DNA of 44,106 nt, from NCBI GenBank assembly GCA_020849655.1, contig JADLFU010000108.1, positions 1 to 44,106 of the forward strand, in the 5' to 3' direction. Under the pieces are notes generated by a model that was given only the letters and a program-made list of their open reading frames with translations, had not been told where the DNA came from and made no database searches. Of the stretch, positions 1 to 44,106 are shown in pieces. Within the stretch, counting starts at the first letter, position 1. Each line of letters starts with the position of its first letter. Both the position numbers and the translations under genes were made by a program. Source of the DNA: Polyangiaceae bacterium (GTDB lineage: Bacteria; Myxococcota_A; Polyangia; Polyangiales; Polyangiaceae).

Positions 1-115
1 CGATGAGCCCGCGCGGGTGGGCCGGGCTCGCGGCGCTCTGCCTCGTCGGCGTGGCGAAGGGCGGGTGCGGCGCGGGCGATGAGCTGGCATCGTCCGCCGG
101 CGCGTGGGTGCTCAC
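1..115 (-). CDS. Possible gene start cut by the left window edge
   Basis: A GTG at 115-113 overlaps the TGA of the CxxC lipoprotein gene (GTGA), the junction used repeatedly in this window, and its frame stays open to the edge. The 38 visible residues are rich in Ser, Ala and Pro with no recognisable domain, which is common for N-termini here. The open frame is short and could be chance in such GC-rich DNA. No function can be given. Confidence 0.35.
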   Translation of the reverse strand, partial: MSTHAPADDASSSPAPHPPFATPTRQSAASPAHPRGLI

Positions 116-819
116 AGCGCGACGCCCGCGCCAGGCGCCTTCGCCAGCGCGGCGTCGATCGCGGCCGGATCGAAGCCCACGAGCACCTGCCCGCCCACGT
201 CGATCACCGGGATCTGCCCGCCCGCAAGCCCCGCGCGCGCGAGCTTGCGCGACATCTCGCGCTGCGCGTCGCGGTCTTGCTCGATGTCCTTGTAGACGAC
301 CTGCACGCGCCGGCGCGTCAGGTACGCCTGCGCCGCGTGGCAGGGCTTGCACCACTCGGCGCCGTACACCGTCGCCGACACCTTCGATGTGTCGGCGACG
401 GGCGGGGGCGGGGGCGCGTCGCCCGAGGCCCGCGGCGGCAGGCCGGGCGCTCCCCCGCGGCGCCGCTCGGCGAGGCCCTCCCACTCGGCGCGGGTCATCG
501 TCGTCACCTTGAACGCGCCCGTCGGATCGCGCTCGCGGAGGTTGGCGACGTACACCTGCCCCGTCGTCGCGCCGTCGTCGGAGGTCGTCACGACCACGCG
601 GACGGCGTCCCGCCCCTCGGGGGGCACGGCGGCGACGGTCATCGCCGTGTGAAACTCGCCCTTCGCGTCGATCCAGGTGAGCAAGAGGTTGGGCGTCGAC
701 TCCGTCAGTGTGAGCTTCGGGAGGTCGCGGCTCACCGGGCGCGTCCCGTCGTCGGGGCGCTTGCACGACGTGAGCGCGAGGGCCGCGCCGAGCGCGAGCG
801 CGAGCGCGCCGCGGATCAC
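112..819 (-). CDS. Lipoprotein with C-terminal thioredoxin/glutaredoxin-like CxxC domain
   Basis: I chose GTG at 819: GGAG lies 7 nt upstream and the N-terminus then becomes an Arg-bearing hydrophobic signal peptide ending in a lipobox (LTSC). An alternative GTG at 924 overlaps the stop of the ABC-F gene (GTGA) but would put 35 residues before the signal. The 235-aa product has a ~120-residue unknown region, a Pro-rich linker, and a C-terminal glutaredoxin-like fold: AEWCKPC active site, a K-x-I-E-x-D strand, the cis-Pro segment GQIPVIDV and a GFD turn. Such proteins reduce or exchange disulfides; the lipobox places it on the envelope, facing the periplasm. Its partner is unknown. Co-transcription with the ABC-F gene is likely. 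Confidence 0.8.
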   Translation of the reverse strand: MIRGALALALGAALALTSCKRPDDGTRPVSRDLPKLTLTESTPNLLLTWIDAKGEFHTAMTVAAVPPEGRDAVRVVVTTSDDGATTGQVYVANLRERDPTGAFKVTTMTRAEWEGLAERRRGGAPGLPPRASGDAPPPPPVADTSKVSATVYGAEWCKPCHAAQAYLTRRRVQVVYKDIEQDRDAQREMSRKLARAGLAGGQIPVIDVGGQVLVGFDPAAIDAALAKAPGAGVAL

Positions 820-920
820 GCGGCGGCTCCGCGCGGGCGCCGCCTGGGGCGAGGGGAGGGCATCGGGCGCAGCTTGCGCCGCCCCCGCCTCGCGCGCCAC
901 CCCCGCCGGGTCAGGCGGGC

Positions 921-2840
<1,920 letters not shown>

Positions 2841-2848
2841 GCGCGGGC

Positions 2849-2854
2849 CCTATA
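2849..2854 (-). promoter_or_regulatory. Candidate -10 box of the ABC-F gene
   Basis: TATAGG read on the minus strand, 8 nt before the ATG at 2840. A box this close implies a transcript starting at or next to the start codon. I see no convincing -35 element. Confidence 0.4.
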
Positions 2855-2908
2855 CCGCAAGCCGGCGGCGACACGCGCAGGCGGCGCGCGCCGGGCCTCC
2901 GATGCCCT

Positions 2909-2936
2909 TTGACTCCGGTGACAAACCATCTATAGC
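2909..2936 (+). promoter_or_regulatory. Candidate sigma70-type promoter for the SNF2 gene
   Basis: TTGACT (2909-2914), a 16-nt spacer and TATAGC (2931-2936) match the -35/-10 consensus at 5/6 and 4/6. It lies in an AT-richer patch between the divergent ABC-F and SNF2 genes and points at the latter. It is the best two-element promoter I see in the window. Confidence 0.45.
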
Positions 2937-3091
2937 GAACGTCGACACGGTCGGTGGCGCCTCTCGGGCCCCGGTCGAGCGCGCTCCCGGGTGGGTGGCT
3001 GGGCTCTTCGCGGAGCCGGGCGCCCTCGCGGCACAGGCAGTCACCCGACGCGCGCGGGTCGTCCCGAAGGCAACGTTCCCCGCCGCGCGAG

Positions 3092-6000
3092 GTGCATCGC
3101 GCGGGCGTCCTCTTGGCGAACACCGACGACATCCCGGCCCAGGCGCCGACCACCAGCTCCCCGGCGACCATCGCCGACACGCTCTCCACGCTCAGCGACC
3201 GCGGGCTCCGCAGGCTGCTCGGCGCGCGCACGTTCCTGCGCGGGCTCGAGTACGCGCGCCGCCGCGTCGTCGAGGACGTCGTCGTCGCCGAGGGCGAGGC
3301 CACGGGGCGCGTCCGCGGCTCCGATCCCGAGCCGTACGCGGCGCGGGTGTTCCTGTCGCCCGAGGGCATCCGCAGCGACTGCAGCTGCCCGGTGTTCGAG
3401 AAGTCGAAGCAGCACTGCAAGCACGTCGCCGCGCTGCTCATCAGCGTCCGCGATCAGGCGCGCGGCTCGAACCCCCGGCCCGCGCCGCCGCCCGCGCCGC
3501 CTCCTCTGCCCTCGGCCGGCCCCCCCGTCGCGGCGTCGCAGGGGGGCGGCGGCAGCAAGAGCTCTCGCCGCGAGCGTCGGCGCCCGCGCCTGCTCGCGAT
3601 GCAGGGCGGCGTGTCCACCACGCACGTCGTCGACCGGCACCACGGCACCGTGCACACGCACGTCGTCGCGTCGTCCCCCGCCGACGCGACCCACCGCTCC
3701 ACGGGCATCGGCGCGTGGCTGCCGCCGTCGGGCGCGCTCCAGCCGGCGAGGCCGATCGAGTTTCGCCTGCTCGTGCGCCAGGGCGGCCTGACGGTCACCG
3801 CGCTCGACGCCGAGGCGCGCGCGCCGATGCTGCCCTCGGTCGCGCTGACGTGGCAGGCGCTGTCGCCGACGGCCGACCGCGAGGCGCTCCGGGTGCTCGC
3901 GCGGTTCGAGAGCGGCAACCCGCGCCACCCCGCCGTCGATCTCCGCGGCGAGGAGGCGGCCGAGCTCCTCCCGCTCCTCAGCGGCCGCCGCGTGCTGCTC
4001 GAGCCGACGCTGATGCAGCTGCGGTTCGCCGACGAGCCGCTGCGGCCGCGGTTCGATCTCGAGCTCGCGGGCGACAGCATCGTGGCGAAGGCGAGCTTCG
4101 AGCGCGCGAGCGACAGGCGCAGGTTCTCGCTCGCGCAGGGCGGCTGGTTCGAGGGGCACCCGAGCTGGCACGTCGACACGAGCGACGGCGTCGCGCGCCC
4201 GATCGATCGCCGCGTCAGCGCCGCCGCGATGCGCCGCCTGGTGAAGAGCCCGACCATCAGCGAGCCCGCGTCCGAGCTCGTGCCGCTCGTGATGGACGGG
4301 CTGCCGCGCGTCGCGCTCGAGATGGGCGCCGCTCTGCCGACGCTCGACCAGGTCGCCGACGTCATCGACATCGATCCGACGTTCCGCATGCAGGCGGCCG
4401 GCGGCATCACCGAGGTCGTGGTCACGCTGACGGCCGTCTACGGCGACACCGAGGTGCAGGTGCGCGCCGACGGGATCTCCCCGCCCGTGATCCTGAAGCC
4501 CCCGACGGAGGGGCAGCGGCGGTTCCGCTGCATCCGCACCGACATCGCCGCGCAGCAGGCCGCCGCCGAGCGGCTGAAGGAGCTGGGCCTCTTGCCCGAC
4601 GACGGCGGCCAGAAGTTCGCCGCGATCGGCCCGAAGGCCGTGAAGTTCTGGAGCGAGGGGCTCGGCGCGCTGCCGGAGTCGTGGGATCTGTTCGTCCCCG
4701 AGGACCTCGTCGACACGCAGGTGCGCAAGACGCCGCTCTCGATCAGCGCGTTCGTCGATCGCAAGTCGAGCTCGGGGATGGACTGGCTGTCGCTGAAGCT
4801 CAGCTTCGTGAGCGAGGGCGTCGGCGTCGATCGCGACGAGCTGATGCGCACGATCGCCGCCGGCAAGAAGTACGTGAAGCTCGAGGACGGCTCGTTCGCC
4901 GAGCTCGACCCGCAGGCGGTGCAGGCGCTGCTCGATCGCGAGATCGAGATCCTGTCGTCGATGGGCAAGGGCGGAAAAATCCCGCTGTCGCAGGCGGGGC
5001 GCCTCGAGGAGCTGCTCGGGCAGATCGACGGAGACGTGAAGGTCGCCGCCGGCGCGAAGGAGCTGTTCAAGCAGCTGCGCGACATCGACGGCATCGAGGT
5101 CGCGAAGAAGCCGAAGGCGCTGAAGGCGACGCTGCGCCCGTACCAGGAGGCCGGGCTCTCGTGGCTCCTGTTCGTCCACAAGCTCCGCTCGGGCGGCGTG
5201 CTCGCGGACGACATGGGCCTCGGCAAGACGCTGCAGACCATCAGCCTGCTCGCGTCGGTCAAGCAGGACGAGAAGCGCCTGCGCGCGCTCATCGTCGCGC
5301 CGACGAGCGTCGTGCCGAACTGGGCGCGCGAGCTCGAGCGCTTCGCCCCCACCCTGAAGACCGTCGTGTGGCACGGCGCGGACAGGCACGAGCAGAAGGA
5401 CGAGGCCGAGAGCGCGGAGGTGCTGATCACCTCGTACCAGCTGCTCCGCCGCGACGAGGAGTACCTGTCGAGCCTCGAGCTGTCGTACGCGGTGCTCGAC
5501 GAGGCGCAGCACATCAAGAACGCGAGCTCGGCGACGGCCGCCGCGGCGAAGCGCCTCCGGTCCGACCGGCGGCTCGCGCTCACCGGCACGCCCATCGAGA
5601 ACCGCCTCTCGGAGCTCTGGTCGATCTTCGATTTCGTCAGCCCGGGGCTGCTCGGATCGCTCGACAAGTTCGAGGAGCGCTACGGGCGCCCGATCGACGG
5701 CGGCGACGCGAAGGCCGCGGGCCGCCTGCGCGCGACGATCCACCCGTTCATCCTGCGGCGCACGAAGCTCGAGGTCGAGAAGGATCTGCCCGAGATGATC
5801 GAGACGGATCGCGTCGTCGAGATGACCGCCGAGCAGAAGAAGGTCTACCAGGCCATCCTGCGCGAGGTGCGCGCGCAGGTGATGGGCGAGGTCGAGAAGA
5901 ACGGCCTCGCGAAGAGCCAGCTGCACATCCTCGCGGGGCTCACGCGGCTGCGGCAGGCGGCGTGCGATCCGCGCCTGATGGGCCTGCCGCGCGCGTTCGG

Positions 6001-6523
6001 CGACGACGACTCGGGCAAGCTCGAGGCGCTGCGCGAGCTCGTGCAGTCGGCGGTCGAGGGCGGGCACAAGGTGCTCGTGTTCAGCCAGTTCGTGCAGATG
6101 CTCCACCTCATCCGCGCGGCGTTCGACCAGGACGGCGTGAAGTACGAGTACCTCGACGGATCGACCGTCGACCGGGCCGAGCGCGTCGAGCGGTTCCAGT
6201 CCGACCCTGCGTGCAGCGCCTTCTTGATCAGCCTCAAGGCGGGCGGGCCGGGCCTCAACCTGACGGCGGCCGACACGGTCGTGCACTTCGACCCGTGGTG
6301 GAACCCCGCCGTCGAGGAGCAGGCGAGCGCGCGCGCCCACCGCATCGGGCAGTCGAAGATCGTGACCGTGTACCGCCTCGTCTCGGAGGGCACGATCGAG
6401 GAGAAGATCCTGGTCTTGAAGAGCAAGAAGCAGAAGCTCGTCGAGAGCGTGCTCAGCGAGGATCAGGGCGGCGCGAAGAAGCTCACGAAGACCGACATCG
6501 AGGATCTCTTCCGGCTCGACTGA
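3092..6523 (+). CDS. SWIM zinc-finger SNF2-family DNA helicase/translocase
   Basis: About 1143 aa. A SWIM zinc-binding motif sits near residues 96-110 (CSC, then CKH), a Pro-rich linker and a long unknown region follow, then a complete SNF2 motor: P-loop DDMGLGKT near 710, Walker B VLDEAQH near 803, and helicase C (VFSQFVQM, LISLKAGGPGLNL, QASARAHRIGQ) near 990-1115. This is the bacterial RapA/HepA-like group, ATP-driven DNA translocases that remodel protein-DNA complexes. The start is uncertain: GTG at 3092 and TTG at 3113 are plausible, GTG at 2954 would be almost leaderless behind the proposed promoter, and the residues before ~3092 look non-coding. No Shine-Dalgarno decides it. Confidence 0.93.
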   Translation: MHRAGVLLANTDDIPAQAPTTSSPATIADTLSTLSDRGLRRLLGARTFLRGLEYARRRVVEDVVVAEGEATGRVRGSDPEPYAARVFLSPEGIRSDCSCPVFEKSKQHCKHVAALLISVRDQARGSNPRPAPPPAPPPLPSAGPPVAASQGGGGSKSSRRERRRPRLLAMQGGVSTTHVVDRHHGTVHTHVVASSPADATHRSTGIGAWLPPSGALQPARPIEFRLLVRQGGLTVTALDAEARAPMLPSVALTWQALSPTADREALRVLARFESGNPRHPAVDLRGEEAAELLPLLSGRRVLLEPTLMQLRFADEPLRPRFDLELAGDSIVAKASFERASDRRRFSLAQGGWFEGHPSWHVDTSDGVARPIDRRVSAAAMRRLVKSPTISEPASELVPLVMDGLPRVALEMGAALPTLDQVADVIDIDPTFRMQAAGGITEVVVTLTAVYGDTEVQVRADGISPPVILKPPTEGQRRFRCIRTDIAAQQAAAERLKELGLLPDDGGQKFAAIGPKAVKFWSEGLGALPESWDLFVPEDLVDTQVRKTPLSISAFVDRKSSSGMDWLSLKLSFVSEGVGVDRDELMRTIAAGKKYVKLEDGSFAELDPQAVQALLDREIEILSSMGKGGKIPLSQAGRLEELLGQIDGDVKVAAGAKELFKQLRDIDGIEVAKKPKALKATLRPYQEAGLSWLLFVHKLRSGGVLADDMGLGKTLQTISLLASVKQDEKRLRALIVAPTSVVPNWARELERFAPTLKTVVWHGADRHEQKDEAESAEVLITSYQLLRRDEEYLSSLELSYAVLDEAQHIKNASSATAAAAKRLRSDRRLALTGTPIENRLSELWSIFDFVSPGLLGSLDKFEERYGRPIDGGDAKAAGRLRATIHPFILRRTKLEVEKDLPEMIETDRVVEMTAEQKKVYQAILREVRAQVMGEVEKNGLAKSQLHILAGLTRLRQAACDPRLMGLPRAFGDDDSGKLEALRELVQSAVEGGHKVLVFSQFVQMLHLIRAAFDQDGVKYEYLDGSTVDRAERVERFQSDPACSAFLISLKAGGPGLNLTAADTVVHFDPWWNPAVEEQASARAHRIGQSKIVTVYRLVSEGTIEEKILVLKSKKQKLVESVLSEDQGGAKKLTKTDIEDLFRLD

Positions 6524-6532
6524 CGCGCCTGC

Positions 6533-6538
6533 TAACGT
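6533..6538 (+). promoter_or_regulatory. Candidate -10 box before the 96-aa gene
   Basis: TAACGT ends 7 nt before the ATG at 6546, in the 22-bp gap after the SNF2 stop, with no Shine-Dalgarno. The small gene may have its own short-leader promoter besides read-through. Confidence 0.3.
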
Positions 6539-6545
6539 CGCGGCG

Positions 6546-6836
6546 ATGGGGCACCGCGGCCAGGCCGGCGGCGCCGCTGCGGCGCGTGGCGGCCAGAGGG
6601 TCGAGCGGCTCCTCGCCGTGCTCGAGCGGTACGTCGCGCGCCTCTCCGCGGCCGCGGTCGTGAAGGCCTCGATGGCGCGGCTCGGCTACGTGGACGCGGA
6701 GCTCTCGCCCGACCAGCTGGAGCGCCTCGTCGCCGAGACCATGATCGGGCTCAGGTTGTTCTGCGCGCCCACCCGGCTGCCGGACCTGATGCTCGAGCTC
6801 GCGGATCTCTGCGACCTCGAGCGCGAGCGTCGGTGA
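6546..6836 (+). CDS. Small helical protein of unknown function
   Basis: 96 aa, not recognised. After a Gly/Ala-rich start, residues 20-95 alternate hydrophobic and charged positions as in amphipathic helices, with no Cys pair, signal peptide or membrane segment. It follows the SNF2 gene by 22 bp on the same strand and may be co-transcribed. Its TGA is one base from the stop codon of the convergent DUF917 gene. The regular coding pattern and clean boundaries support a real gene. Confidence 0.6.
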   Translation: MGHRGQAGGAAAARGGQRVERLLAVLERYVARLSAAAVVKASMARLGYVDAELSPDQLERLVAETMIGLRLFCAPTRLPDLMLELADLCDLERERR

Positions 6837-6837
6837 G

Positions 6838-7965
6838 CTAGGGCGCCAGCCGCTCGAGGGGCACGTACGGGCCGCCGTAGCCAAGCGGGCGCATCAGCGC
6901 GAGGTACGCGTCGACGATCGAGCGCGCGCGCCCCGCCTTGTTCGACGCGACGCCGAGCACGACGACCTGGCTGCCCGCCTTCTGCACGTCGGCGGCCTCG
7001 GCGTTCGAGAACGGCGCGCCGTCGCTCGTGATGAAGCAGATGAGGTCGGGGGAGAGCGCGACCGGCGAGGTCCGGGCGCCGTCCCACGCGAAGAGGTTCT
7101 CGTTCTGGTTGTAGATCCGGAGCGTCCGCTTGCCCTGCCGCAGCGTCACGACGCCGAGATCGAAGCCGCCGGCCGTGTCCTCCGCGACGTCGACGATCTC
7201 GCCGCGGAACAGCTCGCGCGCGCGGAGGAGCTTCGCCACGGCCGCGACGGGGTCGCGCTCCCGTGCCCTCGCCTCGCGCAGCGCTCGGCCCACCGCGCGC
7301 GCGCGGGAGAGCGTCCCCGCGACGGCGACGGGCTTCATCGTGGCGCCCGTCATCGACCAGAACGCGACGCCCGCGTCCTCGCGGAACGCGCCGCCCGAGA
7401 TGATCCCGCGCAGCGTCGCGTCCGCGGTGGTCGCGTCGGGCGCGTCGAAGCGGATGGAGAGATCGCCGTTCGCGACCAGCACCGGGGAGAGCGGCAGGCC
7501 GTGCGCGGCGTACGTGGAGACGTCGAGCGTCGGCATCGCGCGGTCGGCGCCGGACGCGTCGACGAGCGGCAGCCCGCGGCTCGCGCACACCGTCATCGGC
7601 AGGATGCTGTTGCCGGCGCCGACCTCGCCCGGGAGCACGAGATCGAAGGGCGCGCCGCGCACCGCTTCGAGCGCGCGGAACGCGATCGTCGCGGCGTCGA
7701 ACGGGAACCCTGACGCCGCGGCGGTCGGCGAGCCCACGCCCGCAGAGACCGCCATCCACGCGTCGTCCGGCACGTCACGGACCGAGACGACGTCGATGAC
7801 GGGCGTCTTCGCGAGGAGCTCGCCGAGCAGCTGCTCGCCGAGCGCGAACGGGCCGCCCCCGCCCGCGCCGAGCAGCGTCGCGCCGACCAGGACGTCGCGC
7901 AGCGCGACCTCGTCGAAGGGGGAGGTGGGGAGGGATGCAGCGGGGTTAGATTTGTTCTTTTTCAT
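6838..7965 (-). CDS. DUF917 (S-methyl-thiohydantoin desulfurase-like) protein
   Basis: 375 aa. The Gly-rich start (VGATLLGAGGGGP), the LPGEVGAGNS segment, GIISGGAFRED and a C-terminal ITSDGAPFSNAE region match the DUF917 family. From memory, that family is annotated as S-methyl-thiohydantoin desulfurase-like and occurs near hydantoinase-type enzymes; the substrate here is unknown. ATG at 7965 is preceded by GGAG at 9 nt and overlaps the cyclase stop (ATGA), so it is the last gene of a four-gene chain. The first codons are unusually A/T-rich (MKKNKSN), which should keep the ribosome site unstructured. No hydantoinase gene is nearby. Confidence 0.8.
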   Translation of the reverse strand: MKKNKSNPAASLPTSPFDEVALRDVLVGATLLGAGGGGPFALGEQLLGELLAKTPVIDVVSVRDVPDDAWMAVSAGVGSPTAAASGFPFDAATIAFRALEAVRGAPFDLVLPGEVGAGNSILPMTVCASRGLPLVDASGADRAMPTLDVSTYAAHGLPLSPVLVANGDLSIRFDAPDATTADATLRGIISGGAFREDAGVAFWSMTGATMKPVAVAGTLSRARAVGRALREARARERDPVAAVAKLLRARELFRGEIVDVAEDTAGGFDLGVVTLRQGKRTLRIYNQNENLFAWDGARTSPVALSPDLICFITSDGAPFSNAEAADVQKAGSQVVVLGVASNKAGRARSIVDAYLALMRPLGYGGPYVPLERLAP

Positions 7966-10900
7966 GTGGAGGGGCTCCCGTCTTGGTCCAGCCGGAGGGT
8001 GATCGCCCGCGCGCCCTGATCGGCGGCGATCCGCCGGGCGCGCGCGGCGAGCGAGGCGTCGCCGGTCGCGCGCGCGGAGAGGCGCAACAGCTCGGCGTGG
8101 AACACGCGCTCGCCGGTCGCGTCGACCGCGGCGAGCCCGTCCGCGAGCACCTGTCGCGCGACGTCGTCGCGGCCGCCGTCGAGCGCCGCCCGCGCGATCA
8201 GCGCCGCCGAGAGCGTCGCTGAGACCCGGACGCCGCGCGCGCGCATCGTCGCGTGGGCGCCCGTGGCGTCTCGGAGCCCCTCGTCGACCTCGCCGAGCCG
8301 CGCGCGCGCGCAGCCCCCGACGAGCAGGGCGAGCGGCGCGTACGCGGGGAACCCCCCGGCCACGGCGACGCGCCCGAGCTCCGCCGCGCGCGCCAGGGCG
8401 AGCTCGAGCTCGTCGCGGTGCAGGTGCAGGTACGCGAGCGTCTGGAGCACGAGCGCCTCGCTGAAGGGCTGCCCGAGCGCGCGCGCCGCGCGGTGCCCGC
8501 CCGTCGCCACCTCGAGCGCGAGCTCGGGCTCGCCGAGCAGCCACAGCGTCGTCGCGTACGGGAACATCGCCGTCACGCGCGGCGTCTGCGCGAACCTCGC
8601 CATGTGCTCGGCGTCCATCCCCGGCGTCATGTGCGCGAGCGCCGCCTCGAGCCGGGCGCGCGCACCGGCGAGCTCGCCCGCCCAGAAGAGCGAGTTGCCG
8701 AGCACGTGGTTCGCCTCGACGGCGAGGTGGGGATCGTCGCTCTCCTCGGCGAGCGCGAGGCACGCGGACGACAGCTCGCGGGAGCGCGCGTGCTCGGCGC
8801 GGAACAGGTGGTACGTGCGCAGGCCGAAGACCGCGGCGAAGCGGGCGGCCTTGTCGCCCCCGCGGCCCGCGAGCTCGTGCGCTCGCTCATAAGCGCGGCG
8901 GGTCTCGTCGGCGCCCTGACCGTGCGTGACGATGCGCGCGACGCCCTCGTGCATCCGGAGCGCGAGCTCGTGCTCGACGCGGGCCTCGGCGTCGGCGAGC
9001 TGGGGCAGGAGCGACAGGGCGCGCTCCACGTGCGCGCCGGCCTCGCGGTGCGCGCCGTCCCTGAGCGCGCGGGTCGCGGCCACGCGGTACGCCGAGATCG
9101 CGGGCGCCGCCTCGCCGGCCGCGGCGTGGTGGAAGGCGAGGCGCCCCGCGTGCGGCTCGAGCGCGCCTTGGTAGAGCAGCGCGAGCGCGGTCGCGACCTT
9201 CGAGTGCAGCTCGCGCCGCGCCGACGCGAGCGACAGCTCGTACGCCGCGTCACGCAGGAGCGCGTGCGCGAACATCAGGCGCCCCGCGTCGGGCTCGCTC
9301 CACACCCCGCGCACGCGCGCCTCGTCGACCCTCGGCGTCGCCGACGGCGGGGTCAGCCCTCGCGCGGACAGGAGCGCGCCGAGCTCCCTCGCGTCGAACT
9401 CGCGGCCGAGCGCGGCGCCGTCCGACACGACGTCGCGCACGGCGCGCGGGAGCCGATCGAGGCGCGCCACGAGCACCGCGCGAAGATCGGGCGGCACGAG
9501 CGCGGCGCCGGGCGGCGCGTCGAGGGCGTCGAGGTCCTTCAGCAGCAGCACGGCGTGCTCGACGAAGAGCGGGTTGCCGTCGGTGCGCGCGGCGAGCCAC
9601 GCGCCGACCTCGGGCGAGAGCCGCCGTCCGACCAGCGCCTCGCCGAGCGCGCGCACGTCCTCCGCGCCGAGCGGGCCGACCGTCACGCTCACGGCGCCGG
9701 GCAGCGGGCCGTCCGCGGTGGGCCGCGTCGTCGCGAGCACGGCCACGGCGGCCGTCGAGAGCTCCGCCGTCGCGCGGCCGAGGAGCGCCCTCGTCTCGGG
9801 ATCCGCGAGGTGCGCGTCGTCGATCTGCAGCACGATCGGGCGCGCGGTCGCCGCCGCGGTGAAGAGCGCGAGCGCCGCGCGCTCCTGCGCGAGCAGGCGC
9901 GCGGCCGGCGGGAGGCGCAGGAGCGTCGAGCCAGGGAGCGACGCGTCGAGCAGCGCGTCGAGCAGCGGCGCCAGCTCGTCGACGCGCGGCGCCGTCTGCG
10001 GGAGCGCGGAGAGCGTCTCGCGGATCCTCTCGCGCGCGCCCGCGGCGCCGTCGAGCCGCGCGGCGCCGACCATCGCGCCGACGAGCGCGCGCACGGGCCC
10101 GAGCGCGCGCGCCTCGATCGGATCGACCGAGGCCGTGAACCAGCCGACCTCGTCGCGCAGCTCGTCCGACCGCGCGGCCACCAGGCGGCTCTTGCCCACG
10201 CCCGCCTCTCCCTCGACGACCACGAGGCACCCGTGTCCCCCGAGCGCCTCGCGCACCGCCGCGCCGAGGGACTCTCTCTCCCTCTCTCGACCGAGCAGCG
10301 GGCCGGCGGACGCGGAGGCCGCGCGCACGCCCACGAGGCGGTGGAGCTCCACGGGCGCCGCGAAACCCTTGAACGCGCGGGCGCCCAGCGGCTCGAGCCG
10401 GTGCGTCGCGGCGCCGAGGCGCGCGAGCTCCGGGGCGATCCACGCCTCGCCCTCGGGCGTCGCCGCGAGCGCGCGCGCGGCGAGGTTCACGGCGTCGCCG
10501 TAGCACGCGTACTCCTCGCGGCTCCGGGCGCCGACGAACCCGGCGAAGACGCGCCCTCGCGCGGCGGCGACGCGCAGCGTGGGTCGCCGCGCGAGCAGCT
10601 CGAGCGACGCCGAGAGCGCCCGCTCGACGTCGTGCTCGGACGCGACGGGCGCCCCCCAGTAGAGGAGCGCGACCGGCCCCTTGTCCCCCAGCTCGATCTG
10701 CCGGAGGTGCCCCGCGGTCGCCGCCGCGCACGCGAGGACGTCGCCGACGGCGGCCGCGAGCTCGTCGCCCGGCAGCGCGACGAACATCGCGACGGCGTCG
10801 CGCAGCTCGCCGAAGCGCGCGTCGTCGAGCAGCTCCTCCGGGAAGAACCGCGTCGCCACCTCTCGCGCCCTCTCGGCGCTCAGCAAGGGCGCAGGCGGAG

Positions 10901-11444
10901 GGGCGTCGAGGGGCGCGGTGGACGCGCGGCGGATCTCGATCTCGGACGGTCGCGCCGCCGCCTGCGCGGCGATCGCGTGCTCGATCGCGCTGCCGCCGAA
11001 CGCGTACGTCGATCGCGCGCCCCGCACGAAGACATGGCCGCAGAGCTCGCCGACGCCGACGCCGACGCGCACCGCGAGCTCGAACGTCCCGAGCGGTGTC
11101 GCGCGGGGGCTCACGCCGCGCACCGCTCGCACCACCTGCTCGGCGGCCGCCGTCGCGCGCGCCTCTGCGCTCCGCGCCTCCCCCGGGAACAGCGCCGTGA
11201 AGGCGTCCCCCGCGTAGCTCGACACGAAGCCGCCGTGCGCCTCGACCGCGCCGACGGCCGGCTCGAACAGCGCCGTGATCGTCTCGGCCAGCACCTCGAC
11301 GCCGAGCGGGCCGTGCGCCGCGAGGGATCTCGTGAGCGCCACGAACCCGCGCACGTCGACGAAGAGCGCGGCGCCGGGCTCCCGCGCCTCGGTCACGCCA
11401 GCGGCCGCGCGCGCGAGCACGAGCGGCGGCACGAGCGCGCGCAT
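7962..11444 (-). CDS. Class III adenylyl cyclase, tandem domains fused to P-loop ATPase and helical repeats (soluble-AC type)
   Basis: 1160 aa with the domain order of mammalian soluble adenylyl cyclase (ADCY10). Cyclase half 1 (~25-165) has metal-binding Asp at D30 (FVDVRGF) and D80 (YAGDAF). Half 2 (~210-370) has the DKG segment (K255, expected adenine-contacting Lys) and N320/R324 (NLAAR), the transition-state pair. Together they form one complete site in one chain. A P-loop follows (GEAGVGKS, ~411-419), then Walker B (IVLQIDDAHL), and ~500 residues of Ala/Leu-rich helical repeats. It should make cAMP in the cytosol. The position of the bicarbonate-binding Lys of human sAC appears to be Ser (S76). 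ATG at 11444 overlaps the upstream stop (TGATG), with GAAGG 7 nt before it. Confidence 0.88.
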   Translation of the reverse strand: MRALVPPLVLARAAAGVTEAREPGAALFVDVRGFVALTRSLAAHGPLGVEVLAETITALFEPAVGAVEAHGGFVSSYAGDAFTALFPGEARSAEARATAAAEQVVRAVRGVSPRATPLGTFELAVRVGVGVGELCGHVFVRGARSTYAFGGSAIEHAIAAQAAARPSEIEIRRASTAPLDAPPPAPLLSAERAREVATRFFPEELLDDARFGELRDAVAMFVALPGDELAAAVGDVLACAAATAGHLRQIELGDKGPVALLYWGAPVASEHDVERALSASLELLARRPTLRVAAARGRVFAGFVGARSREEYACYGDAVNLAARALAATPEGEAWIAPELARLGAATHRLEPLGARAFKGFAAPVELHRLVGVRAASASAGPLLGRERERESLGAAVREALGGHGCLVVVEGEAGVGKSRLVAARSDELRDEVGWFTASVDPIEARALGPVRALVGAMVGAARLDGAAGARERIRETLSALPQTAPRVDELAPLLDALLDASLPGSTLLRLPPAARLLAQERAALALFTAAATARPIVLQIDDAHLADPETRALLGRATAELSTAAVAVLATTRPTADGPLPGAVSVTVGPLGAEDVRALGEALVGRRLSPEVGAWLAARTDGNPLFVEHAVLLLKDLDALDAPPGAALVPPDLRAVLVARLDRLPRAVRDVVSDGAALGREFDARELGALLSARGLTPPSATPRVDEARVRGVWSEPDAGRLMFAHALLRDAAYELSLASARRELHSKVATALALLYQGALEPHAGRLAFHHAAAGEAAPAISAYRVAATRALRDGAHREAGAHVERALSLLPQLADAEARVEHELALRMHEGVARIVTHGQGADETRRAYERAHELAGRGGDKAARFAAVFGLRTYHLFRAEHARSRELSSACLALAEESDDPHLAVEANHVLGNSLFWAGELAGARARLEAALAHMTPGMDAEHMARFAQTPRVTAMFPYATTLWLLGEPELALEVATGGHRAARALGQPFSEALVLQTLAYLHLHRDELELALARAAELGRVAVAGGFPAYAPLALLVGGCARARLGEVDEGLRDATGAHATMRARGVRVSATLSAALIARAALDGGRDDVARQVLADGLAAVDATGERVFHAELLRLSARATGDASLAARARRIAADQGARAITLRLDQDGSPST

Positions 11445-12301
11445 CACGCGGCCTTCGCGAGGAAGGGGAGCGTCAAATTGCCCTTGAAATAGCCCATCAG
11501 CGTGTCGACGTCGTACCCGCCGAACCAGAACGACAGCGGCCACGGCTGCGACGTGCCGACGACGCCCCCGAGCGCGCCGCCGGGATCGACGACGAGGGGC
11601 GGGCCGTCGAGCGGGAACGCGTACACGGCCTGCATGCCCATGAACTGCGTCGCCGCCAGCATCTGACCGACCAGCACGCGATCGTTCGCGAGCCCGCGCA
11701 GCCGCTTCTCGAGCGCGAGCCGCGCCATCGGATCACGCTCGCGCTCGAGCCGCTCGGTGAGCGCCCGGGCGCGCTCCGCCCGCGTCTTCGCGTAGTCCAT
11801 CACGCCGGTCGCCTCGGCGACCTCCGCGGACTGGATGCTCGCGGTGTTGAGCCGAGGGTTCAGGAGCGCAGGATCGAGGAACACGTCGTTGACGGTGAGC
11901 CACGGGCGCGTGACGTCCCAGAGCGCCTTGCGGCGCAGCGACGCGCCGTCGCGCTCGATCTCGAGATCGAAGGGATCGATCGGCGTCGACCACGCGGCCT
12001 CGACGAGGATCAGGTTTCGCTGCTGGAACTGCGCGCCGTCGCGCAGGCGCACCCGCGCGCCGACGAGCGCGTGCGCCGGCGCGGGCGCGCCGCCGATGGT
12101 CACGCTGGTCACGACCACGCCGTCGTCCGCCGTACGCGGCCAGCGCGGGCACACGAAGTCGTTGGTCCGCACGACGCGGTCGAACGGCGGCTCCCCGGGC
12201 ACGACGAACGACGGCCCCGAGACCCCGCGCAGATCGTCGGACGGATCGGGATCGACCGCGAACCGGCACTGGAACCACCCCTCGAACGAGAGGACCATCA
12301 T
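11444..12301 (-). CDS. Unknown protein, partner of the ferritin-like gene
   Basis: 285 aa, not recognised. It has no signal peptide, membrane span or Cys pair. The N-terminal two thirds look beta-rich (repeated short Val/Arg strands separated by PAP, DGA and Pro turns); a charged helical stretch of Arg/Glu/Leu follows, then a Gly/Pro-rich end. ATG at 12301 overlaps the ferritin-like stop (ATGA) with GAAGG 10 nt upstream, and its own stop overlaps the cyclase start. Such tight chaining suggests a stoichiometric partner of a neighbour. Confidence 0.8.
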   Translation of the reverse strand: MMVLSFEGWFQCRFAVDPDPSDDLRGVSGPSFVVPGEPPFDRVVRTNDFVCPRWPRTADDGVVVTSVTIGGAPAPAHALVGARVRLRDGAQFQQRNLILVEAAWSTPIDPFDLEIERDGASLRRKALWDVTRPWLTVNDVFLDPALLNPRLNTASIQSAEVAEATGVMDYAKTRAERARALTERLERERDPMARLALEKRLRGLANDRVLVGQMLAATQFMGMQAVYAFPLDGPPLVVDPGGALGGVVGTSQPWPLSFWFGGYDVDTLMGYFKGNLTLPFLAKAA

Positions 12302-13644
12302 CGCGCCACCGCCTTCTTGCCGCTCGCCATCACGGCGGCCCAACGCCGCTCGATGAGGTCGATCGTCTCGGCCACGTACGCGACCCGCGCGGGCGCGCCC
12401 GGCAGCTTCGACACCGCGCGCGCGCGATCCCGGAGCCCCACCAGCTGCTCGCCGATCAGGAGGAACGCGGCGCGCCTGTGCGGCAAGAACGCGAGGTCCG
12501 TCGGAGCGTCGAAGCACGGCCCCGCGCGCTCCGGCCGCGCCTCGTCGCCCGCGGGCAGCTGCGTCAGGATCTCCGAGAGCGGCCGGATCAGCATCGTCAT
12601 GAACGGGAAGAACGCCGCGGACTTCAGCTCCGCGAGCTCGGCCACCGACTCGTCCGTGTGGTTGAACAGCCGGGTCAGCATCAGCAGCATCGTCGCGTAC
12701 GCGTCCGTGAAGAGCTCGAGCACCGCGCGCGACAGCGGGTTCGTGACGACGGTCGCGCCGGGGCGCGGCGCCGCGCGCGGGTTCGGCACCACGCGACGCG
12801 ACGGCTCGAACGACGGGTTCGCGCGGGTGAGCGCGTCGAGCTCGGCGAGCAGCTGCAAGAACACCCGGTAGTGCGGCGGGTTCATCGGCGGATCCTCCGG
12901 GAGGCCGCCGTCACGCGCCGCCGCCGCCGCGAGAAAATCGCGCGCGCGCGGGCCGGCGCCGCTCCCGCCCTCGCCCTGCTCGATGATGAGATCGATCGCC
13001 CGGAGCGCGGAGGGCAGATCGGAGATCGCGAAGAGGAACACGTCGTACACGCCGCCCTTCGCGCGGTACCTCGGGAAGTCCAGGCCCAGCTCCGCGCCGG
13101 TGATCTCGTTCCTCGCCTGCCCCAGGAAGAGATCGACGCCCGCCGCGTCGAGCGCGAGCAGCGTCTCCCTGATCCTCGCGTACAGCTCGCCGACGGTGCG
13201 GTACCCGCCGGGGCCGGGGGCGAGCTGCCGCGAGGGCCCGCCCTCGGCGCAGAACGCGTCCTCGGGCTCGATGCGCGCCGGGCGCTCGAAGCAGACGAAC
13301 CTCATCAGCGTCTCGCGATCGAGCCGCGTGCACGTCATCTCGTGGCGAAACAGGCTCGTCGGATACGGGAACGGCGGGTGCGCGAACGTCGGCGCGCCGC
13401 CCACCGCCGTCAGCAGGTTGCACACGAGCCCGAGGTGCTCCATCTCCTGCCGCGCCACCATCAACAGCAGGCGCTCCCACTGCGTCACGTGGTTCAGCTC
13501 GTGGTCGGTCAGGCCCTCGTCGACGCTCGCCTTCAGCGACAGCGCGGAGAACAGGTACGCGCCGCAGAGCGCGTGCTCGACGGCCGCGGCCTCCGAGAGG
13601 AGCTTCACGAGATCGCTTCGCGTGGGCGGGTGAGCGCGCGTCAT
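12298..13644 (-). CDS. Ferritin-like domain protein (VioB / iminophenylpyruvate dimer synthase type)
   Basis: 448 aa. The N-terminal four-helix pattern has a first-helix Glu (AAVEHALCGAY, E23), a second-helix ExxH (RQEMEH, E67/H70), then IIEQGEG and PHYRVFLQLL, the order seen in the ferritin-like domain first described in violacein VioB. Such domains bind metal and, in the VioB/StaD/RebD context, belong to enzymes coupling amino-acid-derived imines; stand-alone members have no assigned reaction that I know of. No signal peptide, so cytosolic. It heads the four-gene chain. ATG at 13644 has no Shine-Dalgarno; an AT-rich patch lies 35-41 nt upstream. A violacein-type pathway is not implied, since no other pathway genes are present. 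Confidence 0.82.
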   Translation of the reverse strand: MTRAHPPTRSDLVKLLSEAAAVEHALCGAYLFSALSLKASVDEGLTDHELNHVTQWERLLLMVARQEMEHLGLVCNLLTAVGGAPTFAHPPFPYPTSLFRHEMTCTRLDRETLMRFVCFERPARIEPEDAFCAEGGPSRQLAPGPGGYRTVGELYARIRETLLALDAAGVDLFLGQARNEITGAELGLDFPRYRAKGGVYDVFLFAISDLPSALRAIDLIIEQGEGGSGAGPRARDFLAAAAARDGGLPEDPPMNPPHYRVFLQLLAELDALTRANPSFEPSRRVVPNPRAAPRPGATVVTNPLSRAVLELFTDAYATMLLMLTRLFNHTDESVAELAELKSAAFFPFMTMLIRPLSEILTQLPAGDEARPERAGPCFDAPTDLAFLPHRRAAFLLIGEQLVGLRDRARAVSKLPGAPARVAYVAETIDLIERRWAAVMASGKKAVAR

Positions 13645-13679
13645 CGCGCGAGAGGGTGCCCGCGGGCGCCGCGGCGGTC

Positions 13680-13687
13680 ATCATAAT
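13680..13687. promoter_or_regulatory. AT-rich patch with back-to-back -10 boxes
   Basis: An isolated AT-rich octamer lies between divergent genes. On the plus strand CATAAT (13682-13687) is 46 nt before the VTT gene start; on the minus strand TATGAT (13685-13680) is 35 nt before the ferritin-like start. No clear -35 on either side. Confidence 0.35.
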
Positions 13688-13733
13688 TTCAACACTGGCG
13701 CCCGGCGCGCGCGTGGTGCTGTGATGGCGGCGC

Positions 13734-14438
13734 GTGCGCGCCCCGCCTCGAGCCCCCCGCCTGCTCATCGTGCTCGCGTGCGCGCTCCTGCTCCCCATCG
13801 TGCCGTTCGTCGTCATCGGCGAGCTGCCGGGCGAGCGGTGGCTGCGCGCGAGCGGGGACGGCGCGCTCGCGTTCGGCGCGACGGGCGCGGCGCTGCTCGC
13901 GCTCGACGTGCTCTTGCCGATCCCGTCGAGCCTCCTCGGCGCGCTGCTCGGCGCGCGGCTGGGCTTCGCGGCGGGCTTCGCGTGGTCGCTCGCCGGGCTG
14001 TGGGTCGGGCACGTCGTCGGCTACTCGCTCGGGCGCCTCGTCCCGTCGCGGTGGGCGAGCGAGCTGCCGCGCGCGCCGACGCTGTGGGTCGTGTTCCTCA
14101 GCCGCCCCGTGCCGGTGCTCGCGGAGGCGGTCTCGGTCGCGTCGGGCGCGGAGCGCGTGCCGCTCGCCGGGTTCCTCGCGGCGTCGGCCGCGGGCGACTG
14201 CGTCTACGCAGCGGTGCTCGCCGCCGACGGCGCGGCGTGGCTGCCGTCGGGGCTGCGCGGGCCCGGGCTCGCCGCGCCGATGCTGCTGCCCGTCGTCGCG
14301 TGGCTGTCGTGGCGTTGGCTCGCGGGTCGGCGCGCGGGCGGCTCGGCGTCGCGAACCAGCGAGGCGAGCGATCGGGCGCGCGCGGTCCGAGATCCCAGCC
14401 CGAGCCCGCCCGCGAGCGACGCCCGCGACACGACGTAA
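13734..14438 (+). CDS. VTT/DedA-like (SNARE-associated) membrane protein
   Basis: 234 aa with about five hydrophobic segments. The central LDVLLPIPSSLLGALLGARLGF and FLSRPVPVLAEAVSVASGA stretches match the VTT domain pattern (Pro-bearing re-entrant helix, then R-P-x-P). DedA/VTT proteins are lipid scramblases or flippases of the inner membrane. GTG at 13734 is used. The last ~35 residues are an Arg/Ser/Pro tail that does not look conserved, and its final codons and stop lie inside a 41-bp sequence repeated at 17762-17802. The 3' end may therefore have been altered by the rearranged region that follows. Confidence 0.8.
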   Translation: MRAPPRAPRLLIVLACALLLPIVPFVVIGELPGERWLRASGDGALAFGATGAALLALDVLLPIPSSLLGALLGARLGFAAGFAWSLAGLWVGHVVGYSLGRLVPSRWASELPRAPTLWVVFLSRPVPVLAEAVSVASGAERVPLAGFLAASAAGDCVYAAVLAADGAAWLPSGLRGPGLAAPMLLPVVAWLSWRWLAGRRAGGSASRTSEASDRARAVRDPSPSPPASDARDTT

Positions 14439-14447
14439 ATCACGGGC
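14407..14447 (+). repeat. 41-bp dispersed repeat, copy A
   Basis: Differs from 17762-17802 at only three positions. It contains the VTT gene stop and ends where the IS256-type transposase similarity begins. A CGCCCG near its middle can pair with CGGGCG at its 3' end (14443-14448), and two of the three differences fall in the loop between them. Confidence 0.6.
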
Positions 14448-14825
14448 GCGGGCTCGCCCGTTGCGCACGACGAGCGCGCGTCCGCCCACATCTCGGGCGT
14501 CACGGTGGCGCTCGATGTACTCCTGGACCTCCGCCTCCAGCGCCTGCTTCAGCATGGATTTCGGGAGCCCGAGGAGCGAGTGTCCGGGATCCGAAGCGGA
14601 ATTCGAGCCGGATTGGCTGGAACCGCGCGCAGGCGTGGCCGTGCCACGTCGAGCACGGTTGCACCCAAGGCGGCCGAAGGACGCGAGGAACCCGGCGGTC
14701 GCGACGAAGGGATCCCGAAATCCATGTTCAGCATCCGTCGCGCGCCCTCACGCGCCAGGCGGCCGAGCGCAGACACCTCGCGCTCGGTCTCGTCCTCCGG
14801 CTTCTTTCTCGACTACCTTCAGCAT
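14448..14825 (-). pseudogene. IS256/Mutator-family transposase, 5' remnant
   Basis: On the minus strand an ATG at 14825 starts MLKVVEKEA; after a one-base frame change the text continues ...SALGRLAREGARRML (to ~14727). After a 174-bp insertion it resumes as KQALEAEVQEYIERHRDARD and GGRALVVRNGRA, ending at ~14448. This is the familiar N-terminus of IS256-type transposases (helical start, AEVxEY, ERHRxxRD, LVVRNG). The remaining ~300 codons including the DDE residues are gone. AGAGG lies shortly before the ATG. Frameshifted, interrupted and truncated, it is inactive. The similarity call is from memory of the family. Confidence 0.75.
14553..14726. mobile_element. Small MITE-like element inside the transposase remnant
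   Basis: The ends are a perfect 14-bp inverted repeat: CATGGATTTCGGGA at 14553-14566 and its complement at 14713-14726. The flanks share TTCAG (14548-14552 and 14727-14731), extendable to an 8-bp match TTCAGCAT if the element is taken as 14556-14726. Removing the element plus one flank copy joins GARRML to KQALEAEV in frame, which restores the transposase N-terminus. The interior has no open frame of note. This is the structure of a non-autonomous transposon; the family supplying transposase is unknown. Confidence 0.7.
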
Positions 14826-14947
14826 CGGCGTGCCTCTTTCCCCGCCCTGCCAGGGGCGGCTTGGAGGTTGCTTCTACCGGAAGGGTACGCCGCTTCTTCA
14901 GCTCGGGCCGATCCAGGACTTCTGCTCATGTCTCCATCAACAGCCGG

Positions 14948-15142
14948 TCACTTCTTCACACGGAACGCGACGCTCCCGAGGTGAGAGCCGTAGAAGCTCG
15001 CGATGAGCAGGTGTAGACGCCGTTGTCGATCGTGAGCCCCGCGAGAGCGCTCGCGGCGAGCCGGATTTCGCACCGAGAAACACGCGCAGATCGCCTTGTT
15101 TCATAGGCTCGACAACCTCCCGGAGCCGCAGTGGCTCACCCA
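14948..15142 (-). pseudogene. Broken C-terminal end of an unrecognised protein
   Basis: Minus-strand segments read like protein in different frames: LRLREVVEPMKQGDLRVFLG (around 15130-15075), then GLTIDNGVYT, then LLIASFYGSHLGSVAFRVKK ending at TGA 14950-14948. Adding one base between the last two segments gives a continuous end. The order suggests a secreted-protein C-terminus (beta-rich, ending in Lys-Lys), but I cannot name the family. No start is left. Confidence 0.4.
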
Positions 15143-15243
15143 CAGATTCTCGCGGTGACCCCCTTCTCGATGGCGGCGCGTACCGCCCGATCGACGCCAC
15201 GCTGCACGCGAAGCTCGCGAGCGGCGAGCTCGGCCCGAGGTGA
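15139..15243 (+). pseudogene. Short 3' end of a truncated gene
   Basis: Reading into TGA 15241-15243, the frame gives a protein-like tail (DGGAYRPIDATLHAKLASG and ELGPR) with a codon pattern like the neighbours. There is no start and no upstream continuation, so it looks like the last ~35 codons of a gene cut off by rearrangement. It lies head-on to the broken minus-strand segment. Confidence 0.3.
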
Positions 15244-15313
15244 CGGGCACGTACGCCTGTCACCTACACAGAGCGACATTGGCATCGACAGGCTTACATG
15301 GTACCGGGCGCCC

Positions 15314-16363
15314 ATGTCTCGCTGGTGGCTCGCGGTGCTTGTGTCAGGTTCGTTGGCTTGTGGCTGCGCGGCGGAGGTGGCCCAGCCGGACGCCGACGCC
15401 GACGCGACCGAGTCGACCGCCGACGAGTTGCTCGCCCGCGCGGACGCCGAGTGGTTCTACGGCGGCGCGATGCCCGCGCTGGAGCAGGCGAAGGTCACCG
15501 TCTCGCTGAAGGGCCACACCGCGCGCCTGTCGGGCCTCCTCCCCGTCGGCGCGACGCTGCCCCCGCTGCCTCACGTCCGGCTGACCGCGGAGGCCGGGCG
15601 CACGCGCGTCGACGCGGTCTATCCGATCGCGACCGCGCGTCCGGGCAAGGCCAACTCGCGCGCCGGGACATACAAGCTGCAGCTCGTGAAGCCGTTCCGG
15701 CCTGACGGCGCGGCGTTCACGCAGCAGGAGGGCAACCACTTCGTGCCCTGGGGCGGGTTCCCGTTCGTCGCGTACAACGACGGGATCGCCTTCCACGGAC
15801 CGATCACGTCGGCGGACGCGGCGACCAGCGCCGACGACGTCTGGGTGCTGAAGCGCGGCGCCGTCTCCGGCGGCTGCAACCGCATGATGGGCGAGCACGT
15901 CGTGGAGCTGACCCACGCGCTCGGCGTCGACATGCGCCGCGCGTACCGCGCGAACGAGGCGGTGACGCCGAAGCGCCGCGCCGAGGTGGACGTGATCACC
16001 GACTACGACGTCTGGGGCGGCAAGCTCGTCGACGTCGACTACCCCACTGACGTCGGCGTCGTGCGCCCCGGCAAGGTGGTCGGCGCGGCGAACGTGGAGA
16101 TGTTCGGCTCGTGGGTCGCGTCGGAGCAGACCGGCGGCCGCGACCTGCCGAAGAGCCTGAAGTGGGAGGCCGGCGTCGCCGGCGACCCGTACGTGTTCGC
16201 CGAGCACGTGCTGCCCGGCGCGGTGTGCTCGGTGCCGAAGGCCGACCTCGCGAAGACCCGCGCGTACACCGCCGCGAACGGCCCGCTGCCCGCCGACTTC
16301 TGCGCGAAGCGCGCGTGCTACCTCGACGCGATCCGCGCGGGATCGACGCCGCGCTGCCGCTGA
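15314..16363 (+). CDS. L,D-transpeptidase (YkuD-type), lipoprotein
   Basis: 349 aa. ATG at 15314 gives a signal peptide ending in Cys-rich LACGC (Cys16 or 18 would be lipidated). The YkuD catalytic pattern is FHGP near residue 162 and GAVSGGCNRM near 183-192; Cys is the nucleophile that links meso-DAP residues of peptidoglycan or attaches proteins to it. The usual S-H/N-G-C motif has Gly at the second position (SGGC), a known but less common variant. It acts at the outer membrane/periplasm on the cell wall. A C-terminal Cys-bearing tail may hold disulfides. There is no good Shine-Dalgarno. Confidence 0.85.
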   Translation: MSRWWLAVLVSGSLACGCAAEVAQPDADADATESTADELLARADAEWFYGGAMPALEQAKVTVSLKGHTARLSGLLPVGATLPPLPHVRLTAEAGRTRVDAVYPIATARPGKANSRAGTYKLQLVKPFRPDGAAFTQQEGNHFVPWGGFPFVAYNDGIAFHGPITSADAATSADDVWVLKRGAVSGGCNRMMGEHVVELTHALGVDMRRAYRANEAVTPKRRAEVDVITDYDVWGGKLVDVDYPTDVGVVRPGKVVGAANVEMFGSWVASEQTGGRDLPKSLKWEAGVAGDPYVFAEHVLPGAVCSVPKADLAKTRAYTAANGPLPADFCAKRACYLDAIRAGSTPRCR

Positions 16364-16375
16364 CGCGTGCGCGGA

Positions 16376-17014
16376 TCAGCGGCAGCCGCTCGGCTCGAGA
16401 TCGGGCGTCGGGCAGTGCGTCGCGACGAAGGCGCCGTCGAGCCGCTCTCCGCCCTCCATCGTCAGCTCGAACGTGCCCTCCGCGACGCCGCCGAGCTTCA
16501 CCTCGGTCGTCGAGAGGCGCACGACGCCCGCCGTCGCTCGCTTGCTCACGCTCGGCGCGCACGCGTCGTCGAGCACGGTGAACGACGCCTGCTTCGTGTC
16601 GCGCGCGCGTCGGACCCCGGCTTCGCGCAGCGGATACTCGCCGCGCGAGAACGGAGCATCGCGCGCGTCGCCGCCCTGCTTCAGCGTGGCCATCCACATC
16701 GTCGACGCGCGAGGCCAGCCGCCGCGCGTGATCGCGTCGCAGAGCGCGTCTCCGTCCGAGAGCACGATCGTCAGGTCGTCGGCCTTCGCGCGCCACAGGT
16801 AGACCGCGCTCCTCACCGTCAATGTTCGGCCCGCGACGGGGCCGCTGACGTGGCTCGCGGGGCCCGCGGTCGCGCGCGCGGGCGTCGACGACGGGGGGGC
16901 CGACGCCTGCGCGGCAGGAGCCGCAGACGGAGGCGCGACCGGGGGCGACGCGCAGCCCGACGACGCGATCGACGCGGCGGCCGTCCACGCCGCACCGGCC
17001 CGAGCCAGGCTCAA
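16376..17014 (-). CDS. Lipoprotein of unknown function
   Basis: 212 aa. TTG at 17014 overlaps the upstream stop (TTGA), giving a signal with Arg, a hydrophobic stretch and ASSGC, then an Ala/Pro/Ser linker and a ~140-residue folded region with about three Cys, ending in ...HCPTPDLEPSGC near the terminus. Strand-like segments (RTLTVRSAVYLW, DDLTIVLSDGD, EGTFELTMEGGERLDG) suggest a beta-sandwich. I do not recognise the family. It ends 12 bp from the convergent L,D-transpeptidase gene. Confidence 0.7.
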   Translation of the reverse strand: MSLARAGAAWTAAASIASSGCASPPVAPPSAAPAAQASAPPSSTPARATAGPASHVSGPVAGRTLTVRSAVYLWRAKADDLTIVLSDGDALCDAITRGGWPRASTMWMATLKQGGDARDAPFSRGEYPLREAGVRRARDTKQASFTVLDDACAPSVSKRATAGVVRLSTTEVKLGGVAEGTFELTMEGGERLDGAFVATHCPTPDLEPSGCR

Positions 17015-17376
17015 GCGACCGCGGGGCGCGGCTCGGTCGCCCCCCCTCCCGTGGCTGCGCCGCGCGAGACCGCGTACTTGCTCGGATCGGTCGCGTACTC
17101 CGCGTTCCCGTAGCTGACGAGCAGCTCGTCGATGCGCCTGACGAGCCCGCCGTCTCCCAGCATCGTGTACGCGAGCATCCGCTCGACCGCGTCGGCGTCG
17201 GCGAGGCTGCGCGCGCGGTGCTTCTCCGCGAAGGTGTCGGGCAGCAGGCTCCTGTCGCGCGCGTCCCGCGCGAAGCGCTCCGGCACCACCTCGAAGTCGA
17301 CCCCGCCGTACAGCGCGGGGATGAGCGTCTTCTGCGCGCGGACCTGCGCCTTCAACGTGGCGAGCGGGATCGTCAT
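17011..17376 (-). CDS. Unknown 121-aa protein
   Basis: ATG at 17376 has GAGG 5 nt upstream. The protein is soluble and helical with no signal; segments such as MTIPLATLKAQV, ALYGGVDFEVVPERF and ERMLAYTMLGDGG look conserved, followed by a Gly/Ala/Pro tail. It is coupled by TTGA overlap to the lipoprotein downstream. Not recognised. Confidence 0.7.
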   Translation of the reverse strand: MTIPLATLKAQVRAQKTLIPALYGGVDFEVVPERFARDARDRSLLPDTFAEKHRARSLADADAVERMLAYTMLGDGGLVRRIDELLVSYGNAEYATDPSKYAVSRGAATGGGATEPRPAVA

Positions 17377-17396
17377 CGTGGCCTCGGGGTGCCGGC

Positions 17397-17402
17397 AGCG
17401 TA
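17397..17402 (-). promoter_or_regulatory. Candidate -10 box of the 121-aa gene
   Basis: TACGCT on the minus strand, 20 nt before the ATG. The spacing leaves room for a short leader carrying the GAGG Shine-Dalgarno, unlike the leaderless-looking heads elsewhere. Confidence 0.3.
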
Positions 17403-17546
17403 TCACCGCGGCCTCGTCGCGGTCGTGCGGGCGGCCCCGGATCCAATGCCGTTCGCCGCCCGCATGTCCTCCGACGCCGCGCCGCCGCACGACACCGTCC
17501 CGCTGAGCCAGGCGGTGCACGGGAGAATCAAGCGCCCCCCGCGGCG

Positions 17547-17625
17547 GGCACGGCCATGACGACGGCCGACGAACGGTCGGCCGGCCGCACGACCGCGGCA
17601 CGGCCATGCCGACGGCGACGAGCGG
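17547..17625 (+). repeat. Imperfect ~30-bp direct repeat, two copies 50 bp apart
   Basis: GGCACGGCCATGACGACGGC (17547-17566) and GGCACGGCCATGCCGACGGC (17597-17616) continue with near-identical sequence for about 10 more bases, with one base missing in the second. Both copies contain an ATG in the same place, so a duplicated gene start is possible. Confidence 0.5.
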
Positions 17626-17761
17626 CCGAGGCAGGTCGAGATCGCGAAGAACGGCGCCATTTCGCAGACGGTGTCACACGTCCGCCCCATGCCCATCGCC
17701 GCCGATGTCGCCTCGCCGCTCACGCCCACGCGTCATCGTCCCGGCCGAGCGCCGCCCGCGG

Positions 17762-17802
17762 CGCCCGCGATCGACGCCCGCGACACGACGTAGACCACGG
17801 GC
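17762..17802 (+). repeat. 41-bp dispersed repeat, copy B
   Basis: 38 of 41 bases match copy A at 14407-14447 in the same orientation. Here it lies 38 bp past the stop of the minus-strand 255-aa gene. The CGCCCG/CGGGCG pairing segments are intact. Confidence 0.6.
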
Positions 17803-17840
17803 GAGGTGAGCGCCGGGGGAGCCGCGCGAACCGGGAGAGC

Positions 17841-18608
17841 TCAGCGCCGCGCGAGCTCGCCCGCGATCCGCGCGAGGAGCGCCGCCAGCTCCGGCGCGGC
17901 CAAGGCGACCTCGTCGGGAGCGAGCACGCTCGCGGGCTCGAGCTCCGCGTCGTCGTGACGCGGCGAGCCCTCTCCGGCGACGATCCGGCGCACCGTGAGG
18001 AGCCGCGCCCGGAGCGTCTCCAGCGACGCCAGGCGGAGACCTCGCTCGGCGCGCTCGGAGAGGCGTTCTTCGATCATGCTCCGCGCCTCGTCGATCGGCG
18101 CGAGGGGCCGCGGCGGCTCGGAGGGCATCCACCACCACGCGTGCGCGGCGGGCATCGCCGGGATCCGGAACGCCGGGTCCACCGGTCCGTGCTCGCGGCC
18201 GAGCGCTCGAAGGTGATCGTCCAGCCGCGCCACGACGGACGGGTCGACCGCGGCGACCGCCGGCGAGCCCGCGTACCGTGTGAGCAGGAGCTCGATCGCC
18301 GATCGCTTCCCGCAGAGCTCGGGCCACGCGTCGTCGTCTGCCGCGATCGCCTCGTCGGCGACGATCTCGACGTACCCCGCGAGCTGCTCGCCGAACGGCG
18401 CGAGGGCCTCCGAGACGTCGCGGCGATGCCGTCGGACGGCCTCGAACGGGAGGAGATCGCGCGCCATCGCGGACTCGACGGCCAGCAGCGCCAGCGTCGT
18501 GTCGTGCAGGTAGGCCCCTCCCCAGATCCCCCCGGCGCGGAGCCCTTCGACCGAGCGCCGCAGGTACGCGAGCTGCTCGTCCACAGGAGCCGGGAAGAAG
18601 TACGCCAT
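17841..18608 (-). CDS. Unknown 255-aa protein
   Basis: Soluble, Ala/Leu/Glu-rich and helical, starting MAYFFPAPVDEQLAYLRRSV at ATG 18608, 16 nt after the stop of the upstream PH-like gene. There is an aromatic patch (HAWWWMPSEPPRP) near residue 160 and a long charged helix after it. No signal, membrane span or known motif. Likely an operon partner of the membrane protein upstream. Confidence 0.7.
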   Translation of the reverse strand: MAYFFPAPVDEQLAYLRRSVEGLRAGGIWGGAYLHDTTLALLAVESAMARDLLPFEAVRRHRRDVSEALAPFGEQLAGYVEIVADEAIAADDDAWPELCGKRSAIELLLTRYAGSPAVAAVDPSVVARLDDHLRALGREHGPVDPAFRIPAMPAAHAWWWMPSEPPRPLAPIDEARSMIEERLSERAERGLRLASLETLRARLLTVRRIVAGEGSPRHDDAELEPASVLAPDEVALAAPELAALLARIAGELARR

Positions 18609-18624
18609 GCGCGAGGCGAACGTA

Positions 18625-19107
18625 TCAGGCGCGCGCGCTCGCCCGAACCGGACCTCGAGCCTCGTCGGCGCCCCTCCGCCCGCCCAGCTCGCGGACCCAC
18701 CCCTCGAGGTCGGGCACCCGGAGGGCGACCTGCTCGGTCGTGTCGCCCGCCCGCCACTCGACGGCGAGCAGCTCGACCCCCTGGGTCTTGCCCAGAAAAG
18801 AGCGCGGCGTGCTGACGCCGACGATGTCGACGAGCCTGGCGCGCACGTGGTTCTCGGCGATCGCCTGGACGAACACCAGCTCGTCGTCGAACAGCGCCAG
18901 GCGGCCCGCGCCGCGCAGCTGGGCCGCGCCCTTCGAGCGGAGGCCGAAGCTGCTCGCAGGGCTCTCTCGTCGCGCCGTCCGGCCCGCCGCGATCTCCGCG
19001 AGGTTGGCGCGGGCCGCCGCCATGCCACGCCGTGCCCACCCCAGGAGCAGCACCAGGAGCGCGACGCCCGCGGCGATCGAGAGAGCGATGATGAGCGCGG
19101 GCGGCAT
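18625..19107 (-). CDS. Single-pass membrane protein with GRAM/PH-like domain
   Basis: 160 aa. ATG at 19107 is followed at once by one strong membrane segment (ALIIALSIAAGVALLVLLL) and a basic stretch. The rest reads GAGRLALFDDELVFVQAI and then IVGVSTPRSFLGKTQGVELL, the strand pattern of GRAM/bacterial PH domains (G-x-L-x-L, D-x-L-x-F, I-x-x-V). A lipid or protein docking role at the cytoplasmic face is possible. TACGGT lies 6 nt before the ATG; no Shine-Dalgarno. Confidence 0.7.
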   Translation of the reverse strand: MPPALIIALSIAAGVALLVLLLGWARRGMAAARANLAEIAAGRTARRESPASSFGLRSKGAAQLRGAGRLALFDDELVFVQAIAENHVRARLVDIVGVSTPRSFLGKTQGVELLAVEWRAGDTTEQVALRVPDLEGWVRELGGRRGADEARGPVRASARA

Positions 19108-19113
19108 GGGAGA

Positions 19114-19119
19114 ACCGTA
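19114..19119 (-). promoter_or_regulatory. Candidate -10 box of the PH-like gene
   Basis: TACGGT on the minus strand, 6 nt before the ATG at 19107. It fits the TAnnnT short-leader pattern seen at several heads here. Confidence 0.35.
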
Positions 19120-19184
19120 CCCCACGGCGCGGCATCTGGTTCACGGTCGTGGGCGGGGTGAGGCCACGAGCCCGCGCGCCCGGC

Positions 19185-19703
19185 TCACGGCGCGGCGCTC
19201 GCGCGCGGCCTCGGCGCGTCGGCGGCGCCGGGCTCCTCGTCGATCGGGAACCTCAGCTCCTGGGTCTCCTTGCCGCGCACGACCGAGATGCGCAGCTCGG
19301 GCGCGAGCACGAGGGAGCGGAACACGTCGAAGAACTGGAACGGATCCTCGATCTTCTTGCCGTTCACGCGCGTGACGACGTCGCCCGGCCGGACGGCGCC
19401 GGCGGCGAGCTCCGGGTCGGAGATCTGCACGATCTCCCAGCCCGCGAACCTGCCCGTCGAGGGATCGCGCGCGGGGCGCACGTCGAGCTTCGCGAGGAAC
19501 GCCGGCGGCCCCGCCGAGACGATCTCGACGACGTCCTCGCGCCGGAGGTGCCCCGCGGGCACGGCGCGCTTCGGCTTCGCGGCGACCTCGGCGGGCGCGT
19601 CGGCCACGGGCACCGACGGCGCGCGAGGCGGCTCGGCGGGCGCGCGCGAGCCGCACGCGGGCAGGAGGGCGAGGGCGAGCGGGAAGAGCAGCCGGTGGTC
19701 CAC
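19185..19703 (-). CDS. PDZ-domain lipoprotein (GspC-like)
   Basis: 172 aa from GTG at 19703: short basic start, hydrophobic run, lipobox LPAC, a ~45-residue Pro/Ala linker, then a PDZ fold (GWEIVQISDPEL, AVRPGDVVTRVNGKKIED, ELRISVVRGKE). The arrangement resembles the C-terminal half of type II secretion protein C, but no other secretion genes are nearby, so a stand-alone periplasmic adaptor is more likely. A longer reading from 19739 is possible but weakens the signal peptide. It is divergent from the globin gene with 55 bp between starts. Confidence 0.8.
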   Translation of the reverse strand: MDHRLLFPLALALLPACGSRAPAEPPRAPSVPVADAPAEVAAKPKRAVPAGHLRREDVVEIVSAGPPAFLAKLDVRPARDPSTGRFAGWEIVQISDPELAAGAVRPGDVVTRVNGKKIEDPFQFFDVFRSLVLAPELRISVVRGKETQELRFPIDEEPGAADAPRPRASAAP

Positions 19704-19758
19704 GTCGAGGCAATGGATCGATCTGCACGTCCTGGCCAAGTTCCGCTATGGCCGCCGC

Positions 19759-20148
19759 GTGCAGACCCCGTTCGATCGCCTCGGCGGCGAGGCCAAGGTG
19801 CGCGCGATCGCCGAGCGCTTCTACGACGTGATGAGCCGCGACGAGCCCGCGCTCGCGAGGCTCCACGAGGTCGACGACGACGGGCGCGTCGCGCGGGGGC
19901 CGCGCGACCGGTTCGCGCTGTTCTTCATCGGGTGGCTCGGCGGGCCGCAGACGTACATGGAGCTGCACGGCCACCCGCGGCTGCGGATGCGGCACGCTCG
20001 GGTGCCCGTCACGATCGAGATGCGCGACGCGTGGGTGCGCGCGATGCGCCGCGCGATGGACGACGAGGGCGTCGCGGGCGACGTGCGCGCGCTGCTCGAT
20101 CAGCGCCTCCTCGAGGTCGCGAACATGCTGGTGAACGCCGCCGGGTGA
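19759..20148 (+). CDS. Truncated hemoglobin, group II
   Basis: 129 aa, normal for the family. It starts FDRLGGEAKVRAIAERFYDVM; then FFIGWLGGPQTYME, GHPRLRMRHARV with the proximal heme His (RMRH), and RDAWVRAMRRAM with the group II/III conserved Trp before the last helix. These 2/2 globins bind oxygen or nitric oxide and serve in detoxification or redox sensing; cytosolic. GTG at 19759 gives the expected N-terminus; there is no strong Shine-Dalgarno. Confidence 0.92.
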   Translation: MQTPFDRLGGEAKVRAIAERFYDVMSRDEPALARLHEVDDDGRVARGPRDRFALFFIGWLGGPQTYMELHGHPRLRMRHARVPVTIEMRDAWVRAMRRAMDDEGVAGDVRALLDQRLLEVANMLVNAAG

Positions 20149-20194
20149 GCGTGTAGATCTGTCCCGCGCGCTCACGCGTCAGAGGGACATCACG

Positions 20195-22186
20195 ATGCCG
20201 AGGAAGACCACGCTGCTCTTCGCCTTGCCGCTCGCCTACGCGCTCACCGGGTGCGCCACCACGACGCCGCTCGTGCAGAGCGACCTGCCGCTGCGCAGGG
20301 TCGTCATCTACCGCAACGGCGTCGGGTACTTCGAGCGCGCGGGCCAGGTGAACGCCCCCGAGGTGCGCTTCAAGCTGCGCCAAGGTGAGGTCGGCGACTT
20401 CCTGGCGACGATGGCCGTCATGGAGACGGGGGGCAGCTCGGTGCGCAGCGCGTCGTTCCCGATGAAGATCGACGACGGCGGCGACGACGAGCCCGACGAG
20501 CCCGAGGGCCCGTACTTGAGGCCGGTGCAGCCGCGAAAGAAGAAGGATCCGAACGGCCTCGTCGACGTGCTCCTGTCGCTCGACGGCAAGCGGCACGATC
20601 TGCAGGTGGGCTACGTCGGCGAGATGCCGGTGTGGCGCCCGTCGTACCGGCTCGTCATCCAGCCGGGCGGCGCCGCGGAGCTCCAGGCGTGGGGCATCGT
20701 GCAGAACGTGACCGGCGAGGACTGGTCGAACGTGCGGCTCTCGCTGGTCGCGGGCGCGCCGCTCTCGTTTCAGCCGACGCTCGGCGAGGCGATCATCCCG
20801 CCGCGCCCGACCGTCACCGACAGCGGCGAGGTGATCGGCGCGATGCCGGGGGCCGAGACGTCGCTCGCGCCCGAGCCCCCCGCGCCCCCGCCGCCGCCCC
20901 CGCCCGAGCCGAAGCCGTCGGCAGGGCCGGGCGGGATGGGCGGCCTCAGCAAGGCGGCGCCCGCGAAGGCCGAGAAGCGCAAGGCGCGCGCCGCCGCGAA
21001 GCCCTCGAGCCGCGCGGCCGCCTCGGGCGCGGGGCCGTCACGGGGCGACGACGACGAGCGGCCGAAGAAGGACGCCGAGGCGTATGACGCGCCCGCGGCG
21101 GCACAGGCGACGGCGCCCGTCCCGCGGCAGGCCGTGAGCCGCCCGCGCGATCTCGCGTCGCTGGCGGCGGTCGCGATCGAGGGCAGCACGACGCGCTACG
21201 ACATCCCCGTCACCGTCAGCGTGCCCGACAAGAGCGCGACGATGGTGATGCTCGTCTCGACGCGCGTACCGGGCGAGAGCGTCTTCCTCTACGCGCCGGC
21301 GCCGGGCGTGCCCGACTCGCAGAGCCACCCGTTCCGCGTGGCGCGGTTCACCAACCAGACGGCCGGGCTGCTCGAGCGCGGGCCGATCGCGGTGTTCGAG
21401 GAGGGGGCGTTCCTCGGCTCGGGCCTCGTCGATCCCTTGCCGCCCGGCGCGACGACGACGGTGCCCTTCGCGCTCGAGCGCGCGATCGCCGTCGAGACGA
21501 CCGGGAAGGTCACCGAGGAGGGCGCGCGCGTCGCGCGCATCGAGGGCGGCGGCCTGACGATCGAGCGCGACCTGCAGTTTCGCACCGTCTACACCTTCAA
21601 GAACGGCGGCGACCAGAAGGTGAAGGTGATGGTGAAGCACCCGCGCCACGGCGGCACGCGCCTGTACCAGCCGCCGACGGGCACCGAGGACAACGTCGGC
21701 ACCGGCGCGGCGCTCGTGCCTGGCGAGCTCGGGCCCCACGCGAAGATCGAGCTCCCGGTCGACGAGCGCCAGACGCTCTCGCGCGGCGTCGACTGGTTCT
21801 CCGAGCTCGCCAACGAGGCCGTGCTCGCGTACGTCGCCGACAGCCGCGCCGACGCCGCGGCCGCCGCGCAGCTGAAGAAGCTGTGGGAGCTGCGCCCGGC
21901 GCTGATGAAGTCGATGGAGGAGCAGAGCAAGCTCGACATCGAGGAGCAGGAGCTGCTCCGCAGCACCGCCGAGACGCGCGACAACATCAAGGCGATCGAG
22001 AAGAACCCGCAGGCCGCGCTGCTCCGCAAGGAGCTCACCGAGCGCCTGCAGAAGGACTCGTCGCGCCTGAACGACATCAACAAGCGCAAGGTCGAGGTGC
22101 GGCTCGGCCTCAACGAGCAGCGCATCCGGTTCACCGATCTCGCGAAGGCCATCAAGCTCACGCACGGCCTCCCCGCGCCGAAGTGA
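20195..22186 (+). CDS. DUF4139-domain lipoprotein
   Basis: 663 aa. ATG at 20195 has AGAGGG 8 nt upstream. The signal ends in lipobox LTGC (Cys20). Residues 30-200 contain the DUF4139 start (VVIYRNGVGYFER ... MPVWRPSYRL ... GIVQNVTGEDWSNVRL); a Pro/Ala/Lys-rich low-complexity insert (~225-310) splits it from the second half, which ends with a helical coiled coil (~545-660). DUF4139 proteins are mostly secreted and of unknown biochemistry. The stop overlaps the next gene (GTGA), so a functional pair is likely. Confidence 0.88.
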   Translation: MPRKTTLLFALPLAYALTGCATTTPLVQSDLPLRRVVIYRNGVGYFERAGQVNAPEVRFKLRQGEVGDFLATMAVMETGGSSVRSASFPMKIDDGGDDEPDEPEGPYLRPVQPRKKKDPNGLVDVLLSLDGKRHDLQVGYVGEMPVWRPSYRLVIQPGGAAELQAWGIVQNVTGEDWSNVRLSLVAGAPLSFQPTLGEAIIPPRPTVTDSGEVIGAMPGAETSLAPEPPAPPPPPPPEPKPSAGPGGMGGLSKAAPAKAEKRKARAAAKPSSRAAASGAGPSRGDDDERPKKDAEAYDAPAAAQATAPVPRQAVSRPRDLASLAAVAIEGSTTRYDIPVTVSVPDKSATMVMLVSTRVPGESVFLYAPAPGVPDSQSHPFRVARFTNQTAGLLERGPIAVFEEGAFLGSGLVDPLPPGATTTVPFALERAIAVETTGKVTEEGARVARIEGGGLTIERDLQFRTVYTFKNGGDQKVKVMVKHPRHGGTRLYQPPTGTEDNVGTGAALVPGELGPHAKIELPVDERQTLSRGVDWFSELANEAVLAYVADSRADAAAAAQLKKLWELRPALMKSMEEQSKLDIEEQELLRSTAETRDNIKAIEKNPQAALLRKELTERLQKDSSRLNDINKRKVEVRLGLNEQRIRFTDLAKAIKLTHGLPAPK

Positions 22187-22560
22187 GGCGCGCGTCGGCG
22201 CTGCTCGTCGCGCTCGCGCTCGCGGGGTGCCGCGACGGGCGCGGGCGGGACGGCGCGTCCCCGCAGGCGTCGAGCGAGGCGGCCGAGGCGCCTCGCTTCG
22301 CGCGCGGCCAGCTGGAGGCGCATTTCGCGAAGCACGGCGCCGAGCTGGGCGCGGCGACGAAGGAGGAGTACCTCGCGCGCGCTCAGGCGCTGGTCCGCGG
22401 CGGGCCCGGGATCGACGCGCTCACGCAGGCCGACGGCGACACCTGCTTCTTCGAGGAGGCGACCGGCGAGCTCGCGGTCGTCTCGGCGAGGCGTGTGCTG
22501 CGCACGTACTTCAAGCCGCGCGACGGGCGGCGGTACTTCGAGCGTCAGCGTGGGCGTTGA
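22183..22560 (+). CDS. Small lipoprotein with a polymorphic-toxin nuclease-like domain
   Basis: 125 aa from GTG 22183, overlapping the DUF4139 stop. Lipobox LAGC places the lipid on Cys16. Residues 42-122 follow a pattern I know from C-termini of Rhs/CDI-type toxins of the BECR RNase group: HFAKHG (H47, H51), TKEEYLARA (T59, Y63), a DGD strand, ...ELAVVS, then RTYFKP (108-112) and YFERQ. In toxins this domain is delivered at the end of a large protein; here it is the whole mature protein and would be membrane-anchored outside the cytosol. No separate immunity gene is visible. The assignment is from recalled pattern, not a search. Confidence 0.7.
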   Translation: MRRASALLVALALAGCRDGRGRDGASPQASSEAAEAPRFARGQLEAHFAKHGAELGAATKEEYLARAQALVRGGPGIDALTQADGDTCFFEEATGELAVVSARRVLRTYFKPRDGRRYFERQRGR

Positions 22561-22621
22561 CCTCGGGCGGCCCCACGCCACCCCTCCCAAGAAGGCCGAG
22601 ACGCGCGCCCGGACGGCGCGG

Positions 22622-22627
22622 TAGGCT
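22622..22627 (+). promoter_or_regulatory. Candidate -10 box and leader of the MopE-like gene
   Basis: TAGGCT lies 27 nt before the ATG at 22655. The leader carries GAGGGGG 6 nt before the ATG, the strongest Shine-Dalgarno in the window, so this start is settled in favour of ATG over the TTG just before it. Confidence 0.4.
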
Positions 22628-22654
22628 GGAGGCAAACCTTCGAGGGGGTGCTTG

Positions 22655-25459
22655 ATGATCACGATCCGACGAGTGCTGGTGCTGGGCGGCCTGGGCGCGA
22701 TGGTGTGCTGTCTCCCGTCGCTCGGGTGCGGCGGGGGAGGGGACGGCGCCGAGAGCGCGCCTCCCGCCGCGTCCGCCGGCGCGGGCGGAGGCTCCGCGGG
22801 CGGGGCCGGCGCGAGCGGTCAGGCCGGCAAGGCTGGCGGGGCCGGTCAGGCGGGTCAGGCAGGCGCAGGCGGCGCGGGCAAGGCGGGCGCGGGCGGGGGA
22901 CAGGCGGGCACCGCGGGGGCGGGAGGCTGCGCGGTCGCGGCGGACTGCCCCACGGCCGCCGCCGTCCCGGCCGGGTGCGCGGAGCCGTTCTGCGACGCCG
23001 GCGTGTGCAGGCTGCGCGGGCGCGACGCCGACGGCGACGGCTACCGCACGAACCTCTGCAAGGCCGCGCAGGCGGGGACCGTGATCCTGCTCGGCGACGA
23101 CTGTGACGACACCTCCGGCAAGGTGAACCCCAAGGGCTGGGACGGCCCCGCCGGCGACGGCCACACGGACGCGTGCGGCGACGGGGTCGACCAGGACTGC
23201 AGCGGCATCGAGGGCGACGGGAAGACCGCGGCGGGCGCCACCTGCACCTGCACCCCGGGCGACGTCACCCAGTGCGCAGAGCGTGACAACGGCCAGAAGA
23301 TCACCTTCCCTGGGGGCAAGCCCGTCGGCGCTTGCAAGTTCGGCTCGAAGACGTGCCTCGCGGGCGGCACCTGGAGCCCGTGCACCGGCGCGGTCGAGCC
23401 CGCCCAGGAGCTGTGCGACGGCGCCGACAATGACTGCAACGGCGTGATCGACAACGACGCGATCGGGCAGGCCGTCCACTACCTCGACGCCGACGGCGAT
23501 GGCCACGGCGACGCGCTCACGCCCGGCAAGCCGTCGTGCCAGCCGCCGACGCCGCTGTGGAAGAAGGGCATCGTCCCCGACGACTGCAACGACTCCGATC
23601 TCAGCGTCTACCCGACCGCGTGGGACGGCCCCCAGGCCGCGAAGACGACCGCGGGCATCATCGGCACGCTGAAGGCTGAGTTCTGGCAGTGCGGGACGCA
23701 GCCGCAGTGCCTCGCGGACGGGTTCGTGGGGGCCCCGCTCGGCACCCGCCAGGACTACCAGGTCAACGCCAACTGGGGCAGCGGCAGCGGCCACGCCGCG
23801 CTGACGAACGGCGACTACTGGTCGGCGCGCTGGACAGGCAAGGTGAGGGCCGGCCAGGCGGGCACCTACACGTTCCATGTGCGCAGCGACGACGGCTCCC
23901 GGCTGTGGGTCAAGGGGCAGCCGCTGATCGACAAGTGGGTGCCACAGGCCCCGACCGAGCACGCCGGCACGATCGCGCTCGCCGCGGGCGAGGAGGTCGA
24001 TCTGGTGCTCGAGTACGTGGAGCTCGCCGTCAACGCGATCGTCCAGCTGCGGTGGGAGGGGCCCGGACTGTCGAAGCAGATCCTCTCGTCCATGTCCGAC
24101 CCCACGCAGGGCGACCACCCCGACAGCTGCGACGGCGTCGACAACAACTGCGACACGCTCGTCGACAACATGCAGGTGCAGGACGGCGGAAAGACCGTGT
24201 TCTGCGGCGCGTGCCAGGCGGGCACCGCCCGGCCCTGCGGCGTCACCCGCGGGACGTGCAAGTCGGGCGTCCAGCTCTGCCTGCCGAGCGGCCAGTGGGA
24301 CACGGCCTGCTACGGGGCGATCGAGCCGGTGACCGAGATCTGTGACGGAAAGGACGAGGACTGCGACGGCCTGATCGACAACAAGCAGGGCGGGTGCCCG
24401 TGCCAGATCGGCGCCGTCGAGAGCGACTGCGGCGTCTGCAAGAAGGGCTCGCGCCAGTGCACGGCGTCGGGCTGGACCGCCTGCGTCGGCGACGACGTCC
24501 CGCTCGAGCAGTGCGAGGACGCCGACAGCGACGGGCACTGCAACCTCTCCCGCTGCGAGGTCGCGTGCCCCGGCAGCAAGCCCGGCTACAAGCCGAAGGC
24601 GGGCGTCTGCCCGGGCGCGACGGACTGCAACGACCAGGCGGCCGCGGTGCACCCGGGCGCGAGCGAGGTGTGCAACGGCGTCGATGACAACTGCAACGGC
24701 ATGGGCGACGAGCAGGCGCTGGTCGGCGCGGCCTGCAACTCGCTCCCCGGGACTCCTTGCAACACCGTCGGCAACCTGAAGTGCGTCAACAAGACGTTCT
24801 CGGTGTGCAGCGCGACGCCGCTGCCCGGCGCGCCCGAGGTCTGCGACAACGTCGACAACGACTGCGATGGCAAGATCGACGACGCCACATACCTCGGGCA
24901 GGCCGACGTGGTGCCAGCCGCGTGCTACCGCTGCGAGACGTTCTTCACGGGGATGCTGCGCCCGTCGCTGTTCGGCTCCGACGCGCTGCTCGCCGGCGAC
25001 GACGAGTTCGCCACCAGCGGCCCCGAGGTCGACTACAAGCTGATGTTCGAGCTGGGCTCCGGCACGTACAGCGGAAGCCTCAGGGGCACGGCGTGCATGA
25101 TGGGCCGCGAGACCAACGGCGGCGCCAGCGTCGGCTATGGGTGCGCCATCGACTACCGCGAGTACAGGGAGGCCGGCGTGAAGGTGCCCATCCTCGAGGT
25201 CGTCGGCCCCAAGTCGGTGGGCGGCAACGTCTCGTTCGGCTCGCAGACGGGCTACGCGAAGCTGTACACCGACTCGAACGAGGCGACCGACATCGGTGAC
25301 GCGGCGGTGTCGGGCGCCGGGACGCTGACCACCTTCCACTACGAGTGCAACGGGCAGACCCCGGGCCCCGACATCGTGGTCGGGAATTCCGGTTCGGGCA
25401 TGTCCTCCTGTTTCATGGGGCAGTTCAACTGCATCACCGTGCGGGTCGCGCCGAAGTGA
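22655..25459 (+). CDS. MopE-like Ca/metal-binding repeat protein with PA14 domain, surface lipoprotein
   Basis: 934 aa. Signal ending near LPSLGC, then a Gly/Ala/Gln-rich linker (~32-92). Six Cys/Asp repeats of the type CDGxDNDCxGxxD lie near residues 174, 253, 491, 563, 672 and 729, with three DxDxDG Ca-loops (DADGDGY, DADGDGH, DADSDGH) and DDCND turns. A PA14 domain spans ~335-475 (LKAEFWQ, GTYTFHVRSDDGSRLWV, GEEVDLVLEY), a carbohydrate- or adhesion-related beta-barrel. The last ~175 residues are an unrecognised Cys-containing domain. Likely exported, disulfide-rich and surface-exposed; adhesion or glycan binding is inference. Confidence 0.88.
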   Translation: MITIRRVLVLGGLGAMVCCLPSLGCGGGGDGAESAPPAASAGAGGGSAGGAGASGQAGKAGGAGQAGQAGAGGAGKAGAGGGQAGTAGAGGCAVAADCPTAAAVPAGCAEPFCDAGVCRLRGRDADGDGYRTNLCKAAQAGTVILLGDDCDDTSGKVNPKGWDGPAGDGHTDACGDGVDQDCSGIEGDGKTAAGATCTCTPGDVTQCAERDNGQKITFPGGKPVGACKFGSKTCLAGGTWSPCTGAVEPAQELCDGADNDCNGVIDNDAIGQAVHYLDADGDGHGDALTPGKPSCQPPTPLWKKGIVPDDCNDSDLSVYPTAWDGPQAAKTTAGIIGTLKAEFWQCGTQPQCLADGFVGAPLGTRQDYQVNANWGSGSGHAALTNGDYWSARWTGKVRAGQAGTYTFHVRSDDGSRLWVKGQPLIDKWVPQAPTEHAGTIALAAGEEVDLVLEYVELAVNAIVQLRWEGPGLSKQILSSMSDPTQGDHPDSCDGVDNNCDTLVDNMQVQDGGKTVFCGACQAGTARPCGVTRGTCKSGVQLCLPSGQWDTACYGAIEPVTEICDGKDEDCDGLIDNKQGGCPCQIGAVESDCGVCKKGSRQCTASGWTACVGDDVPLEQCEDADSDGHCNLSRCEVACPGSKPGYKPKAGVCPGATDCNDQAAAVHPGASEVCNGVDDNCNGMGDEQALVGAACNSLPGTPCNTVGNLKCVNKTFSVCSATPLPGAPEVCDNVDNDCDGKIDDATYLGQADVVPAACYRCETFFTGMLRPSLFGSDALLAGDDEFATSGPEVDYKLMFELGSGTYSGSLRGTACMMGRETNGGASVGYGCAIDYREYREAGVKVPILEVVGPKSVGGNVSFGSQTGYAKLYTDSNEATDIGDAAVSGAGTLTTFHYECNGQTPGPDIVVGNSGSGMSSCFMGQFNCITVRVAPK

Positions 25460-25490
25460 TGCCCCGGCGCCGTTGAGGTAGGGCGCGTGG

Positions 25491-26669
25491 ATGACCACCA
25501 CGCGCGCGCTCGGCCTCTCGTCGCTCAGCGTCCACGCGGGCGAGCCTTCGCCGGCCGTCGGCCCGCTCGAAGCGCCGCTCGTCTTGTCGTCGGCCTTCGG
25601 GTTCGCGAGCGCGGAGGAGGCCGAGGGCGCGTTCCGCGGCGACAACGACGCGTACGTCTACGGGCGCTGGGGCAACCCGAACGTCGAGCTGCTCGAGCGG
25701 AAGGTGGCGGCGCTCGAGGGCGCCCGCGACGCGGCGGCCGCCGCGAGCGGGATGGCGGCCATCTCCGGCGCGCTCCTGTCGGTGTGCGGCCAGGGCGATC
25801 ACGTCGTCGCGCCGCGGTCGATCTACGGAGAGACGCCCCGGCTGCTCCGCGAGCGGCTGCCCCGCCTCGGGATCACCACCACCTTCGTCGACGACGTCTC
25901 GCCCGAGGGCTACCGCGCCGCCCTCGGGCCCCACACCCGCGTCGTCTACGTCGAGACGCCGTCGAACCCGACGCTCGCGGTGACCGACGTCGCCGCCGTC
26001 GCGGAGGTGGCGCGGCGCGCCGGCGCGCTGTCGATCGTCGACAACACGTTCGCGACGCCGTACTGCCAGCGGCCGCTCGAGCTCGGCGTCGACCTGGTGG
26101 TCCACTCGATGACCAAGTTCCTCTGCGGTCACGGCGACGCGATCGGCGGCGTCGTCGCGGGCGATCGCGAGCTCGTCGAGCGCGCGCGGGAGCTGACGGT
26201 GAAGGGGCTCGGCGGCGCGCTCGCGCCCTTCAACGCGCTCCTGATCTGCCGCGGCCTGCGCACGTTCGCGCTGCGGATGCGCGCGGCCACCGCGACGGCG
26301 ACCTCGCTCGCGGCGCGCCTCTCCTCGCACCCGGCCGTGCGGCGCGTCCACCACCCGAGCCTTCCCGCGCACCCGGGCCACGCGATCGCGTCGCGTCAGA
26401 TGCGCGCGATGCCGGCGATCCTGTCGTTCGAGGTCGCCGATCTGGGCGCCGCGCGGCGCGTGCGCGACGGCGTCCGGCTCGTCACGCACGCGGTGAGCCT
26501 CGGCGACGCGCGCACGCTGCTCACGCACCCCGCGAGCACGACCGCGTCGACGATGCCCGCCGAGGATCGCGCCCGCGCGGGCGTCACCGACGGCCTGTTG
26601 CGCCTCGCGGTCGGCATCGAGGACGAGGACGATCTGTACGCCGATCTCGACCGCGCGCTCGGCGGCTGA
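25491..26669 (+). CDS. Cys/Met-metabolism PLP-dependent enzyme (gamma-lyase / transsulfuration type)
   Basis: 392 aa, normal length. Y-x-R and NPN near residue 60 (YVYGRWGNPNVELLE), the substrate-strand VETPSNPT, aspartate before DNTFATPYCQ, and the PLP lysine in VHSMTKFLCGHGD (about residue 208) define the family of cystathionine gamma-synthase, gamma-lyases, methionine gamma-lyase and O-acylhomoserine sulfhydrylases. The loop that carries Cys116 in Pseudomonas methionine gamma-lyase reads YGETP here, so that exact activity is not supported. It handles sulfur amino acids in the cytosol. The stop abuts the stop of the convergent 95-aa gene. Confidence 0.88.
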   Translation: MTTTRALGLSSLSVHAGEPSPAVGPLEAPLVLSSAFGFASAEEAEGAFRGDNDAYVYGRWGNPNVELLERKVAALEGARDAAAAASGMAAISGALLSVCGQGDHVVAPRSIYGETPRLLRERLPRLGITTTFVDDVSPEGYRAALGPHTRVVYVETPSNPTLAVTDVAAVAEVARRAGALSIVDNTFATPYCQRPLELGVDLVVHSMTKFLCGHGDAIGGVVAGDRELVERARELTVKGLGGALAPFNALLICRGLRTFALRMRAATATATSLAARLSSHPAVRRVHHPSLPAHPGHAIASRQMRAMPAILSFEVADLGAARRVRDGVRLVTHAVSLGDARTLLTHPASTTASTMPAEDRARAGVTDGLLRLAVGIEDEDDLYADLDRALGG

Positions 26670-26957
26670 TCACCCGCGCCAGCGCGTGATGCGCGAGGGC
26701 CACGGCGCGGGATCCTCGCGGCGGCTGGCCCACGCGCGGCGCAGCACGGCGACGACGAACGCGTGCAGCGCGTCCGGCGCGGGGGGCGAGAGCGAGAGAG
26801 AGACCGCGCCGTCGGCGAGCGACACCGACGCGTCCCCGATCGCCTGGGTGCCCGAGAACGCCGCGGTCGCCGAGTAGCGCGCCTCGCGATCGTCGACGCC
26901 GCGCAGCGTGAGCTCGACGCGCGCGCCGCTCCGGGGCGCCGGGCGCTCCGCCGTCAC
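26670..26957 (-). CDS. Unknown 95-aa protein
   Basis: GTG at 26957 overlaps the stop of the upstream gene (GTGA) and has GGAGG 4 nt before it. Beta-strand-like N-terminal half (RVELTLRGVDD, ASVSLADGAVSLSLSPP) then a helix with Trp/Arg. Not recognised; terminal gene of the kinase operon. Confidence 0.6.
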   Translation of the reverse strand: MTAERPAPRSGARVELTLRGVDDREARYSATAAFSGTQAIGDASVSLADGAVSLSLSPPAPDALHAFVVAVLRRAWASRREDPAPWPSRITRWRG

Positions 26958-27732
26958 GCGGCCTCCAGCAACAGGAAGAGCGTACCCTGCTCCTGGCGCA
27001 CCGCCACCGGCGCGAGGCGCGCGTCCTCGGCGACGAGCGCCGCCAGCGTCCACGCGGTGCGCTCGTCGGTCGCGAGCTGCGGCGTCGACACCTCCCACAC
27101 CGCGCGATCCGTGAAGGCGTCGAGCGCCTCGTGGCACCTCGCGCGCGCGGCCTCGGGCAGGGAAGGGTTGGCGTGCGCCCACACCAGCGTCCACGACGCC
27201 CGCGCGAACGTGCCGAGCACGACGCAGCGGAGCTCACGGCGCGCGTCGCCGCTCTGCCACACCGCGACGGCGCGCTCCGGGTCGACCTCGACGAGCGTCG
27301 CGTCCTCGCCGAGCCCGAGCCCCGCGAAGGACGACGACGCCCAGGCGAGCGCGGCGGCAGCGCGCAGATCGACGGCCGCGCTCGGCGCGCGCACGAGGCC
27401 CGGCAGGTGGTGGAACGCGCCCTCGTCGTCCCGCACGAACGTCCCCCCGCCCACGTCGTCGACGTCGACGCTCCACGTCGACGCGAGCGCCTCGACGGCC
27501 GTCGCGAGCACGGGGAGCAGCGAGGGCGTGTCGGGCGCGCCCATCGCGCGCTCGATGTCGGCCTCGGGGCCGATGACGTCGTCGACCTCGAGATCGCTGA
27601 CCCGGAGCGAGCCGTCGTCGCGCCGCGCGGTGTGCACGAGCAGGCGCCCCCACGCGTGCGACGCCAGCGCCTCGCGCAGCACAGGCGCCAGCTCCGTGAG
27701 CACCTCACGTCGAAAGTCGGCGTCCGTGGTCA

Positions 27733-27733
<1 letters not shown>
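26954..27733 (-). CDS. DUF6882-like protein in the kinase operon
   Basis: 259 aa, soluble. The C-terminal half has the pattern of DUF6882-type proteins (RASWTLVWAHANPSL, then a helix and ERTAWTLAALVAED); the N-terminal half looks like a second, similar alpha/beta module. ATG at 27733 overlaps the kinase stop (TGATG). These proteins have no assigned reaction; next to a kinase it could be a substrate or scaffold. The family name is given from memory. Confidence 0.65.
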
Positions 27734-29523
<1,790 letters not shown>

Positions 29524-29549
29524 GTCAGCGGTGCCTCCGACGCCTCAGC

Positions 29550-30548
29550 TCAGAACCGCCCGACGGCGCCGACCGTCGCGCCGCCGCCGCCCACGACCGC
29601 GACCGGCACGACGCGCCCCGCCTTGTCGCCCGAGCCCCAGTCGGTGAACACGAGGCCGATCACGCCCGTCGCGACCGCCGCGCCCGCCGTCAGGCCGAGC
29701 AGCAGGTTGGTGCGGCTCTGCTTGGCGAGGCCGTCGCGGTACTCGGGGCAGGTGTCGCCCTTGCCCGCGCAGACCTGCTTCACCTTGTCGGGGCCGGGGT
29801 TGTTCTTGGTGTCGAGGCCGCTCCAGATCGACGCCGCGGCGAGCGCGCCGGTGACGACCGCGCCGCCGATGAACAACCCTGGGCCGAGCTTGCCGCCCTT
29901 CGCGGGCGCCGGGCGCTCGGCGGGCGCGGGCTCCGGCTCGGCGGCGTCGCTTGCCCCCGGAGGCGCGGCGGCGGGCGCGGGCTTCGGCTCCTCGGCGGGC
30001 GCGAAGGCGGCCTGCGTGGTCGTGCCGGCGGTGACGGTCAGCTCCTTCGACGCGCCCTTCGCGCCCCAGCCGGCGGCGACGACGTGCTTGCCGCCGACGA
30101 GCCACAGCACGCGCCTGGTCGCGGCCTCGCCGTGGACGATCTTCTTGTCGATCGCGAGCTCGCACGCGGGCTTGCACGTGATCTCGACCTTCGCGAGCGA
30201 GCGGTCGGCGCCGACGAGCACGCTCCGCGCGAACGTCGTCAGCTCCTCCTTGTCGGGGTGCCGGGTGAGCGCGAGCTCGGCGAGCGTCGCGGCGCGGTCG
30301 GGCTGCTTCGCGTCGCGCCGCGCGCGGATCGCCGCCTTCAGCGTCGCGTCGGACGGCGCCTCGCGGTCGGCGTTCTCGAAGTGCACGGCCGCCCCCTCGA
30401 GATCGCCCGACTGCGCGGCCTTCACGCCCCTGTCGAACTCCTCGGACGCCGCCTTGATCTGCTGTGGCGTGGGCTCCGCGATCGCGAGGGACGGCGCCAG
30501 CAGCGCGAGCGCGAGCGCGCAGCGTGTGAACGGCGAGGTGGGGCGCAT
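29550..30548 (-). CDS. Secreted/membrane TPR protein with PEGA-like domain, kinase partner
   Basis: 332 aa. Signal peptide (ALALALLAPSLAIA), TPR-like helices (~30-105: ASEEFDRGVKAAQSGDLEGA), a PEGA-like beta domain with a Cys pair (TCKPACELAIDKKIV ... VAAGWGAK), Pro/Ala linker, and two hydrophobic segments near the C-terminus around a CxxxGDTCPEY loop. This architecture commonly neighbours Ser/Thr kinases in Polyangia. It is 26 bp upstream of the kinase on the same strand. TAAGCT lies 6 nt before the ATG. Confidence 0.75.
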   Translation of the reverse strand: MRPTSPFTRCALALALLAPSLAIAEPTPQQIKAASEEFDRGVKAAQSGDLEGAAVHFENADREAPSDATLKAAIRARRDAKQPDRAATLAELALTRHPDKEELTTFARSVLVGADRSLAKVEITCKPACELAIDKKIVHGEAATRRVLWLVGGKHVVAAGWGAKGASKELTVTAGTTTQAAFAPAEEPKPAPAAAPPGASDAAEPEPAPAERPAPAKGGKLGPGLFIGGAVVTGALAAASIWSGLDTKNNPGPDKVKQVCAGKGDTCPEYRDGLAKQSRTNLLLGLTAGAAVATGVIGLVFTDWGSGDKAGRVVPVAVVGGGGATVGAVGRF

Positions 30549-30554
30549 CTGCGC

Positions 30555-30560
30555 AGCTTA
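30555..30560 (-). promoter_or_regulatory. Candidate -10 box of the kinase operon
   Basis: TAAGCT on the minus strand, 6 nt before ATG 30548; no Shine-Dalgarno. A TTGACG lies further up (30584-30589) but its spacing (23 nt) is too long for a standard promoter. Confidence 0.35.
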
Positions 30561-30602
30561 CCCTGCCTTCCCCGTGACCTGCGCGTCAACCCGTCGACCC
30601 CC

Positions 30603-32141
30603 TCACGGCGCGACGTCAATGATCGTTGCTGGCCGCAGCGTCGGGTGCGCCGCGACCGCGTACCAGCCCTCGGGCAGCTGCGGGTCCATCCAGCCGAACA
30701 GCCAGCGCGCGTCGGCGGGCGTGAGGTTGAGGCAGCCGTGGCTCCGTGGGCGGCCGAAGCCGTCGTGCCAGTACGCGCCGTGGACGGCGTAGCCGTCGAG
30801 GTAGTACGCGACCCACGGCACCTCGTCGACGCTCCAGCGGACGCCGCCCTCCTCGCCGGACATGTCGGCGGTGAGGTGCTTCCACGACACCATGAAGCGC
30901 CCGAGCGGCGTGCCGTGCGTGACGCCCTGGCCGACGCCCCCCGCGCCCGGGGACATCGCGAACACGCGGACGGGCGTGAGCCCGCGCATCGCGAGCAACG
31001 TCCCTCGGCCGACGCTCGCGCGGACCCAGCGCGCGTCGGGTCCGACGCCGACGGGCAGCGACGCGGGCGCCTCTGCCCAGGCGACGTCGGAGGCGCGCAC
31101 CCAGCCGCCGCCGCGCGCCCGGAGGAGCCGCACGCCGAGCGTCGTCACCGGCCCGCCGTCCACCGGGATCACGCTGCGTCGCGCGAGCGGCTCGCGCTCG
31201 ACGAGGTGATCTCCCTCGACCTCGAGCCTGCGGGCGTCCTCGGTCACGACGAGCGCGACGGGCAGCTTCGACGCGCCGGGCGCGGCGAGATCGGCGCCGA
31301 ACGCGGGCGGCTCGTCGAGCGGCGTGACCCGATCCTTCGGGAGGATCGCGCCGTCGGGCGTGACCACGAACGCGCGCCCGTCGCCCGCGAGCTCGCGGGC
31401 CCACGCGACGCGCTCGCTCGCGTACGTGCCCCGCGCGAAGAGCAGGCGCGGCTCGCGCCCCCGCAGCGCCGCGAGCGCGGACGGGTCGATGAGCGGAGGC
31501 TCCGCCTGCGCGGTCCGTGTGAGCTTCGTGAGATCGAGCTCGGTCACCGCCTGCTCGCCGGCCGTCGGGGGCCGCCGGTACCTCGGGCCGAACGACGCCG
31601 CGCCGACGCGAAACGGCAGCGATCTGCTCGCGTCGGGGAGCAGCGCCGCGGCCGCCTCCGCGCCGCGATCCTCGCCGAGCGTGGCGTCCGCCCCCGCGCA
31701 CGCGAACCCGCGCGGCGCGACCGCGTACCACCCCCCGCGGCACGGGCTCGACGGGTGCGTCGCGCGCGCGGCGGACGACAGCGGCACGCGCTGACCGCGG
31801 CGCGAGAGCCCGACGCGAGGCGAGCCCCGATCCGGGCGCTCGTGGATCGGGAGCCACCTGGCGGTCACCAGCAGCGACGCGGGCGGCGCGGAGGGCGCGG
31901 CCGCCGCCGACGACGCGGCGGGGGCGAGGGACGTCGGCGCGGCGATCGGCGGCGCCGGCGGCGCGCCGCGCGAAGCGTCGGACGCAGGCGCGGACCCGGA
32001 GGGGAGCGGCGTCGCGCTCGGCCGTGCGGGCTCCACCGACGGCGCGACGGCCCCGCAGGCGACGAGCGCCACCCAGGCGCCGGGCGCGACGAGCCGCAGC
32101 GTCGAAGTAGCGCTCCTTGGGCTTCGAGGCGTCGAGGACAA
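30603..32141 (-). CDS. L,D-transpeptidase (YkuD-type), large lipoprotein
   Basis: 512 aa. Start TTG at 32141 gives a signal with lipobox LVAC followed by a Pro/Ala/Ser linker, an SH3-like region (LPIHERPDRGSPRVG), ~280 residues of unknown fold, and the YkuD catalytic domain at the C-terminus: YAVHGAYWHDGFG and RSHGCLNL with the nucleophile Cys near residue 468. Canonical motif, expected to cross-link peptidoglycan in the periplasm. It is the second YkuD protein of the window and has a quite different architecture from the one at 15314. TAAGGT is 9 nt before the start. Confidence 0.9.
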   Translation of the reverse strand: MSSTPRSPRSATSTLRLVAPGAWVALVACGAVAPSVEPARPSATPLPSGSAPASDASRGAPPAPPIAAPTSLAPAASSAAAAPSAPPASLLVTARWLPIHERPDRGSPRVGLSRRGQRVPLSSAARATHPSSPCRGGWYAVAPRGFACAGADATLGEDRGAEAAAALLPDASRSLPFRVGAASFGPRYRRPPTAGEQAVTELDLTKLTRTAQAEPPLIDPSALAALRGREPRLLFARGTYASERVAWARELAGDGRAFVVTPDGAILPKDRVTPLDEPPAFGADLAAPGASKLPVALVVTEDARRLEVEGDHLVEREPLARRSVIPVDGGPVTTLGVRLLRARGGGWVRASDVAWAEAPASLPVGVGPDARWVRASVGRGTLLAMRGLTPVRVFAMSPGAGGVGQGVTHGTPLGRFMVSWKHLTADMSGEEGGVRWSVDEVPWVAYYLDGYAVHGAYWHDGFGRPRSHGCLNLTPADARWLFGWMDPQLPEGWYAVAAHPTLRPATIIDVAP

Positions 32142-32150
32142 CGCGCACGC

Positions 32151-32156
32151 ACCTTA
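32151..32156 (-). promoter_or_regulatory. Candidate -10 box of the second L,D-transpeptidase gene
   Basis: TAAGGT on the minus strand, 9 nt before the TTG start at 32141. It is divergent from the TRAP promoter, with 48 bp between the boxes. Confidence 0.35.
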
Positions 32157-32204
32157 CCAGCCCGCCGCGTCGCCGTTCGTTTCCCCCGCGTGGCGGCGTT
32201 CCGC

Positions 32205-32210
32205 TACCCT
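32205..32210 (+). promoter_or_regulatory. Candidate -10 box of the TRAP operon
   Basis: TACCCT, 11 nt before ATG 32222, in the 80-bp divergent region. No Shine-Dalgarno precedes the ATG. Confidence 0.35.
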
Positions 32211-32221
32211 CGCGGGCCTTC

Positions 32222-33391
32222 ATGTCCGAGCCCTCCTCCGACACCGACGAGCCGGCGGCGACCTCGAGCGTCGAGCCCGCATCCGCGCCTGACGCGCCCG
32301 GCCCTCACGGCGCGCCGAAGCCGTCCCCCGCTGCCTGGGGGGATCCGCTCCACAGGTTCCAGGAGCGCTGGGTGAGGCTCGAGGTGACGCTCTCCGTCGT
32401 CATCGTCATCGCCGAGATCCTCTCCCTCGCGTCGTGGATCGCGCTGAAGGGCCTGTCGTCGCCGCCCGGCGTCTCGGCCGCGGGGCTCGTGTTCCGCGCC
32501 GGCGTGACGGCGACCGCGCTCGGGATCGCCGCGTGGTTCGGCCTGAAGAACGCGTCGCCCGTCGTGCGCCAGGTCGCGACGTGCGTCGCGGTCGCGGCGG
32601 GGCTCTTCCTCGGCAGGGCGTGGGTCTCGGTGGGCGTCGCGTACGGCGCCGAGCTCGTCGGCTGGTACCAGGACGCCTCGACCCTCACGCTCGTCGGCGG
32701 CCTGCGCGCGGTCGGTACTCGCTGCACCATCTGGCTCGCCATGCTCGGCGCGAGCCTCGCGACCTCGAGCGGCAAGCACATCAACGTCGACGTCGTGATG
32801 CGCTTCATGCCGACGCGCCTGCGCGTGCCGGTGGCCGTCGCCGCGTGGTCCGCCGCAGCCGTGGTGTCGTTCGCCGCGGCGTGGGGCTTCGTCGAGCACA
32901 TCGCGGTCACGTCGTTCGGCGCGAAGAGCGACGCGACGATGGGCGCAAAGGTCGGCGCGATCGCCGAGGAGATGGGCGAGCACCGCTTCCTCCTGAGCGC
33001 GCAGCTCCGCCTCGATCGCGTGGTCGGCTGGCGGGTGTTCTCGGGAGAGCGGCACCTGAAGAGCCTCTCTGGCGCGGAGTGGAACCAGATCATCGAGTCG
33101 GGCGGCTGGGCCGCGCGCTACGGCGCGGAGAAGGCGCAGGCGCTGCGGGTGCCGGCGACGGAGGCCTACGTGACGCCGCTCGTCACCATCCCCGGCGGCC
33201 GCTCGCCGCGCGGCATCCTCGTCGAGGATCTCAACCTGCTCTTCCCGTTCGGGTTCTTCATGATCGGGCTGAAGTTCCTCCTGCGCTGCCTGCTCGCGAT
33301 CTCGGGCCACGTGGAGGTCGACCCGGACGCCGCCCACCGCGAGGAGGGTCACGCGCCCTCGGAGCGTGACGCCGCCGAGGAGGCCGCCTGA
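32222..33391 (+). CDS. TRAP transporter small permease (DctQ-type), enlarged
   Basis: 389 aa, about twice the usual DctQ length. After a Pro-rich N-terminus come hydrophobic segments near 54-77, 86-107 and 117-140, the DctQ signature WLAMLGASLATSSGKHINVD, another membrane helix, and a final one (FPFGFFMIGLKFLLRCL). Between the last two lies a ~115-residue soluble insert (GAKSDATMGAKVGAIAEEMG ... VTPLVTIPGGRSPRG) that would face the periplasm. It partners with the large permease, whose ATG overlaps its TGA (TGATG). Confidence 0.85.
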   Translation: MSEPSSDTDEPAATSSVEPASAPDAPGPHGAPKPSPAAWGDPLHRFQERWVRLEVTLSVVIVIAEILSLASWIALKGLSSPPGVSAAGLVFRAGVTATALGIAAWFGLKNASPVVRQVATCVAVAAGLFLGRAWVSVGVAYGAELVGWYQDASTLTLVGGLRAVGTRCTIWLAMLGASLATSSGKHINVDVVMRFMPTRLRVPVAVAAWSAAAVVSFAAAWGFVEHIAVTSFGAKSDATMGAKVGAIAEEMGEHRFLLSAQLRLDRVVGWRVFSGERHLKSLSGAEWNQIIESGGWAARYGAEKAQALRVPATEAYVTPLVTIPGGRSPRGILVEDLNLLFPFGFFMIGLKFLLRCLLAISGHVEVDPDAAHREEGHAPSERDAAEEAA

Positions 33392-35034
33392 TGGGAGCCG
33401 CGCTCGCCCTCGTCATCGTCGCCCTCGCGCTGTTCGGGATGCCGCTCTTCACGGTGATGGGCGGCCTCTCGAGCGTCGCCTGGCTGTACCACCGCGACGC
33501 GAACTTCCACAGCCTGCGGTACCTCGCGCCCGACGTGCTCGACGCGCGCTTCGCGGGCTCGCCGATCCTCGTCACCATCCCGCTCTTCACGTTCGTCGGC
33601 TACCTGATGGCCGAGTCGAAGACGCCCGATCGCATCGTGCGCGCGTCGCAGGCGTTCTTCGGGTGGATGCCGGGCGGCCTCGCGATCGTGTGCATCGTGG
33701 CGTCCGCGTTCTTCACGACGCTGACGGGCGGCAGCGGCGTCACCATCGTCGCGATCGGCGGCCTGCTCTACCCGGCGCTCCGCAAGCAGGGCTACCCCGA
33801 GGGCTTCTCGCTCGGGCTCGTGACGACCGGCGGCTCGCTCGGCCTCCTCTTGCCGCCGTCGCTGCCGATCCTCGTCTACGCGCTGGTCGCGCAGATCGAC
33901 TACAACAAGGCCTTCAAGGCCGGGCTCATCCCCGGCTTCGGCATCATGGCGATGCTGGCGGTCTACTCCGCGTACGTCGCCATCAAGCACAAGGTCCCGC
34001 GCAGCAAGCCCGACCTGCGCGAGATGGGCGCGGCCCTCTGGCTCATCAAGTGGGAGATGCTGGTGCCGGTGCTCATCCTCGGCGGGCTCGGCTCCGGGCT
34101 CACCGGGCTCGACGAGGCGGCCGCGCTCGCGGCGCTCTACACGCTCATCATCGAGGTGTTCGTCTACCGCGATCTGAGCCTGAAGAAGGATCTGCCGCGC
34201 GTCGTGAAGAGCTCGATGAGCCTCGCCGGCGCGATCATCATCATCCTCGCGATGGCGAACGCGCTCATCAACTACGCCATCCAGGAGCAGATCCCGAACA
34301 AGGTGCTGGAGGCGATGATCAGCCTCGGCCTGTCGCAGAAGTGGCAGTTCCTGATCGTCCTCAACATCTTCCTGCTCGTGCTCGGGATGGTGATGGACGG
34401 GTTCTCCGCGATCCTCGTCGCGGTGCCGCTCATCCTGCCGTTCGGCGCGCGGTTCGGGCTGCACCCGTTCCACCTCGCGATGATGTTCCTCCTGAACCTC
34501 GAGATCGCGTACTGCGCGCCGCCGCTCGGGCTGAACCTCTACATCTCGAGCTTCCGGTTCAACCGGCCCGTCGTCAGCCTGTACAAGATCGTGCTGCCTG
34601 CGACGGCGATCCTGACGCTCGGGCTGTTCATCGTGATGTACGTGCCGAAGGTCTCGACGGTGCTCGTCGACAAGGACTCCGCGGCCGCGCGCGCCGAGGC
34701 GCTCGCGAAGCACGAGCCGCCGCGCGAGGCCTGGCGGCTCGAGTGCGTGCAGGAAGATCAGACCCAGCCGCAGCCGTGCACGGACGAGGAGAAGAAGCGC
34801 TACCCGGGCGGCAACACGCCCTCGGAGGCGAAGGAGCCGCACCCGAAGGCGGACGACGCCGCGCCCGCGGACGACGACGCGCCGGCCGACGAGGACGACG
34901 ACGCGCGGCTGAAGCGCCTGATGAAGAAGGCCGCCGACGCGGCGAGCGGCAAGCCCTCGGCGCCGGAGCCCGAGGACGAGGACGACGACGCGCGGCTGAA
35001 GCGCCTGATGCGCGAGGCGGCAGGGAAAAAATAG
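33391..35034 (+). CDS. TRAP transporter large permease (DctM-type)
   Basis: 547 aa. Core ~1-430 matches DctM: FGMPLFTVMGGL, TIPLFTFVGYLMAESKTPDR, FFTTLTGGSGVTIVAIGGLL, SLGLLLPPSLPILVY, FLLNLEIAYCAPPLGLNLY. It couples Na+ or H+ flow to organic-acid uptake in the inner membrane. A GGAGG lies 7 nt before the ATG, inside the DctQ gene. Unusual is a ~110-residue hydrophilic C-terminal tail ending in two copies of DEDDDARLKRLM. No periplasmic binding protein (DctP/TAXI) gene is in the window, so the substrate cannot be inferred. Confidence 0.93.
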   Translation: MGAALALVIVALALFGMPLFTVMGGLSSVAWLYHRDANFHSLRYLAPDVLDARFAGSPILVTIPLFTFVGYLMAESKTPDRIVRASQAFFGWMPGGLAIVCIVASAFFTTLTGGSGVTIVAIGGLLYPALRKQGYPEGFSLGLVTTGGSLGLLLPPSLPILVYALVAQIDYNKAFKAGLIPGFGIMAMLAVYSAYVAIKHKVPRSKPDLREMGAALWLIKWEMLVPVLILGGLGSGLTGLDEAAALAALYTLIIEVFVYRDLSLKKDLPRVVKSSMSLAGAIIIILAMANALINYAIQEQIPNKVLEAMISLGLSQKWQFLIVLNIFLLVLGMVMDGFSAILVAVPLILPFGARFGLHPFHLAMMFLLNLEIAYCAPPLGLNLYISSFRFNRPVVSLYKIVLPATAILTLGLFIVMYVPKVSTVLVDKDSAAARAEALAKHEPPREAWRLECVQEDQTQPQPCTDEEKKRYPGGNTPSEAKEPHPKADDAAPADDDAPADEDDDARLKRLMKKAADAASGKPSAPEPEDEDDDARLKRLMREAAGKK

Positions 35035-35055
35035 CCTCGCGAGGCCGGCCCGGCG

Positions 35056-35061
35056 TAAGCT
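35056..35061 (+). promoter_or_regulatory. Candidate -10 box before the 180-aa gene
   Basis: TAAGCT, 7 nt before ATG 35069 and no Shine-Dalgarno. It follows a 12-bp palindrome (35034-35045). Confidence 0.35.
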
Positions 35062-35068
35062 CCGCGCG

Positions 35069-35611
35069 ATGACCCCGGGGCGGACGCTCGTGCTGCTGCC
35101 GTACGGGATGCCCGACGCCCCGGCGCACCGCGAGGCGTGCGCGTCGATCCTGCTGTCGTGCGGCGGCGACATCGAGCGGATGATCGACCGACCGGTCGAC
35201 GATCTCGAGCGCTTCGGGAGGTACGTCTCGCGCATCCCCGCGCTGCGGGAGGGCGCGCAGCCCCCGATCGTGCTCCTGACGCGGACGAGCCCGCTGCCGC
35301 TGACGGTCGTCTCGGCGCGGCGGTCGCTCGAGCGCGCGGCGCCGGCCCTCGGGCGCGCGTCGTGGATCCTGTTCGTCACCGACGAGGACGATCCCTTCTT
35401 CGCCGACGGCGCGCGGCGCCTCGGGACGCTGTCGGCGGAGCCCTCGCTCGCGCCGCTCTGGGTGGGGCCGGACGGCATGCCCTTCCTCGTGACGACGCCC
35501 GAGACGCGCGCGCACGACGTGATCTCCGGGCGCTTCCTGTCGCTCCGCGCGCAGGCCGAGAAATACCGCCGAGGCCCCGTGATGACGACGCGGCCGCCGT
35601 CGAGGGGGTGA
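35069..35611 (+). CDS. Unknown 180-aa protein
   Basis: Soluble alpha/beta protein with strand-like segments (RTLVLLPYGMPD, PPIVLLTRTSPLPLTVV, ASWILFVTDEDDPFF, LAPLWVGPDGMPFLVTT) and no signal. A Rossmann-like order is possible, but no binding motif is visible. Not recognised. It lies on the same strand as the TRAP genes but probably has its own promoter. Confidence 0.65.
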   Translation: MTPGRTLVLLPYGMPDAPAHREACASILLSCGGDIERMIDRPVDDLERFGRYVSRIPALREGAQPPIVLLTRTSPLPLTVVSARRSLERAAPALGRASWILFVTDEDDPFFADGARRLGTLSAEPSLAPLWVGPDGMPFLVTTPETRAHDVISGRFLSLRAQAEKYRRGPVMTTRPPSRG

Positions 35612-35655
35612 GCCGATCCGCGCGCCAATTCTCCGCCGACCGCGCGCGGCGTCTG

Positions 35656-35661
35656 TACACT
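35656..35661 (+). promoter_or_regulatory. Candidate -10 box before the 337-aa gene
   Basis: TACACT, 10 nt before ATG 35672, within a slightly AT-richer stretch; no Shine-Dalgarno. Confidence 0.35.
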
Positions 35662-35671
35662 CCGTGCCCGA

Positions 35672-36685
35672 ATGACCGGGACCCCGCGCAAGCCGAGCGA
35701 CATCCAGACGAGCCCGCAGGCCGTCAGCGAGGAGCAGGAGGACGAGCTCGCGGATCTCGCGATGATGCTGCGCGAGGAGCAGGTGCAGGCGCGCATCGTC
35801 CACTACAAGGGCGACCTCGAGACGAACGCGGAGCTCGACGCGATCACCGCCGAGGTGGTCGCGCAGCTGAAGGGCCTGCAGTCGCGGGTCGCGGCCGATC
35901 GCTCGCCCGAGAGCCGCGCGTCGGCGGAGCTCGAGCAGGCCCGATCGCTCGTCGTCCTGCTCGGGCGCGTGTTCCGCGACGATCAGATCTCGGTCTTGCT
36001 CGAGAAGGTGATGAAGGACGTCACGAAGCGCGTGACGAAGCTCTTCTTCGACTCCGAGCTCAGCGAGAAGGTCACGGCGACGGAGAGCAAGGCGCGCGTC
36101 ATGCACCACGCGGAGCAGGCGCTCTTCTATGTCTACCGCCGCTACCAGAACCGCCTGATCGCGGAGCTCGAGGGGTTCACCTACGTCGATCCCGAGATCA
36201 AGGCGGCCGCGCTCGATCGCTTCGACAAGGACGTGAACGAGCTGCGCGTCGGGTTCCTCTCGCGGCGCAGCCCCGAGCTGAAGCGCCTGCTCGGCGTGAT
36301 AAGCGGCGCCTCGCTCGAGTTCTTCCAGCGCGGGTTCCCGCCCAAGATCGAGGAGTTCGCGCGCGCCGTCGTCAGCGAGAGCGGCTCCGCGAAGTCGAAG
36401 CACGCGGTCGGGTACAAGGTGCTGCACGAGTCGTTCGGCGCGTTCCGCCAGGTGTTCGAGCGCAAGCTGATGGGCCACCTCGTCGGCTACGTGCAGCAGC
36501 GCGTGATCGCGGGGCTGCAGACGAGCGAGGAGGCGTTCCGTAGCGAGACGATCGCGTTCGTGCAGTCGCCGCGGCTCTACAGCGACGTCGTGTCGGTCGC
36601 CTCGGACGCGCTGTACGAGTTCCTGTGCAACGAGGGGTTCCTCGATCTACCGATCGACTGGCGCGCGGAGCAGCGCGCGGAGTAG
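35672..36685 (+). CDS. Unknown 337-aa helical protein
   Basis: Almost wholly alpha-helical and soluble: acidic Gln/Glu-rich start, then long amphipathic helices (DDQISVLLEKVMKDVTKRVT, ARVMHHAEQALFYVYRRYQN, SPELKRLLGVISG). No Cys pair, P-loop or membrane segment. The even codon usage and low Ala content compared with neighbours suggest a conserved housekeeping-like protein, but I cannot name it. Its TAG abuts the stop of the convergent sulfatase-fold gene. Confidence 0.75.
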   Translation: MTGTPRKPSDIQTSPQAVSEEQEDELADLAMMLREEQVQARIVHYKGDLETNAELDAITAEVVAQLKGLQSRVAADRSPESRASAELEQARSLVVLLGRVFRDDQISVLLEKVMKDVTKRVTKLFFDSELSEKVTATESKARVMHHAEQALFYVYRRYQNRLIAELEGFTYVDPEIKAAALDRFDKDVNELRVGFLSRRSPELKRLLGVISGASLEFFQRGFPPKIEEFARAVVSESGSAKSKHAVGYKVLHESFGAFRQVFERKLMGHLVGYVQQRVIAGLQTSEEAFRSETIAFVQSPRLYSDVVSVASDALYEFLCNEGFLDLPIDWRAEQRAE

Positions 36686-38524
36686 TCACCTCGCGGCGTC
36701 GCCGGGGTGCCCACCGAAGACCCGCCGCGCCTCGGCCTCGAGGTCGCCGCACGCGGCCGCGCCGAGGTCGCGCTGCTCGCGCGGATCGGCGACGACGTCG
36801 AAGCAGTGGAACCCCTGGTCCCACTGGCGCGCTTCGAGCTTCCTCGGGCCGCGCATCACCCCCCAGCTCTTGAACGGGCACGTCCAGAGCTCGCTGCAGT
36901 TGGTGAGCGGCGCCGCGTACGGGGTGTAGGGGCGCAGGAGCGAGCGCCCCGGCAGCCGCTCGACGAACCGCGCGACCTCGGGCGCGTCCGTCGCGCCGAG
37001 CAGGTCGATCAGGGTGGGCACGACGTCCGTGTGGAACACCTGCCGCGCGCGGGCGTCCTCGAGCGACGCGCGCTCGTCGTCGGTCAAGAGCGGCGCCGGC
37101 GCGTCGATCCACGCGGGCACGAGGATCTCCTCGTCGTACACGCTCAGCGTGTGGCCGAGCTGCCCGTGCTCGCGGAACGCCTCGCCGTGGTCGCTCGTGA
37201 ACAGGATCACCGTGCGGTCGCCGTAGGCCGCGCGGCGCACGCCGTCGATGAGCGCGCCGACGGTCCTGTCCTGCGCGCGCACCGCGTTCTGAAAATGACG
37301 GCGAAACGCGTCGTTCTTCGCCGGATCCTTCGTGAACTCCGCCGGCTGGAACGGCTCGTCGCCCTCGTCGATCCTGTAAGGAAAGTGTGTGTTGGACAGG
37401 TGCACCACGGCGAGGAACGGCTCGCGCATCGTCGCCAGCTCGCGGAGCGCGTATGCCGTCGCGAGCCCGTCGTGCGCGCCGAGATCGAGGTCGGCGTTGG
37501 GATCGAGCTCGGCGCCGCTCACCCGCCGCGACACGGGCACGTTGCGGATGAACATGTCGCTGTTGCCGAAGCGCAGATCCTGGCTGGTGAAGTACCCGGT
37601 GTCGTAGCCGGCGGCGCGCGCGATCTCCCAGATCATCGGCGCGCGGTGGATGGCGTCGCGCGACGCCGTCGGCGACAGCCCGGTGAAGAGCACGCCGACG
37701 CTGATCGCCGTCGTGCTGTCGTTCGCCCGCATCCCGGTGAAGCCGATGCGCCGCGGCGCCGCGCGGTGGGAGAACGGCGTCTTGTCGCACGCCTGCTCGC
37801 CGGCGAGGCACACGAGATCGCGCGGCACGCTCTCGGTGAGCACGAAGAGCACGTTGCGCGGGCGCGAGGGGCGGGGGACGAACGCGGGGATGTACTCGGG
37901 CGAGTGCTCGCCGGGGAGCGCCTGGCGCCCGCCCGCCAGGCCGAGCTTCGCGCGAGCGAGCGAGCCGACCGCGTGGACGAGCAGCACGTCGGGCGTCGCG
38001 GCCTGGCGCGGCGACGAGATCCACGGGACGGCCACGGCGACCAGGAGCGCGCCCGCCGCCACGCCCCACGCGCGGCGCGCGACGCCTGCCTCCACCCTCG
38101 CGCGCGCGGCGACGACGCCGACGAGCGCCGCCGCGGCGAGCGCGGGACGAGCGTGCGTCCACGCGAGGTGGCGGCCGTCCGCCCGGAGCTGCGCGAGCAC
38201 GCTGGTCGAGAACGCGGCGCCGAAGCGCGCGGCGGCGTCGTCGATGTACGCCGCGTAGTTGTGGTGGAAATACGCTTGCCCGCCGAAGAGCGCCGCGGCG
38301 AGCGCGACGAACAGGAGCCGCGCCGCGTGGCGCCCGCGCCCCGGCCCGAGGCCCGCCACGAGCAGCGCCGCCCAGAGTGACCCCGAGAGCAGCGCGCTCG
38401 CCGCGTACGACACGAGCTCGAGCGAGCGGAGCTCGGCGACGCGACCGGCGCGGCGCACGACGTCGAGCGCGATGACCACGGCCCCGAGCGCGACGGCGCC
38501 CCACGCGAGCCTCCGCGCGGGCAT
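36686..38524 (-). CDS. Membrane sulfatase/phosphoglycerol-phosphoethanolamine transferase-type enzyme
   Basis: 612 aa. About five membrane helices in residues 1-180, then an alkaline-phosphatase-superfamily domain facing the periplasm: metal Glu in NVLFVLTESVPRD, nucleophile region RANDSTTAISVGVLFTGL, and metal pair SDHGEAFREHGQLGHT. The Glu for Asp at the first metal position and the membrane anchor fit LtaS/OpgB/EptA-like transferases better than secreted sulfatases. Acts on lipids or envelope glycans; the donor is unknown. ATG at 38524 overlaps the STAND gene stop (TGATG). Confidence 0.85.
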   Translation of the reverse strand: MPARRLAWGAVALGAVVIALDVVRRAGRVAELRSLELVSYAASALLSGSLWAALLVAGLGPGRGRHAARLLFVALAAALFGGQAYFHHNYAAYIDDAAARFGAAFSTSVLAQLRADGRHLAWTHARPALAAAALVGVVAARARVEAGVARRAWGVAAGALLVAVAVPWISSPRQAATPDVLLVHAVGSLARAKLGLAGGRQALPGEHSPEYIPAFVPRPSRPRNVLFVLTESVPRDLVCLAGEQACDKTPFSHRAAPRRIGFTGMRANDSTTAISVGVLFTGLSPTASRDAIHRAPMIWEIARAAGYDTGYFTSQDLRFGNSDMFIRNVPVSRRVSGAELDPNADLDLGAHDGLATAYALRELATMREPFLAVVHLSNTHFPYRIDEGDEPFQPAEFTKDPAKNDAFRRHFQNAVRAQDRTVGALIDGVRRAAYGDRTVILFTSDHGEAFREHGQLGHTLSVYDEEILVPAWIDAPAPLLTDDERASLEDARARQVFHTDVVPTLIDLLGATDAPEVARFVERLPGRSLLRPYTPYAAPLTNCSELWTCPFKSWGVMRGPRKLEARQWDQGFHCFDVVADPREQRDLGAAACGDLEAEARRVFGGHPGDAAR

Positions 38525-41500
38525 CAAGACCGCTCGGCGCGGCGGACGAGCTCGAGCAGGCGGGCCGCGCCCGGGCGGTCGCGGTACGGCGCGAGCAGCC
38601 CCTTCGCGTCCATCAGGTGGGCGTTCTTCATCGTCGCGCTCTCCGCGACCTCGGCCGCCGCGAGGTGCACGTTGGCGAGATCGACGGCGCGATCCTCTCG
38701 CTGGCCCGGCAGCGGCGCCTCGGCGAGCGCCTCGTCGAAGCGCGCGCGAGCGAGCCCCCGCTTGCCCTCCGCGCGGGCGACGTGGCCGAGGTGCGCGACG
38801 GCGCTCGCGCGGGCGTGCGCGAGCTCGTCCCCGGCGGCCTGCCCCGCGAGGCGAGAGGCGACGTCGATGACCCGCGTGAGCAGCTTCGTCGCGCGGCTGC
38901 GCTTGCCCTCGAGGAAGGCGAGCACGCCGGCGTCGTGCAGCGCGAGCGCGAGCTCCACCTCGACCGCGGTCGCCGCGCCAGGCTGGGCGGCGAGGAAGGT
39001 CGCGCCCTCGATCGCCTCGTCGAGCGCGCGCCGCGCGTCCTCGCGCCTGCCGTCCACGCGCGACTGGTTGCCCAGGCGACGGAGCGTCGCGGACAGATCC
39101 GCCGCGGCGCCGAAGAAATAGGGCTCGCGCGCGACGATCGACCGGAGCGTGGACGTCGCGTCCTCCCAGCGGCGCCGCGCCTCCTTGCCCCTGCCCGCCG
39201 CGTGCTCGACGTCACCGAGGCGGCGCAGCGTGCCCGCGATCGCGCGGAGGTCGGCGTCGCCGGCGCCGTTCGAGGTCGCGGCGACGCGCGCCTCGTCGAG
39301 CGCGGCGAGCAGGCGCGCGCGGGCCTCGGTGAGGTCTCCGCGTCGCACGGCGAGCTCCGCGAGGGCGGCGTCGGCGCGCGCGCTGAGGCGAGGATCTCGC
39401 GCGGTCGCCGCGCGCGCCTTGGCGGCCTCGAGCACGCGTCGAGCGTCGTCGAGGCGGGCGTCGTGCGACAGCACGGTCGCGGCGAGCAGCGATCCCTCCG
39501 CGACGGCGCCGGCGAGCGACGGATCGTCGGGCTGCGCCGCGATCGCCGCGTCCCCGAGCCGCTGGGTGTCGTGCGCGAGCTTGCGCGCGAGCGGCCAGTC
39601 CCCGCCGAGGATCGCGAGGCGCAGCAGCTCCGTCATCGACGCGCCGAGGCGCAGCTGCAGCTCGACGTCGTCCGGGGCCTCGGCGATCCGCGCGCGGAGC
39701 GCCCGCAGCGCCGCGCGCTCCACCGCGATCGCCGCGGCGACGTGCCCCGACGCGAGCAGGCCGGCGCGGGCGGCGCGCAGCGGCTCGGTGAGGCGCTCCC
39801 CGAACCTCGGATCGCTCTGCGCCGCGATGACCAGCTCCTCGAGGGTCTTGTGCGCCAAGCTGCCGGGGCCGCCGCCGTCCCGGAGCAGCGGTCCGAGCGA
39901 CGTGAGCGCCGCGGTGAGCAGGTGCTCGGAGGCCGCCGTGTCCTCCGCCCCGAGCAGCCACGCGAGCGGCTCTCCCTCGCCCGCGCGCGCGAGGCGCTCC
40001 ACGAGCACCGACAGCGCCGACAGCACCGCCGGGAACGCGTCGGTGGGCGTCGTCGCGGCGAGCTCGGCCGCCTTCAACAGCGCCTCGCCGCTCGGCACGC
40101 CGCGCGCGAGCCCGAGCGCCTCCAGCACGATCTGATCGCCGAGCGCCGGGTGCGCGAACGCGTACGGCAGCGGCCCGTCTCGACCGTCGTCCTCCGGCCG
40201 TCGCCACACCCCGAGCTCGACCAGCGCCGACGGCTCGACGCCCGACGGCACGCGCGGCGCGAGCGTCCCCTTGCGCTTCGACGGCGCGCGCGTGACGCCC
40301 AGCAGATCGTAGGTGCGCCGACGCACGAGCGCCTGGCCGACCTCCGCGAGCGCCGGGCCGAGCTCGGGGAGCCGCGCGCGCTTCTCCTCGAAGAACGCGT
40401 CGAACAGCCGCGCCGCGTCGGTGGCGGCGCCCGTCGCGGGGAAGCCAGCCGTCCACAGCTCGAGGTGCAGCGGCAACGCGAGCAGACGGCGCGTCTCCTC
40501 GGGCAGCTCGGCGAGCGCGGGCAGCGCGGGCTGGCCGGCGCGCCGGGCCGCGTACGCGCGCGCGAGCTCGTCGGGCGAGAACGCGCGCACCTCGAGGTGC
40601 GGCACGAGGCCGTCGCCCCTCCCGCTCGGGAACGACAGGAGCTGGCCCACGTGCTCGAGCGCGCGCGGACCGCGGCCGCGTCCGAGCGCCCGAAACGACG
40701 ACGTCCGCATCGTCACGCACAGGCGGAGCGAGCGGTGGCGTGACAGCGCGGGCAAGAGATCGTCGAGCGCCGCGACGAGGCCGTCGACGTCGTCCGCCTC
40801 GTCGATCGCGTCGAGCACGAGCACCACGCGCCGCCCCTCGGCGGCGGCCGGCTCGTCCATCGCGGCGAAGAAGTGGTGCAGCGACGGGAACGCGTCGTCG
40901 CGCACGCCGAGCCGCGCGAGCACGGTGCGCTTCAGGCTGCGAGCGACGGGCTCGCCGTCCGGCCCGGCGTACGCGTTGCGGCCCGACAGGAACACGACCA
41001 GCGCGCCCGTCGAGTCCGGCCTCGGCGTGGCGTCCGGTGGGGAGCCGCTCGAGGCCGGCAGCCCGGCCAGCGAGAGCGCGAGGCGCGCGGCGAGCGTCGT
41101 CTTGCCGACCCCGCGCGCGCCGACGATCATGAGCGCCCGGCCCGCCGTGCGGAGCGCCTCCTCGGCGACGTCGTCGACCCCGGCGCGCGCCACGTGGACG
41201 GCGCCCCTGCCGCGCAGCGACGGCTCGGCGGCCGCCGCCTCGAGCATCCCCGCGGCGATCTGCGACAGGCTCGCCGGGACGAGCTCGAGGCTCCCCGCGA
41301 GGACGTCGGCGCCCCGCCTGCGCAGCGCGGCGAACGTGCCCGACGAGACGGCCTCCGTGCTCGCTGCCCACGGCACGAGCCTCGCGCCTGCGCCGTCACG
41401 CACCAGCGGCTCTAGCAGCCCGGCGGTCGGCAGCTTCGCGCGTCGCGTCGCGCCGTCGAACCTCAGGAACACAGGGTGCAGCGGCACCGTCGCGTCGCGC

Positions 41501-42345
41501 GTGACGGCGATGATCGGGCTCACGCCGAAGGGCGCCGCCCACTCGCGCTCCTTCACCTCGACAGGGAACCGTAGATCGGCGTGCGCGCCGTGCAGCCGCA
41601 CGAGGTGCGCCTCGTCGAGCGGGCCCGCGACGCGGCGAACGAGCTCGACGCTCCCCCTCGGGAAGAGCCGCGAGGTCGAGGCGTCGATGACCGCGAGCAG
41701 CCGCTCGAGCTCCTCCTCGCCGCGCACCTCTCCGTCGCCGTCGCGCGCGCGCTCCACGTCCTCGCGCGCGCGCCAGAGCGCGTCGTTCGCGCTCTCCGCG
41801 GCCGTCGCGCGGCGCCCGGGCAGCCCCTCGAGCAGCGTGCCCCAGCGGCTCTCGCGCTTCGCCGCGCGCTGTCGGTTCACGCTGCGCCACCCGGCGGCGA
41901 CCCTCGGGAACGCGGTCTCGCGGTCGGGAGGGGCGTCGAGCTCGCCGCTCCAGAACCTGCAGAGCTGGTTGTTGAGCACCGTCCACGCCCACCAGTCGGG
42001 CGCGCGCAGGGCCCGGAGCGCGACCGCGACGCGGCGGCTCCTCGCGGTCGACGCGAGGTAGTCGGACAGCAAGAGGAGCCCGACGCCGCGCACGATCTCG
42101 TACGCCGCGGTCGCCGCCGCGTCGAACCTGCGGGAGAGCGGCGCGCTCGCGTCCCGCGCCGCCGAGAGCGGGTGCGCGATCGTGAACGGGAGCGACGGAT
42201 CGTCCCACGCCTCACGCGCGACGGCGCGAGGCGCCACGAAGGGCGCGAGCTCGGCGTCGAACCTCCGGCCGCACCCCTCGCAGAAGTACCCGCCTCGCCG
42301 GAGCGGCGTCAGCTCGTCCGCCCGGCAGGACGGGCACGGGCTCAC
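38524..42345 (-). CDS. STAND/NACHT-type ATPase with N-terminal zinc ribbon and C-terminal TPR
   Basis: 1273 aa. GTG at 42345 overlaps the lipoprotein stop. Residues 1-30 are a zinc ribbon (CPSC ... CEGCGRRFD). A helical region with RGVGLLLLSDYLA and WAWTVLNNQLCRFW (~60-130) and an unknown region follow; then the NTPase: P-loop VGARGVGKTTLA (~405-415), a conserved FLSGRNAY segment, Walker B VVLVLDAIDEADDVD (~508), then winged-helix-like helices and from ~880 to the end TPR-like repeats (LARKLAHDTQRLGDAA, AGRGKEARRRWEDA). STAND proteins are signal-sensing switches that oligomerise; roles include defence and regulation. Which applies here is not shown. No effector enzyme domain is recognised. 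Confidence 0.85.
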   Translation of the reverse strand: MSPCPSCRADELTPLRRGGYFCEGCGRRFDAELAPFVAPRAVAREAWDDPSLPFTIAHPLSAARDASAPLSRRFDAAATAAYEIVRGVGLLLLSDYLASTARSRRVAVALRALRAPDWWAWTVLNNQLCRFWSGELDAPPDRETAFPRVAAGWRSVNRQRAAKRESRWGTLLEGLPGRRATAAESANDALWRAREDVERARDGDGEVRGEEELERLLAVIDASTSRLFPRGSVELVRRVAGPLDEAHLVRLHGAHADLRFPVEVKEREWAAPFGVSPIIAVTRDATVPLHPVFLRFDGATRRAKLPTAGLLEPLVRDGAGARLVPWAASTEAVSSGTFAALRRRGADVLAGSLELVPASLSQIAAGMLEAAAAEPSLRGRGAVHVARAGVDDVAEEALRTAGRALMIVGARGVGKTTLAARLALSLAGLPASSGSPPDATPRPDSTGALVVFLSGRNAYAGPDGEPVARSLKRTVLARLGVRDDAFPSLHHFFAAMDEPAAAEGRRVVLVLDAIDEADDVDGLVAALDDLLPALSRHRSLRLCVTMRTSSFRALGRGRGPRALEHVGQLLSFPSGRGDGLVPHLEVRAFSPDELARAYAARRAGQPALPALAELPEETRRLLALPLHLELWTAGFPATGAATDAARLFDAFFEEKRARLPELGPALAEVGQALVRRRTYDLLGVTRAPSKRKGTLAPRVPSGVEPSALVELGVWRRPEDDGRDGPLPYAFAHPALGDQIVLEALGLARGVPSGEALLKAAELAATTPTDAFPAVLSALSVLVERLARAGEGEPLAWLLGAEDTAASEHLLTAALTSLGPLLRDGGGPGSLAHKTLEELVIAAQSDPRFGERLTEPLRAARAGLLASGHVAAAIAVERAALRALRARIAEAPDDVELQLRLGASMTELLRLAILGGDWPLARKLAHDTQRLGDAAIAAQPDDPSLAGAVAEGSLLAATVLSHDARLDDARRVLEAAKARAATARDPRLSARADAALAELAVRRGDLTEARARLLAALDEARVAATSNGAGDADLRAIAGTLRRLGDVEHAAGRGKEARRRWEDATSTLRSIVAREPYFFGAAADLSATLRRLGNQSRVDGRREDARRALDEAIEGATFLAAQPGAATAVEVELALALHDAGVLAFLEGKRSRATKLLTRVIDVASRLAGQAAGDELAHARASAVAHLGHVARAEGKRGLARARFDEALAEAPLPGQREDRAVDLANVHLAAAEVAESATMKNAHLMDAKGLLAPYRDRPGAARLLELVRRAERS

Positions 42346-42887
42346 TTCTTCTTGTCGGGGGGCGGCGCCGTCTCCTTGTCCCAGGCGCCGTCGGTGGGCG
42401 CCACCTCGTTGCCGATGGAGGAGAGGTTGGGCTGCACGTCCTTCTGGCGGATGCAGTCCCACTCGCCGCCGCCGACCTCGTTCTCGCCGAGGCCCCACTC
42501 GCCCTTCATCGCGGCGGGCGCGGGCGCCTCGCCGGGGACGAACTTCCAGTAGCCCTTGCCCGTCTTCGTCGAGCCGGGGCCGATCGCGCCCGTCTTGTAC
42601 TCGGTCCACTCGAACCGGATGACGTCGCCGGTGATGGTGCCGTAGATCTTGCCCCACACGCCCGACTGCTGGCTCTTGTACTTGCCCTCGACGTGGTTGC
42701 CCTCGGGGACGAGGTGCAGATCGCCGAACACGCGATTGTACCAGACCCCCTTGAACGTCTCGCCGGCGGGCAGCGAGCCGGGCGTGACCTTCGCGACCTG
42801 CGGGCCGCCGCCCGAGGCTCCTCCGCACGCAGGGAGGACGGACATCGCGGCGAGCGCCGCGGCGAGTGCGATCAGGGTGCGCTTCAT
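42342..42887 (-). CDS. Small lipoprotein of unknown function
   Basis: 181 aa. Basic start, Ala/Leu signal and lipobox LPAC. The mature part is beta-rich and aromatic (ETFKGVWYNRVFGDLHLVPE, GVWGKIYGTITGDVIRFEW, KGYWKFVPGE), like small lipocalin- or AVR-type folds, and ends in a Pro/Lys tail. The stop overlaps the STAND gene start (GTGA). TAGGCT is 9 nt before the ATG. Confidence 0.85.
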   Translation of the reverse strand: MKRTLIALAAALAAMSVLPACGGASGGGPQVAKVTPGSLPAGETFKGVWYNRVFGDLHLVPEGNHVEGKYKSQQSGVWGKIYGTITGDVIRFEWTEYKTGAIGPGSTKTGKGYWKFVPGEAPAPAAMKGEWGLGENEVGGGEWDCIRQKDVQPNLSSIGNEVAPTDGAWDKETAPPPDKKK

Positions 42888-42896
42888 GGCGGCGTC

Positions 42897-42902
42897 AGCC
42901 TA
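42897..42902 (-). promoter_or_regulatory. Candidate -10 box of the lipoprotein-STAND operon
   Basis: TAGGCT on the minus strand, 9 nt before ATG 42887. TTCGCA at 42925-42920 is a possible weak -35 at 17 nt spacing. Confidence 0.4.
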
Positions 42903-42937
42903 CGAAATGGGAGGTGCGATGCGAAGCCCCAAGTGAG

Positions 42938-43411
42938 CTAGCCCGACCACGGACGCCGGGCCCCCCTCGCCCGCGCGTGCCAGGCCGCGACCTCCTCCAG
43001 CAGCGCGGGGGCAGCGAGCTCCCAGTGGGTGCCCAGCGTGAGGTCGGCGCCGGCGCCGTGGCGTGACCTCTTCGGGTGATCGGCCACGAGGCACAGGCCG
43101 ACGGCGTGCGAGCGCCCCTCCGGCGCGAGGCACACGCGCTCGATCTCTCCCCACGCGAACGCGTCGACGCGGCGGCCGTACTTCATCGTGAGGCCCGCGT
43201 CGTCCAGCCGGAGCCACACGTTCCCCGGCCACGCGAGCCGCACGACCGTCACTTGCATCAACAAGCTCACGGGGACGAGCAGCGCGAGGATCACCCACAA
43301 GACGGGCGAGGACAGCGCGAACCCGGCCGCGAGCGCCTGCATCGCCACCGACAGGACGGCGAGCACCACCACCACGGTCTTCGACGGTCGAAGGACGCGC
43401 GGCGCGGTCAT
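42938..43411 (-). CDS. Two-helix membrane protein with PH-like domain
   Basis: 157 aa. Two adjacent membrane helices (VVVVLAVLSVAMQALAAGF and LWVILALLVPVSLLMQ), then a PH-like beta domain (VWLRLDDAGLTMKYGRRVDAFAW plus EIERVCLA), the usual layout of small bacterial PH-domain membrane proteins. ATG at 43411 overlaps the FHA gene stop (ATGA), so the two are probably made together. Function unknown. Confidence 0.75.
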   Translation of the reverse strand: MTAPRVLRPSKTVVVVLAVLSVAMQALAAGFALSSPVLWVILALLVPVSLLMQVTVVRLAWPGNVWLRLDDAGLTMKYGRRVDAFAWGEIERVCLAPEGRSHAVGLCLVADHPKRSRHGAGADLTLGTHWELAAPALLEEVAAWHARARGARRPWSG

Positions 43412-44106
43412 GCGGGCGAGATGGGGTAGACGTCGAGGCGGAACCGCGCCGGGCCGACGCCGATGACGTCACCCGGCTGCAAGAAGTGCCTCGACACGCG
43501 GGCGCCGTTCACGGTCGTGCCGTTGCGCGAGCCCGCGTCGGTGATCCAGCACCCCTCCTGGGTCTTCTGGATCCACGCGTGCGTCGACGACACCTGCCGT
43601 GACTCGAGCCGGATCACCGAGGTCGTCGCGCGGCCGATGGAGATCGGCGCGTCGGTGATCGCGGTGACGGTGCCGAGCGTCGGCCCCTCCGTCGCCGAGA
43701 GCGTCGCGCTCCACCCCACGGCGGGCGCGGAGCGGGTGGGCGCGCGCGGCGGGGGCGCGGGCGAGAACGCGGGGGCGGCGACGTACCTCGCGGCGGGCGG
43801 GGGGGCCGCGTGACGGGCGGCGGCGCGGCGCTTTCCGCCCGTCAGCGCCGACGCGACAATCCAAACAAACCCAACTACAGCCGCGACGGCCCCCACCGCG
43901 CCGACGCCGACGACGGCGCCGATCTTCCGCCACGGGATCTCGAACGACGGGCCGTCGTCGACGGGCATCGGGGCGGGCGCGCCGGGGACGGGCGTCGGAG
44001 CGGGCGCGCCGGGGACGGGCGTCGGAGGGGGCGCGCCGGGGACGGGCGGCGCGGCGGGCGGGACGGTGACGACGGCGGGCTTCGGCTCGGCGACGGTCGC
44101 GGGATC
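43408..44106 (-). CDS. FHA-domain membrane protein, 5' end outside the window
   Basis: The frame runs open from the right edge to TGA at 43408, so at least 232 residues are encoded and the start lies beyond 44106. An internal ATG at 43968 exists, but the upstream frame is a continuous Pro-rich protein-like repeat. Order: Pro/Val/Ala linker, one membrane helix (VVGVGAVGAVAAVVGFVWIV), Pro/Ala linker, then a C-terminal FHA domain (ISIGRATTSVIRL, VSSTHAWI, ITDAGSRNGTTVNG, LQPGDVIGVG) with the pThr-binding Arg, Ser, His and Asn in place. It should dock phosphothreonine peptides, perhaps of a kinase such as that at 27733. The missing part may be a VWA or similar domain. Confidence 0.85.
   Translation of the reverse strand, partial: DPATVAEPKPAVVTVPPAAPPVPGAPPPTPVPGAPAPTPVPGAPAPMPVDDGPSFEIPWRKIGAVVGVGAVGAVAAVVGFVWIVASALTGGKRRAAARHAAPPPAARYVAAPAFSPAPPPRAPTRSAPAVGWSATLSATEGPTLGTVTAITDAPISIGRATTSVIRLESRQVSSTHAWIQKTQEGCWITDAGSRNGTTVNGARVSRHFLQPGDVIGVGPARFRLDVYPISPA
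43961..44041 (-). repeat. Three 27-bp tandem repeats coding a Pro-rich linker
   Basis: Three adjacent 27-bp units differing at 1-3 positions, plus a partial fourth. On the minus strand they encode PVPGAPAPT-type nonapeptides in the linker before the membrane helix of the FHA protein. Confidence 0.8.

Follow-up and report, generated by a model that had tools for sequence, protein, structure and literature searches.

A ferritin-like protein and its 285-residue partner beside a cyclase-STAND protein: a rare, apparently undescribed five-gene module in Polyangiaceae and distant bacteria

The window analysed here (the whole stretch of DNA under study, 44,106 nucleotides, contig JADLFU010000108.1 of assembly GCA_020849655.1) comes from a Polyangiaceae bacterium whose genome comprises 6.56 Mb in 307 contigs and is 97% complete. 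Between positions 13644 and 6838, four minus-strand open reading frames follow one another, each overlapping the next by its start and stop codons. Read on the coding strand, the junctions are GCGCGATGATGGTC (ATGA) between genes 1 and 2, GCCGCGTGATGCGC (TGATG) between genes 2 and 3, and CTCCACATGAAAAAG (ATGA) between genes 3 and 4. The original prediction had described this chain, and all of its reading frames and junctions were present, with a domain content (ferritin-like, no known family, cyclase plus ATPase, DUF917) that agrees with Pfam. The four genes recur as a set. A fifth, divergent gene encoding a VTT/DedA-like membrane protein had been missed.

Table 1. Genes of the module, with positions in the window.
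Gene	Position	Strand	Length	Description
Gene 1, ferritin-like protein	12298..13644	-	448 aa, ATG start	PF12902 domain and C-terminal four-helix bundle
Gene 2, partner of gene 1	11444..12301	-	285 aa	Predicted beta-barrel with helical insert; no Pfam/NCBIfam family
Gene 3, cyclase-STAND protein	7962..11444	-	1160 aa from ATG; 1161 aa if the GTG directly before is used	C1-C2 cyclase, STAND-type AAA_16 ATPase and C-terminal helical/TPR-like region
Gene 4, DUF917 / S-Me-THD-like two-domain protein	6838..7965	-	375 aa	PF06032 and PF20906
Gene 5, VTT/DedA-like membrane protein	13734..14438	+, divergent		89 bp from gene 1

The flanking reading frames of the operon that were scanned encode an ABC protein, an SNF2 helicase and a 96-residue product without a Pfam match, and neither RNA elements nor tRNAs were found in the window. 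At 38524-42828, on the minus strand, lies a second large STAND-like protein of 1434 residues (AAA_16 E 3.9e-7, just under the cut-off; NACHT E 2.6e-6). The plus strand carries the TRAP-type transporter genes DctQ and DctM at 32117-35034, with no substrate-binding (DctP) domain in the adjacent genes scanned, and at 22652-25459 the gene of a 935-residue protein with a lipoprotein-like signal at its start, PA14 and three Cu-binding MopE motifs.

Gene 1 passes the PF12902 model with an E-value of 5.7e-32 and 111.8 bits (gathering threshold 22.3). Its predicted structure (AF2, pLDDT 83.4) superimposes on 3hl1 with a Z-score of 24.8 over 261 residues at 2.5 Å, a match of the model that confirmed the predicted PF12902 ferritin-like fold. 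Homologues share 26-53% identity; Glu23, His24, Glu67, His70 and His258 are invariant among 16 of them, with Glu67 and His70 forming an ExxH pair, and the glutamate of a QGEG motif is nearly invariant. This set of glutamates and histidines looks like a carboxylate/histidine metal site, here putative, and gene 1 probably encodes an iron enzyme. An assignment as VioB-type, as originally proposed, went too far: the protein scores 58.5 bits against the VioB model TIGR04492, whose curated cut-off is 1250, which amounts to a superfamily resemblance only.

The product of gene 2 matched no family in Pfam or NCBIfam. Its predicted structure (AF2, pLDDT 82.9) gave no Foldseek match at E ≤ 0.001 and no confident PDB match by fold; similarity to allene-oxide-cyclase-type barrels (AbyU, dirigent proteins, PodA) was weak, with a best Z-score of 5.3 over 111-123 residues. 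Homologues at 26-57% identity have in common the invariant residues DPDP 17-20, Glu37, Asn96, Arg177, Trp254, Trp259, Asp264 and Asp266. That gene 2 might be a detached VioB N-terminal region was also considered; sequence and profile comparisons gave no match.

Gene 3 contains an AAA_16 domain (E 5.5e-15, residues 384-565), in which the Walker A motif GEAGVGKS is kept, and a Guanylate_cyc domain (E 1.8e-6). The latter is the second of two cyclase domains and the only one detected by Pfam, which does not call the TPR region in the window protein either; the first was found by phmmer comparison with human soluble adenylyl cyclase. The first domain is too diverged for Pfam, yet aligns with C1 of the human enzyme. 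The phmmer alignment to 4cm2 spans 25-170 and 242-330. The predicted soluble-adenylyl-cyclase-like architecture was thus borne out, with both cyclase domains aligned and the STAND ATPase next to them. For the individual residues, we take their roles to be those established for soluble adenylyl cyclase. The metal aspartates (Asp47, Asp99) and the transition-state Asn/Arg (Asn412, Arg416) are kept in the window protein, in its congener and in the Acidimicrobiaceae and Bacteroidota loci described below (L007 and L008). In the window protein, the adenine-recognition pair Lys334/Thr405 is changed to Gln/Ala, the bicarbonate-linked Lys95 to Ser and Arg176 to a non-Arg residue. A catalytic C1-C2 site is likely; the nucleotide product is uncertain, and cAMP is not assured because the base-recognition pair is not kept. 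To call gene 3 a cAMP-forming switch was too firm, given these changes in the base-recognition and bicarbonate-linked residues. The source genome encodes 16 cNMP-binding domains, and a reader for a cyclic nucleotide therefore exists.

Gene 4 passes both of its domain models, PF06032 (E 4.5e-31, 108.5 bits) and PF20906 (E 7.2e-34, 117.2 bits), at a gathering threshold of 27, and matches PDB entry 2o3i by phmmer at E 1.2e-35. Against the thiohydantoin desulfurase models it scores 70.7 bits (NF058532, cut-off 450) and 63.7 bits (NF058529, cut-off 440), so that the S-methyl-thiohydantoin chemistry invoked originally is likewise reduced to a superfamily resemblance. DUF917 genes are enriched beside cyclodipeptide oxidases, which oxidise cyclic dipeptides, and have been interpreted as hydantoinase-like (PMC11055893). 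A tree of ten sequences split, at 100/100 support, the STAND-linked DUF917 proteins (three phyla and a kinase-linked copy) together with 2o3i from unlinked copies of the same family. The DUF917 copies of genomes G088, G099, G100 and G104 have no adjoining gene 3 homologue.

A scan of a genome collection with the ferritin-like protein yielded 12 loci, in all of which a homologue of gene 2 was adjacent (12/12). Gene 2 again lay next to gene 1 in the further matches from G100, G103, G073, G185, G374 (twice), G264 and G707. Because they are adjacent in every locus evaluated in which the contig ends are intact, genes 1 and 2 are an obligate pair. The whole set was retrieved beyond the source genome as well, in agreement with the predicted co-occurrence in related genomes: the four genes are co-localised in a congener (G026, whose contig ends inside gene 2, followed by genes 3 and 4) and in two MAGs, one of Acidimicrobiaceae and one of Bacteroidota. 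The Acidimicrobiaceae locus (L007; so titled, with an isolate label that reads Acidobacteriota) has the four genes in the order of the window, their junctions overlapping or nearly so, and carries the VTT gene divergently. In the Bacteroidota locus (L008) all five genes are present, the pair on one strand and the cyclase and DUF917 genes on the other. DUF917 is absent from the locus of a Marivivens MAG (L009), in which the pair is accompanied by a VTT gene and a SAM-cyclase-STAND-TPR protein. Genomes G000, G452 and G453 each encode a single PF12902 protein, and the remaining genes of the set lie no more than about 8 kb from it. If each genome has one DUF917 gene, a number counted in G000 only, the probability that a DUF917 gene and a cyclase gene both fall within 10 kb of PF12902 is, by a rough estimate, 1e-5 to 3e-4 per genome. 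The recurrence of the set in three phyla is thus more than chance.

Gene 5 scores 29.4 bits against PF09335 (gathering threshold 33.9), a threshold that its homologues in L008, L009 and L014 pass. A homologue adjoins the pair in L007, L008, L009, L014 and L018, either divergently (L007, L009) or downstream (L014, L018); in L008 it lies upstream, its stop codon overlapping the ATG of the ferritin-like gene. Judged from this arrangement, the VTT gene should be counted as a fifth member of the module.

The module is rare. Gene 2 was found in 5 of 108 genomes of its own family and in 4 of 379 in a phylum-wide sample, in 2 of 395 from the phylum of the Bacteroidota MAG, in 3 of 396 (two partial) from that of an Acidobacteriota MAG and in 1 of 138 from the order of the Acidimicrobiaceae MAG. 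In the stretches read, surveys of the phyla of the Bacteroidota and Acidobacteriota MAGs and of the orders of the Bacteroidota and Acidimicrobiaceae MAGs yielded few additional pairs and not one more complete cluster, and no gene 2 was found on plasmids or viral contigs. This patchy distribution suggests horizontal spread. The G+C contents of the loci differ (43% in L008, 66% in L007, 72% in the congener), which shows that the three transfers, if they took place, are old. Most of the non-myxococcal pair loci L010-L018 have neither a STAND cyclase nor DUF917 nearby in the stretches read, and the pair can therefore act without those genes.

Elsewhere in Myxococcota, the neighbours of the pair vary in their output domains. 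A kinase-STAND-TPR protein lies directly 3' of the pair in L021 and a kinase-STAND protein in L040; in L019 and L020 the pair is followed by a CxxCH protein and then by a kinase-STAND-GAF-histidine kinase; in L042 and L043 a kinase-FGE gene is directly upstream. The last are kinase-FGE-sulfatase (formylglycine-enzyme-like) fusions, which two Myxococcota genomes carry immediately 5' of the ferritin-like gene, at L042:10472-16345 and L043:1395-5155. The constant core is hence the pair of ferritin-like and 285-residue proteins, and the signalling protein beside it is exchangeable between lineages, which revises the earlier view of an operon built around the cyclase. A locus lacking the pair, L081 of G030, carries a DUF917 gene of the same clade beside kinase-STAND-TPR, together with VioB-N-like and CxxCH proteins. 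There, at L081:1080-4283, a CxxCH protein of 414 residues adjoins a 653-residue protein resembling the VioB N terminus, neither with a Pfam match; in L019 and L020 CxxCH relatives come after the pair, and L010 has them at a distance of about 5 kb. Since kinases abound in Myxococcota, a neighbouring kinase gene is by itself weak evidence. Linkage to the cyclase counts for more, because the source genome, which has one DUF917 and one PF12902 protein, has only one full-length protein of the gene 3 type (the other match being a 79-residue piece). In a tree of STAND-TPR regions, the window protein, its congener and L007 formed a clade with 100% support apart from the other STAND proteins of the compared genomes; L008 and L009 were long branches of unsure placement.

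Collectively, these data describe a five-gene module that is real and conserved and for which a role combining chemistry with a sensor is plausible; it is apparently undescribed, literature searches having found no paper on this gene set. We propose, with a probability of roughly 0.4 for the module and the steps as a whole, that it is a rare accessory module coupling small-molecule redox/hydrolytic chemistry to intracellular signalling. The putative iron-binding protein of gene 1 and the barrel of gene 2 would act in a single complex to oxidise a small compound, either heterocyclic or derived from an amino acid; gene 4 would open or desulfurise a hydantoin-like ring in the same route, and transport of the compound, or of a lipid, across the membrane may be the task of the VTT protein. 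The C-terminal repeat region of gene 3 would sense the compound, or the state of the gene 1/gene 2 pair. By analogy with MalT and other STAND switches, the protein would then bind ATP and assemble, which would join C1 and C2; some of the genome's 16 cNMP-binding domains could read the resulting cyclic nucleotide. Points against this reading are that most pairs of L010-L018 lack a STAND cyclase and DUF917 nearby, that L081 has DUF917 and kinase-STAND but not the pair, that the base-recognition residues of gene 3 are changed and that Pfam does not call its TPR region. The earlier idea of a two-enzyme pathway with its own sensor, which came through its own check for neighbouring homologues in related genomes, stays plausible but is unproven. 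A wider generalisation, that the pair is a new metal-dependent enzyme/sensor serving as fixed input of exchangeable STAND systems acting through a cyclase, a Ser/Thr kinase or a histidine kinase, that DUF917 and VTT proteins are accessories to it, and that it stands for an undescribed chemistry-to-second-messenger class in at least three phyla, is one to which we give limited credence.

The same observations can be read as signalling only. The pair would then be a redox, iron or oxygen sensor or a ligand receptor feeding the STAND output, with DUF917 making or removing the ligand. The swapping of the partner (cyclase-STAND, kinase-STAND, kinase-STAND-GAF-HK, kinase-FGE) while the pair stays fits this proposal, as does the finding that every evaluable Myxococcota pair locus adjoins such a signalling protein. 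However, in the stretches read no such protein adjoins the Bacteroidota and Acidobacteriota pairs of L010-L018, and the ferritin-like fold, with its invariant Glu and His residues, points to a catalytic metal site; we consider a purely signalling role possible but on the whole doubtful. A somewhat less likely proposal is a secondary-metabolite cluster with a pathway-specific STAND regulator, as in TOMM clusters, whose product would be exported by the VTT protein. Gene 3 indeed matches TIGR03903 (TOMM_kin_cyc) over residues 255-1146 with an E-value of 3.2e-72, gene 1 has PF12902 in common with VioB, and genes for VioB-like or VioB-N-like proteins occur close to the pair (L010, L011) or adjoin DUF917/kinase-STAND (L081). 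Yet the TIGR03903 match reaches 243.9 bits against a cut-off of 705.75, no precursor-peptide or heterocyclase gene was recognised among the scanned flanking reading frames, and the module has just two enzyme-like genes.

It is improbable that the genes are mere neighbours, co-inherited in a horizontally spread block with separate roles: the very patchy distribution (5/108 in the family, 4/379 in the phylum sample) and the separate occurrence of the parts elsewhere would be in keeping with this, but the L008 block is rearranged and still retains all five genes, its G+C content of 43% shows long residence, and both the congener and L007 still have the start/stop overlaps. Least of all do we favour a STAND-type anti-phage system with a cyclase effector (Pycsar- or Avs-like), a very remote prospect in spite of the STAND architecture and of the weak similarity to a Pycsar cyclase that PADLOC gave for the first cyclase domain (E 1.9e-9), since genes 1, 2 and 4 have no PADLOC match, no Pycsar effector gene adjoins and the flanking genes are mostly housekeeping, transport or unknown.

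The most interesting results are the conservation across phyla and the swapping of output domains; the biochemical account, cAMP included, is one that we infer. To our knowledge, the ligand of the STAND/TPR half in cyclases of soluble-adenylyl-cyclase architecture is largely open. If the coupling of chemistry to signalling proposed above holds, a bacterial cyclase of this kind would have a dedicated set of genetic partners and hence a findable ligand, and the 285-residue family, which has no Pfam or NCBIfam model, and a DUF917 subclade would gain their first functional context.

Comparison with known systems places the module beside several of them. Gene 1 has the PF12902 ferritin-like domain in common with VioB, RebD and StaD of the bisindole pathways, but lacks the N-terminal region of VioB, to which gene 2 bears no detectable kinship. 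The two-domain DUF917 family is common to gene 4 and the thiohydantoin desulfurases (NF058532, NF058529). Like mammalian soluble adenylyl cyclase (ADCY10) and bacterial proteins built on the same plan, gene 3 consists of a C1-C2 tandem, an AAA/STAND module and a long C-terminal repeat region; both cyclase domains align (E 1.6e-10), and the metal Asp pair and the Asn/Arg are common to gene 3 and ADCY10. In contrast to ADCY10, gene 3 has neither Lys95/Arg176 nor Lys334/Thr405 and stands in an operon with enzymes. TOMM kinase/cyclase fusion clusters likewise place a cyclase-STAND-TPR signalling protein beside small-molecule enzymes; unlike the TOMM fusion, gene 3 falls under the curated cut-off of TIGR03903 and has no kinase domain, and no TOMM genes were recognised. 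The module resembles TOMM-type arrangements of enzymes plus a STAND kinase or cyclase without belonging to them. In MalT-type STAND one-component regulators, ATP operates the switch and the C-terminal repeat region is the sensor. We propose by analogy that gene 3 is likewise an ATP-dependent switch with a C-terminal repeat sensor; the output of MalT-type proteins is DNA binding, whereas a cyclic nucleotide or a kinase would take its place here.
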